64,000 nucleotides of DNA from an uncultured Fodinibius sp. (GTDB taxonomy: Bacteria; Bacteroidota; Rhodothermia; Balneolales; Balneolaceae), in NCBI GenBank assembly GCA_913056455.1, contig CAJXMJ010000002.1, positions 62,001-126,000 on the forward strand. Reading direction: 5' to 3'. Made by a program: the position numbers and the translations under genes. Below, piece after piece: positions 1 to 64,000 of this stretch (position 1 is the first letter of the stretch; every line of letters begins with the position of its first letter). The notes beneath the pieces were generated by a model, which made no database searches, was not told the origin of the DNA, and saw only the letters and a list, made by a program, of their open reading frames with translations.

Positions 1-1
1 C

Positions 2-226
<225 letters not shown>

Positions 227-233
227 GCTCTTA

Positions 234-267
234 CTATGAATAAATAGTTATTCCGATTTATTCATAG
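234..267. repeat. AT-rich inverted repeat after the DAHP synthase gene
   Basis: CTATGAATAAA (234-244) and TTTATTCATAG (257-267) form a perfect 11-base inverted repeat around a 12-base loop, seven bases after the DAHP synthase stop codon. No T-run follows, so it is either a weak terminator or a regulatory hairpin. The rest of 268-418 shows no gene that I can support. Confidence 0.45.
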
Positions 268-418
268 AAAGAATATCCAAAAGCATTCTGCCACAAATAC
301 AGCGGAGCTGACGGTTTGACCAACCATGCAGTGACATTTTTTTCTTACCTGCTGACACCTCTGAAATTTTCGCGCCCTATCTATGGCTGAATGACAGGCT
401 TTTGCTTTTTAAAGGCCA

Positions 419-435
419 TTGGTACAGCTCTTGCA
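419..435 (+). promoter_or_regulatory. Sigma-54-type -24/-12 promoter upstream of hsp20
   Basis: TTGGTACAGCTCTTGCA matches the RpoN consensus TGGYAC-N5-TTGCA, with the invariant GG (421-422) and GC (433-434) ten bases apart. The predicted transcription start is near 445, giving a leader of about 55 bases before the ATG at 501. A nearly identical element lies at 50424-50440. Confidence 0.6.
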
Positions 436-442
436 GCCATAA

Positions 443-486
443 AAGTGAGTTTGAACAAAACAAATATTCCCAATATAAATTCACTT
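443..486 (+). promoter_or_regulatory. Leader hairpin of hsp20
   Basis: AAGTGAGTTT (443-452) pairs with AAATTCACTT (477-486) with one G-U pair. The 3' arm ends two bases before the GAGG ribosome-binding site (489-492). The start site predicted from the sigma-54 element (about 445) falls inside the 5' arm, so the RNA would begin with this hairpin. An RNA-thermometer role is inferred only. Confidence 0.35.
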
Positions 487-500
487 ACGAGGTGTTTATT

Positions 501-929
501 ATGACTTTAATGAGATATTCCAAACCCGGTAAAAATGCATTAGACAAAAACTTTTCAGACATCATGGATGAATTTTTCAATGATGTCGTAAATGATCGGC
601 GCGGTAATTTTATCCCCAGCATTGATATTTCTGAAACTGACAATCAGTTTCAAATATCTGCTGAACTTCCAGGTATGAATAAAGAAGATATTGATATCAG
701 CCTGGAAAACGGACGACTTGCCATTAGCGGTAAGCGTAGTTTCGAAAATGAAGAGAAGGGCAAAACATTTCATCGCGTCGAAACAAAATATGGCTCTTTC
801 GAGCGCTCTTTCCAATTGCCGGACAATGTTGATGAGGAAAGTATTTCAGCAACTTATGAAAACGGATTGTTGAACATCAGCATTGACAAGAGCGAAGACA
901 AAGTGAAGAAACAAATTGAAATTAGCTAA
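501..929 (+). CDS. Small heat-shock protein, Hsp20/alpha-crystallin family
   Basis: This is a 142-residue ATP-independent cytoplasmic holdase that binds unfolding proteins and passes them to DnaK and ClpB. The alpha-crystallin domain runs from about residue 38 to the end. It opens with PSIDISETDNQFQISAELPG and contains the family signature AELPGMNKEDIDISLENG and, near the end, the A-x-x-x-NGLL-x-I motif (ATYENGLLNISI). The C-terminal tail is short and lacks a clear I-x-I motif apart from IEIS. The start at 501 was chosen because GAGG sits eight bases upstream and the protein then begins MTLMRYSK, as many relatives do. An in-frame ATG at 402 would add 33 residues unlike the family, and would lie upstream of the sigma-54 site. 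Confidence 0.93.
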   Translation: MTLMRYSKPGKNALDKNFSDIMDEFFNDVVNDRRGNFIPSIDISETDNQFQISAELPGMNKEDIDISLENGRLAISGKRSFENEEKGKTFHRVETKYGSFERSFQLPDNVDEESISATYENGLLNISIDKSEDKVKKQIEIS

Positions 930-956
930 CCTCAGCTAATAAATGATTCCCAATCC

Positions 957-997
957 GCGGGAGTTGCCATGAACCGCAGCTCCCGCTTCTTTTTTTT
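957..997 (+). terminator. Rho-independent terminator after hsp20
   Basis: GCGGGAGTTG (957-966) pairs with CAGCTCCCGC (977-986) with one wobble pair and is followed by a run of nine Ts in 987-997. Confidence 0.85.
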
Positions 998-1036
998 AAT
1001 CAATAGCACAATAATTTCCTACTCTCGGATGTTTAT

Positions 1037-1085
1037 TGAACTGTCAGAAATTCAAAATTATTAATCTCGATCTAAACTGAGTTCA
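1037..1085 (+). promoter_or_regulatory. Leader inverted repeat of degP/htrA
   Basis: TGAACT-(GT)-CAG (1037-1047) can pair with CTGAGTTCA (1077-1085), giving nine pairs with a two-base bulge. The 3' arm ends two bases before the ATG at 1088, so the start region would be close to the stem. No sigma-54 element is visible here. The transcription start is unknown, so this is a weak structural candidate. Confidence 0.25.
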
Positions 1086-1087
1086 TT

Positions 1088-2581
1088 ATGGAAAAAATTC
1101 GTTCCTCTAATTTGCTATGGGCTTTTGCAGCTGTATTGATTGTCGGTTTTTATACCGTTGATATGCCGACAAACAATGCATCGGTGCTTTCGTTGCCTGA
1201 TTTTTCCTCCGATAAAAAAGTAACCCAATCGGAGAAAGCTCCATCAAGAACCATTGGCGAGCTGAATGATGCTATTGTTGAAATCGCTGATAAATCAAAG
1301 CAAGCGGTAGTAACAGTCAAAGTAACGCAAAAGGTTGAAGCGCGACCAAGTCCATTAAGCCAATTTTTCGGTAATCCGCGTCAAGAACCCCGGGAGTATC
1401 AGCGGCGCGGGCACGGCTCCGGCGTTATTGTTTCTAAAGATGGATATATTCTAACGAATAACCATGTTGTAGAAAACGCCAGTGAAATTGAAGTAACACT
1501 TTTTAATGACAAGAGTGCTGATGCCGAAATTATCGGCACTGATCCATTAACGGATATTGCTGTAATAAAAATTGACAAATCCGATCTAAATGTCATTAAG
1601 CTTGGCAGCAGTAAAGATCTGCGAGTAGGCGAAATGGTACTTGCTATCGGTAGTCCATTAGAAGCAAACCTTGCCCACTCCGTTTCGATGGGAATCGTTT
1701 CTGCCAAAGGTCGTTCTATTGGCATATTGCAACAGAGCGGCGGGTATGAAAACTTTATTCAGACTGACGCCGCCATTAATCCCGGCAACTCCGGCGGTCC
1801 TCTTGTGAACATGGATGGTGAATTGGTTGGTGTAAATTCTGCTATTGCATCACGATCAGGCGGAAGTGACGGCATCGGCTTTGCCGTACCAGCAGATATC
1901 GCCAAGCGTGTTATGAAATCCATCATCGAAAATGGACGTGTGGTCCGTGGTTTTCTTGGCATAACCTCAGGTGGAGAAGTAGATGCCACCATGGCACGGG
2001 CTCTTGACCTCGAAAAAGCATATGGTGTTATCGTATCAACCGTTCGAGAAGATGGTCCCGCCGATGAAGCAGGATTACAGGAAGATGATATCATCCTAAC
2101 AATCAATGGTGAACCTATCAGAAGCTGGGGAAGCTTCCGTACTACTGTTGCTACTTCATCACCGGGAACGGAGATAGAGCTTGGCATTAATCGAGGAGGA
2201 TCTGAGAAAACTGTTACCGTTACGCTTGGTGAACTCCCCACTGATCTGGCAAACAATATGCAGCCTCAAGAACGTAGCCAAGATATTCAGAAGAAACTTG
2301 GCTTTTCAGTAGAGGATCTTACGCCGCGTATTGCCCAAGAACTGGAACTCGGTCAAAATCAAGACGGAGTGGTAGTTACTCAAATATCGCGACAAAGCGA
2401 GGCCTACCAGCAAGGACTGCAACGCGGATTCGTTATTACAGAAGTTGATCGGCAGGAAATTTCCAATGTGCGGGATTTCAACCGAGCCATGAATCAACTC
2501 GTTGAAGAAGGTAAAGATGTTGTGTTGCTTCGTGTAATTACACCCGGCGGCAACAGCCAACTTATTGCTTTTGAGCTCTAA
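1088..2581 (+). CDS. Periplasmic serine protease/chaperone of the DegP/HtrA family
   Basis: A 497-residue envelope protease that degrades or refolds misfolded periplasmic proteins. A single N-terminal hydrophobic stretch (about residues 9-24) acts as a signal or anchor and lacks an obvious cleavage site. The trypsin-like domain carries the full catalytic triad: H126 in TNNHVVEN, D156 in LTDIAVI and S235 in NPGNSGGPL. Two PDZ domains follow (about 288-380 and 400-490). A proline- and arginine-rich linker lies at 85-107, before the GSGVIVSKDGYILTNNH strand. The gene stands alone between two terminators, within a chaperone island with hsp20, dnaJ and clpB. The start ATG has no Shine-Dalgarno sequence but sits in the context TTCATTATG, shared with dnaJ and clpB. 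DegP, DegQ and DegS cannot be told apart by eye, but two PDZ domains exclude DegS. Confidence 0.95.
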   Translation: MEKIRSSNLLWAFAAVLIVGFYTVDMPTNNASVLSLPDFSSDKKVTQSEKAPSRTIGELNDAIVEIADKSKQAVVTVKVTQKVEARPSPLSQFFGNPRQEPREYQRRGHGSGVIVSKDGYILTNNHVVENASEIEVTLFNDKSADAEIIGTDPLTDIAVIKIDKSDLNVIKLGSSKDLRVGEMVLAIGSPLEANLAHSVSMGIVSAKGRSIGILQQSGGYENFIQTDAAINPGNSGGPLVNMDGELVGVNSAIASRSGGSDGIGFAVPADIAKRVMKSIIENGRVVRGFLGITSGGEVDATMARALDLEKAYGVIVSTVREDGPADEAGLQEDDIILTINGEPIRSWGSFRTTVATSSPGTEIELGINRGGSEKTVTVTLGELPTDLANNMQPQERSQDIQKKLGFSVEDLTPRIAQELELGQNQDGVVVTQISRQSEAYQQGLQRGFVITEVDRQEISNVRDFNRAMNQLVEEGKDVVLLRVITPGGNSQLIAFEL

Positions 2582-2604
2582 AAGGTTAGCACAATCCCTG
2601 ATAA

Positions 2605-2637
2605 AAAGCCCTTCGGTTCGCCGAAGGGCTTTTTTTA
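2605..2637 (+). terminator. Rho-independent terminator after degP/htrA
   Basis: AGCCCTTCGG (2607-2616), a TTCG tetraloop and CCGAAGGGCT (2621-2630), followed by a T-run. A textbook stable hairpin. Confidence 0.95.
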
Positions 2638-2690
2638 TGACAAGCTGACGAGTTTTATCATAATTTTTGACAAAACGTTAGCTTTTGGAT

Positions 2691-2708
2691 TGTGGCACCT
2701 TATTTGCT
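2691..2708 (+). promoter_or_regulatory. Sigma-54-type -24/-12 promoter upstream of dnaJ
   Basis: TGGCAC (2693-2698), N5, TTGCT (2704-2708) matches the RpoN consensus at every defined position, with GG and GC ten bases apart. The predicted start is near 2718-2719, about 40 bases before the ATG. Confidence 0.65.
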
Positions 2709-2716
2709 CTATTATT

Positions 2717-2758
2717 AATGAAATTGAAGAAAAAGCTCTATAATGGCACAATTTCATT
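2717..2758 (+). promoter_or_regulatory. Leader hairpin directly abutting the dnaJ start codon
   Basis: AATGAAATTG (2717-2726) and CAATTTCATT (2749-2758) form a perfect ten-base inverted repeat with a 22-base loop, and the next base is the A of the ATG. The start site predicted from the sigma-54 element lies at the 5' arm, so the mRNA would start with this hairpin and hold its start codon at the foot of the stem. This is the strongest of four such leaders in the proteostasis genes. Confidence 0.45.
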
Positions 2759-3781
2759 ATGGAATATAAAAACTATTACGACATACTCGGCGTTAGTAAG
2801 AATGCCTCACAGGATGAAATAAAGAAGGCATACCGTAAGAAAGCCGCTAAATATCATCCTGATAAAAATCCTGACGATCCTTCGGCGGAGGAAAAGTTCA
2901 AGGAAGTGGGTGAGGCATACGAAGTGTTAAGCGATCCCGAGAAGCGCGAACTTTATAACAAAGTTGGCAAAGACTGGAAAAAGTATCAGCGTGCCGGCGG
3001 ATCTGCCGATGGATTCAACTGGCAAGATTATGCCCGACAACAAAGCCAAGGTCGAGGTGGTTTTAGCGGTCAGCAAAGTTATCAAACTAATTTTGACCTC
3101 AATGACTTGTTTGGGGGTGGCGCCCGGAGTCGCGGAGGAAGTAGCGGCAGGGGCGGTGGATTCTCAAGCTTTTTTGAAACCATTTTTGGAGGCGGTGGCA
3201 ATCCGTTTGAACAAGCACAACAGCAACAGTCTCGTGGAAGACGATACCAGAGTAACGCCCGAAAACAAAGCAAAAACGGGAAGCAAAACATCAAGGCTAA
3301 TGTAACTATTTCACTTAAAGAGGCTTATGAAGGAACGTCCCGAACCCTCCGTGTTGGCGGAGAAAAAATGAAGGTTAAAATACCTGCCGGTATTAAAGAC
3401 GGGCAACGGCTTAAGCTGAAGGGCAAAGGCCGAAGCACTCTTTCCAGAGGAGCGCGCGGAGACCTCTATTTGACTGTTAATATTAATATGCCCGAGGGAT
3501 ACGAACGTAAGGGTAACAATATTTACTATGACCATCCCATTGATCTTTATACGGCCGTACTGGGTAGAGAAACTGTAGTAAATACGCTGGCAGGTAAAGC
3601 CAAGCTAAATATCCCCGCCGGGACTTCAAGTGGCAAGCTATTTCGATTAAATGGTATGGGCATGCCTGAATTTAAAAACTCATCAAACAAAGGAGATTTA
3701 CTTGTTCGGATCCAAATACAAGTGCCTGAGAAACTCTCCAAAGAAGAAGAAAAGCTATTTAAACAACTGGCCAACAAGTAA
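2759..3781 (+). CDS. J-domain co-chaperone, CbpA/type II DnaJ-like
   Basis: A 340-residue cytoplasmic Hsp40 that stimulates DnaK ATPase and delivers substrates. The J domain covers residues 4-70 with HPD at 33-35. A Gly/Phe-rich region with long Gly and Gln/Ser runs follows (about 80-165). Two C-terminal beta-barrel domains come next (about 175-255 and 260-335; [19 protein letters not shown] is typical). The four CxxCxGxG zinc repeats of DnaJ proper are absent, so this is a class B (CbpA-like) protein. The gene is a single transcription unit with its own sigma-54-type promoter and leader hairpin, and ends at a hairpin shared with the convergent neighbour. No dnaK or grpE lies nearby. Confidence 0.93.
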
Positions 3782-3800
3782 AATCAAAAGAAACTTTGGA

Positions 3801-3840
3801 AACAATGGTTCGGGCATCAGCTCGAACCATTGTTAATTTT
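3801..3840. terminator. Bidirectional terminator between dnaJ and the DUF2784-like gene
   Basis: AACAATGGTTCG (3801-3812) and CGAACCATTGTT (3823-3834) form a perfect twelve-base stem between convergent genes. AATTTT follows on the plus strand. Confidence 0.75.
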
Positions 3841-3844
3841 ACCG

Positions 3845-4258
3845 TTATGAGACAATCCTTTTCTTCTCAAAATCCCGAAAATTAACATAGATTGATATAA
3901 CCAGCGCCATAAAAAACAAGATCGCTGTTGCTGTATCCACTAGAGCAGTACTAAAATTCAATCCCGTTAATAACTCTACTAAAAACTCAATATAAGAAGC
4001 TGGCATCTCGGTATATCCCAATTCCTGCCGTACCTGCCAATGCCAATCGGTGCACGGACAGTATCCGAATCCATACCAAATCCCCAGAATAAACCACGAA
4101 AACGCCGTAAGCAGCAAGGTGGCAAAATTCCATCGGCGGGTTGCCTCCCAGATCCATCCAAAAAGATTAAAGAGGATCAGTGTTGTGTGAAAGATGATAA
4201 AACCGATATCGAGCAAGGTATACATCTCAAAAAATGATGTTAAAAATCCCAAAAGCAT
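3845..4258 (-). CDS. Small integral membrane protein, DUF2784-like
   Basis: A 137-residue inner-membrane protein of unknown function. Four hydrophobic segments are visible (about residues 13-35, 43-65, 85-100 and 107-127). The most distinctive stretch is SWFILGIWYGFGYCPCTDWHW, just after the second helix. An invariant-looking GYCP-x-TDWH motif in this position, together with an early H, resembles DUF2784 proteins, and I assign the family on that basis with moderate confidence. The start at 4258 is supported by GAAGAAAGG located a few bases upstream on the minus strand. The gene is convergent with dnaJ and shares its terminator; the next gene upstream is divergent. No pathway can be inferred. 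Confidence 0.6.
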   Translation of the reverse strand: MLLGFLTSFFEMYTLLDIGFIIFHTTLILFNLFGWIWEATRRWNFATLLLTAFSWFILGIWYGFGYCPCTDWHWQVRQELGYTEMPASYIEFLVELLTGLNFSTALVDTATAILFFMALVISIYVNFRDFEKKRIVS

Positions 4259-4325
4259 TTACCTTTCTTCTAAAAAGTAGTGATATTCAGCTCCTTACAA
4301 AACACCAATACAACAGCTTTAAATC

Positions 4326-5105
4326 ATGGTCTTCATTTTACTGATCGTTTCCCTCCTATTCACCCCTTCAGATGACCTTTCAAAGAAATATATGTGGGGA
4401 CAAAACGGCCATCGTGTCATAGGTGATATTGCTGCTGATTACCTGACCCCCGAAGCACGGGAAGAGATCGATCGTGTGCTTGGACATGAGTCAATGGCTA
4501 TTGCCAGCACCTGGATGGATAAAATAAAATCTAATCCTACTTATGACCATACACACGACTGGCACTGGGTTACCATCCCCAATGGAATGACTTATGAAGA
4601 TACCGAAAAGAACCCCAATGGAGATCTGATCAATTCTATTCGAACATTTATTGAAGAACTCAAAAGCGGTAGCCTATCTGCCAAGGAAGAAAAGAAAAAA
4701 CTCCGCATGCTTATTCACCTTGCTGGTGATATCCATCAACCCCTGCATGTAGGCAATGGTGAAGATCGCGGTGGCAATGCTACAAAAGTCGAATGGTTCG
4801 ATGAAGAATCAAATATTCACCGCGTTTGGGATAGCCATATGATCGATTACACGGAGCTCAGCTATACCGAACTCTCCGCAGCAATAAATCATCCCTCGGA
4901 TCAACAGATAAAAAAATGGCAAGAAACGAGTGTTCTGGACTGGGCGTATGAAGCCATAGAGCTTCGGGAGCAGGTCTATGATTTGCCCGAGGATCATGAG
5001 ATTGGCTATAAATACCAGTACGAAAATCGTGACCTGCTGGATCGTCAATTACTCAAAGGCGGTGTACGATTGGCCGGCATACTAAATGATATTTATGGTG
5101 AATAA
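4326..5105 (+). CDS. S1/P1-type zinc nuclease, secreted
   Basis: A 259-residue homologue of fungal S1/P1 nucleases, which cleave single-stranded DNA and RNA and 3'-nucleotides using three zinc ions. All likely metal ligands are present: W24 and H29 (WGQNGH), D65 (STWMD), H80 (DWHW), H131-D135-H141 (HLAGDIHQPLH) and H165-D169 (HRVWD). A hydrophobic N-terminus (residues 2-13) suggests export. In P1 the Trp is the mature N-terminus and its amino group binds zinc. Here ten non-hydrophobic residues separate the hydrophobic stretch from W24, so the processing site is unclear. The gene is a single unit, divergent from the DUF2784-like gene and convergent with the macro-domain gene. A role in nucleic-acid scavenging is inferred from the family. 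Confidence 0.9.
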   Translation: MVFILLIVSLLFTPSDDLSKKYMWGQNGHRVIGDIAADYLTPEAREEIDRVLGHESMAIASTWMDKIKSNPTYDHTHDWHWVTIPNGMTYEDTEKNPNGDLINSIRTFIEELKSGSLSAKEEKKKLRMLIHLAGDIHQPLHVGNGEDRGGNATKVEWFDEESNIHRVWDSHMIDYTELSYTELSAAINHPSDQQIKKWQETSVLDWAYEAIELREQVYDLPEDHEIGYKYQYENRDLLDRQLLKGGVRLAGILNDIYGE

Positions 5106-5120
5106 TATTTAGTAGACCTA

Positions 5121-5146
5121 TAAGGACACGGTGCACCGTGTCCTTA
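5121..5146. terminator. Perfect zero-spacer palindrome between convergent genes
   Basis: TAAGGACACGGTG (5121-5133) is followed directly by its reverse complement (5134-5146). It lies between the convergent nuclease and macro-domain genes, so it probably terminates both. The T content downstream on the plus strand is modest. Confidence 0.65.
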
Positions 5147-5203
5147 CCTTTTCTCGTAATAACTGCATTGGCTTCTGCTTTGGACCTCTCCGATGTCTCG
5201 AAC

Positions 5204-5740
5204 TTAACCAAATACTTCCTCCATCACATCTTCGTGGACGGCAATATCTCCCTCGCTAAAAAGGACAAATCGTATGAGCGAAACATATTCCAGGGTATCA
5301 ACTCTTTCTTTAACAGTTTTAAAAGCAACGCGTGCAGCATCATTCATCGGATATCCAAATGCCCCGGTTGAAATAGCCGGAAAGGCAATCCGCTCGATCT
5401 GGTGATCCTCAGCAAGGTCCAGTGCCTTTTTATAACAGTTAGCCAACAATTCATCAGATGGTTCATCTCTTCCATAAACGGGCCCCAAACAATGAATGAT
5501 ATAGTCGTTCGGCAAATTGTGTCCACCCGAAATAACGGCTTCACCCGGCTCTATCGGTGCCATTGATCGCGTTTCTTCCGTGAGCTCAGGTCCGGCTGCC
5601 CGATGAATTGCTCCTGCTACTCCCCCGCCAATTCGGAGCTCCGCATTAGCAGCATTTACAACAGCATCAATATCCGATTGGTTGGCAATATCTCCTCTTT
5701 TCAACTCAATTGTTATATCTGACTGCTTTGTTTCTCTCAT
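5204..5740 (-). CDS. Macro-domain protein, O-acetyl-ADP-ribose deacetylase-like
   Basis: A 178-residue cytoplasmic macro domain that fills the whole protein. The ADP-ribose-binding motifs are NAANAELRIGGGVAGAIHRAAG near residues 30-50 (given here only to mark the asparagines and the GGGV-AGAIH loop) and ISTGAFGYP near residue 125. Both match the MacroD/YmdB type, which hydrolyses O-acetyl-ADP-ribose and removes ADP-ribose from acidic residues. The start at 5740 is preferred over 5800 because GAGGGAAC lies just upstream and the extra 20 residues are unlike the family. No ADP-ribosyltransferase or sirtuin gene lies nearby, so the physiological substrate is open. Confidence 0.9.
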   Translation of the reverse strand: MRETKQSDITIELKRGDIANQSDIDAVVNAANAELRIGGGVAGAIHRAAGPELTEETRSMAPIEPGEAVISGGHNLPNDYIIHCLGPVYGRDEPSDELLANCYKKALDLAEDHQIERIAFPAISTGAFGYPMNDAARVAFKTVKERVDTLEYVSLIRFVLFSEGDIAVHEDVMEEVFG

Positions 5741-5975
5741 AATTGTTCCCTCTATTTCATATTTACTAGTCAAAACATAAAATGTATAACTCAAATTCAA
5801 TCACCATCCCAAGATAACACAAATCCAACTTTATGAAGTATCATACTGACAGATAACTGTCAAACAGACTCTATCTCAAATTTAAATAACTAATTCCCTA
5901 CCATAATTACAGTTAACAGCCCAAAGCGTCATATTAAAGAGCAATAACACTGAAATTTAGGCACATTTTAGGATT
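5741..5975. other. Intergenic region between the divergent macro-domain and clpB genes
   Basis: Positions 5741-6043 hold no gene. I see TGACAG-ATAA-CTGTCA, a perfect 6-4-6 inverted repeat at 5847-5862 that could be an operator about 190 bases before clpB, and then the sigma-54-like element and leader hairpin listed separately. No CIRCE element (TTAGCACTC-N9-GAGTGCTAA) is present. Confidence 0.5.
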
Positions 5976-5991
5976 CGGTACGATATTGGCT
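5976..5991 (+). promoter_or_regulatory. Possible sigma-54-type promoter upstream of clpB
   Basis: CGGTAC-GATAT-TGGCT keeps the essential GG (5977-5978) and GC (5989-5990) at ten-base spacing and the AC of the -24 box. It deviates at two consensus Ts. The predicted start, about 6001, coincides with the 5' arm of the leader inverted repeat. Weaker than the hsp20 and dnaJ sites. Confidence 0.35.
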
Positions 5992-5998
5992 TTTATAA

Positions 5999-6029
5999 TA
6001 GTGAAATAATAAAAAGGAAATTTTCACTA
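5999..6029 (+). promoter_or_regulatory. Leader hairpin of clpB
   Basis: TAGTGAAA (5999-6006) and TTTCACTA (6022-6029) are a perfect eight-base inverted repeat, with the A-rich ribosome-binding-like AAAAAGG in the loop and the ATG 14 bases after the 3' arm. It lies at the predicted transcription start. Confidence 0.35.
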
Positions 6030-6043
6030 AGTATTGATTCATT

Positions 6044-8677
6044 ATGAACTTAGATAAACTTACACTAAAAGCTCAGGAGGCCGTTCAAGCAGCAGTTGAT
6101 CTGGCCTCCAGTAATAACCACCAGGCGGTTAGTCCAACTCACCTCCTTATGGCTTTCCTGTCTGATTCCGACAACGTCATCAACACAATTTTAAATAAAC
6201 TAGGCGTGCGGATTCCACAACTTAAAACCGAGCTTGAGCAGCGTATTGATAAGCTTCCGGTTGTAAAAGGAGCATCCGTATCCGGGCAATATTTGTCGAA
6301 TGATTCCAAAGAAGTCTTCGATAATGCCCAAAAATCTGCTGACAACCTCGGCGATGAGTATATCAGCTCAGAACATGTGCTTATCGGGATGCTGGAATCA
6401 AAAGGCGAAGCCGGCAACCTGCTAAAACAAAACGGCGTTGCCAAAGACGATATTCTCAAAGTACTTGAAGACGTCCGCGGATCCCAAAAAGTAGATGATC
6501 CCAATGCCGAAAGCCGCTATAACGCCCTCAAAAAATATGGTCGTGACCTCAACGAACAGGCCGAAAAAAACAAGCTTGACCCGGTGATCGGTCGCGATCA
6601 GGAAATACGCCGCATCATGCAGATTCTATCTCGGCGTACTAAGAACAACCCCGTGCTGATTGGTGAAGCCGGCGTTGGTAAAACGGCCATTGCCGAAGGA
6701 CTGGCCCTGCGTATTAACAAAGGTGACGTACCCGAAAGTCTTAAAACCAAACGTATTGTAGCGCTTGATATGGGCGCCCTCATGGCCGGAACTAAATTCC
6801 GAGGGGAGTTCGAAGAACGACTCAAAGCTATTGTCAATGAAGTTCAGGAATCTGAAGGCGAAATTATTCTCTTCATTGATGAGATTCATACCCTCGTAGG
6901 AGCCGGTGCTACGGAAGGAGCCATGGATGCAGCAAACATCTTGAAGCCTTCACTGGCTCGTGGGGAGCTACATGCCATCGGTGCTACCACGCTTGATGAA
7001 TATCGGAAACATATCGAAAAAGACCGCGCACTGGAGCGACGAATGCAGAAAGTATTGATTAATGAACCATCTGTTGAAGATACGGTTTCTATCCTACGTG
7101 GTCTACAAGAACGATATGAGTTGCATCACGGCGTTAAAATTCGCGATGAAGCCTTGGTCGCGGCAGCTGAGCTCTCACACCGATACATCAGCGAACGGTT
7201 CCTGCCGGATAAAGCTATTGACCTCATTGACGAAGCAGCTTCTCGCTTACGACTTGAAATTGATTCTATGCCTGAAGAGCTCGATCAGGTTGAACGTCAA
7301 ATTCGTCAACTCGAAATCGAACGTGAGGGACTCAAGCGAGATCAAAACGAGGAAAAAATTGAAAATATAGAAAAAGAGCTCGCAGACCTCGAGGAAAAGC
7401 GTAACACCATGCGCAATCAATGGGATACCGAACGGGATCTCATAAAGAAAACGCGCGACCTAAAGAAAGCTATTGAAACAGCTCGCAATGAAGCTGAAAA
7501 GGCCGAACGCGAAGGCAAGTATGACAAAGTTGCCGAGTTGCGCTATGGTACCATTAATCAGCTTGAAAACGACTTGGAGGATACCCAAGAAAAACTTGAG
7601 GAAGTACAGGAAGGCCGTGCCATGCTAAAAGAGGAAGTCGAATATGAGGATATTGCTGATATCGTATCTCGATGGACCGGCATCCCTGTGCGTAAGATGC
7701 TTCAAAGCGAGCGTGAAAAGCTTGTCCACCTCGAAGAAGAGCTGCACAAGCGTGTAGTAGGACAAGATCCCGCCGTGGAGACAGTATCGAATGCGGTACG
7801 TCGTTCACGCGCCGGACTGCAAGATGCCCAGCGACCCATTGGCTCATTTTTCTTTCTCGGATCTACGGGGGTCGGTAAGACTGAACTTGCCCGATCACTG
7901 GCTGATTTCCTCTTTAATGATGAGGATGCCATGGTACGAATTGACATGAGCGAGTACATGGAGCGCCATAGCGTCAGCCGATTGGTAGGTGCGCCTCCCG
8001 GCTATGTAGGATACGATGAGGGCGGTCAGCTTACCGAAGCTGTACGACGAAAACCATACTCGGTAATCCTGCTGGATGAGATCGAAAAAGCCCATGCCGA
8101 TGTATTTAACATGTTGCTGCAAGTGCTCGATGAAGGTCGCCTCACCGACAACAAAGGTGTAACGGTCGACTTCACAAATACCATCATTATCATGACCAGC
8201 AACATCGGCTCACACTTGATTTCAGATAAAATTGAAGAAACGGGTGGCGAATTTACCGATGAAGTCTATAATAAGCTTCAAGACAAACTGATGGATCAAT
8301 TGAAGAAACAGATTCGTCCGGAGTTCTTAAACCGCGTGGATGATGTGATCGTATTCCATCCGCTGGAGAAAGAACACATCCGGGAAATTGTAGATATTCA
8401 ATTACAGCGTGTACACAAGATGCTCGAAAAGAAAGACATCAAGCTTTCGGTTTCTGACAATGTCAAAGACTGGCTGGCCGAACGGGGTTATGATCCCGTA
8501 TATGGAGCACGACCGCTTAAGCGGCTTATCCAGACAAAAATCATTGACGAGCTCGCTACCGAACTGATCAAGCGTGAAGAAGAAACTGAAACGCATTTTG
8601 AAGCTACCATCAGCGAAGATGGGGAAAGCATCGAATTTGCGGAAGTTTATGATGATGCCGAAGCTTGGGCAGGATAA
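6044..8677 (+). CDS. clpB: ATP-dependent disaggregase ClpB (Hsp100)
   Basis: An 877-residue hexameric AAA+ unfoldase that works with DnaK to rescue aggregated proteins. Domain order: N-terminal Clp repeat domain (1-145); first AAA+ module with Walker A GEAGVGKT at 207-214 and Walker [12 protein letters not shown]-domain coiled coil (about 410-530, rich in Glu, Lys and Arg); second AAA+ module with Walker A GSTGVGKT at 606-613 and the [17 protein letters not shown] segment; C-terminal D2-small domain with [10 protein letters not shown]. No ClpP-binding IGF/L loop is evident, as expected for ClpB and not ClpA or ClpC. The length is close to the family norm with a slightly long acidic tail. The gene is transcribed alone and ends at a strong palindrome. 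Confidence 0.98.
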
Positions 8678-8705
8678 CACGGATTCACAGTTGCTGTGAT
8701 AAATG

Positions 8706-8735
8706 AATAGCGCGGGAATTAATTCCCGCGCTATT
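8706..8735. terminator. Perfect zero-spacer palindrome after clpB
   Basis: AATAGCGCGGGAATT (8706-8720) is followed directly by its reverse complement (8721-8735), between the convergent clpB and amidase genes. It is GC-rich in the middle and probably terminates transcription in both directions. Confidence 0.75.
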
Positions 8736-8768
8736 TGTATTTACAGTAAATTTTCTGGGTTCAATCCT

Positions 8769-10253
8769 CTAATTTGATTTCAACAAAACCATCTTCTGAA
8801 CGATCGACTGATCTTCAAATTCTAATCGGCAAAAATAGACTCCTGATGCATAACCGGATGCATTCCACGTTTCGGAATGGTTATCGGCTTCATAAAATTG
8901 GTCTGCAATTTCATGAACCTTCCGGCCGGTGGCATCCCAGATCGTTATCCGAATATTACCAGAATTTTCAATGCTGAAATTAATAGTCGTTGATTCCGAA
9001 AACGGATTGGGATAATTACCTTCAAGGGTAATCTTATTTTCTGTTTCAGTCGACTCACCAATCTTAGCATCCACATGGTCGCGAATTTCAGGCAGTCGGA
9101 CATATAAATTTTCACCCGGACACAACGTATTACACCCGTCACGATGCCCACTGATTGTAAACAAGTTTAAGGCGCTCGACGAGTGATAACTTCGAGTAGT
9201 TGGATCAATATTCTTTTCATCGGATTTCCATGCCAGCAGCTCTTCTAAATTATCTAAAACATCCGACGATGGGGTAGTCTCTTCAAAATTTCCCAACAGA
9301 CAAACGCCCATAGTATTAGAGTTCGTGCCACAGAAATGAGCACCCTGCACTTCATCATCTCCGTTGACCCATCCCCGTCCCTGATAAATAACACCATTCG
9401 GATCAATCAACCAGTTATAACCAATATCACTCCAGCCATTGGTATTAACATGATAATCCCAAATGCTACGCACCACTGCCGGCCAGTCAGATGAAGAATT
9501 GGTACCTGCCGAATGGTGTACAATCTGATGAGTTACATTTGTTAGCGAAACTGGTCCACTTGGATTCTGACCGTCCGGGCAATCCCATTCTGTGCGAGTT
9601 GCATAATCGGGCATCGGATAATTATCGTTCTCTGACTTCTGCCCCTGAGGCTGCTGAAAGGCTTTCTCTTTCAGCTCATGGAGCGTTTCTTCTGAAGTAG
9701 CACCCGGACTGGTAAACGAGAAACGCATTGAACGAAGTAATGAAGAACTCCCAACATTATTCATCACAATCCTGAATTGAATAATTCGGGTAGTTTCAGG
9801 CAAATACTGTAATCCCCCTACTATGGTATCTTGATGTGTAGTCAGGTGCTCGTCTTTATGAACCGTTGTCCATTCCAACCATTGTTGAGAATCTGTCAAA
9901 GATCGGATTTGTAATTGGATATTATCAGTCTTCTTTTCAGAATCATGGATAAGGCGATTACCAACTGCCAAAAAGGGAGCAATACTATCTATCGGGACAG
10001 TTATCTCTTTGGAAATTAGGATTGTCCGTTGACTGGAATCGTCTGCCTGAATTCCTTTCGCTGTCTGCCTGACATTACTGACGGACTTTAGTTTTTCAGT
10101 CGTACCAAAATCAATATCAACATACTCGGTTTTAATATCCGACGAATCCTTAGCCCAGCCCGACTGATTTTTATTCCCCTGTTGAGCATTCGCTGTCACA
10201 GCCAGCAGTAATAAGATTAATAATCCACAAAGCAAATTGCCAACTGAATCCAT
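8769..10253 (-). CDS. Secreted N-acetylmuramoyl-L-alanine amidase (PGRP fold) with T9SS sorting domain
   Basis: A 494-residue exported amidase. Signal peptide 1-23 (cleavage after ANA). Residues 25-200 form a beta-rich domain without a recognised family. Residues 220-395 are an Amidase_2/PGRP domain. The zinc ligands are H246 or H247 (IVHHSAG), H370 (SGHRDG) and C378 (TLCPG), and the catalytic Tyr is probably Y279 (DIGYNW). Residues 410-494 are a type IX secretion C-terminal domain (GNYPNPFSESTTINFSI, then GVYFCRLE and a final basic KMVLLKSN). The protein should cleave the lactyl-amide bond of peptidoglycan after export through T9SS, so it probably acts on foreign cell walls or at the cell surface. 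It is a single unit convergent with clpB. Confidence 0.92.
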   Translation of the reverse strand: MDSVGNLLCGLLILLLLAVTANAQQGNKNQSGWAKDSSDIKTEYVDIDFGTTEKLKSVSNVRQTAKGIQADDSSQRTILISKEITVPIDSIAPFLAVGNRLIHDSEKKTDNIQLQIRSLTDSQQWLEWTTVHKDEHLTTHQDTIVGGLQYLPETTRIIQFRIVMNNVGSSSLLRSMRFSFTSPGATSEETLHELKEKAFQQPQGQKSENDNYPMPDYATRTEWDCPDGQNPSGPVSLTNVTHQIVHHSAGTNSSSDWPAVVRSIWDYHVNTNGWSDIGYNWLIDPNGVIYQGRGWVNGDDEVQGAHFCGTNSNTMGVCLLGNFEETTPSSDVLDNLEELLAWKSDEKNIDPTTRSYHSSSALNLFTISGHRDGCNTLCPGENLYVRLPEIRDHVDAKIGESTETENKITLEGNYPNPFSESTTINFSIENSGNIRITIWDATGRKVHEIADQFYEADNHSETWNASGYASGVYFCRLEFEDQSIVQKMVLLKSN

Positions 10254-10353
10254 ACGTAAGGTATTCTCTGACTATTTTTCATTAAAACGGAGCAATTTTA
10301 TTGAGAATCCAGATATGGTAAATACGTAGAATAGAAGCTATTGTTCCCTATTG

Positions 10354-10369
10354 GCAAATTCTTATTTGC
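10354..10369 (-). repeat. Small hairpin downstream of the M29 aminopeptidase gene
   Basis: GCAAAT-TCTT-ATTTGC is a perfect 6-4-6 inverted repeat about 11 bases past the aminopeptidase stop on the minus strand. It has no T-run, so it is a weak terminator candidate at best. Confidence 0.3.
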
Positions 10370-10379
10370 AATGGATACA

Positions 10380-11486
10380 TTAGTCATTCAGCAAATTCTC
10401 AGGATTCAAACCCTCCAAATCATCCGTAATAAACTTGCGCCCCTCGCGGATTTTCTCCCCATCCAAATATACATCGGCACCTATACATACCAGATCCCAG
10501 TGAATATTACTCTCATTGCCATTCGGCGCAATCTCATAATCATTGCCGAGCGTAAGATGATTCGATCCGTATATTTTTTCATCAAAAAGAATATCATACA
10601 TCGGTTCATCGATAATGGGATTCAGACCAAAACTGAACTCTCCAAACTGTCGGGCTCCCGCATCGGTATCCAATATTTCTTCAAGTGCTTCATTGTTTGA
10701 GGAATCCGAATCAATAACAACGCCGTCACGCACTTCCAGCTTCACGTATTCAAACGGCTTGCCCTGATACACGCTGGGTGCATAGGTAATATGTCCGTTT
10801 ACTGATGAAAGAATAGGAGATGAAAAAAGCTCGCCATCCGGAATATTTCGTTTCCCAAAACAGGGTACCCAAGTCTGATCTTTTACCAAAAACTCAATAT
10901 CGGTCCCTTCTCCTTCGAGACGAATCATATCCGTTTCTTCGAGCCGGGCTTGTAGCGGCTTCATCGCATCGGCCAGCTCAGTATAATCCAACAGACAAGC
11001 TTTATAATAAAACTCTCTGAATCGCTGGGTTGGCATCTTGGCATTCATCGCAAATGCTTCTGAGGGATAGCGCAGCACCACCCAGTTAGTATTATTTACG
11101 CGCTCTTTATAGTGTACGGGATCTACAAAATGGTCGGCATATATTTTATTGGCCTCCTTACTCACATCGGCCTGCTCATAAATATTCAGAGCCGCACGTA
11201 TTCCCACAAAAGCGTCCATCTTTTTCATGAGTGGAAGCTGATCGTTTTCCGTCTGTCCTTTCCAAAATTCTTTATCCCCGGTTTCTACAAGCATACGACG
11301 AATTTCAGTGTCTTCGATCTGTACATAGGGATTAGCATCCATCTCCCGAGCATATTCTACCAATGCCCGAAGCAGACCAATACCATTTAGTCCCACCAGC
11401 TGTAGCATTACATTTTGTCCCTTTTCTAACTCACAGCTGAACTCTAAGATTTTCTTCGCTAATTGCCGATCTTCGTTTGAATACAT
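10380..11486 (-). CDS. M29-family metallo-aminopeptidase
   Basis: A 368-residue cytoplasmic aminopeptidase of the thermophilic aminopeptidase (AmpS/AmpT/PepS) family, which removes N-terminal residues using two metal ions. The metal ligands expected of the family are visible: E219 in NIPDGELF, E283 in GEFSFGLNP, H310 in GSNHLTLG and H329/D331 in NIHWDLV. The N-terminal half (1-190) has the family fold with the ENDQLPLMKKMDAFVGIRA stretch. No signal peptide is present. The start at 11486 lacks a Shine-Dalgarno sequence, which is common in this window. It lies in the same direction as tamA-tamB upstream (165-base gap) and the amidase downstream, but no promoter or operon link is evident. Confidence 0.9.
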   Translation of the reverse strand: MYSNEDRQLAKKILEFSCELEKGQNVMLQLVGLNGIGLLRALVEYAREMDANPYVQIEDTEIRRMLVETGDKEFWKGQTENDQLPLMKKMDAFVGIRAALNIYEQADVSKEANKIYADHFVDPVHYKERVNNTNWVVLRYPSEAFAMNAKMPTQRFREFYYKACLLDYTELADAMKPLQARLEETDMIRLEGEGTDIEFLVKDQTWVPCFGKRNIPDGELFSSPILSSVNGHITYAPSVYQGKPFEYVKLEVRDGVVIDSDSSNNEALEEILDTDAGARQFGEFSFGLNPIIDEPMYDILFDEKIYGSNHLTLGNDYEIAPNGNESNIHWDLVCIGADVYLDGEKIREGRKFITDDLEGLNPENLLND

Positions 11487-11650
11487 GATTATTGTGATTT
11501 GAAATATTCTGTAATTAATAGCTCTTAGTTATTGGATAGCTTGTAGCGCATGTTTTCCTTTAAAAGAAAGTAAATGCATCGAGATCCTGAAACAAGTTTG
11601 CAATGACACTATTTTAAAAAGGTCTCCCATCTAACTACTCAAGAATAAAC

Positions 11651-14600
11651 CTAATAATCATAATTCCACTTCAGGTCTACGCCCTGCCGGATATCATTTC
11701 CCTGTCGCAGAATCAACTTCAGATCCTCGCGCAACATATACTCCAATAAAAAGCCCGTATCCGGCGTTGAACCTGTGATAACGTTCTGGATAGCAAAGAA
11801 TACTTTGGGGTTCAAATACCAGCCGGTAGTAATTGAGGTTCCCGTTTCTCCACCGGACCGGGTGTTATCAATTTTTACTACATCTATACCAAGCCGCTGG
11901 GTTGCCAGCGCTTCAACCCGATCCAAAAGGACATCCAGAGCTACATCTGCGGCTGTTGTATTGCTTCCGGAACTGGCTACAACCTGCTTCCAAGAATCCA
12001 AAGCATAAAAAGGCTGACCAAACAGTGTATAGCTTATAATATTTTCGAGCTCCATTGGTGGCTGACTCTCATATCTGAACTCAGGTTTCTCAACCGTACC
12101 TTCAATAATATACCAGATTACAATATCTTCCTGAGTCTGCGGAGGTTCATATTTTGTTCTAATCTGAAGCTGTGGATTTTCCGGATTACCGCTAAACGTT
12201 ACGACCCCTTCTTCAAGGTTAAAACGTTTTCCAAAGGGACGTGCATACCCATTTGGGGCACTCATATCTCCAAAAAGCTCCAAGTCACTTCCACTTTTTT
12301 TAACCAAATCCAATACCCCGTCTAACTCAAGTTCCATTTCAAGGTAGCGCTCATTCCGGATAAAAAATCGCCTATTAAATCCAACATCCATATCCAGAGC
12401 CATAGAATCATAAATATTAACTGATGTGGTTTCTTGATCCTCAGAATCCAACTGTACGCTTTCAACAGATTTTTCACCGAAATTATCCAGCTTGATAAAG
12501 CCACTTAGAAAATTGAGGCTCCCAGAAATATTCGGGCTTGTAACGGTTCCCCGAACCTGTGTATTAAGGTTGATGACAGCATTATACTCAGAGGTATTGG
12601 CCGCGCGAAAGTTTTGAGCATTTACCGTAATATCCATCTTTCCGGGAATTAACTCCTCCAATGCAATTGTACCATTCGCTCGAATATCACCACTTCCACT
12701 TTCAGCTGTAAAATTGGAGAGTCGAATTTGATCGGGGGCAAACTCAATTGTTGAGGCTACCTTCTCAACCGTAATTCCAGCCGGTACTAAATGAAACCTC
12801 CCGCCTATCAACTCCAGATACCCATCCGCCTTCAAATCTTCAATGGCTCCCTTAACCTGTACAGAGCCATCAAGACTACCTCTCACTTGTCGCATAAGCA
12901 ACGGATCTATAAAATCGTTAAGAGCCCTCAGGTTAAACTCATTCGTCTCTATATTTACAGCAATATGATCATGCTGTTGCGGCAAATTAACCTGAAAGGT
13001 CTTCATATCGATGAGCAGGGGAAACCGAGCACTAATTTGTGCCGCACGTTGCTTTAGCGACATTACAGTAGCATCCAGTGTGAGTTCCTCATCGGCGTGC
13101 CGGTAGTTTGCTCCTGCCGTTACAGAATCGATTGCGACACCCGACAGTACCGCATTTTTTAGGGATAAATCTGCATCGAATTCAGGATCACCGGCCGTAC
13201 CATCAAGCGTTCCCCAAAACGAAAGGACACCAGTTGTTTCCATATTTTCCATTTCCCCAAAAAGAGATTGGAAACGATCGATAGATATATCCGATACTCT
13301 AAGATCACCTGATACCCGCTCTTCGAAAAATGCTTCTTCAAACGTCTCAGGATCACCCAGTTTAAAAGGCAAATTAGTGTGCCCGCTAATAAGCTCTGCT
13401 CCATCATCCGTGAGTGATAATGTACCCTCTATACGCTCATCAGCAATATCCGTGAAAATCGACAACGAATCGAAATCTGCCCCTTCGAAGGAAATCTCTG
13501 ATAACAATATATCGCCCACTGCCTGTAAATCGGTACCCCGTCGGTCGATATTGAATTCCCCGGATAGCATTCCCTCAAAAAAGGTCTCACCCAATAAACT
13601 GCTCTGAATCACTGCTGTATTCAGATCATTTCCCCTTACAAAGCCTCGCTGTTCATCTGTACTGATAATTGGTAACCCAACCTCCAAAAATGATCCATCT
13701 CCCGAAGAAATACGTAGCGGTTCTATACGCAGGCTATCATTTTGATACTCCAACTCAAAAGACTCCTCAAGGGTCAAAGTTCGAAAATCAGTAATAAGAT
13801 TTAATTCACTGGTATTTATGCTAATAGAATCTGTTGCTACCCGGTAGGTTCCGGACTGTTCGATACGACCTTCTGAGGAACTTGAAAACTTAAAATCATA
13901 CTGCCCCCTGGCAGTCTCATTCCTATAATCGCCCCGCGTTTTAAGACTTAGGTTTTGGAGTCGAACCCCCGAAAAAATCGGTTCTTCCAGGTTTAAGTCG
14001 GTCAGATAAAACAACGTATCTCCAACATTGATATCGACTGATCCTCGAGCACGATCGGCTGTGAAAAGTGAATCATATGCTATGTTATTAACATCCAACT
14101 TTCCAAGAAACCGAAGGCCATTATCCTTAAACGGACTTAATGTACCCGTAACATTGCCTGCAGCCTGTAACTCATCAGCATCTATCAAGGGGGCCAGTGA
14201 CGATAGATCCTTAAGTTCTAGATCTAAAAATAATTCATTGTCGACATTATGTAAGTTCAGAAAATTTAACTGACCACTAAAGGTTCCATCTGCAATACCA
14301 CTTTGCAACTGGGTACTGTCAACGGTCACAACGCTATCCCTTATCGAAAAACCAGCATAAATAGCATCAACTTTCTCACCATTAATAATAGAGGAATCGA
14401 CCGCTACCCTTGATTGAAGCCGCATATTTGCAGGCTCAAACCCCGTTCCCTTTCCGGTGATGTGCCCATTTAGCGACGTACTAAAGTTCTGTCCTACCAA
14501 CAACGTACCCAAATCCAACTCCTTAGTTTGCAGCTGATACTCATACGATGGTGTTGTCGTCATGCCCCGCATCGAAGCGGCCATTTCAATATATCCGTCA

Positions 14601-16117
14601 TAAAAGTTTAACGTCCCATCTGTTGTAAAGCTATCCCTGCTAATCCGACCACTTACTTCAGTATTTGTAATACTGTGTCCCAACATAGCCCCCTGCTGCA
14701 TATTCAAAGCATACTTCCATGGTTCCTCCTGTGGATACCAATTTCTACCCTCAAAGGTGAAATCAAACGTTAAATTTCCGTCATAGCTCATATCCTGCAT
14801 CCAGTAGCCCGGGTTTACTTTCTCACCCAGAACATGGCCTTTTAACAAAGGATACTCCGACCAAATGTCCTCGGCCGACAAATTGAACTTCATCCTTTGT
14901 TGCTTCTCAACCCCTTCCATTGATAAGGCAAGAGAGCTATTTTTGACTTCTGCCTGACCCGATAATTGTTGCAAATTATAAGTATCGGTTTCGATATCAG
15001 ATGCCGAAAACGAAAGTTCTCCGGCTGCCTTTGTTAGATTTGTAATATTTGCCCGCCCATTAAATGATACATCCAACTTTTGCAACCGCGGATAGGTCGT
15101 ATCAGCTAATAACGTTGCCAGATCTATTGCTTCGCCTGTGGTTCGAACCCGCTCTACAACCAGCTCGGATTGCCACATAATACGACTCGTCATTTCGAAT
15201 GATCGTATCCCTGTCCCCTGCATGGAAAGCCCAAGATCAAACTGCTCTGGATTTCCCCGTACTGAAAACGTTACATTTACATTTTCCCGAATAGGATATT
15301 CTTCAATTATAGCTGCAATATCAGACCAATAAACCGGCGTCGATTCAATTCCCAACTGTACACTCGTATCAGCAATATCAGCATATCCATTGGCTTCAAT
15401 TACCGATTTTCCCGTCGCCAGCATCAACTTTTCGAGCGTTATCTTCTGGTCATTTGCCGAAGCCGCAGCCTTCAAGTCGAGCGATTGGTCCAAGTCCCTC
15501 TCGGTGATATTTAAAGAGAAGTCGCGCAGATCTGCTTGATAAATATTGCCATCATAACCAAAACTGCTATTAATATTTAATTGACTGATATGATAGCTCG
15601 ATCCCAATGGCAAGCTATCGGATTTTACAGAGACAGTACCGTCATCCAACAGAAAATTTGAAATATGGAAAGGGATCATTGCTGATTCTGTTGTGTCCGA
15701 AGACTCGGCAACCAATCGTTCAACATTCCAGCCTTTGGAATTCTGTCGGGCATTTAGTTTGGGCTGATAAACTTCCAGATCAGTAACAGCAATTCTTCCT
15801 CCCAATAAAGCCCAAATATTGTACGAAGCATATACAGAGTCTACGCTTGCAACGGTATCTTCTTGTGTTAATGTAAGTTGGGATAGGGTAACCTCTTCCC
15901 ATAAATCGCCCGACAACTTTTCTATAGACAGCTTTGCAATGAGCTGGTCATTCGCCGTTGAAACAATAGTGCTTCGCACCCAATCTTGAACAAATGTGGT
16001 CTTCAGTGATAGGCGAAACACTAATCCAAGTATAAAAACAGCCAAACACAGCCAAAGTAATCGCTTGCCCCATCGTTTTAAGATATTATCACTATGCTTG
16101 TTGTTCTTCTGAACCAT
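11651..16117 (-). CDS. tamB: TamB-like translocation/assembly module protein (DUF490)
   Basis: A 1488-residue inner-membrane-anchored, periplasm-spanning protein that partners with the TamA-type outer-membrane protein encoded immediately upstream. A single N-terminal membrane helix (about 17-38) is followed by more than a thousand residues of repetitive amphipathic beta-strand sequence. These hydrophobic-groove repeats are typical of AsmA/TamB bridge-like lipid transporters. The C-terminal DUF490 domain (about 1130-1488) ends with the family-typical NPKVFFAIQNVITG and a final beta-strand (KLILRQGNDIRQGVDLKWNYDY in the last 22 residues; key aromatic Y at the end). It overlaps tamA by one base (TAATG), which indicates translational coupling. 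In this phylum TamB is also proposed to support outer-membrane lipid transport. The length is typical. Confidence 0.9.
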   Translation of the reverse strand: MVQKNNKHSDNILKRWGKRLLWLCLAVFILGLVFRLSLKTTFVQDWVRSTIVSTANDQLIAKLSIEKLSGDLWEEVTLSQLTLTQEDTVASVDSVYASYNIWALLGGRIAVTDLEVYQPKLNARQNSKGWNVERLVAESSDTTESAMIPFHISNFLLDDGTVSVKSDSLPLGSSYHISQLNINSSFGYDGNIYQADLRDFSLNITERDLDQSLDLKAAASANDQKITLEKLMLATGKSVIEANGYADIADTSVQLGIESTPVYWSDIAAIIEEYPIRENVNVTFSVRGNPEQFDLGLSMQGTGIRSFEMTSRIMWQSELVVERVRTTGEAIDLATLLADTTYPRLQKLDVSFNGRANITNLTKAAGELSFSASDIETDTYNLQQLSGQAEVKNSSLALSMEGVEKQQRMKFNLSAEDIWSEYPLLKGHVLGEKVNPGYWMQDMSYDGNLTFDFTFEGRNWYPQEEPWKYALNMQQGAMLGHSITNTEVSGRISRDSFTTDGTLNFYDGYIEMAASMRGMTTTPSYEYQLQTKELDLGTLLVGQNFSTSLNGHITGKGTGFEPANMRLQSRVAVDSSIINGEKVDAIYAGFSIRDSVVTVDSTQLQSGIADGTFSGQLNFLNLHNVDNELFLDLELKDLSSLAPLIDADELQAAGNVTGTLSPFKDNGLRFLGKLDVNNIAYDSLFTADRARGSVDINVGDTLFYLTDLNLEEPIFSGVRLQNLSLKTRGDYRNETARGQYDFKFSSSSEGRIEQSGTYRVATDSISINTSELNLITDFRTLTLEESFELEYQNDSLRIEPLRISSGDGSFLEVGLPIISTDEQRGFVRGNDLNTAVIQSSLLGETFFEGMLSGEFNIDRRGTDLQAVGDILLSEISFEGADFDSLSIFTDIADERIEGTLSLTDDGAELISGHTNLPFKLGDPETFEEAFFEERVSGDLRVSDISIDRFQSLFGEMENMETTGVLSFWGTLDGTAGDPEFDADLSLKNAVLSGVAIDSVTAGANYRHADEELTLDATVMSLKQRAAQISARFPLLIDMKTFQVNLPQQHDHIAVNIETNEFNLRALNDFIDPLLMRQVRGSLDGSVQVKGAIEDLKADGYLELIGGRFHLVPAGITVEKVASTIEFAPDQIRLSNFTAESGSGDIRANGTIALEELIPGKMDITVNAQNFRAANTSEYNAVINLNTQVRGTVTSPNISGSLNFLSGFIKLDNFGEKSVESVQLDSEDQETTSVNIYDSMALDMDVGFNRRFFIRNERYLEMELELDGVLDLVKKSGSDLELFGDMSAPNGYARPFGKRFNLEEGVVTFSGNPENPQLQIRTKYEPPQTQEDIVIWYIIEGTVEKPEFRYESQPPMELENIISYTLFGQPFYALDSWKQVVASSGSNTTAADVALDVLLDRVEALATQRLGIDVVKIDNTRSGGETGTSITTGWYLNPKVFFAIQNVITGSTPDTGFLLEYMLREDLKLILRQGNDIRQGVDLKWNYDY

Positions 16118-18066
16118 TAAAATGCCTGCCCTATACTAAAATGAATACCTATACGGTTCCATGCATTACCGTAATTCGTGCCTTGGTATATATCCAAATC
16201 CTGATCAGTAGGATTCAGTTTGTATCCAATATCGACCCTTACCGGCCCCAATGGTGATTGATAACGAAGTCCGCCCCCTATCCCAAACTGCAGGGGACGT
16301 CGAGGAACACGAGCAAAGGTTTCCCAGATTTGTCCACCATCTAAAAAGGCGGCCATCCCCAGTCCATTAATCAAAAATTCCAGTTCCTGACGTATCTCTA
16401 CATTAAATCCAAACATGGCCCTACCCCCAACAGGAACGTACTCACTGAATCCGGTACTGTCGACTCGTACCCTTTTCGGCCCCAATTCGTGGCGATACCA
16501 CCCTCGTACCGAATTGGTTCCGCCCAGGTAAAATCGGATGTTACTGGGCAACGAATCTGAAGAAGTATGGAAAAGACCACCTCCCTGCACTCGCGTTGCC
16601 AGCATGGTTGAACTCGAAAGCCTCGTGAAGCGACGGACATCTGCAGACAATTTTTGAAAGTTAAATGAGGCAAACCCAAAAAATCCGGAAGATTCAAGAT
16701 AGGGCTGTATAACCCATCCTTCCTGCTGTCGACCATACCCCTGACTATAATAACCGGTTAATTGTAATGAAGACAAATCGTACTCTAACGTTGTATCCGG
16801 CAAACTAATATCTCTCTGCCTGGAAAGCTCCTGGTTTTTCGTAAACTCATAGGTGGCTGAGGCCGTTAACTTTCGGCTGTACTGATAAATAAAACTATTG
16901 GTTATACCTGCACGCAATAATTCGTAATTGCTCTCCAGCAGATGTTGACCAAATGGGGATATGATAAAACTGCTTTTGGTATTGTACACATACGGAAATT
17001 GATACCCTATATTTATGTACTGCTCAATAAAAGATCCTCTTGCCGTTATACTAAAACGGTGACCTCGATGGGCTACATTCCGATGAGTCCAACTGGCTTG
17101 CCCCCGCAGCTTATCCTCTGTCCCAAATCCTGCTAATAACTCAACCGAACGTTGTTCATTTTCGCGAATCCGCATTAACAAATTTAAGGTAGAATCTTGT
17201 GGCTGATCGGGAATACTTATCGTTGCAAATCGAAACAAATGATGGTTAAAAAGCTCTTGCTGTGCCTCCTGCAGCTTTTCAAGACTATATTGTTCGCCTC
17301 GTTGTAATGATGCCTCGCGCAGCACATAATTTTTACCAATGGTTTCAATACCTTCAACTTCTACCGAATCAATATACGTTCGGGGACCTAAATTTGTCTG
17401 TATAGAAATATCAGCCGAAAGGGCCGAAGAATCTATAACTGCATCAATATTAACATCGCCATAGGCATATCCCATATTTTTAATCATATCTGAAAATCGC
17501 CCAACCACCTCAGGTTCCTTTATCATCTCATACCGATTCCCTTCCTGGTAGTGGTGCTGGCTTTGCACCCGTGCAAATGCAGCGCTTTCCCAGACCTGCT
17601 GCACATTTTTATCTGCTCCCTTAATTTCATATTCAACATCCTGTATTCGAACAGGAGTGTTTTCCTCTATTATAAAAAATACTTCTTTTTTCCACTCTTT
17701 ATTCTTTGTTTCAATACGATATGCTACCTCAACATTTATAAATCCTCTCCGTTTATAATAATTGCGGATACGGATTACATCTCGCTTAACGTCTTTTTCA
17801 TTTAACTCAAAACCCGTCTTATCCCAGAATTTTAGTTTCTCTCCAATTCCCGGAGCTTCTGTAGCAATCTGGTTTTTCAAAACCATTCCTGAATATGTGG
17901 TATTGCCTTCAAAGGAGACATTCCACACCTGAGGAACTTTCTCGGCATCATCAGATATATCTTGAGCTGCAACTGAGATGACACCTGAAAATATCACCAA
18001 TATAACCGAAACTATATATTTCAACAGGACAGGTAGCCGCACGCAGATCTTTTTGAGGATTGACAA
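16117..18066 (-). CDS. tamA: TamA/BamA-family outer-membrane beta-barrel protein (Omp85)
   Basis: A 649-residue outer-membrane protein. A signal peptide covers about 1-34. POTRA-like domains follow from about 45 to 315 (repeated patterns such as IDSVEVEGIETIGKNYVLREA). The D15/Omp85 barrel occupies about 320-649, with the VRGW-type motif NSVRGWYRHELGP and a GPVRVDIGYKLN strand near the end. The last residue is Phe (HFSIGQAF), matching the beta-signal of outer-membrane proteins. The start is TTG at 18066 because no ATG gives an intact signal peptide. The gene overlaps tamB by one base. Genuine BamA is usually longer with five POTRA domains, so TamA is preferred. The product probably inserts or transports outer-membrane components with TamB. 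Confidence 0.88.
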   Translation of the reverse strand: MSILKKICVRLPVLLKYIVSVILVIFSGVISVAAQDISDDAEKVPQVWNVSFEGNTTYSGMVLKNQIATEAPGIGEKLKFWDKTGFELNEKDVKRDVIRIRNYYKRRGFINVEVAYRIETKNKEWKKEVFFIIEENTPVRIQDVEYEIKGADKNVQQVWESAAFARVQSQHHYQEGNRYEMIKEPEVVGRFSDMIKNMGYAYGDVNIDAVIDSSALSADISIQTNLGPRTYIDSVEVEGIETIGKNYVLREASLQRGEQYSLEKLQEAQQELFNHHLFRFATISIPDQPQDSTLNLLMRIRENEQRSVELLAGFGTEDKLRGQASWTHRNVAHRGHRFSITARGSFIEQYINIGYQFPYVYNTKSSFIISPFGQHLLESNYELLRAGITNSFIYQYSRKLTASATYEFTKNQELSRQRDISLPDTTLEYDLSSLQLTGYYSQGYGRQQEGWVIQPYLESSGFFGFASFNFQKLSADVRRFTRLSSSTMLATRVQGGGLFHTSSDSLPSNIRFYLGGTNSVRGWYRHELGPKRVRVDSTGFSEYVPVGGRAMFGFNVEIRQELEFLINGLGMAAFLDGGQIWETFARVPRRPLQFGIGGGLRYQSPLGPVRVDIGYKLNPTDQDLDIYQGTNYGNAWNRIGIHFSIGQAF

Positions 18067-18225
18067 AGTATGTTTGAAGATATGATCAAAAAAAGCTAAT
18101 CAATAATAAAATTCATCAAACGATTAGCAAATATTTTTTGATCGCCCTAAAAACAAATCATGATTTTAAGTAATTTGAATAGTACTTTCGACTTCTGCAT
18201 GAAAGACAATAATAACCTGTTTGCC

Positions 18226-19491
18226 ATGGCTAATTGCATGTACAAAGTTTTATCGATCCCTGTTTTCCTTCTTTTATTACTCTTTGGGGGATGTTCTACC
18301 TCCGAGGAATTTTCTGGTTATCCCTATGATCCAGAAGGAGTTACCGAAACTTCTGACAAAGAAACAAATCCTCATTATACAAGAGTCATAGGGGTTAATG
18401 ACGGTAAAATATGGGTTAGTAATGATTTCCCCGGTGCCCGAATGAGCGACTTCTATCAGGTCAACGATTCCCTATACCGAGTTACCATCAACCCGGAACG
18501 CGATGCCATCAATAACAGCCCCTGGTATGCGTTTCAGATCTGGAGCACCCAACCGGATACTATCAAACTACAGCTGGATTATGAACATGGCCAACACAGG
18601 TACATTCCGAAACTAAGTGACGACAGTCGGCATTGGCAGCGTATTGACAGCACCAACTATTCCGCCGATACTACGCGGGGTACTGCGACCCTCACACTCA
18701 GTCTCGAACGTAAACCGCTTTGGGTATCTGCACAGGAACTATTAACCCAAAAAAATTATACCAGCTGGACCGACTCACTGGCTAAAAAACCGTTTGTTTC
18801 ACACGATACGGTGGGATTTTCTCACAACGATCGCCCAATCGTAAAGCTCCATATTTCTGAAACAAATCCCAAGCAATCGCGCGGTGTCATGATTATTACG
18901 GGACGGTTGCACCCCCCTGAAGTTCCTGGCGCAATTGGTACAAAAATTTTTATAAACGAACTTACCTCTGATACTGCCCTCGCTCGTGATTTTAGAAATA
19001 ATTTTGAAGTCTGGGCATATCCCTTTGCCAATCCCGATGGCGTACAGCAAGGCCATTGGCGCTATAATGCTCGTGGGGTAGATCTCAATCGGGACTGGGA
19101 GCATTTCAATCAGCCCGAAACACGGGCCATCCGCAATGATCTACTTACTCTAAAAGGTGACAGCCTGCGCAAAGTCTATTACGGCATTGATTTCCACTCT
19201 ACGGATGAAAATATCTTTTATCCCATTAATCGTGAGGAAGAAACTTTTCCCGACGATTTTACTTACCAGTGGATCGACTCCCTAAAAAAGGAGTATCCCG
19301 ACTATCCCATCGAAGTTGAACCCTTTCCACCGAATTCTCCCATTACCAAAAATTGGATTTTCCACACCTTCGGCGCCGATGCCGTAACGTATGAAATTAG
19401 TGATACTGCTCCTCGTGATAGCATGAAAGCAGTAACCCGCGAAAGTGCTCGCATAATAATGCAACAACTACTTGATGAAATTAGCAACTAA
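18226..19491 (+). CDS. M14-family zinc carboxypeptidase, probable lipoprotein
   Basis: A 421-residue lipoprotein from the chosen start. The signal peptide ends in LFGGC with the lipidated Cys at residue 23, so it is anchored in the envelope. An N-terminal beta-sandwich domain of about 150 residues precedes the peptidase domain. Zinc ligands lie in RLHPPE (H229 and E232). The substrate-binding motif is NPDGVQQGHWRYNARG and DLNRDW, the third metal His is in IDFHST, and the catalytic Glu is probably in TYEIS. This order fits the cytosolic-carboxypeptidase-like/M14 group with an N-terminal domain. The ATG at 18238 is an alternative start, and an upstream in-frame ATG at 18160 would add 22 residues before the signal peptide. 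It is divergent from tamA with a 93- to 160-base gap holding no clear promoter motif. Confidence 0.87.
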   Translation: MANCMYKVLSIPVFLLLLLFGGCSTSEEFSGYPYDPEGVTETSDKETNPHYTRVIGVNDGKIWVSNDFPGARMSDFYQVNDSLYRVTINPERDAINNSPWYAFQIWSTQPDTIKLQLDYEHGQHRYIPKLSDDSRHWQRIDSTNYSADTTRGTATLTLSLERKPLWVSAQELLTQKNYTSWTDSLAKKPFVSHDTVGFSHNDRPIVKLHISETNPKQSRGVMIITGRLHPPEVPGAIGTKIFINELTSDTALARDFRNNFEVWAYPFANPDGVQQGHWRYNARGVDLNRDWEHFNQPETRAIRNDLLTLKGDSLRKVYYGIDFHSTDENIFYPINREEETFPDDFTYQWIDSLKKEYPDYPIEVEPFPPNSPITKNWIFHTFGADAVTYEISDTAPRDSMKAVTRESARIIMQQLLDEISN

Positions 19492-19635
19492 CATTTAAAA
19501 GCATATCATCCAAAAAATAGGCGCGTCTATTAATACCTCATTATTCATGATTTCTTTATCTTCGATTGCTATAATCGGCATTGTTAAATTACAGGGATTC
19601 TAATCCCTTAAAACCAACCGAGCTTTTATAAACCG

Positions 19636-20547
19636 ATGGCACATTCGCACGACCACGGACATCATCACGGTAAGGACCAAACCGAGGGACGTCTGTGGAT
19701 TTCCATTATTCTCAATTTTATTATCACTGCTGCAGAATTTATTGGCGGAATGATATCCGGCAGTCTGGCTCTACTCTCTGATGCACTCCACAATCTAAAC
19801 GATACCACTTCGCTTGGTATCAGCCTGGTGGCAAGAAAAATTTCCAAGAAAGAGGCCAACCGCGACAAAACATTTGGCTATAAGCGCGCTGAAATCATCG
19901 GTGCTTTCATCAACCTCATCACCCTTGTCATTATCGCCCTCTTTCTGATCAAAGAAGGGGTTGAGAGATTTTACAATCCCCAACCCATCGACGGCATGGT
20001 GATGTTCATTGTGGCTATCATTGGGTTGCTGGGCAATGTGATAACTGCCATTCTGCTGTACCGTGATTCCACCGAGAACTTAAACCTCCGCAGCGCCTAT
20101 ATCCATATTCTGTCGGATGCCTTTTCATCGGTGGGAGTTATTATCGCAGGTATATTAATCCTTTGGTATGAGGTATATATCATCGATACTATTCTTACCC
20201 TCATTATTGCCGGATACATTCTCTGGCACAGCTACTACATGCTGCGACAAACCATCAATATTTTGATGGAAAGCACCCCGGCCGATATCTATATTCCGAA
20301 CGTACAGCAAGCCATGACCGAAGTAAACGGCGTACTTGATATCCATCACCTGCACGTTTGGCGACTCGACGAAAAAAATATACTCTTAGAAAGTCACGTT
20401 GTGATAGATGAGGAAAATATGGGTCAGATGGAATCCATAAAATCAGCTCTCAAAAATTTACTAAGCACCGATTTTGATATTCATCACTCTACCCTCGAAT
20501 TCGAGTTTGAACCCTGCGAAGAACATCACGAAAGTCCCTGCAACTAA
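19636..20547 (+). CDS. Cation diffusion facilitator (CDF), zinc-type exporter
   Basis: A 303-residue inner-membrane antiporter that exports zinc or similar divalent metals in exchange for protons. The N-terminus is a histidine-rich strip (HSHDHGHHHGKD). Six membrane helices follow from about residue 20 to 210. The transport-site motifs are H52-x3-D56 in SDALHNLND (helix 2) and H157-x3-D161 in HILSDAFSSVG (helix 5). This HxxxD pair is typical of zinc-transporting members. The C-terminal cytoplasmic domain (about 212-303) contains HHLHVW and ends with a further His/Cys cluster (PCEEHHESPCN). It is the first gene of a run with SCO1, PCuAC and crcB, spaced only 11 bases from SCO1, so the group is probably an operon for metal and ion homeostasis. 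Confidence 0.95.
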   Translation: MAHSHDHGHHHGKDQTEGRLWISIILNFIITAAEFIGGMISGSLALLSDALHNLNDTTSLGISLVARKISKKEANRDKTFGYKRAEIIGAFINLITLVIIALFLIKEGVERFYNPQPIDGMVMFIVAIIGLLGNVITAILLYRDSTENLNLRSAYIHILSDAFSSVGVIIAGILILWYEVYIIDTILTLIIAGYILWHSYYMLRQTINILMESTPADIYIPNVQQAMTEVNGVLDIHHLHVWRLDEKNILLESHVVIDEENMGQMESIKSALKNLLSTDFDIHHSTLEFEFEPCEEHHESPCN

Positions 20548-20558
20548 ATTGATTAACT

Positions 20559-21146
20559 ATGAATTCTACCCTCAAGTCGTTACTGGTTTCACTTCTCCTC
20601 GTAGCAACATTTACAGCTTGTGGACCTGATGCGCTCTATGACCTCAGTGAAGACACGTTTCAACTCCGAGACTCCGACAGTACACTGGTCAACTTTCCAG
20701 CTGACTTCAAGGGAGATGTCTCGCTCATAACGTTTATTTACACCAACTGCCCTGATGTATGTCCTGCGATCACAGCCAATATGACCAATATACAGCGCAA
20801 ACTCGACGACACTACTGGCATCAATTTTATCGAAATCTCTTTCGATCCTGAACGCGATTCTCCTTCTGTCCTTAAAGAATACCGGGATTTGTATGGTCTC
20901 AATGAGCAATTCACCATGCTTACCAGTCACCCAAATGACAGTGATTTACTGCTCGACAAGCTCGATATTGTCGCCGAAAAAACCATCATAGACTCCCTCG
21001 GCTACGACAGCACCAACTACGCCATGCGCCACTCCAATACTCTTTACCTGATGGGCCGCCAAGGCTACATCCGTGCCGAATATCCGGCACACCGCGTCAC
21101 TTCCGAACACGTTAAAGACGATATAAACTACCTCCGATCAGAATGA
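20559..21146 (+). CDS. SCO1/SenC/PrrC-family copper-binding lipoprotein
   Basis: A 195-residue thioredoxin-fold protein that delivers copper to, or keeps reduced, the CuA site of cytochrome c oxidase. The signal peptide ends in FTAC, giving a lipidated C21 in the envelope. The copper ligands are complete: C64 and C68 in TNCPDVCP, and H158 in MRHSNTLYL. The gene lies 11 bases after the CDF exporter and overlaps the PCuAC gene by four bases (ATGA). SCO1 next to PCuAC is the classic pair for CuA assembly. The oxidase genes are not in this window. Confidence 0.95.
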   Translation: MNSTLKSLLVSLLLVATFTACGPDALYDLSEDTFQLRDSDSTLVNFPADFKGDVSLITFIYTNCPDVCPAITANMTNIQRKLDDTTGINFIEISFDPERDSPSVLKEYRDLYGLNEQFTMLTSHPNDSDLLLDKLDIVAEKTIIDSLGYDSTNYAMRHSNTLYLMGRQGYIRAEYPAHRVTSEHVKDDINYLRSE

Positions 21147-21625
21147 AACCTATACAACACCTATTGCTTATTTTACTATCCGTCTGCTTCCTGCTTTTAG
21201 GATGTGGTTCTGAATCGAATTCTTCTAATGAGTCCGACACTACTAACAAAGTCGTTCTCGGAAAAGTTACCCTCGACAACGCCTGGGCACGTCCCGGCTC
21301 ACAACAGGGGAAAAGCGCTGCATACCTACGCATCTCCAACGGTACCGCATCTACCGATACCCTTCTATCATTCAGCAGTGATGCCGCCGAGAGTGTAGAG
21401 CTACACGAATCCATCAAACATGACGACGGCACTACCAGCATGCAACCCGCAGGACAGCAAGTTATTCCATCCACTGAAAAACTCCAGCTCCAGCCCGGTG
21501 GTATGCACCTTATGCTCATCAACTTGAAAAAGGACATAACCGTTGGTGACTCACTGCGAATTTCCCTGGATTTTGCTCGCGTCGGCACGCTTACAGCTAC
21601 TGTCCCTGTACAAATACAGCAGTAA
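21143..21625 (+). CDS. PCuAC-type periplasmic copper chaperone, lipoprotein
   Basis: A 160-residue copper(I) chaperone of the PCu(A)C (DUF461) family. The signal peptide ends in LLGC (lipidated C21). The copper-binding set H-x11-M-x21-H-x-M is complete: H88 (VELHES), M100 (TTSMQP), and H122 and M124 (GGMHLML). The AWARPGSQQGKSAAYL stretch is the family's typical N-terminal motif. ATGA overlap with SCO1 shows translational coupling. The expected role is to pass copper to SCO1 or directly to the CuA centre of cytochrome oxidase. Confidence 0.95.
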   Translation: MKPIQHLLLILLSVCFLLLGCGSESNSSNESDTTNKVVLGKVTLDNAWARPGSQQGKSAAYLRISNGTASTDTLLSFSSDAAESVELHESIKHDDGTTSMQPAGQQVIPSTEKLQLQPGGMHLMLINLKKDITVGDSLRISLDFARVGTLTATVPVQIQQ

Positions 21626-21643
21626 TCCGTTAGAATACTTCAC

Positions 21644-22012
21644 ATGTTACAATCTATAATAGCAGTCGGCGTAGGCGGTTTTTTCGGTAGCATTCTTCGC
21701 TATCTCATCAGCCATTATATAAATATCAGTACCCACTCTACTTTCCCATTTGGCACTCTTACAGTAAATGTTGTTGGCTCATTATTGATTGGAATTATTA
21801 TCGCCGCCACACTCGAAGGAGATCTCACCAAATCCATGCGGCTGCTTTTTGCAACCGGATTTTGCGGTGGCTTTACGACGTTCTCTTCGTTCTCTTATGA
21901 ATTCTTTTCTCTGCTGCAGCATGAACAAACCGGGTATGCCTTTTTATATGCTACTGCCAGCTTTGTTTTAGGATTAGCTTTTGTCTGGCTCGGTTTTCTT
22001 CTCATCAAATAA
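21644..22012 (+). CDS. crcB: Fluoride ion channel CrcB/Fluc
   Basis: A 122-residue four-helix membrane protein that forms dual-topology dimers and exports fluoride. The family motifs are GGFFGSILRYLIS at the N-terminus, GTLTVNVVGSLLIG in helix 2 and GFCGGFTTFSSFSYE in helix 3, including the TTFS fluoride-track residues. Length and spacing are normal. It follows the PCuAC gene by 18 bases in the same direction, so it may be read through from the metal operon. No fluoride riboswitch is visible between them. Confidence 0.96.
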   Translation: MLQSIIAVGVGGFFGSILRYLISHYINISTHSTFPFGTLTVNVVGSLLIGIIIAATLEGDLTKSMRLLFATGFCGGFTTFSSFSYEFFSLLQHEQTGYAFLYATASFVLGLAFVWLGFLLIK

Positions 22013-22038
22013 AAAAGGACGGGATTTCATCCCGCCCT
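22011..22038 (-). terminator. Terminator for the PafA-like phosphatase gene, at the crcB end
   Basis: AGGACGGGAT (22016-22025), TTC, ATCCCGCCCT (22029-22038) pair with one A-C mismatch. The T-run lies on the minus strand (AAAAAA at 22011-22016), so it mainly serves the minus-strand gene. Confidence 0.8.
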
Positions 22039-22085
22039 GAAAACAATCCTAAAACCGATCACTCTTGGATATTAGAAGTATCCTA

Positions 22086-23735
22086 TCATTCCTCAAACTG
22101 CAGAATATTTGCCTCTGAACCACTTGGAAGTGAGATATTCAGCATGTTCGAAATGGTCGGGGCAATCTGTGGGATCGCTGTTTTCCTACTGGTTTCTCCC
22201 TCCGGCACATTCCATCCGTAAAAAAGGAGGGGCACGTGCGTGTCATAGTTATACGGTGACCCGTGAGAAGTTCCCGTCGGATAATCCGAATCCAGCCAGC
22301 CTGATTTCAGCTGAATAAACACATCTCCCGAACGATCATAAAGAAATCCGCGCTGATACATCGCCTCTTGTCCACTGCTATAGCGTTCATACTGGTAATT
22401 ATATGCCGTATTCGTTGATTTGACCCCCTGAAACTGCAGCAGAAAATCAGCTGCTTTTTGCTGAACCACCTTTAGCGAAAGCCCATTCTCATCGACTAAA
22501 TTACGATCTAAATATACCTGCTGATTCGTATAGTCCTCGATCCATTCTTCATTACCAAACTCCGTCTTTAAAAATTCTTCGAGTTCATCCACAGCTTTGT
22601 CACTATCGAAATAACCGCCAGGCAGGTTTTTATCGATCAACTCCTGGGGCACATCTACCACGCCGTGGTCGGAAGTCAGCATTACCAAATAATTTCCTTT
22701 TCCCACTTGTTGATCAAGATAATCGAGTAAACCTGCAATATTGCGGTCGAGTCGCAGATAAGTATCCTGAAGTTCAACAGAGTGCGGGCCATACATATGC
22801 CCCACGTAGTCGGTAGAGGAAAAGCTGACACTCAGAAAATCAGTAACATCCCCGGATCCCAAATCCTCACCTTCTATAGCAGACTTAGCCAACTCTGCAA
22901 TTAGCGTATTACCAAAGGGAGTTGAACTAATAATTCCGTATTCATCACCGCGGTTTGCCCTTAAATTATGGGGAAAAACTGGAGCATCTTCATTCTCAAA
23001 CGTTCCTTCATAAGGCCTGTTATCGGCACTGCTCTCGGTATATTGATCCATGGGCAAGAGCGTCTCCCAAGTGCGACTTGCAAAATCTTTGGCCAACTCT
23101 CTGTCATTAAAATCTCGTAGCCATTCCGGAAGCTCAGAAACATACCAGGAACTGCTTACAAAATTACCGGTTTCTCCTTCATACCAATAAGCAGCATCTC
23201 CAAGATGACCCGCCGGAAGCACTGCTCCACGGTCTTTGATTGAAACAGCAATCACTTTACTCTCAGGACTTGCAGATTTTAGCTCATCGGTAACGGTAGT
23301 ACTCGACAAATTGCGAGGCGACATTTTCCCCGCGTCACTGTCAGTACCGATTGGTGAAACCGTGGAATCAGAAACAACATACATACTCCGATCGATATTA
23401 CGATCGTACCAGGCATTTCCAACAATACCGTTTACAGATGGAGTTGCACCCGTATAAACCGAAGCATGTCCCGGCCCCGTATAGGTTGGGAAATAATTAA
23501 AGTGGTTGTTGTTAAAACTAAATCCCTGCTCGACTAACCGTTTAAAGCCATCCTCTTCAAATTTATCCCAATACAGTGGAATATAATCGTAGCGCAGCTG
23601 ATCGACCACAATTCCAACCACCAGCTTGGGATTATCAGCTGCAGATTCAGGGTTAGGAGTTTCTTGGGCCCATCCTGTTGAAATAAACATCAACAACATG
23701 AGAAAAATACTACAAATGGTTTTAGTCAATTTCAT
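22086..23735 (-). CDS. PafA-like alkaline phosphatase (type I phosphodiesterase/nucleotide pyrophosphatase fold)
   Basis: A 549-residue exported two-zinc phosphatase. The signal peptide covers 1-24 from the chosen start, ending in GWAQ. The nucleophile is the Thr in FPTYTGPGHAS, unlike the Ser of PhoA. A Lys and Arg pair lies in SIKDRGAVLPAGH, as in PafA, where these residues contact the phosphate. Metal ligands lie in VVDQLR, SFSSTDYVGHMYGP and LTSDHGV. The start at 23735 is preferred over the in-frame ATG at 23759 because AGG precedes it by six bases and it yields a compact signal peptide. PafA enzymes in this phylum release phosphate from many phosphomonoesters without needing phosphate starvation. 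The gene is convergent with crcB. Confidence 0.9.
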   Translation of the reverse strand: MKLTKTICSIFLMLLMFISTGWAQETPNPESAADNPKLVVGIVVDQLRYDYIPLYWDKFEEDGFKRLVEQGFSFNNNHFNYFPTYTGPGHASVYTGATPSVNGIVGNAWYDRNIDRSMYVVSDSTVSPIGTDSDAGKMSPRNLSSTTVTDELKSASPESKVIAVSIKDRGAVLPAGHLGDAAYWYEGETGNFVSSSWYVSELPEWLRDFNDRELAKDFASRTWETLLPMDQYTESSADNRPYEGTFENEDAPVFPHNLRANRGDEYGIISSTPFGNTLIAELAKSAIEGEDLGSGDVTDFLSVSFSSTDYVGHMYGPHSVELQDTYLRLDRNIAGLLDYLDQQVGKGNYLVMLTSDHGVVDVPQELIDKNLPGGYFDSDKAVDELEEFLKTEFGNEEWIEDYTNQQVYLDRNLVDENGLSLKVVQQKAADFLLQFQGVKSTNTAYNYQYERYSSGQEAMYQRGFLYDRSGDVFIQLKSGWLDSDYPTGTSHGSPYNYDTHVPLLFYGWNVPEGETSRKTAIPQIAPTISNMLNISLPSGSEANILQFEE

Positions 23736-23939
23736 AAGTCGCCTGTTTTTGAATTTCATTATCTGAGGCCAAAAAGTAACTTCTTTTTTGTAATTATCGA
23801 ATTATGATTCTGTAAAATAATTTAGGCCTGCTAGTGTTAGCATATACTATGATAATAGCATCGGCCAATAGATAATGAATAGTTTTTTTAATACTTTAAT
23901 AGCTGCTACTTTTTCAGAAACCAAATAACAAACTGCCAA

Positions 23940-24326
23940 GTGATTAATGCCATAAAGCATATTTTCTTTTTCGCGCTCATTCTTGCGTTAGGTAGTGTTA
24001 TATCCCAGCAAAATGTTGCTCAATTGGGTAATATTGGCAGTTCTGAATCAAGCTCAAAAACGTTTTGTCAACAGCTTACCAACGGAAGTATTTCTCAACC
24101 TTCCCCAGAAGTTGATCCCCTTTATCAACATGCGTCTAAATCGAATGCCGATGACGCACAGCCCAAAACCATTACGAGCTGTAATTTATTAATGAATCTC
24201 CTTCCGGCAGAAAGTGATTTTTCTCTCAACCCCGGAGAACAGCATCTAAACATCGGCTTCTATAACACCGTACTTTCCTCTCAAATATTTGTATTTCAAG
24301 AGCCTGACCCTCCTCGGCTCGGTTGA
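23940..24326 (+). CDS. Small exported protein of unknown function
   Basis: A 128-residue protein with a hydrophobic N-terminus (about residues 8-22) that looks like a signal peptide. I do not recognise a family. It contains two cysteines (TFCQQL and TSCNLL), Ser- and Asn-rich low-complexity sequence, and a proline-rich end (FQEPDPPRLG). The start is GTG at 23940; there is no in-frame ATG, no Shine-Dalgarno sequence, and the region upstream is AT-rich. It lies 117 bases before the DoxX gene in the same direction and could be the first gene of that redox cluster. Its coding status rests on the uninterrupted frame, signal peptide and position, so it is less certain than its neighbours. Confidence 0.55.
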   Translation: MINAIKHIFFFALILALGSVISQQNVAQLGNIGSSESSSKTFCQQLTNGSISQPSPEVDPLYQHASKSNADDAQPKTITSCNLLMNLLPAESDFSLNPGEQHLNIGFYNTVLSSQIFVFQEPDPPRLG

Positions 24327-24443
24327 TATATATCCGATCTGATTTTTTCTCTCAGGTCGAACTATTCTTTTATATCAGTAGCACCATTCGATATACCTAC
24401 TATGGTTCGCTATCTGATCATTTATTAACTCAACCAAATTGAA

Positions 24444-24896
24444 ATGCAGAATTATATCCAACTTTCTGAAAAGAAGGCCGAAGGTATCTTTAGAATTATG
24501 CTTAGCCTGATTTTTATCGTAGCGGGTGGAAACCACCTGTTTGCAACCTCTGCCGTATCCGGCAGGCTTCAAAACTCAGAACTAGGAGCCTGGCTAACCA
24601 CCTATTTTCCTGCTGAGCTGCTGGTATTGTTAGCAGGTATCGGCTTGATGGTAGGAGGACTTTCGCTTCTACTGGGATTCAATACCCGGCTGGCAGCATT
24701 ATCACTATTTCTCATTATCATCCCTATTACCATAGTTATACAACTGCAAGGGCTTCATACTTTAGGACCACTTTTAAAAAATATTGGCTTGATGGGTGGA
24801 CTCATCCATTTTATGGCTAACGGCAGTGCTCATTATTCAGTAGATCATTATCTGGCTAACAGACAACTTGAATACGAAAAAAAATTTAGATTATGA
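24444..24896 (+). CDS. DoxX-family membrane protein
   Basis: A 150-residue inner-membrane protein with four hydrophobic helices (about residues 12-35, 55-78, 82-102 and 105-125), matching the DoxX/SURF4-like fold. The sequence FRIMLSLIFIVAGGNHLFAT at the N-terminus is the family's typical opening. DoxX proteins occur with thiosulfate and thiol oxidation systems and in envelope redox modules, but the molecular activity is unsettled. It overlaps the DsrE-like gene by four bases (ATGA) and precedes two TlpA-like thioredoxins, which supports a redox role at the membrane. Confidence 0.85.
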   Translation: MQNYIQLSEKKAEGIFRIMLSLIFIVAGGNHLFATSAVSGRLQNSELGAWLTTYFPAELLVLLAGIGLMVGGLSLLLGFNTRLAALSLFLIIIPITIVIQLQGLHTLGPLLKNIGLMGGLIHFMANGSAHYSVDHYLANRQLEYEKKFRL

Positions 24897-25339
24897 AAAC
24901 TTATAAACTACTTTTTCTTACTCTTTTTCTATTTGCAGGAACTTTTATTTCAACGCAAGCACAACCATCTACAAGCGAAAATAAAACATCAGCAATACAA
25001 TCCAATGAACAAAGCAATAACTATGCACTTCTTGTCCGTAACTACAATCATCTAAGAGCGGCCGTTAAAACCGTTGAAATGATGACAGAAGATGACCCAA
25101 ATGCTGTTAATAAGTTTGAGGTAGTCATCTGCGGCAAAAAAATAAGGAATATTAACAAGCATAAATCACTTATTAATGAAGCCCAACAAAAAGGCATAAC
25201 GTTGACAGCTTGTGGAATGTCCATGAATAACTTCTCGATGGATAAAGAAGAGCTGCCTGCAGGTGTAGGCGTTGAATCCAATGGACTTATCCGCATCTTT
25301 AAATTGCAGGAAAAAGGATATAAAACGATTACTCTTTAA
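24893..25339 (+). CDS. Exported DsrE/DsrF-like protein
   Basis: A 148-residue protein with a signal peptide (1-23, ending in TQAQ) and a DsrE-like fold from about residue 42. Cytoplasmic DsrE proteins carry sulfur as a persulfide on a conserved Cys. Here candidates are C80 (VVICGKK) and C107 (LTACGMSM); the latter is in the usual sulfur-carrier position. The exported location is unlike TusD/DsrE and resembles the secreted DsrE-like proteins that accompany DoxX and thioredoxins. It is coupled to doxX through ATGA and precedes a small anchored protein by 11 bases. A role in periplasmic sulfur or thiol transfer is inferred. Confidence 0.82.
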   Translation: MKTYKLLFLTLFLFAGTFISTQAQPSTSENKTSAIQSNEQSNNYALLVRNYNHLRAAVKTVEMMTEDDPNAVNKFEVVICGKKIRNINKHKSLINEAQQKGITLTACGMSMNNFSMDKEELPAGVGVESNGLIRIFKLQEKGYKTITL

Positions 25340-25350
25340 ACTGATAACAG

Positions 25351-25593
25351 ATGCAATCATTAAAACAACGTAAAGAGTTAATCCCGTTACTTGCAGTAGT
25401 TATACTGCTTGGGATTGCCAGCTATGATTTATTCAGCGAACAACAGGATAACGCTGCAATCGTTAATTCCGGAAAAATGATTGATCCCTCAACAATAAGC
25501 GGTCGAGCAGCCTGTGAGGTTCCCATTCCGGATATATCAAAGCGGAAACAATCAGAACAACCTGCCTCCGAGGCAAAAGAAATTTCCAACTAA
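25351..25593 (+). CDS. Small membrane-anchored protein of unknown function
   Basis: An 80-residue protein with one N-terminal membrane helix (about 10-27) flanked by Lys and Arg residues, so the C-terminal 50 residues should be periplasmic. This part has one Cys (GRAACEVPIPD) and a polar, Gln/Glu-rich tail. I recognise no family. It sits 11 bases after the DsrE-like gene and 14 bases before the first TlpA gene, so it is almost certainly part of this operon. The single Cys in a redox operon is suggestive, but no function can be assigned. Confidence 0.65.
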   Translation: MQSLKQRKELIPLLAVVILLGIASYDLFSEQQDNAAIVNSGKMIDPSTISGRAACEVPIPDISKRKQSEQPASEAKEISN

Positions 25594-25607
25594 GAATTTA
25601 ATTAATC

Positions 25608-26180
25608 ATGAATTTCTCTCGATTTTCAACAAATATATTTTTCATTATCCCAATAGCCCTGTCAATAATTGCATGCGGCACCCCAAAAGAACGGACCTCT
25701 GCTGATAACGCAAAGGCAGCCGCAGGGCAAACTGCTAACACTCAGAACTCATCTCAACAAGAATTTAAAATGGGCCCTGACTTTACTCTCGAAACAATGG
25801 AGGGTAAGAACTTTACTTTGTCTGATCATCGAGGGAAAGTTGTAGTGCTCAACTTTTGGGCTACTTGGTGTGGCCCTTGCCGAAAAGAGATCCCCGATTT
25901 TATGGAGCTCCATAAAGAGATGAAAGATAACGGCGTACTATTTGCCGGCGTTTCTCTTGACGAGCAAGGCTGGGAAAAAGTCCGTCCCTATGCCAATGAT
26001 ATGGGCATAAATTATCCTATTATGGTGGATGATGGAAACGTTTCTCGTCAATATGGCCCCATTCGCGCTATTCCGACCACATTAATTATTAACAAAAAAG
26101 GTCAAGTGGAATATGTAGCACCGGGAATGCTTACAAAAGAAAAGCTGAAACCTATACTTACCAAGTTAGCAAATCGATAG
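25608..26180 (+). CDS. TlpA-like thioredoxin-fold lipoprotein
   Basis: A 190-residue envelope thiol-disulfide oxidoreductase. The signal peptide ends in SIIAC (lipidated C23). A low-complexity linker (24-52) leads to an AhpC-TSA/Redoxin domain with active site WCGPC (C88 and C91) and cis-proline P156 (AIPTT). WCGPC with TLPA-type insertions fits reductants such as TlpA, ResA and CcmG, which keep apocytochromes or CuA ligands reduced. It is the fourth gene of the doxX cluster and is followed 23 bases later by a second TlpA-type gene with a different active site, so the two may act in series. Confidence 0.92.
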   Translation: MNFSRFSTNIFFIIPIALSIIACGTPKERTSADNAKAAAGQTANTQNSSQQEFKMGPDFTLETMEGKNFTLSDHRGKVVVLNFWATWCGPCRKEIPDFMELHKEMKDNGVLFAGVSLDEQGWEKVRPYANDMGINYPIMVDDGNVSRQYGPIRAIPTTLIINKKGQVEYVAPGMLTKEKLKPILTKLANR

Positions 26181-26203
26181 CACATAATTTTATATATGGA
26201 TTT

Positions 26204-26824
26204 ATGAACTCAACAAACGAAAATAAAACACCAGGTTGGAAACGAGGTCTTATAGAATGGGGCATTATTTTTGCTATCGGGGCTATTCTTTATGCCACCG
26301 GATGGCATACTGAGGTATTAGGTACCTTGCAGCGGGGAATGCTATGGACCGGACTCTTTGATGCCGATACCTCCAAGATTGAAAACATCGACGGCCCCAT
26401 GCTCTCCGATTCAGATTATCGTTTTACCATGGAAACCGTTGATGGCAAAACCCTATTGCTAAATGATTTTCAGGGTGATGTCGTTTTCGTTAATGTGTGG
26501 GCTTCATGGTGTCCGCCTTGCGTAGCCGAGATGCCGACAATCGAAACCCTATATGAAAATGTAGGTAGTCAGGATAATATCCGATTTATCCTTCTTTCCA
26601 TGGATGAAAAACATCAAAAGGCAGTCGATTTCATGGAGAGAAAAGATTTTGCAATGCCCTATTACTTTCCTGCCTCTCCACTGCCCGACCAGTTTCGCAG
26701 CCAGTATCTGCCTACAACCTACATCATCTCAAAAGAGGGGCAAATCGTATACAAAAAAGAAGGAATTGCCGATTATAGTTCAACCAACTTTGCGCAATGG
26801 TTGATTGAACTTGCTCAGAAATAA
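26204..26824 (+). CDS. Membrane-anchored TlpA/ResA-like thiol-disulfide oxidoreductase
   Basis: A 206-residue protein with one N-terminal membrane helix (about 18-34) and a periplasmic thioredoxin-fold domain (about 65-205). The active site is WCPPC (C103 and C106), which differs from the WCGPC of the preceding gene and suggests another redox potential or partner. The cis-proline is in LPTTYI. It is the last gene of the doxX-dsrE-tlpA group and ends just before a strong bidirectional terminator. It resembles CcmG/ResA/TlpA, but the substrate is unknown. Confidence 0.92.
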   Translation: MNSTNENKTPGWKRGLIEWGIIFAIGAILYATGWHTEVLGTLQRGMLWTGLFDADTSKIENIDGPMLSDSDYRFTMETVDGKTLLLNDFQGDVVFVNVWASWCPPCVAEMPTIETLYENVGSQDNIRFILLSMDEKHQKAVDFMERKDFAMPYYFPASPLPDQFRSQYLPTTYIISKEGQIVYKKEGIADYSSTNFAQWLIELAQK

Positions 26825-26835
26825 TCAATAAATAC

Positions 26836-26873
26836 AAGATAAAGTCCACTTGAAAGTGGACTTTATCTTTTTT
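26836..26873. terminator. Bidirectional terminator between the TlpA and methyltransferase-like genes
   Basis: AAGATAAAGTCCACT (26836-26850), TGAA, then the exact reverse complement (26855-26869), followed by Ts. A perfect fifteen-base stem between convergent genes. Confidence 0.95.
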
Positions 26874-26879
26874 CAATTG

Positions 26880-27338
26880 CTACATCCAGCGACGTACTTC
26901 AGATTTATATTTGTGATATTCTTCTCCGAACTTTTCTTCCATTACTTTTTCTTCAGGAATAATCTGATAGCGATTCATATAAGCAATAAAAAGTGGAAGT
27001 ATCGCAAACACCAGCACATTGCCGAGATAAAAGCCATAGCCTATTAAAATAAGCAGCAGTCCCACATACATAGGATTTCGCGAAATGTTATAAACTCCGC
27101 GTGTCACTAAATGACTTGCTTTGTTTGGCTTATGAGGATCAATTGAAGTGGACGACCTATAAAACTCAACCAGCCCGTACGTACCAAATAGTCCACCCAT
27201 CCCCAAAAAGAAGAAGCTCATCCACCACATAGTTCCAAACGATGCCCAACTAAAAACAAGATATTGATCAATCCACCACATAGTGACAGCTATGATCAAT
27301 GTAATAACTGCAGGTGGAATCTTGAGCTCTAATTTCAT
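26880..27338 (-). CDS. Isoprenylcysteine carboxyl methyltransferase-like (ICMT/PEMT) membrane protein
   Basis: A 152-residue integral membrane protein with about four helices. The C-terminal half contains the S-adenosylmethionine-binding pattern shared by ICMT and phospholipid methyltransferases: LVTRGVYNISRNPMYVG, then PEEKVMEEKFGEEYHKY and the terminal VRRWM. Bacterial members of this family are widespread, and their substrates are mostly unknown because bacteria lack prenylated CaaX proteins. It is a single gene, convergent with the TlpA genes and divergent from the next methyltransferase gene. Confidence 0.85.
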   Translation of the reverse strand: MKLELKIPPAVITLIIAVTMWWIDQYLVFSWASFGTMWWMSFFFLGMGGLFGTYGLVEFYRSSTSIDPHKPNKASHLVTRGVYNISRNPMYVGLLLILIGYGFYLGNVLVFAILPLFIAYMNRYQIIPEEKVMEEKFGEEYHKYKSEVRRWM

Positions 27339-27445
27339 GAGTTTTTCATCTTTTTTTCTTAACTATCAATAGTGTGAACTTAATAAAAAGATTTTTTTTA
27401 ACTGCACCTATATTGAGGTAAGATAGACTAAAGTTATTACTTGCT

Positions 27446-28057
27446 ATGCGTACTGCACAAGAGGCTAAACAATTCTGGGATGATCGCTATTCGAGCGGGA
27501 ATTATATCTATGGAACACAACCAAATCTCTTTTTTAAGGAACAAATCGATAAACTTGAACCTGGTAAATTATTATTACCCGCCGAAGGAGAAGGACGCAA
27601 CGCAATTTATGCAGCACGCGAAGGCTGGCAGGTTGATGCGTTCGATATTAGCCAAAAGGGACGTAAAAAGGCACTGGAGCTGGCAAAACGCAATCACGTT
27701 ACCATCAATTATTCCATCAGTAAATACAAAGACTATGAGTTAACTCCAGAGCACTATGATGTGTTGGCCCTGATCTACGCCCACTTACACAAATCTAAAC
27801 GGCGTAAAATTCATCACAAAATCATTACAGGATTAAAACCCGGCGGACATCTTATTCTGGAAGCTTTTTCAAAAAAGCAATTTGGCAATGAGTCCGGCGG
27901 GCCGCAAGATCTGGAAATGCTTTACGATTTAGATGAACTGCTTGAAGATTTTAACGAGCTTACCATCAAACGCGCCGATGATATTGAAATAGAATTAGAG
28001 GAAGGAAAACACCATGAAGGTACAGCAAACGTAATCAGGCTCTTTGCTCAAAAATAA
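27446..28057 (+). CDS. Class I SAM-dependent methyltransferase (TehB-like)
   Basis: A 203-residue cytoplasmic methyltransferase. FWDDRYSSGNYIYGTQPN at the N-terminus and the motif I region KLLLPAEGEGRNAIYAAREGW resemble the TehB/thiol methyltransferase group, in which motif I reads L-x-x-G-x-G-x-G. The central ALIYAHLHKSKRRKIHHKI and post-motif LKPGGHLILEAFSKKQ also match. Relatives methylate tellurite, selenite or thiols, but a specific substrate cannot be read from the sequence. It is a single gene whose end lies near a hairpin shared with the convergent rhodanese genes. Confidence 0.85.
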   Translation: MRTAQEAKQFWDDRYSSGNYIYGTQPNLFFKEQIDKLEPGKLLLPAEGEGRNAIYAAREGWQVDAFDISQKGRKKALELAKRNHVTINYSISKYKDYELTPEHYDVLALIYAHLHKSKRRKIHHKIITGLKPGGHLILEAFSKKQFGNESGGPQDLEMLYDLDELLEDFNELTIKRADDIEIELEEGKHHEGTANVIRLFAQK

Positions 28058-28079
28058 AAGCCCGGCATACTCCGGGCTT
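28050..28079 (-). terminator. Terminator at the end of the rhodanese operon
   Basis: AAGCCCGG (28058-28065), loop CATACT, CCGGGCTT (28072-28079). On the minus strand it is followed by TTTTATTTTTG, so it terminates the rhodanese genes; it also lies just after the methyltransferase stop. Confidence 0.8.
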
Positions 28080-28100
28080 AGGCAATTTGGCAAATATACT

Positions 28101-28526
28101 CTACCGTTTGCTTGCTACGCCTGCTTCAACCAAGTCTTGAAATCCACCGATATTATAGACATTCTCGAAGCCGTTTTTCTTCATGAGTTCTGTGGCCTGA
28201 CCACTTCGGTTACCTGTACGGCAGTACAAATAATATGTCTTCTCCTTGTCAAGGGAATCCAATGAAGCCTCAAAATCTCCATTCAACAAATTAAGCTGAT
28301 AATTAACATCCGCCAAATGCCCCTCGTTATATTCCTTCTGGGTGCGTACATCAATAATCACACCGGGCGTTTCGTTCACCTTTTCCTGAAACTGCTCAGC
28401 ATTTATCCGTGTATTTTCAGCGCCGTTTTGTGCACAAGCTTGTGCTACAAAAAGTGTCATCACTGCTATTAATCCAATAGTAAATAAACGTCTCATCATA
28501 ATATTTATCACTTTTACATTTATCAT
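28101..28526 (-). CDS. Exported rhodanese-like sulfurtransferase
   Basis: A 141-residue periplasmic single-domain rhodanese. A basic n-region and hydrophobic segment form a signal peptide ending near AQACAQ, which may be a lipobox (VAQAC). The active-site loop is CRTGNRS with the catalytic Cys, which carries a persulfide. Residues DVRTQKEYNEGHL match the CH2 motif. The start at 28526 overlaps the upstream rhodanese stop as ATGA; ATGs at 28499 and 28496 would give a shorter signal peptide. The C-terminal 40 residues closely resemble the upstream anchored rhodanese (GFENVYNIGG in both), so the two probably arose by duplication. Confidence 0.9.
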   Translation of the reverse strand: MINVKVINIMMRRLFTIGLIAVMTLFVAQACAQNGAENTRINAEQFQEKVNETPGVIIDVRTQKEYNEGHLADVNYQLNLLNGDFEASLDSLDKEKTYYLYCRTGNRSGQATELMKKNGFENVYNIGGFQDLVEAGVASKR

Positions 28527-28909
28527 TCTTTTTCAAAACCCGCATTTACGAGGCTCTGTAACCCTCCTATATTATACACATTTTCAAAGCCATTTCGTTT
28601 CATCACCTGCGTAGCTCGTCCGCTGCGTGCCCCCGTCCGACAATACAAAAAATAATTTTTGTCTTTATCTAACTTTTCGATGTTCTCCTCAAAATCAGAT
28701 GAGGAAATATCATAGTTATAATCAGTCTTTTTAAGATGACCACTGTTGTATTCACTTTTGGTTCGGACATCAATTACAACACCCGGCCCTTCCTGCAACA
28801 GTTCTTTAAATTTCTGAGGGGGTATCATGTCTTTAGAATTTTTCAATTTATTGAGATAAAATAGTGCCACTGCAACACCTATTAATATAATTACTGTTAA
28901 TGCATCCAT
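28523..28909 (-). CDS. Membrane-anchored rhodanese-like sulfurtransferase
   Basis: A 128-residue protein with one N-terminal membrane helix (about 4-20) and a single rhodanese domain that probably faces the periplasm. The active site is CRTGARS, and VVIDVRTKSEYNSGHL is the N-terminal signature. It is coupled through ATGA to the exported rhodanese downstream and follows the TauE-type exporter gene by 22 bases, so exporter, anchored rhodanese and exported rhodanese form one transcription unit. The set suggests handling of sulfane sulfur (thiosulfate or polysulfide) at the membrane. Confidence 0.9.
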   Translation of the reverse strand: MDALTVIILIGVAVALFYLNKLKNSKDMIPPQKFKELLQEGPGVVIDVRTKSEYNSGHLKKTDYNYDISSSDFEENIEKLDKDKNYFLYCRTGARSGRATQVMKRNGFENVYNIGGLQSLVNAGFEKE

Positions 28910-28931
28910 CCTTAAATCGGTTACGTTGTAT

Positions 28932-29690
28932 TTAGATATTCATAAAAATAATATAACCGCCCATCCAAATAAGAAAGACAGCAAATCCTTTTTTAAGTCT
29001 TTCATTAGATATTTTTCCTGCCACTTTGTTTCCGATTAAGCTACCAACGGCACCAATCAAACTAAAAACCAGTACCAGTTGCCAATTTACACTCAAATCC
29101 AGTCCATTGAGAACATCGAGGTATTTATAAAATCCGCTAAAACTTTTAAGAGCTATAATCAGCAGACTCGTTCCTACGGCTAATCCCATTGGTAATCCGC
29201 CTAATAACACCAGCGCAGGCACAATCAAAAAGCCGCCGCCTACACCAACTAGTCCCGTCAAAACTCCTACAGCAAGCCCTTCGAGCACAATCTTCCACCA
29301 GGCATGTGATATTTCATTTTCACCGGCCGCCTTGATATGATTTTTGTCCCGAAACATCATAACAGCAGCAACAAGCATTACAACTGCAAATAACAACAAC
29401 TGGAATGTACCGGATACGAATTCAGCAATCATAGCTCCACCGTACGTTCCCGCCATGCCCGGTAATCCAAATAAAATGACGCTGCGCCAATGTACTTTTT
29501 GTTTTAGAGCATATGGGATAAAACCGGCGAAACTGATAGCACCCACGATACCGAGTGATTCAGCAATGGCCACTTTTTCTGATTCTCCCGCCAAGTAGAT
29601 GAGCACCGGAACCGTCAATATAGATCCGCCGGAACCCAGCAATCCCAATGATAATCCTACCAATAATGCCCCAATCCAAGATAATATCAT
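28932..29690 (-). CDS. TSUP-family exporter (TauE/SafE, sulfite/sulfonate type)
   Basis: A 252-residue inner-membrane protein with seven to eight helices and the duplicated TSUP motif: [17 protein letters not shown] in the first half and [17 protein letters not shown] in the second. The family moves small sulfur anions or organosulfonates (sulfite, thiosulfate, sulfoacetate). The ATG at 29690 is preferred to the upstream TTG at 29708 because AGGT precedes it and it gives a standard N-terminus. It leads the unit with the two rhodaneses. A terminator separates it from the DUF2892 gene upstream, so it may have its own promoter or be read through. Confidence 0.92.
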
Positions 29691-29714
29691 AATAGACCTA
29701 ATATACAATTAATT

Positions 29715-29743
29715 CGGATGGTCGGCTATCAACCGACCATCCG
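29715..29743. repeat. Hairpin just upstream of the TauE-type gene
   Basis: CGGATGGTCGG (29715-29725), CTATCAA, CCGACCATCCG (29733-29743), a perfect eleven-base stem. On the minus strand it lies 25 bases before the ATG at 29690, so it would be in the leader or act as an intercistronic terminator; no clear T-run follows. Confidence 0.6.
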
Positions 29744-29760
29744 CAGGTTAGGGGATCTAT

Positions 29761-29800
29761 CAAAAACAGAAGTGCTAACATTATAGTTAACCTTCTGTTT
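29761..29800 (-). terminator. Terminator after the first DUF2892 gene
   Basis: AACAGAAG (29765-29772) pairs with CTTCTGTT (29792-29799), with extra pairing inside. On the minus strand TTTTT follows. It separates the efflux genes from the TauE-rhodanese unit, possibly incompletely. Confidence 0.6.
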
Positions 29801-29865
29801 GCTCATGGGAAATTCTTCCTCTTATAGCATCTAAGCTTACAAAAAACCATCACCCAAATAGCAGA

Positions 29866-30123
29866 TTAGCTTTTTACCTTTGCCTCGGTTTGCGAACTTT
29901 CCTCCACGCCGATACCCAGCTTGGCAAAAATCTGTTCGGCCAAACACCAACTTGTTAGCGACGACTGGAATAAATTCAGTCCTACAAAAAGGGTTAACAG
30001 AAACCAGTAGGGACTCACGAAATATCCCAATGCCACACTTACGGTTACCAGTGTACCGGCCAACATACGTATAGCACGTTCCATAGGCCGCATTATTGAA
30101 CAACTTGCGTTTTGATCACTCAT
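29866..30123 (-). CDS. DUF2892 (YgaP-like transmembrane) protein
   Basis: An 85-residue protein with two close membrane helices (about 20-38 and 42-58) typical of DUF2892, the membrane part of the E. coli rhodanese YgaP. The N-terminal MERAIRMLAGTLVTVSVALG is the family hallmark. C60 (TSWCLAE) near the end of the second helix is conserved in many members. It occurs here without a fused rhodanese, but two separate rhodaneses are encoded just downstream, which matches YgaP's domain partners as split genes. A 23-aa acidic tail lies in the cytoplasm or periplasm. It follows the PII-like gene in the efflux unit. Confidence 0.85.
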   Translation of the reverse strand: MSDQNASCSIMRPMERAIRMLAGTLVTVSVALGYFVSPYWFLLTLFVGLNLFQSSLTSWCLAEQIFAKLGIGVEESSQTEAKVKS

Positions 30124-30159
30124 AATATTGCTTTGTAGATTATTGATATTAATTCTTTG

Positions 30160-30471
30160 TTATGCTGATTCTTCAACACTCAATGAATATGCATGCAGCG
30201 GATTCTGTTTCTCAGCTCCCGTTTCTTTGTTATAGATTGTTACTTCCTCCATAACTCGCTTGACACATTCTTCGTCTTGTATTGAAAAGAACAGTGTGGA
30301 ATATACCCCGTGTGCATCCTTTGCAAACCAGTTCGAGATATCCGGCTGATACTCTTCGGTTCTAAAACCATGCACATTGGTTTCGCTGTAAATCGGAACC
30401 TTCTGCCGTGCTAAAATTTTGCGCACGTCATCGGTGTACTCTTCGATACTTAGTATGATTAATAACTTCAT
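30160..30471 (-). CDS. PII-like small protein of the efflux operon
   Basis: A 103-residue cytoplasmic protein with a ferredoxin-like fold pattern: MKLLIILSIEEYTDDVRKIL as beta-alpha, then PIYSETNVHGF, then LFFSIQDEECVKRVMEEV. It resembles the P-II/CutA-like regulators often placed after RND pumps, and I could not decide between DUF3240-type and other PII-like families. The start at 30471 is preferred over 30513 because the operon's repeated AACAATCAAA leader motif lies ten bases upstream, as in the other genes. It may sense a metal or nucleotide and modulate the pump, but this is inference. Confidence 0.7.
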   Translation of the reverse strand: MKLLIILSIEEYTDDVRKILARQKVPIYSETNVHGFRTEEYQPDISNWFAKDAHGVYSTLFFSIQDEECVKRVMEEVTIYNKETGAEKQNPLHAYSLSVEESA

Positions 30472-30481
30472 AATATGATGT

Positions 30482-30492
30482 TTTTGATTGTT
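30482..30492 (-). promoter_or_regulatory. Repeated leader motif before the PII-like gene
   Basis: AACAATCAAAA on the minus strand, 10 of 11 identical to the DUF302 and adaptor copies and ending ten bases before the ATG at 30471. Confidence 0.45.
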
Positions 30493-30547
30493 GATAATCA
30501 CGACCGGGCTCACAATCCCAATACCCGGCCGTGATATCTGCTTAACC

Positions 30548-33500
30548 TTACGTTTGCTCTCCTTTGAGCTCCTTCACTTTGTTCTCTACCATAAAGTAGA
30601 TTAGCGGTATCATAATCAGGGTTAGTGCTGTGGATGCTACCGCGCCGCCCATCAATGAAATTGCCAGCCCCTGGAATATCGGATCGAACAGTATTACTAC
30701 TGCACCGATTACAACAGTGCCCGCTGTCAACAAAATGGGCATGCTACGTACGGCCCCGGCTTCGATCACCGCCTGCTTAAGCGACTCCCCATCATCCAAT
30801 CTTATGTTGATGAAATCGATCAACAAGACGGAATTTCGCACCATAATCCCGGCCAGGGCAATCATTCCAATCATGGATGTAGCCGTAAAGAAGGCCCCCA
30901 GCACCCAGTGCCCCACGAGAATACCAATCAACGAAAGCGGTATGGCAATCATCATAATGATGGGTACTTTGAAATCCTGGAACCACCCAATGATCAGCAT
31001 ATAGATAATCACCAGCACCACGGCGAAGGCAATTCCCAAATCGCGAAATACCTCGTAGGTAATCTGCCATTCCCCGTCCCACTTCAATGTATAATCGTCG
31101 GTCATAAACGGCTGTCCGGCAAATATTTGTGAGAGGTTATAGCCTTTTGGCATTTCAATATTATCGATCTCTTCGCCCGTGTCGAGCAGCGCGTACACCG
31201 GACTCTCGATTTCACCGGCTACCTCAGCCAGCACATAGGTTACACGCCGCTGATTTTTCCGGTGAATACTCGATTCAAGGGTATCCTCAGTTACAGTCAC
31301 CAAATCAGCAACGGGGATCATCGTTCCTGATGCGGATTTCATATGTAATTGCTTGAGCTTTTCGATATCAGAACGTCCGGCCTTCGGCAATTTTACCGTA
31401 ATGGGCACATCGTTCAATTCTTTTTCACTGTAAAGACGTGATACATCCTTCCCACGCAGTGCCATCGTCACAGTTTGTACCACTTGCCTGGATGAAATAC
31501 CCGACATCATCGCTTTTTCGGTATTTACATCCAGCTTGTACTTCGTCTGTGGTGCTTCCACCATCCAGTCGACATCAACGATGCCCGCTGTTTTTTCGAA
31601 AATGCTTTTTACCCGATTTCCAACACGCTGTCGCTCATCAGTATCCGGTCCGTATACTTCGGCTACAATCGTAGACTGTACCGGAGGTCCGGGCGGCACC
31701 TCTACCACTTTCACATTGGCATCGTACTTTTCGCCCACCTTTTGGACCATGGGACGAAGTCGTTTGGCGATAGCGTGACTTTGATCGCTGCGCTTACCCT
31801 TATCGATCAGGTTCAACTGTATATCTGCCACGTTGGGACCTTTTCTCAAGTCGTAATGACGTACAAGTCCGTTAAAATTGATGGGGGCATTATCACCGGC
31901 ATAAATCTGATAATCCTTAATTTCCGGCACGTCTTTTAAACTAAGCCCCACTTCACGAGCAACGGCGTTGGTACGCTCCAGCGTAGTGCCTTCGGGCATG
32001 TCAATAATAAGCTGCACCTCATTTTTATTATCGAACGGAAGCATTTTTACCTCAACCATTCGAAATACAAACAATAGCGTTGAGGCCAGAAGCAACACTG
32101 TTACACCGATAATAAACGCCCATCGCTTGAACGTATTTTCAAGTAGCGGCTCCATGGTACGAGCATACCACTTATAGATGAACGTTTCTTTGAGATCGTA
32201 TTTCTTCTCCTCGCCATTTTCATCCTTCTCAGCATTACCGTGCGGCAGCAGAATATATGCCAGCCACGGCGTGATAATTAGCGCTACAATCAGCGAGAAA
32301 ATCATGGCCAGTGAAGCACCGATAGGCATGGGACTCATATAAGGTCCCATCAATCCCGATACAAAGGCCATCGGCAGTACCGCAGAAATTACGGTAAAAG
32401 TAGCCAGTATGGTGGGATTACCGACCTCACTGATCGAGGCGATGGCCGCCTGCTTAAGCGGGAGCTTCTTCATCTTAAAGTGCCTGTGCATGTTTTCAGC
32501 GATAATAATCGAGTCGTCCACCACAATACCTGTCACAAAAACCAGCGCAAAGAGCGTAATACGGTTGAGGGTATAGCCGAACATGTAGTACAAGAAGAGC
32601 GTGAGCGCAAAGGTCACCGGTACCGATAAGAATACAACCAGTCCACCGCGCCACCCAAGCGCAAGAGCCACCACAAACGTTACGGCCAAAATAGCAACCA
32701 GCAAGTGTTCAAGTAATGAAATAACCTTGGCTGAGGCCGTCTTACCATAGTTACGTGTAGTCGTAACATTCACATCGGCCGGTATTAAACTACCATCAAG
32801 GTTATCGACTTTTCGTTGGATTTGTTCGGCAATCGCCATCGCATCGGCGCCCGAACGCTTGGCTACCGAGATGGTTACCGCGGGATACGATTCACCCGCA
32901 TTCAAACCGGTTTCCTGTGCTTTTTGGTGGCCTATCCCGTACGAGACATATTCGGAAGGCTCCTCCGGCCCATCTCGAATCTCGGCAATGCTGTGCAAAT
33001 ATATAGGATCGCCATTTTGCACATCTACAACAACATTCCGCACCTCTTCGGCGGACTTAAAAAAGTCGCCGGTATCAACCAAGTACTCGGTATCGTTACT
33101 GCTGAATGATCCGGAGGATAGCTCTTGATTGGCCGCCTGTATTTGTCCAACTACCTGCATCGGATCAATGCCGTAAGAGGCCATTTTATTCTTATCCAGA
33201 TTTACCGAAACCTGTCGGGTTCTCCCGCCGTGTATATCGGTCTGGGCCACATCCTCTATCTGCTTGATATCCAAGGCCATCTCATCGGCTACGCGACGCA
33301 AGTCAAAGTCACTATATTTGTCGCTCCATAACGTCAATGTCATAATCGGGACGTCATCAATAGAACGAGTTTTTACCATGGGTTGGGTCGCCCCCTCGGG
33401 AAACCGATCCATGTTTTTCATAATCTCATTATAGAGCCGAACCAAACTACGCTCTACGTCTTCGCCCACGTAGAAACGAGCCGACACCATGGCCTGGTCG

Positions 33501-33772
33501 GGCATGGAGGTAGAATACACATATTCGACGCCTTCAATATTGGAGAGTACTTTCTCGAGGGGGATCGCAATATTTTTTTCCACCTCCTCGGGCGTTGCCC
33601 CGGGATAGCCGACAAAAATATCAGCCATCGGAACATCAATTTGCGGCTCTTCTTCGCGCGGAGTCAGATAGGTTCCGTAAAATCCCAGCGCCAGAAACAC
33701 AATCATCAGCAAAGGCGTCAACTTTGAATCAATAAACCCTTGCGCAATTTTTCCTGCAATTCCAGTCTTCAT
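30548..33772 (-). CDS. RND efflux pump, inner-membrane component (AcrB/MdtB-like)
   Basis: A 1074-residue proton-driven trimeric transporter. Twelve membrane helices are visible with two large periplasmic loops. The proton-relay Asp pair D419-D420 lies in GIVVDDSIIIAENMHRH, which is the drug-type (HAE) pattern and not that of CusA-type metal pumps. The N-terminus begins with a short cytoplasmic helix, then LTPLLMIVFLALGFYG, and ends VMVENKVKELKGEQT-like after helix 12. The gene sits between its adaptor upstream and the PII-like gene downstream. Together with DUF302, DUF2892, rhodaneses and a TauE-type exporter it matches a pump type common beside sulfur-handling genes. The substrate is unknown. 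Confidence 0.93.
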   Translation of the reverse strand: MKTGIAGKIAQGFIDSKLTPLLMIVFLALGFYGTYLTPREEEPQIDVPMADIFVGYPGATPEEVEKNIAIPLEKVLSNIEGVEYVYSTSMPDQAMVSARFYVGEDVERSLVRLYNEIMKNMDRFPEGATQPMVKTRSIDDVPIMTLTLWSDKYSDFDLRRVADEMALDIKQIEDVAQTDIHGGRTRQVSVNLDKNKMASYGIDPMQVVGQIQAANQELSSGSFSSNDTEYLVDTGDFFKSAEEVRNVVVDVQNGDPIYLHSIAEIRDGPEEPSEYVSYGIGHQKAQETGLNAGESYPAVTISVAKRSGADAMAIAEQIQRKVDNLDGSLIPADVNVTTTRNYGKTASAKVISLLEHLLVAILAVTFVVALALGWRGGLVVFLSVPVTFALTLFLYYMFGYTLNRITLFALVFVTGIVVDDSIIIAENMHRHFKMKKLPLKQAAIASISEVGNPTILATFTVISAVLPMAFVSGLMGPYMSPMPIGASLAMIFSLIVALIITPWLAYILLPHGNAEKDENGEEKKYDLKETFIYKWYARTMEPLLENTFKRWAFIIGVTVLLLASTLLFVFRMVEVKMLPFDNKNEVQLIIDMPEGTTLERTNAVAREVGLSLKDVPEIKDYQIYAGDNAPINFNGLVRHYDLRKGPNVADIQLNLIDKGKRSDQSHAIAKRLRPMVQKVGEKYDANVKVVEVPPGPPVQSTIVAEVYGPDTDERQRVGNRVKSIFEKTAGIVDVDWMVEAPQTKYKLDVNTEKAMMSGISSRQVVQTVTMALRGKDVSRLYSEKELNDVPITVKLPKAGRSDIEKLKQLHMKSASGTMIPVADLVTVTEDTLESSIHRKNQRRVTYVLAEVAGEIESPVYALLDTGEEIDNIEMPKGYNLSQIFAGQPFMTDDYTLKWDGEWQITYEVFRDLGIAFAVVLVIIYMLIIGWFQDFKVPIIMMIAIPLSLIGILVGHWVLGAFFTATSMIGMIALAGIMVRNSVLLIDFINIRLDDGESLKQAVIEAGAVRSMPILLTAGTVVIGAVVILFDPIFQGLAISLMGGAVASTALTLIMIPLIYFMVENKVKELKGEQT

Positions 33773-33797
33773 AATGATATATCTAAATAATTTCTAT

Positions 33798-34892
33798 TTA
33801 CTGCGTATTTACTTTGCGACCTTCGCGTAGCGGCTGGTTAACCGAAGCCACATACGATTCGCCCTGCGATAGTCCGGACAATACTTCTACCCCTCCGGCA
33901 CTTTCGTTGCCAAGGCGAACCCAGCGAAGTACAATTTCAGATTCATCATTCAGCGTATATAACCCGGTCAGCTGTCCGCGCTCAATGATGGCAGACTTGG
34001 GCACGACGATCGAACGATTGCTCTCAGTTACCAATCCTACCTGGGCGAACATGCCCGATTTTATGCCGGGATTCTTTTCCAGCTTGGGCAGCATCACCTC
34101 AACAGCAAACTGCCGACTTCCGCGATTACCGGCCTGATTAATATTTTTCACAACGCCAATACCATCGCTGTAACCGGCGGCCTTGATATCCACCGAAACA
34201 GTGTCATCATAATTGAACAGCGAAATGTTGCTTTCGGGAACCGTTATATTCACTTTCATGATGCTTTCCTGTTCAAGCGCAATAATAGGCTGTCCCGGTG
34301 CGGCCATGTCTCCTTCCGAAGCCATCTTTGATACCACATATCCGTTAAAAGGAGCCGTCAACCTCGTATAGTCAAGCATATCTTCCACTTCCTGAAGCTT
34401 ACTTTCCAAGGTCTTTACTTTGGCTTTGGCCATCTCGTACTGCGTGGATATATCATCCAGCTCCTTTTGAGTAGCACTTTCCTGCTCATGCAAATTCTTA
34501 ATGCGATTGTAATTGGTCTCCACATTATTCAGCGCTGCTTTGGCTTCAATCAGGCTTGATTCAACCTGACTTTTCTGCGCCTGCAGATTATCATCTTTAA
34601 TCTGAATCAACATGTCACCCTTGCTGACATAGTCTCCTTCTTCGAGGTCAAGCTGGGTGATTCGTCCCATTACTTTGGTACTCATGTTGACGGTGCGATC
34701 ACTGCTTACCGTACCCGAAAAGCGGTGAGATACTGTTCCCTGCACATATTCTGCAGTCTGTGTATCTACCGTTATGGGCTGATCTTGCGCGGGCTGTTCA
34801 TTGTCAGAAGAACTGCACGAGACCCCCACCAACATTAACACTACAAGTGCAGATAATAGTCTTCCTGATATGTTCATGATGCTATATTTCAT
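33798..34892 (-). CDS. RND periplasmic adaptor (membrane fusion) lipoprotein
   Basis: A 364-residue adaptor linking the RND pump to the TolC-type channel. The signal peptide ends in VGVSC (lipidated C26). The lipoyl half-motif QLDLEEGDYVSKGDMLIQI is followed by an alpha-helical hairpin (about 105-175, rich in Glu, Lys and Gln), then the second lipoyl part (APFNGYVVSKMASEGDMAAPG), a beta-barrel domain and a membrane-proximal domain. The start at 34892 is supported by the repeated AACAATCAAAC motif ten bases upstream; the ATG at 34877 is an alternative. It lies between the TolC and RND genes, consistent with a complete tripartite system. Confidence 0.93.
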   Translation of the reverse strand: MKYSIMNISGRLLSALVVLMLVGVSCSSSDNEQPAQDQPITVDTQTAEYVQGTVSHRFSGTVSSDRTVNMSTKVMGRITQLDLEEGDYVSKGDMLIQIKDDNLQAQKSQVESSLIEAKAALNNVETNYNRIKNLHEQESATQKELDDISTQYEMAKAKVKTLESKLQEVEDMLDYTRLTAPFNGYVVSKMASEGDMAAPGQPIIALEQESIMKVNITVPESNISLFNYDDTVSVDIKAAGYSDGIGVVKNINQAGNRGSRQFAVEVMLPKLEKNPGIKSGMFAQVGLVTESNRSIVVPKSAIIERGQLTGLYTLNDESEIVLRWVRLGNESAGGVEVLSGLSQGESYVASVNQPLREGRKVNTQ

Positions 34893-34902
34893 TGTTCTAT
34901 TT

Positions 34903-34913
34903 GTTTGATTGTT
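34903..34913 (-). promoter_or_regulatory. Repeated leader motif before the adaptor gene
   Basis: AACAATCAAAC on the minus strand, ending ten bases before the ATG at 34892. One of four copies in this operon. Confidence 0.5.
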
Positions 34914-34930
34914 AAAATCTTATGGGAATA

Positions 34931-36301
34931 TTAGTAAGGCATTTCACGCTCAAGCAGCAACTCGAGTGTTGCTACACTCAAATTATATTGATAGAGCGCA
35001 TTGAGTCGCTGCAGCTTACTTTGGAGCAACTTAGTTTCGGCCTGCAGCAAATCAGTCGTTTTTTCCATGCCCTGCTCATAGCGATTATTTCGGATGCGAA
35101 AATCTTCTTCGGCCTGCTCAACAGATGCCTCAGCAAACTGAAGCTGTTCCTGTGCCTGGTCAAGTGAGCGCTGTGCCTGCTGAATCTCCATCTTGTTCTT
35201 AAAAAGGCTGCTTTCGTAGGCCAGCTCCGCCTTTTTCAACTGGGCTTTGGATTCCATCACCTTGCCCACATTTTGAAAGCCTTTAAACAGATCCCACTTG
35301 AGTGTTGCCCCAATCATATAACTGTCGCCCTGCGTACCGAAGGGCACTTCATCATTAAACTCATAGCTCCCAAACAGATTGATACTGGGGATAAAGTTTA
35401 ACGTTGACGAACGCTGCATCTCCTTCGCAGCTGACATCCGGTACTTCATCGCCTCCAATTTGGCATTTGTTGCATTTTCGGCATCAATCATCTCATCCGA
35501 AATGCCGGGACGCATTTGCAGGCTGTCCGTAGCCTCAATGGCAATATCCTCTTCGATATTCAGCAGATACCGGAAATTATCCTGCACGGTTTTTCGCTGG
35601 TCACGAACTTTTGACTGCCGGCTTTTTAGCTCCAGCACACGCACCTTTGCCGCCAGATAATCGGCCTTATTGATCATGTCCTGCTCGTAATAGTTCTTGG
35701 CCTGACGTTCATTCTCCTGCGCCACCTCCAGTGATTTGGTAATCACCTCGTCCTGCTTCTCCATTAACTGAAGCTGATAATAGGTGTCCTTCACCTGGTA
35801 GCGGACATGCTGAATGGTCCCCTCCATCTGCTTTTTAGCGGCTTCCAGCTGATTTTTTACCGCCCGGCGCTGAAAAATCGCATCCGCATTAAACAGCGGC
35901 TGCTGCGCCTTAAACGTAGTGGTAAAGTTATCATAAGCATCGGGATCGTTTAGCCGCGTTGGATTAAAGTCGGCCTGTGTCACCGCCTCCTGCTTCAATT
36001 TAAACCCGAAAACATTGAGGGGATCATTCGTCGAAACTCCCGTTTCTTCAATCGAGAGCTGCGGCAAAAACGTAGCATTAGTTTGCCGATACTGTGACCG
36101 GACTTTCTCCATATCCGCCTCGGCCATCCGAATCTCAAAACTGGCCTCTTCAGTAATAGCAAGCGCCTCCTGAAGACTCATCTCCCGAACGTCTGTCGCA
36201 TCGGTGGTATTAGATTGAGCCATCACTGACTGAAAAGAAAACACCATTACGCCAGCCAACAGCACTAATATTTTGTTCGCTACCTTGTCTATAATTCGCA
36301 T
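34931..36301 (-). CDS. TolC-family outer-membrane efflux channel
   Basis: A 456-residue outer-membrane channel. The signal peptide covers about 1-28 (ending MAQS). Two long repeated coiled-coil regions follow, each matching the OEP (outer-membrane efflux protein) domain: EALAITEEASFEIRMAEADMEKVRSQYRQT near the start (positions 45-75) and a second copy from about 280. The C-terminal end is YNLSVATLELLLEREMPY. The variant leader motif lies 13 bases before the ATG. Together with the adaptor and RND pump downstream it forms a complete tripartite efflux system; the channel gene comes before the adaptor gene. Confidence 0.9.
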   Translation of the reverse strand: MRIIDKVANKILVLLAGVMVFSFQSVMAQSNTTDATDVREMSLQEALAITEEASFEIRMAEADMEKVRSQYRQTNATFLPQLSIEETGVSTNDPLNVFGFKLKQEAVTQADFNPTRLNDPDAYDNFTTTFKAQQPLFNADAIFQRRAVKNQLEAAKKQMEGTIQHVRYQVKDTYYQLQLMEKQDEVITKSLEVAQENERQAKNYYEQDMINKADYLAAKVRVLELKSRQSKVRDQRKTVQDNFRYLLNIEEDIAIEATDSLQMRPGISDEMIDAENATNAKLEAMKYRMSAAKEMQRSSTLNFIPSINLFGSYEFNDEVPFGTQGDSYMIGATLKWDLFKGFQNVGKVMESKAQLKKAELAYESSLFKNKMEIQQAQRSLDQAQEQLQFAEASVEQAEEDFRIRNNRYEQGMEKTTDLLQAETKLLQSKLQRLNALYQYNLSVATLELLLEREMPY

Positions 36302-36314
36302 TGTATTCCGTATT

Positions 36315-36325
36315 GTTTGATTATG
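36315..36325 (-). promoter_or_regulatory. Variant leader motif before the TolC gene
   Basis: CATAATCAAAC on the minus strand, 9 of 11 identical to the other copies and ending 13 bases before the ATG at 36301. Confidence 0.4.
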
Positions 36326-36342
36326 TTCATCAGAGTGTTTCT

Positions 36343-36729
36343 TTACAGCTGATCGATTACTTTCTGCAATCGTGATCGCACTTCATCAGCAATGGGGTGC
36401 AGCTCGTCGTTCTCAACCGCCTGCATTGAGGCCACCGGATTTACGGCCGAGATCTCCACTTGTCCGTCTTCATGCTCTTCAACAATCACATTGCAGGGCA
36501 GCATTACACCTATTTTGTCTTCTTCTGTAAGAGCCTTGTGCGCAAATTCAGGATTGCACGCACCGAGAATTCGGTACTTTTTAAAATCTACGTCCAGCTT
36601 TTTCTTTAGGGTGTCCTTCACATCAATTTCGGTAAGTACCCCAAAACCCTCTTCTTTGAGCAGGGCTGTCACCGTTTCAATAGCTTTATCAAATGACTGA
36701 TCGGTTGTTGCAGAGTAAAAGTATTCCAT
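36343..36729 (-). CDS. DUF302 protein
   Basis: A 128-residue protein of the DUF302 family, a compact alpha/beta fold of unsettled role that occurs with sulfur-oxidation and RND genes. Family marks are SFDKAIETVTALLKEEGFGVL, EIDVKDTLKKKL, YRILGACNPEFAHKAL with its conserved Cys, and the GVMLPCNVIVEE strand with a second Cys. The start at 36729 (MEYFYSATTD) is preferred over 36759 because the repeated AACAATCAAAC motif lies ten bases before it, as in three other genes of the operon; the ten extra residues of the longer form are the translation of that motif. It is the first gene of the efflux operon. No signal peptide, so cytoplasmic. Confidence 0.9.
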   Translation of the reverse strand: MEYFYSATTDQSFDKAIETVTALLKEEGFGVLTEIDVKDTLKKKLDVDFKKYRILGACNPEFAHKALTEEDKIGVMLPCNVIVEEHEDGQVEISAVNPVASMQAVENDELHPIADEVRSRLQKVIDQL

Positions 36730-36739
36730 AACACTGTTG

Positions 36740-36750
36740 GTTTGATTGTT
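36740..36750 (-). promoter_or_regulatory. Repeated leader motif before the DUF302 gene
   Basis: AACAATCAAAC on the minus strand, ending ten bases before the preferred ATG at 36729. Confidence 0.5.
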
Positions 36751-36786
36751 TTTTGTCATGCATGAATATAGGGACAGAAACTATAG

Positions 36787-36800
36787 TTGTCAATACAAGT
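36787..36800. promoter_or_regulatory. Candidate GntR operator near the efflux promoter
   Basis: TTGTCAATACAAGT, with dyad TTGT-N4-ACAA, lies just upstream of the minus-strand efflux operon. A near-identical copy in inverted orientation lies at 36904-36917. The rest of 36760-36958 is AT-rich promoter-like sequence. Confidence 0.45.
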
Positions 36801-36903
36801 AAATACATATATTCAATAGTCTTGATATATATTCTTTATAAAGGATAATTAAAGGCTATAACAGTAATATAGGAAGGGAAACATGCACAATACAAATAAA
36901 TAA

Positions 36904-36917
36904 ACTTGTATTAACAG
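36904..36917. promoter_or_regulatory. Candidate GntR operator near the regulator gene
   Basis: ACTTGTATTAACAG is the reverse complement of CTGTTAATACAAGT, matching the copy at 36787-36800 at 12 of 14 positions. It lies about 40 bases before the GntR gene, suggesting autoregulation. Confidence 0.45.
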
Positions 36918-36958
36918 GTATTTGATTTAAGTATTTTTTTATTTAGCTTATAGCAAAT

Positions 36959-37780
36959 ATGACTAATAACGAAGCAACTATGGATTTAAAGGAAGGCATA
37001 CCACTGCACAAGCAGATCAGCGACTGGTTAAAGCAGGAAATTGAAAGCGGAGCTTTAACATCTGATGAAAAACTGCCCTCTGAGAATGAGTTAAGCCAAA
37101 AATTTGATGTGAGTCGCGTAACCGTTCGGAGGGCCCTACAAACCCTTGAAAATGAACAACTGATTTATCGCTGCCAGGGACTGGGTTCGTTTGTTACTGA
37201 TCAGCGTACGCACCAATCATTTTCTATCCTTAATGATTTTACCGAAGAGCTGGAAGGCTCGGGCATGGAAGCAAGCTCCAAGCTGATATCATTTGAACAA
37301 GTCGATATCAGTGAGCAAAAGGACCTGCTCTCGTATTTGGATATTGAAAACAAAAAAATAGCTGTTCAGTTAGAACGTGTTCGACTGGGGGATGGTGAAC
37401 CTATTGCTTATGACATCACCTGGATGCCTATTTTTTATGGTCAGCTGATTGAGGGATATAACCTTGAGGAAACAACTATCTTTAAAATCTTGGAAGATGA
37501 ATTCGATATTCCTATCGAAAAGGGATGTTATCGCATTGAAGCATCAATGGCCGACGGCAAGTTAGCAAAACACCTGAATGTAGATCCGCAAACACCACTG
37601 CTATTAATGAATCGCATTTCGTACACCATTGGGGAAAAACCAGTGTATTACCAAAAACGATATTACCGAAACGATAAAATGGTGTTTGAGCTGATGGCTG
37701 AACGGAGAGCTTCGAATACTAATGCTGATGACGAACTACCTTTTAAAGAAATGATTCCTGTTTTTAAAGAACAATCCTAA
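36959..37780 (+). CDS. GntR-family regulator, HutC subgroup (UTRA effector domain)
   Basis: A 273-residue transcription factor. The winged helix-turn-helix covers residues 10-80, with LPSENELSQKFDVSRVTVRR as recognition region and the wing GLGSFV. The UTRA ligand-binding domain (about 95-245) contains the typical LERVRLGDGEPIAYDITW and LLLMNRISY. It is divergent from the efflux operon with a 200-base gap that holds two copies of a candidate operator, so it probably controls both directions. UTRA domains usually bind small metabolites, and the ligand here is unknown. An internal ATG at 36980 could be the start. A DUF2892 gene follows 38 bases later. Confidence 0.9.
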   Translation: MTNNEATMDLKEGIPLHKQISDWLKQEIESGALTSDEKLPSENELSQKFDVSRVTVRRALQTLENEQLIYRCQGLGSFVTDQRTHQSFSILNDFTEELEGSGMEASSKLISFEQVDISEQKDLLSYLDIENKKIAVQLERVRLGDGEPIAYDITWMPIFYGQLIEGYNLEETTIFKILEDEFDIPIEKGCYRIEASMADGKLAKHLNVDPQTPLLLMNRISYTIGEKPVYYQKRYYRNDKMVFELMAERRASNTNADDELPFKEMIPVFKEQS

Positions 37781-37818
37781 CTGCTGTACTCATCCTAATT
37801 AATTAAAGACTTATTATT

Positions 37819-38022
37819 ATGAAAAAGAACATGGGAACGATTGATCGCACAATACGAACGCTGCTTGCTATATTAGTAGGGGTTCTTTATTTCATGGACG
37901 TTATAACAGGAACAACTGCCATAATTCTTGGTGTATTTGCAATAATCTTTTTAGGTACCAGCCTGATAAGTACCTGTCCACTATATATGCCCTTTGGCTT
38001 GTCAACACGAAGGAAGAAGTAA
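37819..38022 (+). CDS. Second DUF2892 (YgaP-like transmembrane) protein
   Basis: A 67-residue two-helix membrane protein. MKKNMGTIDRTIRTLLAILVG is the standard DUF2892 opening, the second helix is IILGVFAIIFLGTSLI, and the conserved Cys lies in STCPLYMPFG. It is the downstream partner of the GntR regulator gene and a paralogue of the DUF2892 gene at 29866-30123, on the other arm of the same divergent locus. Having two copies in one locus supports a link to the sulfur/efflux function. A strong terminator follows. Confidence 0.88.
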   Translation: MKKNMGTIDRTIRTLLAILVGVLYFMDVITGTTAIILGVFAIIFLGTSLISTCPLYMPFGLSTRRKK

Positions 38023-38051
38023 TTTCTGATTTCCATAACAGCATAAGTTAC

Positions 38052-38080
38052 AAGGCGACCTGCAATGGTCGCCTTTTTTA
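38052..38080 (+). terminator. Terminator after the GntR-DUF2892 unit
   Basis: AAGGCGACC (38052-38060), TGCAAT, GGTCGCCTT (38067-38075) and a T-run. Confidence 0.95.
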
Positions 38081-38194
38081 TTTCTCCTCCCTATCATCCT
38101 GAGTTATAAATCGGCCCGTAATAAGTTGCCCTACAATCTTACCAAAAAATCTCTTACACTGTTTATTTGCAGAGTGTCAAAAACTATTTGAACT

Positions 38195-41100
38195 ATGACA
38201 AGTAATGACCAACATATAACGCTTTCCCCTGTTAATATTACGGTTATTTACCTTGTTGTGGCCGGAATATGGATCGCCTTTACTGACACTCTGCTTGAGT
38301 CACTGGTTACTGACGCTCGAGCTCTTTCCATTTTGCAAACCTTCAAGGGCTGGTTCTACGTACTACTTACAGGGGCCGGCTTATATTGGCTGATTAAAAA
38401 ACACGAGCAACAGCTTCAAAAAAAGGAAGTTCGACTCGAAAATTTGCTGGGCGAAGTCCAATCCGAAAAAGAGCTCAAAGATGTTTTATTTGAACGGATT
38501 CCCATCCTCATAACCATTTATGACCCTGACTTGGAAGAGTTCGAAGTCAACAGAGAGTTTGAAAAAGTAACCGGCTGGACCAATAAACAAATTGAAGAGG
38601 AGGATATTGATCTTCTAGAAGCAGTTTATCCTGATATGGAAACCAGGAAGGAAGCGGTAGCATTTATGAATAATCCGGGGGTCGGCTGGAAAGAATTTGA
38701 TCTAACTAAAAGAAACGGGGAAATAATTCCAACTAGCTGGACCGATATTCGCCTTACCGATAACACTTCCGTGGGCATCGGTATTGACATGACTGATATT
38801 AAGGCTTCGCAGACAAAAATAAGAGAGTCAAGAGAGTTGTTAAAAAAAGTTTTCGAGAGCCTAGAATCAAGTCTGATCATTCTTGATTTCGAGAGCCGCA
38901 CCATTATAGACTGTAATAAAAGGACCGAAGACCTATTTGGTTACAGTAAAGAAGAACTTGAGGGTAGCTCAACCCGCATGCTTCATATTAACGATGAAAG
39001 ATTCAAAGAGTTTGATGAGATAGGGAAAGACGCTCTTACAGAAAAAGGAGTATTCCAGACCGAATATAAAATGCAGAAGAAAGACGGGACCATCTTTCAC
39101 TCTGACCATACCGTATCGCTGGTTTATGATGAAGAAGGGGAAATTGATAAGGTGGTAAGTGTCATACGTGATATCACGGATCAAAAAGAATACGAGCAGA
39201 AGTTGCAAAAACGGCAAGAACGACTGCAACGGTCACAGAAAATTGGCCAAATCGGGGACTGGGAATATAATACCGAAACCGGAGAAATTACGTGGTCTGA
39301 CACCATGTATGAAATTTATGAACGTGACCCGGAATTAGGTCCTCCCTCCTATGAAGATATTATAACATACTATCACGAATCGTCCTCAGACAATTACCAG
39401 CAAGTGGTTCGACAGGCCATTGAGAACAAAAAACCATACGATATTGACATAGAACTAATAACAGCAAAAGGAAATAAAAAATATACCCGAGCAATTGGAA
39501 TACCAATTACGAATGATAACCAGGAGGTCACAAAATTATTAGGTATTGCACAAGATATTACTGAGCGTAAAAAGTCAGAAAGAGAGCTTAAAAAACGGAA
39601 AGATTTCATTGAAACCACATTGACCAATTTACCTATTGGGGTTGCAGTAAATACCATTGATGATGGTCAGGTAACCCTAATGAATGAACAGTTTACTAAT
39701 ATTTATGGTTGGCCCCGGGAAATTCTACATGATGTAGACAGTTTCTTTAATCATGTATATCCTGATGAGGAGTATCGAAAGAAGATCAGGGAACAGGTAA
39801 TGAAGGATATAGAGAGTGGAAATCCGGAAAAAATGCAATGGGAGCGCATCTCTATAACTACACAAGATGGCGAAGAACGGATTGTAAACAATCAAGCTAT
39901 TCCATTGTTTAGCCAAAACCTGATGATTTCCATTGTAACTGATGTAACAGAACAGCATAAGCTGGAACAAGAATTAAAGAAAGAAAAACAGCGATTTGAG
40001 CTTGTGGCCGAGACCACAAGCGATGTTATCTGGGATCTGGATTTTGAAAATGAGGAACTATGGTGGAGCCAAGGTTTTGAAGAAACCTTCGGCTATGAGC
40101 GGAAGGGGCTACGCGAAAACTATAAGGCATGGGAACAATACATCCATCCGGAGGATCGAGAAAAAATTACTAGAAGCTCCAATCAAGCGCTGGAATCTGA
40201 TGCAGAGCAATTGACCCTACAATATAGGCTGATAAAAGCGGACGAATCTATTGCTCATATCGTTGATCGTGCTATCATCATCAGAGATAATGAGGGCAAA
40301 CCGGTCCGCATGATAGGAACGATGGATGATATTACTGAACGCGTGGAAGCAGAACAGCAACTCCGTGAATCAGAAGAAAAATATCGCTATTTATTTGAAA
40401 ATAATCCCCAGCCCATGTGGATATATGATCCCAATACGCTGGAATTTGTTGAAGTCAATCAAGCATCCGTCAATCACTATGGCTATTCCGAAGAAGAATT
40501 TATGGATATGACACTGCTTGATATCCGCCCGAAGGAAGACGCTGAAGCATTAAAAGAAAATGTAAAGCAAAATAAAGGAACCACCTCATATTCTGAAGAA
40601 TGGGTACATCTTACAAAAGATGGGTCTCAGATAGATGTAGAACTATCAGCAGCTGACGTTCATTACCAAAAGAACAAAACCTATCGGCTGGTTTTAATCA
40701 ATGATGTAACCGAACAAAAACGACTGCAAGAAAAAATTATACAGTCGGTTATTGAGGGTGAGGACCGGGAGCGTAAACGTATTGCACACGAGCTGCACGA
40801 CGGACTCGGTCAATACCTGGTAGCAGCCAGCATGAATCTGCAATCAGCCAAAACAGATATTGAAAAATTAAGCGAAAAACGACAGAACCAGTTTGAAACA
40901 GGAATGTCGCTTCTTAAAAATGCCCTCTCTGAAACCCGAAGCATTGCACACAACCTGATGCCCAAAGCGATTTCGGACTATGGACTTATTGCCGCCCTCA
41001 AAAATCTTATCAATGATTTTGACAAAAGCACTGATATTGATTTTCAGTTTACTCACAATTACAATCAACTAAAGCTTAACAATCAGGCTGAAATTAATAT

Positions 41101-41401
41101 TTACCGCATATTCCAGGAAATAATTACCAATGCCGTTCGCCACTCAGAATGCACAAAAATAGATATTGGATTGCAACTGAAAGAGGATTCACTTACAATG
41201 AAAGTGAAAGACGATGGCATTGGCGCGCAACTGGATACAAACGATGAACAAACCGGCTTGGGCTTGAGAAGTATAAAAACAAGAGTAAGCAGTCTTAATG
41301 GATCCCTTGATATTACTTCAGAGCCTGGCACAGGGATGGAAATCATGATTACCATCCCCGAAGTAAATAAACTAAAATCCAACAGTTCGGATCATGGCTA
41401 A
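38195..41401 (+). CDS. Multi-PAS membrane sensor histidine kinase (HisKA_3 type)
   Basis: A 1068-residue kinase. Two N-terminal membrane helices (about 9-30 and 50-68) are followed by a short coiled coil and six PAS domains (about 95-205, 215-330, 345-455, 465-585, 590-715 and 720-840). Then comes the NarX/DegS-type dimerisation domain with the phospho-acceptor in RIAHELHDGLGQ (H868), and an HATPase domain (about 950-1060) with an intact N box (YRIFQEIITNAVRHSE), DDGIGA and TGLGLRSI. All catalytic motifs are present. The gene overlaps the downstream NarL-type regulator by eight bases, so the two form a coupled two-component pair. The many PAS domains suggest redox, oxygen or ligand sensing, but the signal is unknown. 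Confidence 0.95.
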   Translation: MTSNDQHITLSPVNITVIYLVVAGIWIAFTDTLLESLVTDARALSILQTFKGWFYVLLTGAGLYWLIKKHEQQLQKKEVRLENLLGEVQSEKELKDVLFERIPILITIYDPDLEEFEVNREFEKVTGWTNKQIEEEDIDLLEAVYPDMETRKEAVAFMNNPGVGWKEFDLTKRNGEIIPTSWTDIRLTDNTSVGIGIDMTDIKASQTKIRESRELLKKVFESLESSLIILDFESRTIIDCNKRTEDLFGYSKEELEGSSTRMLHINDERFKEFDEIGKDALTEKGVFQTEYKMQKKDGTIFHSDHTVSLVYDEEGEIDKVVSVIRDITDQKEYEQKLQKRQERLQRSQKIGQIGDWEYNTETGEITWSDTMYEIYERDPELGPPSYEDIITYYHESSSDNYQQVVRQAIENKKPYDIDIELITAKGNKKYTRAIGIPITNDNQEVTKLLGIAQDITERKKSERELKKRKDFIETTLTNLPIGVAVNTIDDGQVTLMNEQFTNIYGWPREILHDVDSFFNHVYPDEEYRKKIREQVMKDIESGNPEKMQWERISITTQDGEERIVNNQAIPLFSQNLMISIVTDVTEQHKLEQELKKEKQRFELVAETTSDVIWDLDFENEELWWSQGFEETFGYERKGLRENYKAWEQYIHPEDREKITRSSNQALESDAEQLTLQYRLIKADESIAHIVDRAIIIRDNEGKPVRMIGTMDDITERVEAEQQLRESEEKYRYLFENNPQPMWIYDPNTLEFVEVNQASVNHYGYSEEEFMDMTLLDIRPKEDAEALKENVKQNKGTTSYSEEWVHLTKDGSQIDVELSAADVHYQKNKTYRLVLINDVTEQKRLQEKIIQSVIEGEDRERKRIAHELHDGLGQYLVAASMNLQSAKTDIEKLSEKRQNQFETGMSLLKNALSETRSIAHNLMPKAISDYGLIAALKNLINDFDKSTDIDFQFTHNYNQLKLNNQAEINIYRIFQEIITNAVRHSECTKIDIGLQLKEDSLTMKVKDDGIGAQLDTNDEQTGLGLRSIKTRVSSLNGSLDITSEPGTGMEIMITIPEVNKLKSNSSDHG

Positions 41402-42047
41402 TATCAAGATATTATTAGCGGATGACCACGATATTGTCCGTGACGGAATAAAAATGTTGCTGGAAGATGAGGTAGGCTTTGAAATAACAGCAGAAGCAGA
41501 AAACGGGAAAGAGGCCATTAAGGCGTGTAAAGAACATGATATCGACTTGATTGTCATGGATATAAGCATGCCTGAGATGAACGGTATTGAAGCCACAGAA
41601 AAAATTAAAGAGGAGTTTCCTGCAATAAAGGTCTTGGCCCTTACTATGATGGATGAAGATCAACACATTCGCCAGATGATTGAGGCCGGAGCCTCGGGCT
41701 ATATCCTGAAAAGTTCCGACAAAATTGAGCTGGTCGATGCTATTACCACTATTTTAGAAGGCCAACATTATTTCAGTGATGATGCCACCCAAAGCGTTAT
41801 GATGGATCTTGTTAAGGGCACAACAAAAAAAGAAAACTCTGACCCCGGGAATATAACCGACCGGGAAAAAGAAGTCCTTGAACTAATTGTAAAACAGTAT
41901 ACCAATCAAGAGATTGCCGAGGAATTGTATATAAGCACCCGTACGGTAGATGCCCACCGCCGAAACCTTTTGCAAAAGACAGGGGCCAAAAATACAGCCG
42001 GACTCGTGACTTACGCCATCAAGCATGACCTGGCAGATATCGAATAA
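41394..42047 (+). CDS. NarL/FixJ-family response regulator
   Basis: A 217-residue regulator. The receiver (1-120) has all phosphorylation residues: D10-D11, phospho-acceptor D56 (IVMDISMP), a Thr in LALTMM and the Lys in YILKSS. The LuxR-type DNA-binding domain (about 150-212) has the standard motif DREKEVLELIVKQYTNQEIAEELYISTRTVDAHRRNLLQKTG in 153-194. It overlaps the kinase gene by eight bases and should be its direct output. The repeated ATAGGCTTTT elements downstream are plausible targets, but this is not shown. Confidence 0.95.
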   Translation: MANIKILLADDHDIVRDGIKMLLEDEVGFEITAEAENGKEAIKACKEHDIDLIVMDISMPEMNGIEATEKIKEEFPAIKVLALTMMDEDQHIRQMIEAGASGYILKSSDKIELVDAITTILEGQHYFSDDATQSVMMDLVKGTTKKENSDPGNITDREKEVLELIVKQYTNQEIAEELYISTRTVDAHRRNLLQKTGAKNTAGLVTYAIKHDLADIE

Positions 42048-42124
42048 ATATCTGCTCTTCCAAACACCGCTCCCGCACGAACCATTTATTCCATTCCTAC
42101 TCTAATGAATTTTCTTTTCGCAGG

Positions 42125-42180
42125 TATAGGCTTTTTCACCTATCTCTAAAATAGGCTTTTTAGGTTATATCCAGCCTATG
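42125..42180. repeat. ATAGGCTTTT element cluster before the pseudo-receiver gene
   Basis: TATAGGCTTTTTCACCTAT (42125-42143) contains ATAGG-N8-CCTAT dyads. ATAGGCTTTT recurs at 42151-42160, and AGCCTAT (42173-42179) pairs with ATAGGCT. The second copy starts 75 bases before the ATG at 42226. A sequence resembling a Bacteroidota -7 element, TAGGTTTG, lies at 42191-42198. Confidence 0.5.
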
Positions 42181-42225
42181 TCAAAAATAGTAGGTTTGTG
42201 TATATCATCTCAATAATTCAAGGGC

Positions 42226-42612
42226 ATGCATATACTACTCGTTGGCAACGTATCTTCTATTACTACTACCATTAAAACGATGCTTCAGTCCATCGATAAT
42301 TCTTCAGTTCAGCATACTGATTTAGCTAAACTAAAGAAGTCGGAACAACCAGAAGCTAAGTATGACCTCATTGTGGCCAACATTGAGGATTTTGACAAAC
42401 CATCTACAAAGGTAGTTTCTAAAGTTTATACACAATTCCCCGACATCCCCTTACTTGTTATTCATTCATACCTTAACAAAACACTGATTATGCCGATGAT
42501 AAAGGCGGGGGCTACCGGATACATTCAGAACAATGTATCAGAAAGCCAGCTCATTGAGGCTGTACAAAAAGTCGCCTCCGGAACGAAATGTATTATAGCA
42601 GAAACTACCTAA
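42226..42612 (+). CDS. Stand-alone degenerate receiver-domain protein (pseudo-receiver)
   Basis: A 128-residue protein that aligns end to end with the receiver of the preceding regulator: HILLVG at the first strand, YDLIVANIEDF at the phospho-acceptor strand, IPLLVIHSYL, then IKAGATGYIQNNVSESQLIEAV. All catalytic residues are replaced: the acidic pair is Gly-Asn, the phospho-Asp is Asn, the Thr is His and the Lys is Asn. It has no output domain. It should not be phosphorylated in the usual way and may act as a protein-binding partner, for instance of the four-PAS protein encoded next. The reading frame is intact, so it is not a decayed pseudogene. Confidence 0.8.
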   Translation: MHILLVGNVSSITTTIKTMLQSIDNSSVQHTDLAKLKKSEQPEAKYDLIVANIEDFDKPSTKVVSKVYTQFPDIPLLVIHSYLNKTLIMPMIKAGATGYIQNNVSESQLIEAVQKVASGTKCIIAETT

Positions 42613-42642
42613 TGTACAATACGCTTTTTTCGTTATTAAAAA

Positions 42643-42660
42643 TATAGGCTTTTCACCTGT
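42643..42660. repeat. ATAGGCTTTT element before the pseudokinase gene
   Basis: TATAGGCTTTTCACCTGT, nearly the same as the element at 42125-42143. ATAGG begins 74 bases before the ATG at 42718, matching the position of the copy before the pseudo-receiver gene. Confidence 0.5.
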
Positions 42661-42717
42661 TTCCTGAACTTGCCCAATTGATGATTTTATGACCGTATTA
42701 TCATCAAGCCAAACATT

Positions 42718-44901
42718 ATGACTGACTCAGATATTTCTAACGTTACTTTTGACAACACTTTTCTTGATAGCCTGCTGGCGCACGTAGCCATTATAGATGC
42801 CAACGGGACCATTGTAGATCATAATGAAGCATGGAAAAACTTCAATGCAAATTCAGCGTCCATTAAACGTCCTAATATAGGCGCTAATTATTTCGAAGTC
42901 CTACAACAAGCTATTGAGAAAGGCGATGACTATGCGCTTAAGTTTTTATTGGGATTAAAGAATGTTTTAAATCAAAACAAAAAAGCCTTTACCCTTGCCT
43001 ACCCTCTAAAAACAGAGACCAATTCTTTCTGGTTTAACTTGACCATTCGTCCCTGTAGTGATAACAACTCTCATTTTATAATGATACATGAGGATATCAC
43101 AGCCTCAATGAAGGCCAAATACGAAAAGCAGGAAAATGAAGATCGTTTTGAAGTAAAGTTTGAGGAGAGCCTCGACGGTATTTTTATCACAGATAGCGAA
43201 GGAACTATTTTAGAAGCTAATCAAACAGCAAGTAAGATTTTGGGCTGGACACAGGATGAGCTTTTGGAAAGCTCACTGGACACCGTACTGAATACTGAAG
43301 ATCCCAAATATCAGGCTGCGGTTGAACAGCAAGAAAAATCAGGCACCTATTCGTTGGAACTCGAATTCATTAACAAGCAGGGCAATACCATCCCCGCAAA
43401 AACAACCTCGCGAAGCTATCGCAATCCGGATGGCAAGCTAAGATCTATTATCTCTTTTCATGATCTCAGCCAGTGGAAAGAGGTTGAAAGCGATCTCATA
43501 AAGAATAAGAATTTTACTGAATCGGCACTGAACAGTATTCCCGGCGTCTTTTTAGTACTCGACCGTGAGGGCAATATCGTAAGGTGGAACGAGCACATGA
43601 CCACAGAGCTCGGATATAGTCCACAAGAGTTGTCCCAAAAAAATGCCCTATCTTTTATTACTGATGATCAAAAAGAGGCCGTTCGTAAAAAAATGGAAGC
43701 GTGTTTTGAGAACGGCGAATTAGCTATTGAAACCAAAATCCATGCTAAAGAAGGGGGTATAAAGGACTTCTTTCTCTTTGCGAAGCGCTTTGTACAAGAT
43801 GGGGAGCCCTACCTTGTTGGTGCAGGTATTGACATTACGGATCGTAAAAAGGTTGAGCGAGAAAATCGCAAAAACCAAATCATGCTGGAGCAGCTTTTTG
43901 ATAATTCTCCGGTGGGTATTACCATTGTCGATAATGATGATAAGATCCACAAAGTAAATGATAGCTTTACTACTATTTTTGGATACTCAGAAGATGAGGC
44001 AATAGGTAAAAACATCAATAAGCTCTTAGCACCCAAGAGTAAAAAGCATGAGGCAAAAGCCATCTCTCTGGCTACGCAAAAGGGAGAAAGCCTGCAAACC
44101 GAAACCATTCGAATGCATAAAAACGGAAAAGAGGTTCCCGTTTTAATCGGTAGCGTACCTGTTGAATTAGAAGATGAGATCATTGCTATCTATGGCATAT
44201 ATGTAGATGTATCCACTCAGCACGATTACCGTGAGAAAATAAAAGATACGCTCCGAGAAAAAGAAGCCCTTCTTTCGGAGCTGCACCACCGTGTAAAGAA
44301 CAATCTCGCTCTCATTGCCAGCCTTGTAGAACTGCAGCTTTTTGACGCTGAAGACGATAAGTTAGAAGGAGAACTGGAAAATATTAAGAATCGTATCATG
44401 ACGATCGCCTCTATCCACGAGGTACTGTACCAAAATGGTAACTTTACGACCATCCCCTTCACCAACTTTCTTCAGGAACTGGCAAATTCTCGAATGGTTC
44501 AGAACAAACGGGACACGAACCAAGTACAAATTAATATTCCTTCCGACGAGGTTTCTCTCAATATCAATCAGTCCATTCCCAGTGGATTATTGTTGAATGA
44601 AATCCTCTCATTGATATTTAAGTTCACAGACAAAAGTAAAAGCTCAGTAATTGATATTCAGTTGCGGGAATATGGCAAAAAAGTGCATCTGATTATAGAG
44701 GGAGATCAGATTATTAACTGTCCCGATGAAGCGAAAAAAAGTAACTCATTACATAACATTCTAATCCAAACGCTGGTTAAACAGATCGGGGGAACACTGA
44801 TTTGGCCAAATCCAGAAAGCGAATACCAAAAGTTTGAGTTCTTTTTTACTAAAGAAAACGGATCCAGTCCCGCAAGTGAATACCTTGAAGTAGCTGAATA
44901 A
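42718..44901 (+). CDS. Four-PAS HisKA_2-type sensor protein with degenerate ATPase domain (probable pseudokinase)
   Basis: A 727-residue protein without membrane helices, so cytoplasmic. Four PAS domains (about 10-120, 140-250, 262-375 and 388-500) lead to a HisKA_2 dimerisation domain with ELHHRVKNNL (H523 and H524, the expected phospho-acceptor site). The ATPase-like domain (about 600-715) keeps SIPSGLLLNE but lacks the key parts: the N-box Asn is L632 (SLIFKF replaces SNALKH), the DxGxG box is replaced by EGDQII (661-666), and the GLGL motif by NSLHNILI. ATP binding looks unlikely. It may receive phosphate, sense signals and bind partners. It follows the pseudo-receiver gene and shares its upstream element. 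Confidence 0.85.
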   Translation: MTDSDISNVTFDNTFLDSLLAHVAIIDANGTIVDHNEAWKNFNANSASIKRPNIGANYFEVLQQAIEKGDDYALKFLLGLKNVLNQNKKAFTLAYPLKTETNSFWFNLTIRPCSDNNSHFIMIHEDITASMKAKYEKQENEDRFEVKFEESLDGIFITDSEGTILEANQTASKILGWTQDELLESSLDTVLNTEDPKYQAAVEQQEKSGTYSLELEFINKQGNTIPAKTTSRSYRNPDGKLRSIISFHDLSQWKEVESDLIKNKNFTESALNSIPGVFLVLDREGNIVRWNEHMTTELGYSPQELSQKNALSFITDDQKEAVRKKMEACFENGELAIETKIHAKEGGIKDFFLFAKRFVQDGEPYLVGAGIDITDRKKVERENRKNQIMLEQLFDNSPVGITIVDNDDKIHKVNDSFTTIFGYSEDEAIGKNINKLLAPKSKKHEAKAISLATQKGESLQTETIRMHKNGKEVPVLIGSVPVELEDEIIAIYGIYVDVSTQHDYREKIKDTLREKEALLSELHHRVKNNLALIASLVELQLFDAEDDKLEGELENIKNRIMTIASIHEVLYQNGNFTTIPFTNFLQELANSRMVQNKRDTNQVQINIPSDEVSLNINQSIPSGLLLNEILSLIFKFTDKSKSSVIDIQLREYGKKVHLIIEGDQIINCPDEAKKSNSLHNILIQTLVKQIGGTLIWPNPESEYQKFEFFFTKENGSSPASEYLEVAE

Positions 44902-44915
44902 CAAGTTTCCTACAG

Positions 44916-44976
44916 GACCGTGGATTTATTCTAATCCACGGTCAATTTCAACGGCGAACACAATCCCCATTGTGTT
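44916..44976. repeat. Two hairpins after the pseudokinase gene
   Basis: GACCGTGGAT (44916-44925) pairs with ATCCACGGTC (44934-44943), then AACACAAT-CCCC-ATTGTGTT (44957-44976). Both are perfect. With the terminator at 44979-45010 they make three consecutive hairpins. Confidence 0.7.
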
Positions 44977-44978
44977 AA

Positions 44979-45010
44979 AGGCAGGCCTCTCCAAAGGTCT
45001 GCCTTTTTTT
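44979..45010 (+). terminator. Rho-independent terminator after the pseudokinase gene
   Basis: AGGCAGGCCT (44979-44988), CTCCAA, AGGTCTGCCT (44995-45004) with one G-T pair, then a seven-T run. Confidence 0.9.
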
Positions 45011-45078
45011 GTTTTGATTATGAAGCCAATATCTCATTTATCAAAAAAGTTTCATCCAAAATTGGTTTTTGCAGGTCA

Positions 45079-46974
45079 ATGTTTATCATAGACCTTATGA
45101 AGGAGTTTTTCCAAACAATTTTACGCCCAGACCTCATCCGCTCTACTTGGCGAAGGGTGATCCACCTCTGGAAGCCAATGGCCGCGTGGACCATACTCGT
45201 ATGGGGTGTCATTGCCACTATTTTAGCCCCTATTTCGTCTGCCGTACTTGGGATAGAATTTTTTCGCAGTGGCCAACTTATAATCGGAAATGAACAACTA
45301 ATCTCGTGGCTGTTATCTCCCGCCGGCTTAGGTTATTTACTGCTTGGGACTACTCTGACTCTTACCGGTTGGATACTTCGATTTGCCGGTATCTTCCAGA
45401 TTGTAGCAGATGATATCAACAAGCAATCGGTGGAGTTTCGACCTATTATATTTCGTATTCTCAGCAAAACTCATCTATTATTCCGCCTGTGCTTGTTCAT
45501 CGTAGCAACAGGACTACTCCTTTTACTACCCCTTGCGGCGGGCTTGGCATTGATCTATGAACTATTACTGGATAGCTATGATATTAACTATTACCTCTCC
45601 GCAACTCCTTCTGAATGGCATACTGCCATCATAATATCAGTAACTTGGCTTTTGGGCTGGATGTCGGGAGTTGTTTATCTGACCCGCTGCTTTCTGTTTG
45701 CGCTACCCACATACCTGCACAGTCAAAAATCCATTAGAGAATCACTGCGGTATGCCTGGCATATTGGCCCACAAAAATTAAACCCCCACTTAAGGCCTAT
45801 CCTTTCTGCTATCAGTTTTTGGGTAATCCTTCGTTTTATAGCAGATCTTATTCTTTTTACTGTCTCCTTCGGGTTAATAAACTGGGTAGGCGACTTCACA
45901 AATAGCTTACGAATCGTTGCACTGGCAACAGGGATATATGTAATAGCCTCTCTCTCCCTTGATGCCCTTATCTCTTTTCTGGGATTTTCGCATGTAACAA
46001 CGCTTATCACAAAAGTATACTTTCAAGACTTTCAGCAGGTCAACACTGCATCTGCCCCACTCTCTCGAAATAAATTCAGAAAACTCGGTTCCATTTTTAA
46101 AAACATCTTTCGTCCAACCCACATCTTTCCGATAGCTGGGGCTGTTATTCTCATCAGTATTGGTCTCAGTAGCTATATGATAGAACATATCCCAGAGACA
46201 AAGAACAGCCAGGTTAAAATTGTAGCACATCGTGCCGGTCCGGCTCCTGCTCCGGAAAACACACCACACGCACTTGATCTTACTATGAAAACAAAGGCTG
46301 AATGGACAGAGATTGATGTCCGCCTAAGCAAAGATAGTACAATTGTGGTAACACATGACTTTGATCTTATGCGTATTGCTAATAGTCCGGCCCCTATCTC
46401 TGATACCAACTATAATCACATACAACAAATCCTTAAAAACGCTTATTCGACCGGTAATACTTCTCACCAACAATTACATACTCTGGATGATTTTTTAACT
46501 GCAACCAAAGGGAATATTGGCCTCATGATTGAACTGAAGAAACCAACGGAGGCTTTAGCACGTAAAGTTATTGGAGCTATCAGAGCAAAAAACATGGTGA
46601 ATGACGTCGTTCTCATGTCTATGGACCTCGATGTCATTCGCTTCATACAAAATATAGCTCCAGATATTACCATAGGCTATATCTCTGCTTTTTCGATAGG
46701 TGATAAGAGTCAACTGCCGGTTAATCTGCTAGCAGTACATCACCGAGTAATTTCTGCTTCTCTAATAAATAAAACAGAACAGCAGGGCATAAAAACCTAT
46801 GCCTGGACCGTCAATAGGGTCAACACTATGGCAAATATGATTGAATATAACGTGGATGGTATTATTACAGACAAACCTAAACTTGCGGTGCGGATAAGGG
46901 AAGAATTACAAAAGTTATCGGCAACCGAACGGTTTTTACTACAGTTCAACCAGCTTATAGATTTTAATAAATAA
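45079..46974 (+). CDS. Membrane glycerophosphodiester phosphodiesterase (GDPD)
   Basis: A 631-residue protein with an N-terminal multi-helix membrane domain (about 20-375, some eight helices, matching the GPDPase membrane domain) and a C-terminal GDPD TIM barrel (about 380-610). The catalytic motifs are AHRAG with H384-R385 and PENT, EIDVRLSKDSTIVVTHDFDLMR with the metal-binding Glu and Asp and the second catalytic His, and DGIITDKP near the end. GDPDs hydrolyse glycerophosphodiesters to glycerol-3-phosphate and an alcohol. The membrane domain suggests action on lipid-derived substrates at the bilayer. The start at 45079 has AGGT upstream; an ATG at 45097 is possible. Single gene. Confidence 0.92.
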   Translation: MFIIDLMKEFFQTILRPDLIRSTWRRVIHLWKPMAAWTILVWGVIATILAPISSAVLGIEFFRSGQLIIGNEQLISWLLSPAGLGYLLLGTTLTLTGWILRFAGIFQIVADDINKQSVEFRPIIFRILSKTHLLFRLCLFIVATGLLLLLPLAAGLALIYELLLDSYDINYYLSATPSEWHTAIIISVTWLLGWMSGVVYLTRCFLFALPTYLHSQKSIRESLRYAWHIGPQKLNPHLRPILSAISFWVILRFIADLILFTVSFGLINWVGDFTNSLRIVALATGIYVIASLSLDALISFLGFSHVTTLITKVYFQDFQQVNTASAPLSRNKFRKLGSIFKNIFRPTHIFPIAGAVILISIGLSSYMIEHIPETKNSQVKIVAHRAGPAPAPENTPHALDLTMKTKAEWTEIDVRLSKDSTIVVTHDFDLMRIANSPAPISDTNYNHIQQILKNAYSTGNTSHQQLHTLDDFLTATKGNIGLMIELKKPTEALARKVIGAIRAKNMVNDVVLMSMDLDVIRFIQNIAPDITIGYISAFSIGDKSQLPVNLLAVHHRVISASLINKTEQQGIKTYAWTVNRVNTMANMIEYNVDGIITDKPKLAVRIREELQKLSATERFLLQFNQLIDFNK

Positions 46975-47156
46975 GCATGCTGCTAATTAAAGCTTCCAAA
47001 CTTTATCATAATTTTAAAAATACCCTGCTCGCATATTCATAAATTTGCTTCTGTTTAAAATCTCTTACATAATGGAAATTAAAAGATAACTACTTGTCAA
47101 ATAGTTATTCATCAATTAGAAGCAACTCATACCTATTTTTAACAAACTGCCAGACT

Positions 47157-50100
47157 ATGAAAAAACTATTTTTTACCGTTGGTATCGTATGTTCACTTTT
47201 CACCGTTTCACTTGCCCAGTCCGAGGAACCCTTTGCCCGCTTTCCGGCTATCAGTCCAGATGGCTCTACAATTGCATTTTCTTACCAAGGGGATATCTGG
47301 ACCGTGCCGACTGAAGGCGGACGTGCCTGGCGGCTAACTTTGCACGAAGCGTATGAAGCTTATCCCAAATGGAGTCCCGGCGGAGGACAAATTGCCTTCA
47401 CCAGCGACCGCCATGGAAATGATGATGTGTTTGTAATGGACAAGAATGGCAGTCAAATCAAACGACTCACCTATCATTCTACCGGAGACGAATTAACCGG
47501 ATGGACGCCTGGCAACAGTGTTATCTTCACCACGAATCGACTATATAACCAGGTGGAATGGGAGCCGGAAATTCATACGGTGGGAGCTGAAGGCGGCACG
47601 CCAGATCGCTTCTTTAACTCTTTTGGAATGATGGCGGAAATGAGTCCCGATGGACGATTTTTAGTGTTTGTCAGAGGTTACAATCGCGAATTTCGTAAGC
47701 GGTACCGCGGATCAGCAAACAAGGATCTATGGCTCTACGATCTGGAGAACGAAAGCTATCATCAGCTTACCGACTTTAAGGGAAATGATATGTATCCCAC
47801 CTTTACCGATAGTCGAACCCTTTACTTTTTAAGTGAAAGGAATGGGGCTCATAATATCCACAAAATGGAATTGAACGATAACGGCAGCCCGAACTATTCC
47901 CCCATTGCTATTACCAATTTCAAGGATGACGGTATTCGCTATTTTGATATAGACGACCAAGAACAACGTATTGTTTACGAACGCAAAACAGGTCTTTTTA
48001 CCCTTAACCCCCAAGAAGAAAACAGCCAGCGCCTAAATCTGGATGTTACTCAAGACCAACGTTTTTATAATATTGAACAGAAAACGTTTACTGAAGAGGC
48101 GCAAGAATTTGATGTATCCCCAAGTGGTAACTGGCTGGCATTTGTAATCGAAGGCGAAATTTTTGTCAAGCATAACGACCCGTCCAAACAACGTTCGGTA
48201 AAGGTAACGGATCATCCCTACCGCGATCGTGATGTGGCGTTTTTAAATGATTCTACACTGATATTTGCCAGCGATCGCAACGGCCAGTATGATCTATTTT
48301 CCCTTCGTCCGTCACAAAAAGATGTCAACGATCTTTTTGAAAGCCTCCAATTCCAAACGAAACAGCTCACCGATACCGAAATGGGTGAACGCAATCCCGT
48401 GGTTTCACCCAACGGAGAAAAAGTAGCTTTCAACCGCGGACGCGGACAGCTGGTGGTATCAGCAATTTCAGGTCGAGATAATTTAGGAGAAGAAACTGTT
48501 TTGGTAGATAATGGATGGGCCGAAGCCAGTGATGTAGCCTGGAGTCCTGACAACAAGTGGCTGGCGTACTCCATGCCCGATCTCGATTTCAACCACGAAA
48601 TTTATATCCATCCCGCAGATAACTCTCAGGACCCGGTTAATATCAGCAAGCATCCCCGTCCCGATACTGATCCCGTCTGGAGCCCCGACGGCAGCAAGTT
48701 AGCTTTTTTATCGAACCGTAATAACGGCAATGACGATGTCTGGTTTGCATGGCTCAATGAACGTGACTGGCAGCGTACACAACTCGAGTGGGATAAAAGT
48801 GAAAAATCCGAAGTCGTCTCAGCAGAAGATACGGTGGGAGTGAATGTATCAATCGATTTCGAAGGTCTTTACAAGCGACTGAAGCAGGTTACTTCGATGC
48901 CCGGTGATGAATCAAATATTGCTATCTCCAAAGATGGACAAACATTCTATTTTGTGGGCGATGATGCCGATGAAGATATATATAAAGCGAAGTGGGATGG
49001 CAGTCAGATCTCTGCTCTTACCGATCAAGGGGTGAATCCGTACGACCTCCGCTTGAATACCGACTTAAACAGCCTCTATTTTATGCAGCGCGGTGGAAAG
49101 ATCGGACGCTATAGTTTGGAAAAAAATAGCATCGAGCAGTTGCCTTATCGTGCGAGTATGAAAATAAATCATACTAAGCAGCGTGAGCAGATCTTCGAAG
49201 AGGCATGGCGAAAATTGAATGTTAATTTTTATGATCCCAATTTTCACGGTCAAAACTGGACGGCTCTTAAAAAGCATTACAAACCCTGGGCGCTAAAGAC
49301 ATCAACTGATCGAGATTTTCAGGATGTAGTAAACATGATGCTCGGTGAACTTAATGCCAGCCACATGGGCTTTTATGGGTCAGATCGCGCCGAAACACAA
49401 GAAACCAGAACCGGGCTTATCGGTGCTGAGGTGGATCCCGTTTCTAATGGCGTTCGAGTCGTTCGCGTCGTTCCCAACTCTCCAGCAGATCGTGAAGCAA
49501 GCACCCTAAATCCCGGAGATATTATCACCTCCGTAGGAGGACAGGAAGTTGACGAAGTAGATAACTATTACAGCTTACTATCCGACAGGATTGATACTCC
49601 AACCCTGCTAAAGGTCCAGGATTCTGAAGGAGAAAGCCGTGAGGTGGTCATTGAGCCTACCGGTGATCTCGGCGATCAGCTTTATAATGAATGGGTTGAA
49701 AAGCGCAAAGAACTAACCGATGAATATTCAAATGGCAGACTGGGCTATATTCATGTTGAGGGAATGAACTGGCCCAGTTTTGAACGTTTTGAGCGTGAGC
49801 TTGTTGCTACAGGCGAAGGCAAGGAAGGGATCGTGATCGACGTACGATATAACGGGGGCGGCTGGACCACTGATTACCTGCTAACCGTGCTAAAATATCG
49901 TCAACACGCCTATACCATTCCCCGGGGAGCTACGGACAATCTTTCAAAAAATAAAACAAATTTCCGCGAGCACTATCCCTTTGGTGAACGGTTGCCACTT
50001 TCCAGCTGGACCAGACATTCTATCACCTTGGCCAATCAGAACAGTTACTCAAATGCAGAGATTTTCTCCCATGCTTATAAACAGTTGGATCTCGGTACAT

Positions 50101-50339
50101 TAGTCGGTGAACCAACGTTCGGGGCTGTAATATCTACCGGCGGGGCCGGACTAATGGGCGGCTCGTATATTCGACTTCCATTCCGAGGATGGTTTGTTAA
50201 AAACACCAATAACAATATGGATCGTGTTCCGGCGGTGCCAGATATTGAAGTCATAAACCCGCCCGATTACAGAACCGGTCAAGACAAACAGCTTAAGCGT
50301 GCTGTCGATGAACTGCTCAATCAGATCGACAGCGAATAG
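47157..50339 (+). CDS. Tricorn-like S41 protease with TolB-type beta-propeller
   Basis: A 1060-residue exported protein. The signal peptide covers 1-20 (ending SLAQ). Residues 25-600 hold PD40/TolB-type propeller repeats (for example PAISPDGSTIAFSYQGDIW, WSPGGGQIAFTSDR, WSPDGSKLAFLSNR). A helical tricorn C1 domain follows, then a PDZ domain (about 745-830, GLIGAEVDPVSNGVRVV) and the S41 peptidase domain (about 850-1050). The nucleophile is probably S965 in NSYSNAEIF. The start at 47157 gives a standard signal peptide; the in-frame ATG at 47094 would add 21 residues. Tricorn proteases trim peptides, and the exported bacterial forms probably degrade extracytoplasmic peptides. Single gene. Confidence 0.93.
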   Translation: MKKLFFTVGIVCSLFTVSLAQSEEPFARFPAISPDGSTIAFSYQGDIWTVPTEGGRAWRLTLHEAYEAYPKWSPGGGQIAFTSDRHGNDDVFVMDKNGSQIKRLTYHSTGDELTGWTPGNSVIFTTNRLYNQVEWEPEIHTVGAEGGTPDRFFNSFGMMAEMSPDGRFLVFVRGYNREFRKRYRGSANKDLWLYDLENESYHQLTDFKGNDMYPTFTDSRTLYFLSERNGAHNIHKMELNDNGSPNYSPIAITNFKDDGIRYFDIDDQEQRIVYERKTGLFTLNPQEENSQRLNLDVTQDQRFYNIEQKTFTEEAQEFDVSPSGNWLAFVIEGEIFVKHNDPSKQRSVKVTDHPYRDRDVAFLNDSTLIFASDRNGQYDLFSLRPSQKDVNDLFESLQFQTKQLTDTEMGERNPVVSPNGEKVAFNRGRGQLVVSAISGRDNLGEETVLVDNGWAEASDVAWSPDNKWLAYSMPDLDFNHEIYIHPADNSQDPVNISKHPRPDTDPVWSPDGSKLAFLSNRNNGNDDVWFAWLNERDWQRTQLEWDKSEKSEVVSAEDTVGVNVSIDFEGLYKRLKQVTSMPGDESNIAISKDGQTFYFVGDDADEDIYKAKWDGSQISALTDQGVNPYDLRLNTDLNSLYFMQRGGKIGRYSLEKNSIEQLPYRASMKINHTKQREQIFEEAWRKLNVNFYDPNFHGQNWTALKKHYKPWALKTSTDRDFQDVVNMMLGELNASHMGFYGSDRAETQETRTGLIGAEVDPVSNGVRVVRVVPNSPADREASTLNPGDIITSVGGQEVDEVDNYYSLLSDRIDTPTLLKVQDSEGESREVVIEPTGDLGDQLYNEWVEKRKELTDEYSNGRLGYIHVEGMNWPSFERFERELVATGEGKEGIVIDVRYNGGGWTTDYLLTVLKYRQHAYTIPRGATDNLSKNKTNFREHYPFGERLPLSSWTRHSITLANQNSYSNAEIFSHAYKQLDLGTLVGEPTFGAVISTGGAGLMGGSYIRLPFRGWFVKNTNNNMDRVPAVPDIEVINPPDYRTGQDKQLKRAVDELLNQIDSE

Positions 50340-50370
50340 GACTGATAGCAACATTTTTCACCTTTCATAT

Positions 50371-50404
50371 AAGCACCGGCTTTAGAACGTCGGTGCTTTT
50401 TTTA
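50371..50404 (+). terminator. Terminator after the tricorn-like protease gene
   Basis: AAGCACCG (50371-50378) and CGGTGCTT (50391-50398), followed by a T-run. Confidence 0.9.
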
Positions 50405-50424
50405 TGCATTCCTGCGAATTGCTT

Positions 50425-50440
50425 TGGTACAGCTATTGCA
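50425..50440 (+). promoter_or_regulatory. Sigma-54-type promoter, distal to the alcohol dehydrogenase gene
   Basis: TGGTAC-AGCTA-TTGCA is a near copy of the hsp20 element (17 of 18 bases with the flanks). It lies about 210 bases before the ATG, so it would give a long leader or another transcript. 50405-50651 shows no gene. Confidence 0.5.
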
Positions 50441-50479
50441 CAGGTGCAACACTTTTTAGTACCCCTCTTATCTACCGAT

Positions 50480-50539
50480 TGGTAATCACTATAACATCCC
50501 CTCGGTTCATCCTGGTATATGCTTTATAAACAATTACCA
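50480..50539. promoter_or_regulatory. Inverted TGGTAAT half-sites upstream of the proximal sigma-54 promoter
   Basis: TGGTAAT (50480-50486) and ATTACCA (50533-50539) are inverted copies lying 13 to 70 bases before the -24/-12 element at 50552. They could be activator sites, but the two-copy evidence is thin. Confidence 0.25.
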
Positions 50540-50551
50540 GAAGAACATCTG

Positions 50552-50567
50552 TGGCACATGACTTGCA
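50552..50567 (+). promoter_or_regulatory. Sigma-54-type promoter of the alcohol dehydrogenase gene
   Basis: TGGCAC-ATGAC-TTGCA matches the RpoN consensus exactly, with GG and GC ten bases apart. Predicted start near 50577, giving a leader of about 75 bases. Confidence 0.7.
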
Positions 50568-50651
50568 TTTATAAAATATAAAAATGGCAATCAGTGCATC
50601 CCGTAAAAAATTTATGAAGATGCCTCAAACCAATAATGAGAGGTGAATATT

Positions 50652-51692
50652 ATGAAAGCACTTGTTTATCACGGCCCCGGAAATCGCTCTTACGAAGAGA
50701 AGCCCAAACCTACCATCCAGAAGACAACTGATGCGATAGTAAAGATTACAAAGACAACTATTTGTGGGACTGATCTCCATATCATGAAAGGAGATGTACC
50801 CGCCGTTAAGGATGGGACAACCCTCGGTCACGAAGGCGTAGGAATTATTGAAGAAGTTGGTGAAGGGGTATCCAACTTTAAAAAAGGCGATCACGTTTTA
50901 ATTAGCTGTATTACCGCCTGTGGAAAATGTGATAACTGTAAAAAACAGATGTACTCCCATTGCGAAGATGGGGGCTGGATTTTGGGACATATGATCGACG
51001 GTACCCAGGCCGAATATGTTCGAATCCCGCATGCCGACACAAGTCTGTATCATATTCCAGAAGGTGCCGACGAAGAAGCATTAGTAATGCTCAGCGACAT
51101 TTTACCCACCGGTTTTGAAGTAGGCGTGCTCAATGGCAAAGTGCAACCCGGTGATGTGGTTGCCATTGTTGGAGCGGGTCCTATTGGGCTTGCAGCATTA
51201 CTCACTGCCCAGTTTTATTCTCCGGCCGAAATTATTATGGTTGATCTCGATAACAACCGTCTTGAAGTATCAAAAGAATTCGGGGCTACCGATACCGTCA
51301 ACAGCGGGGATCAAAATGCTGTCGATAAAATAATGGAACTCACCAATGGCAAAGGAGTAGATGTTTCCATTGAAGCCGTTGGCGTTCCTGCAACATTTGA
51401 CATCTGCCAGGATATCGTCAAAGCCGGTGGGCAGGTTGCTGTAGTAGGTGTTCACGGCACCAGCGTAGACTTTAAGCTGGAAGAACTGTGGATCAAAAAT
51501 ATTACTATGACCACAGGATTAGTTGATACTTATACCATCCCCATGCTGATGAAAACCGTTGGATCCGGGGAACTGGAGCCCGATCAGCTGATCACCCATC
51601 ACTTTAAATTAGATCAAATAATGGAGGCTTATGACACCTTTGGCAATGCTGCTGAAGAAAAAGCCCTGAAAATCATTCTCGAAAATAAATAG
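50652..51692 (+). CDS. Zinc-dependent medium-chain alcohol dehydrogenase
   Basis: A 346-residue cytoplasmic NAD(P)-dependent oxidoreductase. The catalytic zinc ligands are in TICGTDLH (Cys with the following Thr and His) and in GHEGVG (His-Glu). The structural zinc loop is CGKCDNCKKQMYSHC with four cysteines. The Rossmann motif is VAIVGAGPIGLAALL, with an acidic residue (MVDLDNN) that favours NAD(H). The start at 50652 has AGAGGTG just upstream; the GTG at 50643 is less likely. It is preceded by a consensus sigma-54 promoter, is transcribed alone and ends at a terminator. The physiological alcohol or aldehyde is unknown. Confidence 0.95.
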   Translation: MKALVYHGPGNRSYEEKPKPTIQKTTDAIVKITKTTICGTDLHIMKGDVPAVKDGTTLGHEGVGIIEEVGEGVSNFKKGDHVLISCITACGKCDNCKKQMYSHCEDGGWILGHMIDGTQAEYVRIPHADTSLYHIPEGADEEALVMLSDILPTGFEVGVLNGKVQPGDVVAIVGAGPIGLAALLTAQFYSPAEIIMVDLDNNRLEVSKEFGATDTVNSGDQNAVDKIMELTNGKGVDVSIEAVGVPATFDICQDIVKAGGQVAVVGVHGTSVDFKLEELWIKNITMTTGLVDTYTIPMLMKTVGSGELEPDQLITHHFKLDQIMEAYDTFGNAAEEKALKIILENK

Positions 51693-51729
51693 ATAGATAA
51701 AAAACCTTCAACTTATCTGTTTATAGATG

Positions 51730-51762
51730 AAAAGCCTGTGCTTTTTAGTGCAGGCTTTTTTA
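51730..51762 (+). terminator. Terminator after the alcohol dehydrogenase gene
   Basis: AAGCCTGTGC and GTGCAGGCTT pair with two wobbles around TTTTTA, followed by TTTTTTATT. Confidence 0.85.
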
Positions 51763-51851
51763 TTAGGTCATTGTACCCTTTCTACAGGATCTAAAATTCT
51801 TGTCGTTAAACCCGCCGAGACAGAAATATTTTGCACTTTTCATTTGCTATA

Positions 51852-51902
51852 TAGATTTAATCTAAATAGTTTTGCCCATGTTATTTAGAAACGATTTAAA
51901 TA
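51852..51902. promoter_or_regulatory. Possible DtxR-type sites before the first TonB receptor gene
   Basis: TAGAT-TTA-ATCTA (51852-51864) and TATTTAG-N7-TTAAATA (51882-51902, one mismatch) resemble TTTAG/CTAAA half-sites, but with spacings other than the six bases seen at 55931-55987. Weak. Confidence 0.25.
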
Positions 51903-51956
51903 GCTGAAATAATCTTTTGAAACACATTTCAACTAATTATAAAATTAACTGTATCA

Positions 51957-54344
51957 ATGAATCTACACCATAAATTATCGAAAGGTTTATTTGCAGTATT
52001 AAGCATATTACTCCTTGCTTCTGCTGCTACATTTGCACAAACAGGGCAACTCGAAGGCGCTATAATTAATGCTGAAGAAAATAGTCCATTACCCGGTATC
52101 AATGTTGGAGTTGCGGGCACAACGCTTGGCGCTGCCACTAATACCGATGGAAAGTTTGTTATTGAGAATATTCCCGTTGGGTCTCACACCATAAAAATTT
52201 CCGCAGTGGGATATGAAAGAGAAGAACGTAATATCACTATTACTGAAGGAGAAACAAGTTCGATTACCGTTACACTTGAAAGAGATGTTTTGGGGATTAA
52301 TGAAGTAGTTGTTTCTGCGACACGAAGTATCGAATCCCTTAATGAAGTTCCGGCATCAGTCAATATTCTGCGGGAGAAAGAGTTAAATGATCAGCTTGCC
52401 TTAAGTTCAGATCTCAATGATATGCTGGCCAAACAAGTTCCGGGTTTTGCCCAAAGCACGGAATCAGCGAGTAACTGGGGACAGAATCTGCGTGGCCGTG
52501 ACTACCTGGTACTTATTGACGGCATTCCACAATCAACGCCACTGAGAGCGGTCAGCCGTGACCTGCAAACTATCGATGCAGGAGCTGTAAGTCGAGTAGA
52601 AGTCATAAAAGGCGCAACGGCTATTTACGGCAATGGCGCTACAGGAGGACTTATTAATTACATCACAGCCCTACCCCAAAAAGATGGCTTTGAGTCTATC
52701 AGTAAAGTAGGATCAAATATTTCCCTTTCTGCACCTGAGAATAGCATGGGTTACCGCTTTTCGCAACAATTTATGGGTCGCAACGATCAGCTAAGCTATA
52801 ACCTCAAAGGATCGTTTGAAGAAAAGGGGTTATACAAGGATGCTACTGGGGATATCATTCCAACCAATCCACAGGGACAAGGCGGACTTTCCGATGCTTC
52901 CATCTACAACCTATACGGGCAAGTCGGATATGATATAAACTCCCAGCATCATATAGAAGCAACGTACAATTTCTACTCAAATGATCAGGAAACAGATTAT
53001 GTAACTGTTCCGGGATCGTATCCAGACCAGAAAGCTACCGCGCAAAAAGGAAACGTTCGCGGAGAACCACAGGGAACTCGTGCTAATCATAATGCTCGTA
53101 TAAATTACAGTTGGCTTGATTTTATAGGCAATACCTCTCTCGATGCCACGGCATATATTCAGGATTATGAGACCGTATTTGGTTATACAACCTACTATCG
53201 AGATGGTGGACAGAGTTACCTCCTTTCTGAAAAAGCCGGCTTTCGTCTAAACCTGGACTCTCCATTTACACTTTCTGAGTATGTAGAAGGTTCTATTGTA
53301 TATGGTGTAGATCTGCTGAGTGATAATACCCAGCAAAAACTTCTGGACGGTCGGACGTTTACACCGAAAATGCAGATGGACAGTTATGCTCCCTACGCCC
53401 AGATCAAGGCTATATTCTACGATAACTGGGTACTAAAGGGCGGCATGCGTTACGAAGGTATCAATATTGACGTACCCTCGTACACTACCGTAGAGCGTAT
53501 TGATGGTCAAGGAGGCTACCAGGGCGGTGTTAATATTGAAGGTGGATCCTTGGATTACAGCGCTTTTACCTATAACCTGGGACTTAGCTACAAGAAATTC
53601 CAGGCCTTCAATCCCTATGTAAGCCTTTCACAAGGGTTCTCAATTGCTGATCTTGGACGAACACTTCGCAGTGCAACAGAACCAACCACCGTACAACGTA
53701 TTGATCCCGAGCCGGTCATCGTCCAAAATTATGAGCTCGGCGTTAATAGTTCCTTCGATATTTTCCGAGGATCTATTTCCGGATTTGTTAGTACGTCCGA
53801 TTTGGGATCTTCCTATCAAGTAGACAATGATGGTAACTTTGGTATTGTGCGATCCCCTGAAATTGTATACGGTGTTGAAGTAAGTGCCAATGCCCGGCCA
53901 ACTTCAAATCTTGGTCTTGGAGCTACTTACTCTCTGACCGAAGGACGATCGGATAATAATAACAATGGTAGCTATACCGATCCCGTAGACGAGTTTTTGG
54001 TCAATAGTCGTATTTCACCACCTAAGTTAACAGCCTACGCTGAGTACCAGTTTACATCAAAGTTAAATACCAAAATCACCATGCTGCACTCTGGCTCAAG
54101 AGAACGTTTTGAGCCCAGCAACGGAAGTTTCGCTCCTTATAAAAATAACGTGGAAGCCTATACGGTTTTTGATCTTACATCAACCTATGAGCTTCCTTTC
54201 GGGTCATTTAGCTTGGGAGTACAGAATCTCTTCAATGCTGATTATTTCCCAGCTATTTCGCAGTGGGCCGGAGCATATTTTGGTACCGGATACTCCAAAG
54301 CACCGGGAACACGGTTAAATGCAACGCTTAAAGTACAGCTTTAA
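51957..54344 (+). CDS. TonB-dependent receptor, siderophore type, with CarboxypepD-regulatory-like domain
   Basis: A 795-residue outer-membrane receptor. The signal peptide covers 1-27 (ending TFAQ). A carboxypeptidase-regulatory-like domain (about 30-115, GKFVIENIPVGSHTIKISAVGY) precedes the plug (about 120-230: EVVVSATRSIESLNEVPASV, VLIDGIP, VEVIKGATAIYGNGATGG). A 22-strand barrel then runs to the end, closing with TGYSKAPGTRLNATLKVQL. Plug motifs resemble FhuA/FpvA-like ferric-siderophore receptors (FRGRDYLVLIDG type). The PepSY gene follows with a terminator between. Together with the second receptor and the DtxR gene it suggests an iron or manganese uptake locus. Confidence 0.93.
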   Translation: MNLHHKLSKGLFAVLSILLLASAATFAQTGQLEGAIINAEENSPLPGINVGVAGTTLGAATNTDGKFVIENIPVGSHTIKISAVGYEREERNITITEGETSSITVTLERDVLGINEVVVSATRSIESLNEVPASVNILREKELNDQLALSSDLNDMLAKQVPGFAQSTESASNWGQNLRGRDYLVLIDGIPQSTPLRAVSRDLQTIDAGAVSRVEVIKGATAIYGNGATGGLINYITALPQKDGFESISKVGSNISLSAPENSMGYRFSQQFMGRNDQLSYNLKGSFEEKGLYKDATGDIIPTNPQGQGGLSDASIYNLYGQVGYDINSQHHIEATYNFYSNDQETDYVTVPGSYPDQKATAQKGNVRGEPQGTRANHNARINYSWLDFIGNTSLDATAYIQDYETVFGYTTYYRDGGQSYLLSEKAGFRLNLDSPFTLSEYVEGSIVYGVDLLSDNTQQKLLDGRTFTPKMQMDSYAPYAQIKAIFYDNWVLKGGMRYEGINIDVPSYTTVERIDGQGGYQGGVNIEGGSLDYSAFTYNLGLSYKKFQAFNPYVSLSQGFSIADLGRTLRSATEPTTVQRIDPEPVIVQNYELGVNSSFDIFRGSISGFVSTSDLGSSYQVDNDGNFGIVRSPEIVYGVEVSANARPTSNLGLGATYSLTEGRSDNNNNGSYTDPVDEFLVNSRISPPKLTAYAEYQFTSKLNTKITMLHSGSRERFEPSNGSFAPYKNNVEAYTVFDLTSTYELPFGSFSLGVQNLFNADYFPAISQWAGAYFGTGYSKAPGTRLNATLKVQL

Positions 54345-54359
54345 TCCCACATACCCTTT

Positions 54360-54397
54360 AGCTGTCGGCCCCCTTGCAGGTCGACAGCTTTTTTATT
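54360..54397 (+). terminator. Terminator between the TonB receptor and PepSY genes
   Basis: AGCTGTCG (54360-54367) and CGACAGCT (54382-54389), followed by TTTTTTATT. Read-through into the PepSY gene just downstream is possible. Confidence 0.9.
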
Positions 54398-54401
54398 GTA
54401 T

Positions 54402-55532
54402 ATGAGTAAACGCTTTCTTCTTTCAATACATAAGTGGTTAGGACTTTTTGCTGGCATCTTTATCCTGATAATGGGATTGACAGGCTCAATCATCGTCTTC
54501 GATGACGAGATTGAGCACTTTATACATCATGATGTCATCCATCAACCGGATTCTAATGAACCTGTCTCTCTCGATCAGGCCTATAAATCCATTATTGAAA
54601 AACATCCCAACCGAGATGTCCGCTTTACACATATTCCCGAGCAGGCAAACAGGGCTATTGAAGCAGAAATCCGTCAGCCCGATAATAGACGATACCTGTA
54701 CATTCATCCCGTAAATGGAAAGATTCTGCGAGACCTCGACAGCTACAATACTTTTTCATACTGGATGCTAAAGCTACATTACACGCTACATTCAGGATTT
54801 TGGGGTGAAGTTATCGTTCTTATTGCCGGATTTATGTTTATCTGTTCGATAATTACCGGTTTCTGGTTTTATCGAAATGCTCTGTGGCGAGTACTTACCT
54901 TTAAAATTCGCCCCCGTTTTCGTGATCTGAAATCCTGCTCCTCTGAACTGCACAGAACATTAGGTATCTGGTCTCTCATCTTTAATTTCATAGTAGCTCT
55001 TACCGGTATTGTTATTATTTCCATCATTGTGATGACCAATGCAAAAAAAGAAGGTCCCGATCCAATGCCTGATCCTCCAGCAGTGAAAACATCCATTGAC
55101 GCTCTAATGGCTCAGGCACAGCAAACCTATCCCAGCTTCGATCCCTCCTACATAGGAATGCCTCGACAACCTGATGGAAAGATCACCCTATACGGTCACA
55201 CGAATACCGACTGGCCTATTCATTACAAGTTTTCCAACTATGTACAATTTGATCCAGATACAGGCACACAAACGAACTCCTTTTTTATAAAAAATCAGCC
55301 GGTTACCACTCACTTATTAAGCTTTACCTATCCACTTCATTTTGGAAACTGGGGCGGTATTTTGATCAAAATACTCTACTGCTTATTTGGATTGACGCCG
55401 GCCATTTTATCCATCACCGGATTCATCATCTGGAAAAAGCGCAATGAACATAAACGGAAGCTGAAAAATGAACGGAAACAACGACCAATAGAAACGAAAA
55501 CAGATAGAGAACAAATAGCTGTCCAGTCATGA
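54402..55532 (+). CDS. PepSY-associated membrane protein (PiuB-like, iron uptake-associated)
   Basis: A 376-residue inner-membrane protein of the PepSY_TM family. Membrane helices lie at about 12-35, 130-155, 185-210 and 330-352, with two periplasmic PepSY regions between them. The helix-linked histidines HKWLGL, LHYTLHSGFW, LHRTLG and LHFGNWGG are family-typical and may bind haem. Such proteins lie beside TonB receptors for siderophores and are thought to reduce ferric complexes. The ATG at 54402 is preferred to the TTG at 54396. It overlaps the next small gene by four bases (ATGA). Confidence 0.92.
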   Translation: MSKRFLLSIHKWLGLFAGIFILIMGLTGSIIVFDDEIEHFIHHDVIHQPDSNEPVSLDQAYKSIIEKHPNRDVRFTHIPEQANRAIEAEIRQPDNRRYLYIHPVNGKILRDLDSYNTFSYWMLKLHYTLHSGFWGEVIVLIAGFMFICSIITGFWFYRNALWRVLTFKIRPRFRDLKSCSSELHRTLGIWSLIFNFIVALTGIVIISIIVMTNAKKEGPDPMPDPPAVKTSIDALMAQAQQTYPSFDPSYIGMPRQPDGKITLYGHTNTDWPIHYKFSNYVQFDPDTGTQTNSFFIKNQPVTTHLLSFTYPLHFGNWGGILIKILYCLFGLTPAILSITGFIIWKKRNEHKRKLKNERKQRPIETKTDREQIAVQS

Positions 55533-55852
55533 AGAATACCACCACGGTTCTTACCCAAAGAGATAATCTCTGTATTGAACAATGCAGTTGCTGTGATAAC
55601 ATACATTTGATGTATCAGAACCTGCTGCTCAAATTTACGCCCGAAAGCTTTGCTGACTTTGAATCGGCATTAAGCAAGCTGGAGTTCGAAAAAAGAGCCG
55701 TGACCTTTGGTGATGGCTCCGATAAGATGTTGATCAACACTCCTCAAAAAGAAATTCAGCTGTGCTTCACCAAGTCAGAATTTGAACTGCTGCGTGAGTC
55801 TCTTAAAGAAGCACTATTGATGATTGAGGTAAGTCAAATTTTGTATTGCTAA
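55529..55852 (+). CDS. Small Cys-rich protein, DUF6686-like
   Basis: A 107-residue cytoplasmic protein with an N-terminal cysteine cluster (CIEQCSCCDNIH: four Cys within eight residues, then His), followed by HLMYQNLLLKFTPESF, as I recall for DUF6686 proteins of this phylum; the family name is tentative. The rest is a predicted alpha/beta domain (about 40-107) ending in another Cys. The cysteine cluster could bind a metal. It is translationally coupled to the PepSY gene (ATGA) and lies between the two TonB receptor genes, so it may serve in metal sensing or handling. No known function. Confidence 0.7.
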   Translation: MKNTTTVLTQRDNLCIEQCSCCDNIHLMYQNLLLKFTPESFADFESALSKLEFEKRAVTFGDGSDKMLINTPQKEIQLCFTKSEFELLRESLKEALLMIEVSQILYC

Positions 55853-55930
55853 TCTCAGGCAAATTTTTGTTTTGTACCAAGAAGCTCCTACTTCCCCTAT
55901 TGCACTCGCATTCAAATAACCCTGCCCCAA

Positions 55931-55950
55931 TATTTAGACTTGGCTAAATA
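55931..55950. promoter_or_regulatory. DtxR/MntR-type box 1 before the second TonB receptor gene
   Basis: TATTTAG-ACTTGG-CTAAATA is a perfect 7-6-7 inverted repeat containing the TTTAG-N6-CTAAA pattern of DtxR/MntR operators. It lies 54-73 bases before the ATG at 56004. Confidence 0.6.
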
Positions 55951-55970
55951 TTTATTAAACCTTATCTTAA

Positions 55971-55988
55971 TTTTAGTTAAGACTAAAA
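55971..55988. promoter_or_regulatory. DtxR/MntR-type box 2 before the second TonB receptor gene
   Basis: TTTTAG-TTAAGA-CTAAAA is a perfect inverted repeat with the same N6 spacing as box 1, about 15 bases before the ATG at 56004 and 40 bases from box 1. Confidence 0.6.
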
Positions 55989-56003
55989 ATTAAGATTGTC
56001 TCG

Positions 56004-58202
56004 ATGAAAATATTTGTCCGCCTCCTATTTATACTTCTGACATTTCCTGTAATTGTGACTGCCCAATCACAAAGTGGTACAGTCAAGGGCGTTATAAACA
56101 GTGATGGACAGCCGGTAGCCGGAGCCAATGTAGCGCTCACTGAAATTCAGAAAGGTACTGCTACCAATGACAGTGGACAATTTGTTATTACAGATATTAG
56201 GCCGGGTACTTACGAACTATCTATCTCGGCTGTGGGATTTTTCTCCCATCACCAAGAAATATCCCTTAAAGAAAATGAAGAGGTCAGCCTCGATATTACG
56301 TTAGAACCAAAAACCGAAGAACTGGGACAATTGGTTGTGACGGGTACCATGCGCAAGACGTTCGTTAAAGAAAGTCCCGTAAAAGTACAGGTCGTCAGCA
56401 ATAAGCATCTCCAAAATACCGGTGCGAACAATCTAATGGAATCGGTAAACTTTTTGAACGGCCTCTACCAAGAAGTCAGCTGCGGAGTCTGCAGCACAAA
56501 CAGCGTGCGTATTAACGGGATGGACGGTCCCTATACCGCTATTTTGATCGACGGGATGCCTATTATGGGCGCCTTGGCATCAGTCTATGGACTGAATGGT
56601 ATCAACACCAGTACCATCCGCAATATTGAGATAATCAAAGGACCCAATTCCACACTGTACGGCTCCGAAGCAATGGGGGGAGTCATCAATGTAATTACGC
56701 AGGACCCGTCGACCACTCCCCGACTGGCAGTCGACGGTTCGTTTTCTACACACAAAGAGGCCAACCTTTCATTAACCCACGCTGCTAAATGGGACAACAC
56801 CCAAACTCTGATCGGAGTAGATGGCACCTACTTTGATACTTTTCTCGACCAAAACGAGGATGGCTTTGCCGACGTTACCAAACGCAAAAAGCTGTCGCTG
56901 TTTAACAAGTGGAACTTCGAACGTTCCAAAGCCCGACAATTTGACCTGGCCTTCAAACTCTATTTCGAAGGTCGCCTGGGAGGTACCGAAGATTACAGTA
57001 AAAACCTCCGAGGAAGTGATGAAATTTATGGAGAGTCCATCACTACAAAACGTTTTGAAATGCTGGGAAACTATGATCTGCCGATATCTTCTGAAGATAT
57101 TCGGGCAGAATTTTCTTACAGCTATCATCAGCAAGATAGTTATTACGGAACTTATCAGTACACAGCTGATCAGCAGATTTACTTTACCAACCTAATTTGG
57201 GATAAGCGCTTTACGCCCTGGCGACAGCTTTTAGTTGGGGCCACTTCTCGCATCGATGCGCTTGACCAGACCTTTGATGGCATCCACCTGGGACAAGGCT
57301 CGCGGGATACTCGCTTTATTCCGGGGATCTTTTCACAATACGAACATAATTTTAGTGCGGATTTTAAGATGTTGGGTGGTATGCGAATAGATCATTACGA
57401 TGAACACGGACTCATCTACTCACCCAGAATAAATGCCAAGTTTGACTTTTCTAATCACACTACCCTTCGCCTGAATGGCGGGACGGGATTCCGCATCGTG
57501 AATCTTTTTACCGAGGAACATGAGGCACTGAGCGGATCGCGCCGCGTTGTCATTGAAGAAGAGCTAGCTCCCGAACGATCAATCAACGGTACTATAAACC
57601 TTAACCAAATTATAGATATTGGAACCAGCGTGCTTAATGTCGACCTCGATCTGTTTTACTCTCACTTCAGTAATCAGATCATCCCCGATTACTCACAGCC
57701 CAACGAAATTCGCTATAGAAACCTTGATGGCTATTCGGTATCACGCGGCATTTCCCTGAACGCCGCCCATAATTTTCCATCACCACTACAATACTCTATT
57801 GGATTTACCTACCAGGATGTCTTCAAAACGAATAATGGAGTTCAAACGAGAGTCCAATTTGCACCCGAGTGGTCTGGCGTATTTACCGCAAGTTATACTA
57901 TACCTGCTACAAAAATATCATTGAACTATTCCGGCAGGATAGTTGGAAATATGAAGCTGCCTGTATACGAGGGATATATTACAAAATCACCGGTATTTTC
58001 AGAACATAATATGAAGATATCCCGTAAATTTAGCGACCGAATATCAGCTTATATTACTGTAAAAAACCTTGGCAATTACACACAAAAAAATCCAATCATT
58101 GCAGCTGATAAACCCTTCAGCGATGAATTTGCCACCGACCACGTTTATGGGCCACTGCAGACCCGTCGGTTCTTAGCAGGCATCCAATTTAGACTGAAAT
58201 AG
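56004..58202 (+). CDS. TonB-dependent receptor with plug-domain Cys pair
   Basis: A 732-residue outer-membrane receptor. The signal peptide covers 1-20. A carboxypeptidase-regulatory-like domain (about 25-105, GQFVITDIRPGTYELSISAVGF) is followed by the plug (about 110-225), with NLMESVNFLNGL, then CGVC, SVRINGMDGPYTAILIDG and IEIIKGPNSTLYGSEAMGG. The barrel ends with RRFLAGIQFRLK. The CGVC pair in the plug is common in receptors of this phylum. It resembles BtuB/FepA/FecA-type receptors, and the ligand is not clear. Two DtxR-type boxes precede the gene, and the DtxR regulator is convergent with it, so metal-responsive control is likely. Confidence 0.93.
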   Translation: MKIFVRLLFILLTFPVIVTAQSQSGTVKGVINSDGQPVAGANVALTEIQKGTATNDSGQFVITDIRPGTYELSISAVGFFSHHQEISLKENEEVSLDITLEPKTEELGQLVVTGTMRKTFVKESPVKVQVVSNKHLQNTGANNLMESVNFLNGLYQEVSCGVCSTNSVRINGMDGPYTAILIDGMPIMGALASVYGLNGINTSTIRNIEIIKGPNSTLYGSEAMGGVINVITQDPSTTPRLAVDGSFSTHKEANLSLTHAAKWDNTQTLIGVDGTYFDTFLDQNEDGFADVTKRKKLSLFNKWNFERSKARQFDLAFKLYFEGRLGGTEDYSKNLRGSDEIYGESITTKRFEMLGNYDLPISSEDIRAEFSYSYHQQDSYYGTYQYTADQQIYFTNLIWDKRFTPWRQLLVGATSRIDALDQTFDGIHLGQGSRDTRFIPGIFSQYEHNFSADFKMLGGMRIDHYDEHGLIYSPRINAKFDFSNHTTLRLNGGTGFRIVNLFTEEHEALSGSRRVVIEEELAPERSINGTINLNQIIDIGTSVLNVDLDLFYSHFSNQIIPDYSQPNEIRYRNLDGYSVSRGISLNAAHNFPSPLQYSIGFTYQDVFKTNNGVQTRVQFAPEWSGVFTASYTIPATKISLNYSGRIVGNMKLPVYEGYITKSPVFSEHNMKISRKFSDRISAYITVKNLGNYTQKNPIIAADKPFSDEFATDHVYGPLQTRRFLAGIQFRLK

Positions 58203-58230
58203 CAAAAATAGTTGGTTTCTTACCTTTTAA

Positions 58231-58887
58231 TTATATCTCTGCAACAAAGATATTCTTCGCCACTTCATTTCCAATAACCCGCTCTTTGCCTTCAATCAGA
58301 AGCGTAACCGGACCATCAAACGGCTCTTTCTGCTTAATTTGTACCTTTATACCCGGAAGCAGCCCTACCTTTTCCAGATAGCGCAGCAGTTCCGGATCCT
58401 GGTCTTTAACGCGACTAATGATATACTCCTGCTCCGTTTCTCCCTCAACAAGAGGGTGGGCATCCATTTCGGGCATTAATCCGTCTTTGGTGGGAATGGG
58501 ATCACCATGTGGATCATGGGTGGGATCATCAAGAAGCTGGGCAATTTTATCCTCGAATCGTTCCGAGATATGATGCTCCAGCTTTTCGGCCTCATCGTGC
58601 ACCTCATCCCAGGAATACCCCATCACCTCCAGCAGATAGAGCTCCAGCAGCCGATGGTGACGTATTATTTCGAGCGCAATCTTCTTGCCCGAATCCGTTA
58701 GTCGTGCTCCCTTATACGACTCATAATCAACTAATCCCATCTTATCCAGCCGCTTAACCATATTGGTAGCCGACGCCGACGACACATCCAGAGAATCTGC
58801 AATCTTCGTTGTTGAGGCCCCTTTGTCTTCTGTCTCCAGGGTATATATCGCTTTCAGATAATCTTCAACAGCCTGACTTAATACCAT
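58231..58887 (-). CDS. DtxR/MntR-family metal-dependent transcriptional regulator
   Basis: A 218-residue repressor. The winged HTH covers about 1-65 (VEDYLKAIYTLE, then SATNMVKRLDKMGLVDYE). The dimerisation and metal-binding domain (about 70-140) has the ligand-rich stretches HHRLLELYL, WDEVHDEAEKLEHHIS and DPTHDPHGDPIP. A FeoA/SH3-like domain is at the end (about 150-218). The family uses Fe(II) or Mn(II) as co-repressor and binds TTTAG-N6-CTAAA-like operators. It is convergent with the second TonB receptor gene, whose upstream region carries two such boxes, so regulation of that gene is a direct prediction. Whether it is Fe or Mn type cannot be read reliably. Confidence 0.93.
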   Translation of the reverse strand: MVLSQAVEDYLKAIYTLETEDKGASTTKIADSLDVSSASATNMVKRLDKMGLVDYESYKGARLTDSGKKIALEIIRHHRLLELYLLEVMGYSWDEVHDEAEKLEHHISERFEDKIAQLLDDPTHDPHGDPIPTKDGLMPEMDAHPLVEGETEQEYIISRVKDQDPELLRYLEKVGLLPGIKVQIKQKEPFDGPVTLLIEGKERVIGNEVAKNIFVAEI

Positions 58888-58962
58888 CTTGAAAACTTTT
58901 TATGCTTTATTTCTATTGCCTTAATATATAGAATATCTCCATATCATTACATCTCTACTCTC

Positions 58963-59475
58963 TCAATTAATATCTACCCCATGGTTCTTCAAGTATTGTC
59001 TAAATGATTTTTTGCCAGTTAAATCAGATCCCACGAAAGCTACAAGTTTATCAAAAATATGAGCGGGTAAAAATCCCGGCTGCCTTCCTATGGTATTTCC
59101 TTCTTGGTCCAGGAAAATAAAAGTCGGAGTAGAACTAGCTCTAAACCGACGTGCCAGCTGCTGTTCGGTCAGAGAATTTCCGTTAAATACTATTTTCCGA
59201 TCCGACTCGATATCAACCTTTACCGGATAAAAATATTTGTGCAGGCTGTCCTGTACGGTTTGCTCCGGGAATACCTCCTCATACATTTTTTTGCAATATC
59301 CACACCACTCAGCATCAACAAAAAGCATTACTTTTTTGTCATTTTCTTTCGCTAACTCTTGAGCTTCGGAAAGTGATTTCCACTTTATATCCGATTGGGC
59401 TGTTGCGGGTAATATCCCGATAAGCAAAATAAATAAACCAATTAGGAATCTTTTTACACTCCACACTAATCTCAT
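58963..59475 (-). CDS. Exported thioredoxin-fold protein (thioredoxin_7/DsbD-gamma-like)
   Basis: A 170-residue periplasmic protein with signal peptide 1-26 (ending ATAQ). The thioredoxin domain (about 30-150) has active site WCGYC (C58 and C61) preceded by VMLFVDAEW and a cis-Pro in SSTPTF. This pattern is that of the DsbD C-terminal-like/thioredoxin_7 group, whose members reduce or oxidise extracytoplasmic proteins. The phosphatase gene lies upstream on the same strand with a nine-base gap, so the two may be co-transcribed. The partner protein is unknown. Confidence 0.9.
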   Translation of the reverse strand: MRLVWSVKRFLIGLFILLIGILPATAQSDIKWKSLSEAQELAKENDKKVMLFVDAEWCGYCKKMYEEVFPEQTVQDSLHKYFYPVKVDIESDRKIVFNGNSLTEQQLARRFRASSTPTFIFLDQEGNTIGRQPGFLPAHIFDKLVAFVGSDLTGKKSFRQYLKNHGVDIN

Positions 59476-59484
59476 TAATAGTAC

Positions 59485-62097
59485 CTATTTTTCATTCTGA
59501 TCGTTTAACTTCATAACCATAATCGTCATATCATCATGTTGTTTTGCCTTACCAATAAAAGACTCCACATCTTCTGCTAAGAGGTTTAACATGTCACTAG
59601 CTGATTTATGGACGTTGCTTTTTATCATCGCATTCAATCGATTTGTACCATAAAAGTTTTGAGATTCACTTAACGCCTCAACAATTCCATCAGTATAAAG
59701 GACAAGTACATTGTTATCTTCTATGGATAATTCAACCTCTTCCAAGTGCTCATCAAAATTATCCCTCGACAAGCCAATACCAATTCCCGCGGGTTTTAAT
59801 TCTTCCAATTTCTTTGTATCACCGGCCACTCTAAGTATTGGATTATGTCCGGCCCGAGCAAAACGAAATGTTTTCTCTTTCAGATCTATAATCCCATAAA
59901 CCAATGAGATAAACGTCCCTCGCTGGGCATTGTCATAAAATAAACGATTCACTTTCTTCAAAATTTCAGCCGGTGAATCAATCTCTCGACAAAGACTGTG
60001 AAGAATTCCCTTGATAAAGGTCATATAAAAAGCGGCCTGAATGCCTTTGCCGCTCACATCTCCAATAGTTACTGCAATACGGTGATCATCAAGCTGAACG
60101 AAGTCATAATAATCCCCACCCGTTTCGTATGCCGGCTTACAAACTGCGGCTAAATCCAGATTCTTAAAGTGCGGGGTTTCTACAGGCAAAAAAGATTGCT
60201 GAACATCCCGTGCAATTCTGAGCTCTTGCTTGATACGTTGTTCCTGTGCCAGTTCTTCAACATAATCAGGGACATAACCTGACAGCGACTGCTCCTTCTC
60301 TCCCTTGATGATGAATAAGACTGCTGCGACTGTATTTCCAAATAAAAAGACCACTAAAAGAATAAATGCAGGCAGATCTGGAGAACCATTTACAAGCCAA
60401 CCGCTTGAGGATTCAAGCATTAATACAAAAAGGAAATGAGTAAAAAAGACTGTCAGAATATCCCATTTTAGAAAAATAGCGAGGAAAACAATACCTAAGA
60501 TCCCAAAAAGAACTATCTCCGAAACGGCCGGACCAATATTTTGGAATGTTGGTATAATTAAAATAACACCAAGAACGACAACTAATGAAGCCAGCCATTT
60601 TCTTTTATGAGTGCTATAAAACTGTGTTGCCGCAACTGCAAAGATGCACAATGCAAATAACAAGCTAAACCAAAAACTATTTAGAAAAAGATAAATAGGT
60701 GCCCAGGCTGCTTCGTGGGCAAGAAAAGTGCGTTCGATTTCAAGAAAGAGATTGGGAGCAAACGAAAGGGCAACAGTCCATATTCCACATAATATAAACG
60801 CCAGTACTATTGATCGGAGAATCATTTCTCCGATAGGCTTATTAAAAAACTTCCCCTGTCGGAGATAATCATAGCTGTACAATTTTTGTGGCCAGTATTG
60901 GCGCATAATCGAATCTCCTACAGCAAATAAAGCAAATACACCTACCGAAGTGAAAGCACCCGAAAATCCCATCTGTAATGCTAATCCAAGCAGGTCCATC
61001 GATTGAACATTGATCCCCATTGTCAAACTTGTTCCCCATTCTTGTAAGAAGATTGTTGCCGGCACAACCAATCCGGTCAAAATACCAGCAATTAATGCCG
61101 AACGAGTGTCGATTGCCCGGGAACGGATACGAAAGTAAAACAGGGTTATTAACGCAAGGATAAAAATGGGCACAATCGCTATCCTGCTAATTTCTAACAG
61201 CCCGGGCATATTTTGTTCGGTACCCTCTGGATTGTAACTGGCATCAAGGTTCACCAACGCTCCACTGGAAAGAAGACGAACATTAATACGAAGATCCTGT
61301 CCCATTACCGGGGCCGATGTATTTACGGTTACATCCGCGATAGCCTGTGAATGAACGGTCTCAATTTGAATATCTGAAAATTGAAACTGTCCAGGATTCC
61401 AACCGCCGATCTGCAAATAATAACCTGCCAACCGTTCGATATTAGCCCTTTGGAATGTATGCGAGCGTTCTGTATTAGTGACATCCGTTGTATCCGGAGT
61501 CGAATCACTGTTGTAATCCTCATCGAAATCAAATCGCAACACTCTATCCCAGGCTGAATCAGGCAAAGTCTTCCACAGATCTAAATTAGCATCGGCCTTA
61601 AAAGCATGGATTAGAGCCTTGCGATGCACAGGATAGTCAGGCAAACTGTTTTGTGGATTTAGAAATTCGATCAAACGACCCTGCTCATCAAGCCGCAAAG
61701 CAATATTCTCATTTCCATCACCTGTAGCTTCAGAGTCCTCTCTCGTATTGGAGAAGCTGATATTCCAGTAATAAGGATATAATCCCGACGGCAAAGAGTC
61801 TGACACAGCATTAATAAATTTCTGGCGACCGTTATCAAGCTGTAAACTGTCAAGTAAGTCGGTGTTACTCTGCAGTCCAACGACCGATACTTGCTGATCA
61901 TCAAGAGAGTATCCTAAATCACTAATAACCTGATTCGCCGTTGCAGCGACCGAATCTTCGGCCATTGTTGTTTGTATAACACTGCGCGGATCCTGTGACG
62001 GATAATTCAAGAAAAATCCAAAGACACACAGCAATCCCACTGCAATAAAAATGAAGTCCCCGACTCCAAACGCCGTATTTTTATGAATAATGGACAT
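59485..62097 (-). CDS. Membrane protein with C-terminal SpoIIE/RsbU-type PP2C phosphatase
   Basis: An 870-residue protein. One N-terminal helix (about 15-33) precedes a periplasmic domain of some 260 residues. A block of eight to ten helices (about 305-600) follows, then a coiled-coil linker (EELAQEQRIKQELRIARDVQQSFLP) and the SpoIIE phosphatase domain (about 640-865). The metal-binding Asp residues lie in GGDYYDF, IGDVSGKG, LYTDGIVEA and HDDMTIM. Such enzymes dephosphorylate anti-sigma-factor antagonists in partner-switching systems, but no antagonist or anti-sigma kinase gene lies nearby. It probably transmits an envelope signal to the cytoplasm. The thioredoxin gene follows closely downstream. 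Confidence 0.92.
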   Translation of the reverse strand: MSIIHKNTAFGVGDFIFIAVGLLCVFGFFLNYPSQDPRSVIQTTMAEDSVAATANQVISDLGYSLDDQQVSVVGLQSNTDLLDSLQLDNGRQKFINAVSDSLPSGLYPYYWNISFSNTREDSEATGDGNENIALRLDEQGRLIEFLNPQNSLPDYPVHRKALIHAFKADANLDLWKTLPDSAWDRVLRFDFDEDYNSDSTPDTTDVTNTERSHTFQRANIERLAGYYLQIGGWNPGQFQFSDIQIETVHSQAIADVTVNTSAPVMGQDLRINVRLLSSGALVNLDASYNPEGTEQNMPGLLEISRIAIVPIFILALITLFYFRIRSRAIDTRSALIAGILTGLVVPATIFLQEWGTSLTMGINVQSMDLLGLALQMGFSGAFTSVGVFALFAVGDSIMRQYWPQKLYSYDYLRQGKFFNKPIGEMILRSIVLAFILCGIWTVALSFAPNLFLEIERTFLAHEAAWAPIYLFLNSFWFSLLFALCIFAVAATQFYSTHKRKWLASLVVVLGVILIIPTFQNIGPAVSEIVLFGILGIVFLAIFLKWDILTVFFTHFLFVLMLESSSGWLVNGSPDLPAFILLVVFLFGNTVAAVLFIIKGEKEQSLSGYVPDYVEELAQEQRIKQELRIARDVQQSFLPVETPHFKNLDLAAVCKPAYETGGDYYDFVQLDDHRIAVTIGDVSGKGIQAAFYMTFIKGILHSLCREIDSPAEILKKVNRLFYDNAQRGTFISLVYGIIDLKEKTFRFARAGHNPILRVAGDTKKLEELKPAGIGIGLSRDNFDEHLEEVELSIEDNNVLVLYTDGIVEALSESQNFYGTNRLNAMIKSNVHKSASDMLNLLAEDVESFIGKAKQHDDMTIMVMKLNDQNEK

Positions 62098-62192
62098 GCA
62101 GTTTTTGACTGTAAGATATTTCTTTTGTGTTCACGCACGAATATGCCAAATTGTTACGTGAATTTCTGCTTTCTACATTAGCTGATTTAAAA

Positions 62193-62963
62193 ATGTGCCT
62201 TATTGTATTCTCATATAAACAAAACGCTGATTATCCCTTAATTTTTGCTGCCAATCGTGATGAACACTATGAACGTCCTTCGCGAACAGCACAATTTTGG
62301 GAGGAAAATCCGAATATCTTAGCCGGCAAGGATTTAAAAGCTGACGGAACCTGGATGGGTATCAACAAAGATGGAGAGTTTTCAGCGGTGACCAATTATC
62401 GCGATCCTGATATTGAAAAAAAAGATCCACCGAGTCGCGGAAAATTAGTGCTCGATTTCCTACAAAACAATGAGAGTGCACCGGAATATCTTTCAAAATT
62501 GCAGTCTCATGCTGATCAATATATGGGTTTTAACTTATTGGCGGGATCACTAAATAAACTGGGCTATTACAGCAACCAGCAAAACGATATCCTATTATTA
62601 GATTCCGGATTATACGGACTCAGTAATCATCTGCTGGAGACATCATGGCCAAAAGTGCAGCGGGCAAAAAAGAACTTGAGTCATATCATTCAAGATGATT
62701 CTATCGCCCCCGAACCACTCTTCGACTTATTAGCTGACGACCATGAGGCGCCCGAGGAAGAACTGCCCGACACCGGAATCCCAAAAGACATCGAAAAGAA
62801 AGTTTCCCCAATCTTTATAAAGAGTGACGGATACGGCACCCGCTGCTCAACAGTTTTACTGATTGATCACAATGGGAAAGCCACCTTTGCTGAACGACGA
62901 TTTAAACCAGGAACTATGGAGGTAGAAGAAGAGAACCAATACCATTTTTCTATTGAAAAATAG
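62193..62963 (+). CDS. NRDE-family (TANGO2-like) protein
   Basis: A 256-residue cytoplasmic protein. The sequence opens MCLIVFSYKQ and contains the ANRDEHYERPS motif that names the family. The following NILAGKDLKADGTWMGINKDGEFSAVTNYR is also conserved, and the C-terminal TRCSTVLLIDHNGKATFAERRF is typical. The second-residue Cys, conserved in the family and reminiscent of Ntn hydrolases, determines the start at 62193 over the in-frame ATG at 62127. The human relative TANGO2 is linked to lipid and haem handling, but bacterial roles are poorly known. It is divergent from the SpoIIE-type gene. Confidence 0.93.
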   Translation: MCLIVFSYKQNADYPLIFAANRDEHYERPSRTAQFWEENPNILAGKDLKADGTWMGINKDGEFSAVTNYRDPDIEKKDPPSRGKLVLDFLQNNESAPEYLSKLQSHADQYMGFNLLAGSLNKLGYYSNQQNDILLLDSGLYGLSNHLLETSWPKVQRAKKNLSHIIQDDSIAPEPLFDLLADDHEAPEEELPDTGIPKDIEKKVSPIFIKSDGYGTRCSTVLLIDHNGKATFAERRFKPGTMEVEEENQYHFSIEK

Positions 62964-63060
62964 CTTCTTCCAAAGCAAATCCGGCAGCACAAGAGGATCC
63001 ATCCTATTGATTTCATTGGGCATATTCCCCAAGAACATGGAAATCACCTACTTATCAAAG

Positions 63061-63087
63061 GCCTGAGGATATTCACCCTCAGGCTTT
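63061..63087. terminator. Bidirectional terminator between NRDE and NhaC genes
   Basis: GCCTGAGG (63061-63068) pairs with CCTCAGGC (63077-63084), followed by TTTAGC, between convergent genes. Confidence 0.7.
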
Positions 63088-63111
63088 AGCATTAATAATC
63101 TTACACAGAGA

Positions 63112-64000
63112 TCAATCCAACGAAGTGCTGGCTGCTTCTTTGCCCTCAGGGGTATATTCTTCGGGATCGGGAATTTTGCCAAATTGGAAAATAATGGCCA
63201 CAATTATAGCTACTCCGGCCGGATAAATGATCCATGCAGGAACGCCAAGTACCATGATGGCAATTAAGCTCGCAACACTAATTACACCCACAATCATCGC
63301 ATAAGGCAACTGAGTATTGACGTGCTCAACGTGATCGCACTGGGTGGCAATAGAACTGAGAATGGTCGTATCAGAAATCGGCGAACAGTGATCTCCCCAG
63401 ACCGAACCGGCTAATACCGAGCTGACGCTGGCGTAAATTATTTCGGCCGTCATCGCATATTCTAAGCCGGTATTATTACCAATCTCCCAAGCCAACGGTA
63501 CCACAAGGGGCATTAAGATACCCATTGTTCCCCAACTTGAGCCGGTAGCAAATGCTGTTAACGCGGACAAGATAAATACAATAGCCGGCAGCCAATAAGC
63601 ATTCAGTGTTTCGCCGAATACACTCATCAGGTAATCAGCGGTACCGAGCTCAACAGTCTGAGCACTCAAAGCCCAAGCCAGCACCAATATCAACAGGCCG
63701 TCGAACATGGTATGCATCCCCTCCATCATGCCTTCGAGCATCTCCTTTGTCTCAAGCAGTTTTTTTGAAAGCGTCATTATTATCGCCACTGTAACTGAGA
63801 GCAATGATCCCCAAAGTAATGCTTTGTAGGAATCTGCTGATTCAATTATGGCCTGTACAGAACTCCCCTCTCCGGTAATAAATAAACCGGCAATTGTACC
63901 TACTACAAGGGTTACGATGGGAATTACCGCATTCGACCAATGTGACACTTTCTTCGTTTTTTCATCATCCTCAATCTTATCCTTCCACAGGTTATAGGTA
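63112..64000 (-). CDS. NhaC-family Na+/H+ antiporter, C-terminal part
   Basis: The frame stays open to the right edge (296 codons plus stop visible), so the N-terminal part lies beyond the window. It encodes an integral membrane protein with at least eight helices. Motifs of the NhaC/Na+-H+ antiporter family include ATGSSWGTMGILMPL and VSSVLAGSVWGDHCSPISDTTILSS, which hold the ion-binding polar residues. The hydrophilic stretch before SHWSNAVIPI is a cytoplasmic loop. Sodium-proton exchange fits a halophilic or marine cell. The codon at 63948 is GTG and internal, and should not be used as a start. Confidence 0.92.
   Translation of the reverse strand, partial: TYNLWKDKIEDDEKTKKVSHWSNAVIPIVTLVVGTIAGLFITGEGSSVQAIIESADSYKALLWGSLLSVTVAIIMTLSKKLLETKEMLEGMMEGMHTMFDGLLILVLAWALSAQTVELGTADYLMSVFGETLNAYWLPAIVFILSALTAFATGSSWGTMGILMPLVVPLAWEIGNNTGLEYAMTAEIIYASVSSVLAGSVWGDHCSPISDTTILSSIATQCDHVEHVNTQLPYAMIVGVISVASLIAIMVLGVPAWIIYPAGVAIIVAIIFQFGKIPDPEEYTPEGKEAASTSLD

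Follow-up and report, generated by a model that had tools for sequence, protein, structure and literature searches.

The 64,000-nucleotide stretch analysed here (the window) carries an intact histidine kinase (G1) and response regulator (G2) followed by a receiver-like protein (G3) and a kinase-like protein (G4), and the question it raises is what these last two, both degenerate, might do beside a normal signalling pair. The gene order, the common plus strand and the 8-nt overlap of G1 and G2 (41394-41401), all described in an earlier note on this DNA, agree exactly with the coordinates (Table 1).

Table 1. Coordinates of the four-gene module, its domains, upstream elements and flanking genes, in positions of the window.
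Feature	Position	Strand	Remarks
GntR/UTRA regulator	36959..37780	+	flank outside module; profile match, synteny maps
G1 sensor histidine kinase	38195..41401	+	1068 aa
G1 HisKA_3	40769..40966	+	61.5 bits
G1 HATPase_c	41090..41362	+	intact; 56 bits
G2 NarL/FixJ-type response regulator	41394..42047	+	217 aa, LuxR HTH
Palindrome ATAGGCTTTTTCACCTAT	42126..42143	.	predicted NarL-type operator of G3; conserved before pseudo-receivers
G3 element, second half TAAAATAGGCTTTTTAGGTTATAT	42147..42170	+	weaker match to G4 element
G3 stand-alone pseudo-receiver	42226..42612	+	128 aa
24-bp element AAATATAGGCTTTTCACCTGTTTC	42640..42663	+	predicted operator of G4
G4 degenerate HisKA_2 kinase	42718..44901	+	727 aa, four PAS units
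G4 HisKA_2 (DHp) domain	44278..44490	+	76.8 bits; HRxxN His is H524, codon 44287-44289
G4 degenerate ATPase (CA) domain	44449..44853	+	predicted fold; no N-box Asn or G2 Gly, eroded G1 box
Membrane GDPD protein	45079..46974	+	flank outside module; profile match, synteny maps

G1 and G2 form a two-component system of a HisKA_3 kinase and a NarL/FixJ regulator, in agreement with the earlier reading. G1 contains both kinase domains, and its N-terminus shows hydrophobic segments as judged by eye; G2 scores 104 bits for Response_reg and 62 bits for GerE, with the acidic pair, Asp, Thr and Lys of its receiver intact. A total of ten PAS domains had been counted in G1 and G4. When the ten claimed units were cut out singly and compared with the Pfam PAS models, nine gave a match at E<=0.001 and the first G1 unit (38462-38809) gave none, leaving five of the six claimed units in the G1 tandem; the first G4 unit stays under the PAS model cut-off (24 versus 27 bits).

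The arrangement was surveyed at around 50 pseudo-receiver loci in Balneolaceae, with tallies made by hand from gene maps and omitting loci cut by contig ends (L153, L185 and L186 for NarL; L153, L182, L184, L185 and L186 for the kinase; L183 for G4). A NarL gene lies upstream of the pseudo-receiver at 46 of 47 assessable loci, preceded by a G1-like sensor kinase at 44 of 45, and the HisKA_2 gene G4 follows downstream at 46 of 49, a count that includes L166 and L172 (truncated before HisKA_2) and several loci interrupted by a contig end. The order holds in nine genera or more (g1, g2, g4, g8, g9, g12, g26, g27 and g30), and a chance neighbourhood is rejected on this ground. The block is therefore conserved well beyond close relatives, not missing from them as the earlier note had allowed. 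Of the flanking genes, the GntR/UTRA regulator is syntenic at all eight other g1 module loci, and the GDPD gene adjoins G4 at three of these eight (L021, L022 and L030). The four-gene block proposed earlier is thus real and conserved, but the gene set is not fixed at four. Kinase, NarL regulator and degenerate kinase occur without the pseudo-receiver at four loci (L037, L231, L235 and L240), the pseudo-receiver is decayed at L030, the degenerate kinase is absent at L153, L156 and L177, and L159 lacks both the kinase and the NarL gene. In 16 relatives a lone receiver that keeps Asp, Thr and Lys adjoins G4, and in 22 a further HisKA kinase, about 400 aa long, sits at the module, both being possible parts of a relay; the window's species has no lone receiver at the locus and has candidates elsewhere in its genome (C7:24964, C1:303628 and C1:19975).

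G3 is a pseudo-receiver, as had been claimed: a receiver fold from which the residues of phosphotransfer are lost. Its Response_reg score of 22.5 bits falls below the 30.2 cut-off, and the acidic pair, the phospho-accepting Asp (Asn here), the Thr and the Lys are all gone from the window's copy. Among 51 aligned G3-type proteins (49 orthologues and two KaiC-module paralogues), none retains the first residue of the acidic pair, the switch Thr or the Lys. At the phospho-Asp position the window's genus has Asn in seven of its eight orthologues and His in one, and Asp is kept in the other 43 proteins, namely 41 orthologues of other genera and the two paralogues, which belong to the window's genus. 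A Spo0F-like relay through G3 is rejected for the window's genus because the phospho-Asp is replaced in all eight. In structure the G3 model comes closest to NarL/LuxR-type receivers (2qsj, Z 16.6, rmsd 2.2, 119 residues aligned), and six of its ten invariant or nearly invariant positions fall within residues 82-99, approximately alpha4-beta5 of the model. By analogy with Osp and FixT, G3 is probably a non-phosphorylatable receiver that acts as an antikinase.

G4 had been called a pseudokinase, which describes its ATPase half well but not its phospho-accepting His. A profile search found no HATPase_c match in the window's G4. HisKA_2 was detected in all 44 scanned proteins of the G4 set and HATPase_c in three, all of them KaiC-module kinases added for comparison, so that none of the 41 G4 orthologues scanned matched HATPase_c at E<=0.01. 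Residues were counted in 44 orthologues, restricted to genes complete at the C-terminus: HRxxN is kept in all 44, the Mg-binding Asn of the N-box and the Gly of the G2 box in none, and the motif HHRVKNNLA is invariant across the 44 proteins of alignment A4. All six KaiC-linked kinases have these ATPase residues intact, as do 80 of the 82 other HisKA_2 kinases compared, and of the two exceptions one is a copy of a G4 orthologue; the HRxxN count in these 82 holds by construction, because they were picked by the string HHRVKN. With no N-box Asn or G2 glycine and an eroded G1 box, G4 does not have the ATP/Mg residues of an active HisKA_2 histidine kinase. Its orthologues form one clade in the tree (support 100/98), and the KaiC-module kinases form a separate one. 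A contig profile scan for the named orthologues returned mostly generic HisKA_2 kinases among the matches listed, and L096 alone of those added to the tree groups with the G4 clade. The light-activated kinase EL346 is the best structural match of the G4 model (Z 16.8, rmsd 4.7 over 193) and the leading sequence match (E 1.7e-11), followed by weak matches to two other light-activated kinases and no other sensible ones. ChpT and Spo0B are absent from the best 50 structural matches, which excludes neither. Since the HRxxN His is invariant, G4 points to a phosphoryl carrier and not to a dead partner, and by analogy with PhyT, ChpT and Spo0B we infer a phosphotransferase-type degenerate kinase with sensors of its own.

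The earlier note had reported that G3 and G4 share an upstream element at the same distance, and this proved correct. The 24-bp matches start 79 nt (42147) and 78 nt (42640) before the G3 and G4 start codons, and both sites recur in relatives across genera beyond shuffled controls: the G4 element lies upstream in 45 of 45 regions, 44 of which exceed all 50 shuffles when left out one at a time, and the palindrome precedes the pseudo-receiver in 50 of 50, 43 of them exceeding all 100 shuffles. These conserved elements are strongly concentrated at module and KaiC-module genes. In 858 kb of DNA fetched around module loci, hence not a random sample, 55 of 56 G4-element matches above 13 bits stand before G4, a pseudo-receiver or a KaiC gene, although KaiC-gene sites had been left out of the training; the remaining one lies at a contig end directly after a pseudo-receiver. 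All 30 exact palindromes in the same DNA are intergenic and belong to the module or the KaiC module; one of them overlaps a stop codon. Across 92 family genomes, 48 of the 54 G4-element matches listed, the 35 best included, are at module or KaiC-module loci; several of the other six (G021:C4, G010:C2, G008:C1, G053:C13, G049:C10 and G001:C26) fall inside other genes. In its own genome the 24-bp element reaches E-values of only 0.0034 and 0.012. The shared element also marks a paralogous KaiC module there, with some matches elsewhere too, and intact HisKA_2 kinases, including that of the KaiC module, stand behind related sites. Judging by the conserved upstream elements, G3 and G4 each seem to be transcribed from a separate promoter, and G2 probably acts on both elements; an ECF-type promoter or an RNA element instead of an operator was also considered.

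Genome-wide the palindrome is not over-represented (seven sites in its own genome versus 37 for the reversed control), and a tighter form gave 66 rows in the 92 family genomes versus about 114 control rows by hand sum, the 66 rows representing 58 distinct sites, 20 at the module by hand count; single sites therefore prove nothing. Fifteen non-module loci were picked by hand for palindromes identical or nearly identical to module sites, or recurrent. Eight of these stand no more than about 550 bp upstream of two-component or KaiC genes (L249, L253, L254, L255, L256, L258, L261 and L263), some with another gene as close or closer on the opposite side, three are inside genes (L250, L252 and L262) and four near other genes (L251, L257, L259 and L260). 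We take the palindromes before two-component and KaiC genes outside the module as a lead only.

The scheme we favour, with about an even chance of being right, is an autoregulated two-component system that induces two partners, an antikinase (G3) and a phosphotransferase (G4). G1 would sense through its PAS tandem, autophosphorylate and phosphorylate G2, which would bind sites of the TAGGY-N6-RCCTA type and drive G3 and G4. G3, non-phosphorylatable in the window's genus, would bind a DHp domain, most likely that of G1, and hold the kinase down as negative feedback. G4 would accept and donate phosphoryl groups through its HRxxN His, like PhyT, ChpT and Spo0B, and could connect G2 with other (lone) receivers as a phosphate shuttle, or else sequester or drain G2, under the control of its own PAS sensors. 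The binding by G2, the antikinase role of G3, the phosphotransfer by G4 and every partner assignment are what we infer. A broader and distinctly more tentative extension would make the module a Balneolaceae-specific phosphorelay, in which a PhyT/ChpT-type phosphotransferase evolved independently and an Osp-like antikinase arose from a NarL-type receiver. Its regulator would run, through one palindromic operator, a wider signalling regulon of KaiC-HisKA_2 operons, PAS-HisKA_2 and hybrid kinases and lone receivers, and would amount to a KaiC-linked network for stress or timing in bacteria other than cyanobacteria; this regulon is offered with the same reserve.

That the locus merely joins an unrelated HK-NarL pair to two decaying paralogues is very improbable. 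G3 and G4 do seem to have their own promoters, and one of the two is gone from a few loci, but the order across at least nine genera, the open frames, the invariant H-box and the related conserved elements before both genes all speak for one unit. A different partner for G3 is easier to imagine, though we still consider it doubtful: G3 might pair with the G2 receiver, in the manner of WhiI and BldM, and shift the choice of sites by G2 with no role at the kinase. The NarL/LuxR-type receivers closest to its model, the clustering of conserved positions around alpha4-beta5 and the WhiI/BldM precedent are consistent with such pairing; against it, the five loci where G3 is absent or decayed retain G1, G2, G4 and the element.

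For G4, two readings other than phosphotransferase deserve weight, and both seem unlikely to us. It might be an allosteric, non-phosphorylated pseudokinase like DivL, whose DHp/CA unit modulates G1 or binds phosphorylated G2 and whose His is only structural. DivL is among the structural matches of the model (4q20, Z 13.8, rmsd 9.7, 180 aligned), and pseudo-histidine kinases acting through interaction are known, but the H-box stays invariant while the CA motifs erode. DivL itself has Tyr at the position of the His, which counts against the likeness. Alternatively, G4 could be trans-phosphorylated as the sensory half of a heterodimer with an active HisKA_2 kinase, an idea we rate no higher, just as we do its candidate partners, for example the KaiC-module kinase or a PAS-HisKA_2 kinase encoded close to the double palindrome at C1:1412570. 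A retained His with a lost CA domain fits a phosphorylatable subunit, and the genome does contain intact HisKA_2 kinases preceded by related sites, but the KaiC-module kinases branch apart from the G4 clade.

If G4 is a phosphotransferase, a histidine kinase would have lost its ATP engine and kept its phosphate-carrying His outside the alphaproteobacterial and Bacillus examples we met, and the evolution of a relay would become testable on living intermediates, namely the active KaiC-linked paralogues and the three-, five- and six-gene forms. The G3 family provides a natural Asp-to-Asn change that is relevant to how pseudo-receivers work. Through the conserved elements, signalling output in a little-studied phylum comes within reach, and the module is linked, unexpectedly, to KaiC proteins.

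The earlier note knew of no described system with this composition, and none appeared in the literature searched, although some parts of CckA-ChpT-CtrA with Osp and of Pak-SdrG-PhyT-PhyR match it in function, PhyT, Osp and ChpT having been studied by experiment. Searches found no literature on Balneolaceae histidine kinases, just a metagenome study for Balneolota two-component systems, and nothing relevant by title for pseudo-receiver, HisKA_2, degenerate and LuxR or for KaiC, LuxR, kinase, PAS and Rhodothermus. Among the proteins compared here, CtrA is not known to belong to the NarL family, nor ChpT to carry PAS sensors, nor Spo0B to have the HisKA_2 motif or PAS domains; CmrT is a response regulator with an output domain. 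In CmrRST of Clostridioides difficile a single autoactivated operon encodes a kinase, a regulator and a receiver-type protein lacking the Asp (PMC12632262), much as such genes stand together here under putative autoregulation; unlike this module, CmrRST is not known to include a degenerate kinase. The Spo0F-Spo0B-Spo0A relay of Bacillus (mentioned in PMC5898713), from another phylum, uses a phosphotransferase derived from a degenerate kinase core and runs by way of a lone receiver to a regulator that binds DNA, like the putative relay here.

Closer to G3 is Osp of Rhodobacter sphaeroides, a lone receiver that keeps Asp, has lost the acidic pair and Lys and is active as D51N; it inhibits the kinase CckA, and osp is activated by CtrA through an upstream site, is presumably monocistronic and lies outside the kinase locus (PMC9430884). 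FixT of FixLJ is likened to it as an antikinase, as cited there. G3 is likewise a lone receiver without acidic pair and Lys, with the conserved palindrome ahead and a putative binder, but carries Asn in seven of eight orthologues of the window's genus where Osp keeps Asp, and CckA is described as a hybrid kinase, unlike the kinase here. For G4, ChpT is a dimeric DHp protein with an ATPase fold that bound no ATP (PMC3433190), and PhyT of the Sphingomonas melonis general stress response joins an HRxxN DHp domain to a degenerate ATPase domain, sits at the locus of its own response regulator and hands phosphate to it from a single-domain receiver (PMC5898713). G4 shares the HRxxN DHp and the degenerate ATPase; a lone intact receiver adjoins it in 16 relatives, and the NarL gene of G2, its putative client, lies in the same block. 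PhyT is anchored in the membrane and has a putative periplasmic sensor, versus four PAS units in G4, and its output is PhyR-NepR-EcfG versus a DNA-binding NarL/LuxR regulator; the pseudo-receiver of this module is a further difference, as is the phylum, and the two were compared by HisKA_2 motif hallmarks. By these analogies a distant phylum appears to have an arrangement similar to the proteins that provide feedback and pass phosphate in the cell-cycle and stress control of alphaproteobacteria.

The sensor kinase G1, the NarL-type regulator G2, the pseudo-receiver G3 and the degenerate HisKA_2 kinase G4 have the position, order and common strand that the earlier note gave them, and the overlap of the first two genes is confirmed. 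Of the ten PAS units it counted, nine were detected, the first unit of G1 being the exception. Between a GntR gene and G1 there is also a frame for a small two-helix membrane protein (window 37819-38022), which we take to resemble DUF2892.

Coordinates of the four-gene module in the window, which is G000:C2:62001-126000, and of the paralogous KaiC module in the same genome (G000; C1, contig; L149, fetched locus; NarL', the NarL-type regulator of the KaiC module)
Feature	Position	Strand	Remark
G1, PAS-rich kinase with HisKA_3 and HATPase_c	38195-41401	+	Pfam
G2, NarL-type regulator	41394-42047	+	8 nt overlap with G1
G3, receiver family match below that family's cut-off only	42226-42612	+	Pfam
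G4, HisKA_2 present, HATPase_c undetected	42718-44901	+	Pfam
KaiC module: NarL', pseudo-receiver-like protein, double-domain KaiC ATPase, PAS-HisKA_2 kinase with HATPase_c, PAS-like protein	C1:530094 onward; L149 (G000:C1:521000-540000) 8857-15296		

By hand count, 49 of the 92 Balneolaceae genomes searched with the G3 alignment had short-frame matches scoring 58 bits or more; across 128 genomes of the order, all out-of-family matches at E ≤ 1e-12 lay in frames of at least 213 aa and, by this length, look like full-length regulators. We mapped 50 pseudo-receiver loci, the window included, and gave verdicts only where contig ends allowed. A NarL gene lay directly upstream of the pseudo-receiver in 46 of 47 assessable loci and was preceded by a G1-like kinase in 44 of 45, both being absent in L159, while G4 followed directly downstream in 46 of 49; the neighbourhood, on whose conservation the earlier note had staked its proposal, is in this sense conserved. 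Apart from matches within or near the G1 region, tblastn revealed no remnant of G4 in the three loci lacking it (L153, L156 and L177), of which L153 and L156 retained a HisKA kinase of ~400 aa despite the loss. G4 was truncated in L166 and L172. A reduced form, kinase-NarL-G4 without G3, occurred in L037, L231, L235 and L240, and another with a decayed G3 in L030, a congener's locus where the pseudo-receiver gene (6501-7092) contains several stops and the other three genes and the G4 element are intact. In the enlarged form, a lone receiver of ~120 aa that retains Asp, Thr and Lys followed G4 (16 loci), and a HisKA kinase of ~400 aa with intact ATPase motifs was present in 24 loci, 22 of them with the kinase after G4; one or both of these genes adjoin G4 in many relatives (L150-L186). 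One protein of each kind was checked with Pfam: the receiver scored 70.6 bits, and the kinase matched HisKA and HATPase_c, with a GAF_2 match under its cut-off. Their closest relatives off the locus in the window's genome are at C7:24964 (47% identity) and C2:377167 (34% identity), respectively.

G3 is a pseudo-receiver. Its model (pLDDT 87) best matched receivers of the NarL/LuxR type (2qsj, Z 16.6, rmsd 2.2, 119 aligned). We aligned 51 proteins, comprising 49 orthologues and two KaiC-module paralogues (L149 and L040). None of the 51 has the first acidic residue, the Thr or the Lys; 22 have D or E at the second acidic position. Among the eight orthologues from the window's genus, seven carry Asn in place of the phospho-Asp and one carries His; the remaining 43 proteins, the two paralogues included, keep the Asp.

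In a scan of 41 G4 orthologues and three KaiC-module kinases, HisKA_2 was matched in all 44 proteins and HATPase_c in three, namely the KaiC-module kinases. The residue table of 44 G4 orthologues showed HRxxN and the N-box Glu in every one and the Mg-binding Asn and the Gly of the G2 motif in none; the G1-motif Asp was kept in 8, its first Gly in 5 and its second in 1. All five ATP residues were intact in the six KaiC-linked paralogues, and only 2 of 82 other HisKA_2 kinases departed from them, one being L096, a named Balneolaceae record and a copy of a G4 orthologue whose C-terminus is identical to that in G019, a genome of the same family. The family was placed in Balneolaceae from this identity. 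The 44 orthologues and L096 formed a single clade (support 100/98, bootstrap not fully settled). The predicted G4 C-terminal structure (mean pLDDT 85.5) best matched the light-activated kinase EL346 (4r3a, Z 16.8, rmsd 4.7 over 193; 4r39, Z 16.5, rmsd 3.4 over 176), which was also the best match by sequence (E 1.7e-11). Taken together, predicted structure and residue table indicate that the ATPase-type fold seems to be retained and that, at the level of sequence, the ATP motifs have been lost, with strong constraint acting on the phosphoryl-carrying His. According to a review, phosphotransfer cannot bypass the His, and the His is not essential for phosphatase activity of HisKA and HisKA_3 domains (PMC12632262). 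The ATPase-type domain ends in a conserved tail, KGSSS- or KGPHSA-like, in the degenerate G4 orthologues and the active KaiC-module kinases alike.

Two elements precede these genes. Matches to the 24-bp element begin 79 and 78 nt ahead of the start codons of G3 and G4, the equal spacing that the earlier note had seen. Its matrix (AAAATTAGGCTTTTCACGTCTTAC, 26.9 bits) was trained on G4 upstream regions, with the KaiC sites (L038, L040 and L149) kept out, and found a site in each of the 45 regions; under leave-one-out, 44 of 45 scored better than all 50 single-base shuffles. In 857,844 bp (the window and 60 loci fetched around module genes), 55 of 56 matches above 13 bits preceded a gene for G4, a pseudo-receiver or KaiC, the other being at a contig end directly after a pseudo-receiver (L183). 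The palindrome (GTAGGTATTTTTACCTAT, 16.8 bits) preceded the pseudo-receiver in 50 of 50 loci, beating all 100 single-base shuffles in 43 and being matched by at most 5 of 100 in every case, and exact TAGGY-N6-RCCTA occurred 30 times in the same 857,844 bp, always intergenic and at the module or KaiC module. Alone, it was not enriched genome-wide over a reversed control in the own genome and the 92 family genomes. When the 24-bp element was made into a calibrated model and run against the own genome, E was 0.0034 at the G4 site, 0.012 at the KaiC module and 0.79 at the G3 site; a fourth match, at E 3.9, is taken as chance. At E ≤ 0.1 the element was found in 46 of 92 family genomes, with 48 of 54 matches, the best 35 among them, at module or KaiC-module loci and 6 elsewhere; at E ≤ 0.001 it was found in 8 of 247 genomes of the phylum, all in the family, the own genome falling short of this threshold. 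Short inverted repeats of this type are binding sites of NarL-type regulators. Because G2 and the elements are co-located and co-distributed, G2 is quite probably the protein that binds them.

In L149 the palindrome precedes NarL' and the 24-bp element precedes kaiC. Related KaiC operons carry the 24-bp element in four genomes (G005, G008, G009 and G021) and the palindrome in genus g4 (L253 and L256). The G005 locus (L230 4214-12148) has two HisKA_2 kinases, one of which is preceded by a strong 24-bp site; the site ahead of kaiC is weaker. The acidic pair is altered in the NarL' relatives of L038 and L040. An off-module 24-bp match in G049 (L237 7987-8010) lies within a frame akin to the KaiC-module HisKA_2 kinase, right behind its 5' end; the start of this frame may be mis-set, which would make the site a promoter. 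In the window's genome, two palindromes 45 bp apart (L249, G000:C1:1409500-1415500, 3071-3131) lie ~400 bp ahead of a PAS-HisKA_2 kinase that has HATPase_c; in G003 (L251) a similar pair precedes the gene for a mechanosensitive channel by ~600 bp. Hand-picked palindrome sites, taken without statistics, stand before KaiC operons, hybrid kinases, a HisKA_2 kinase and a lone receiver (L253, L254, L255, L256, L258, L261 and L263). Palindromes before signalling genes in other genomes possibly mark a signalling regulon.

G1 and G2 are an ordinary pair. Expression of G3 and G4 would most likely be driven by G2; if G3 works like Osp and FixT, it would inhibit the kinase core on binding it, which would close a negative loop, and if G4 works like PhyT and ChpT, it would shuttle phosphate between receivers and G2 under the control of its four PAS units. 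We slightly favour the carrier role for G4; the antikinase role of G3 is tentative, the balance tilting somewhat against it, and we give the picture as a whole an even chance.

Our search of the open-access literature, judged mostly from listings, found no description of this four-part combination and no relevant paper on such systems in the phylum. Every part of the module resembles one already studied. On the reading given here, it would be a two-component system wired for feedback, joined by a degenerate kinase of the phosphotransferase type. Osp is reported to have the Asp and to lack the acidic pair and Lys, and its D51N variant is functional (PMC9430884); the G3 family is alike in keeping Asp (43/51) and losing Lys, but differs in that the second acidic residue survives in part of it. 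PhyT combines HRxxN with a degenerate ATPase domain, as G4 does; it hands on phosphate from SdrG to PhyR, which it also sequesters (PMC5898713).
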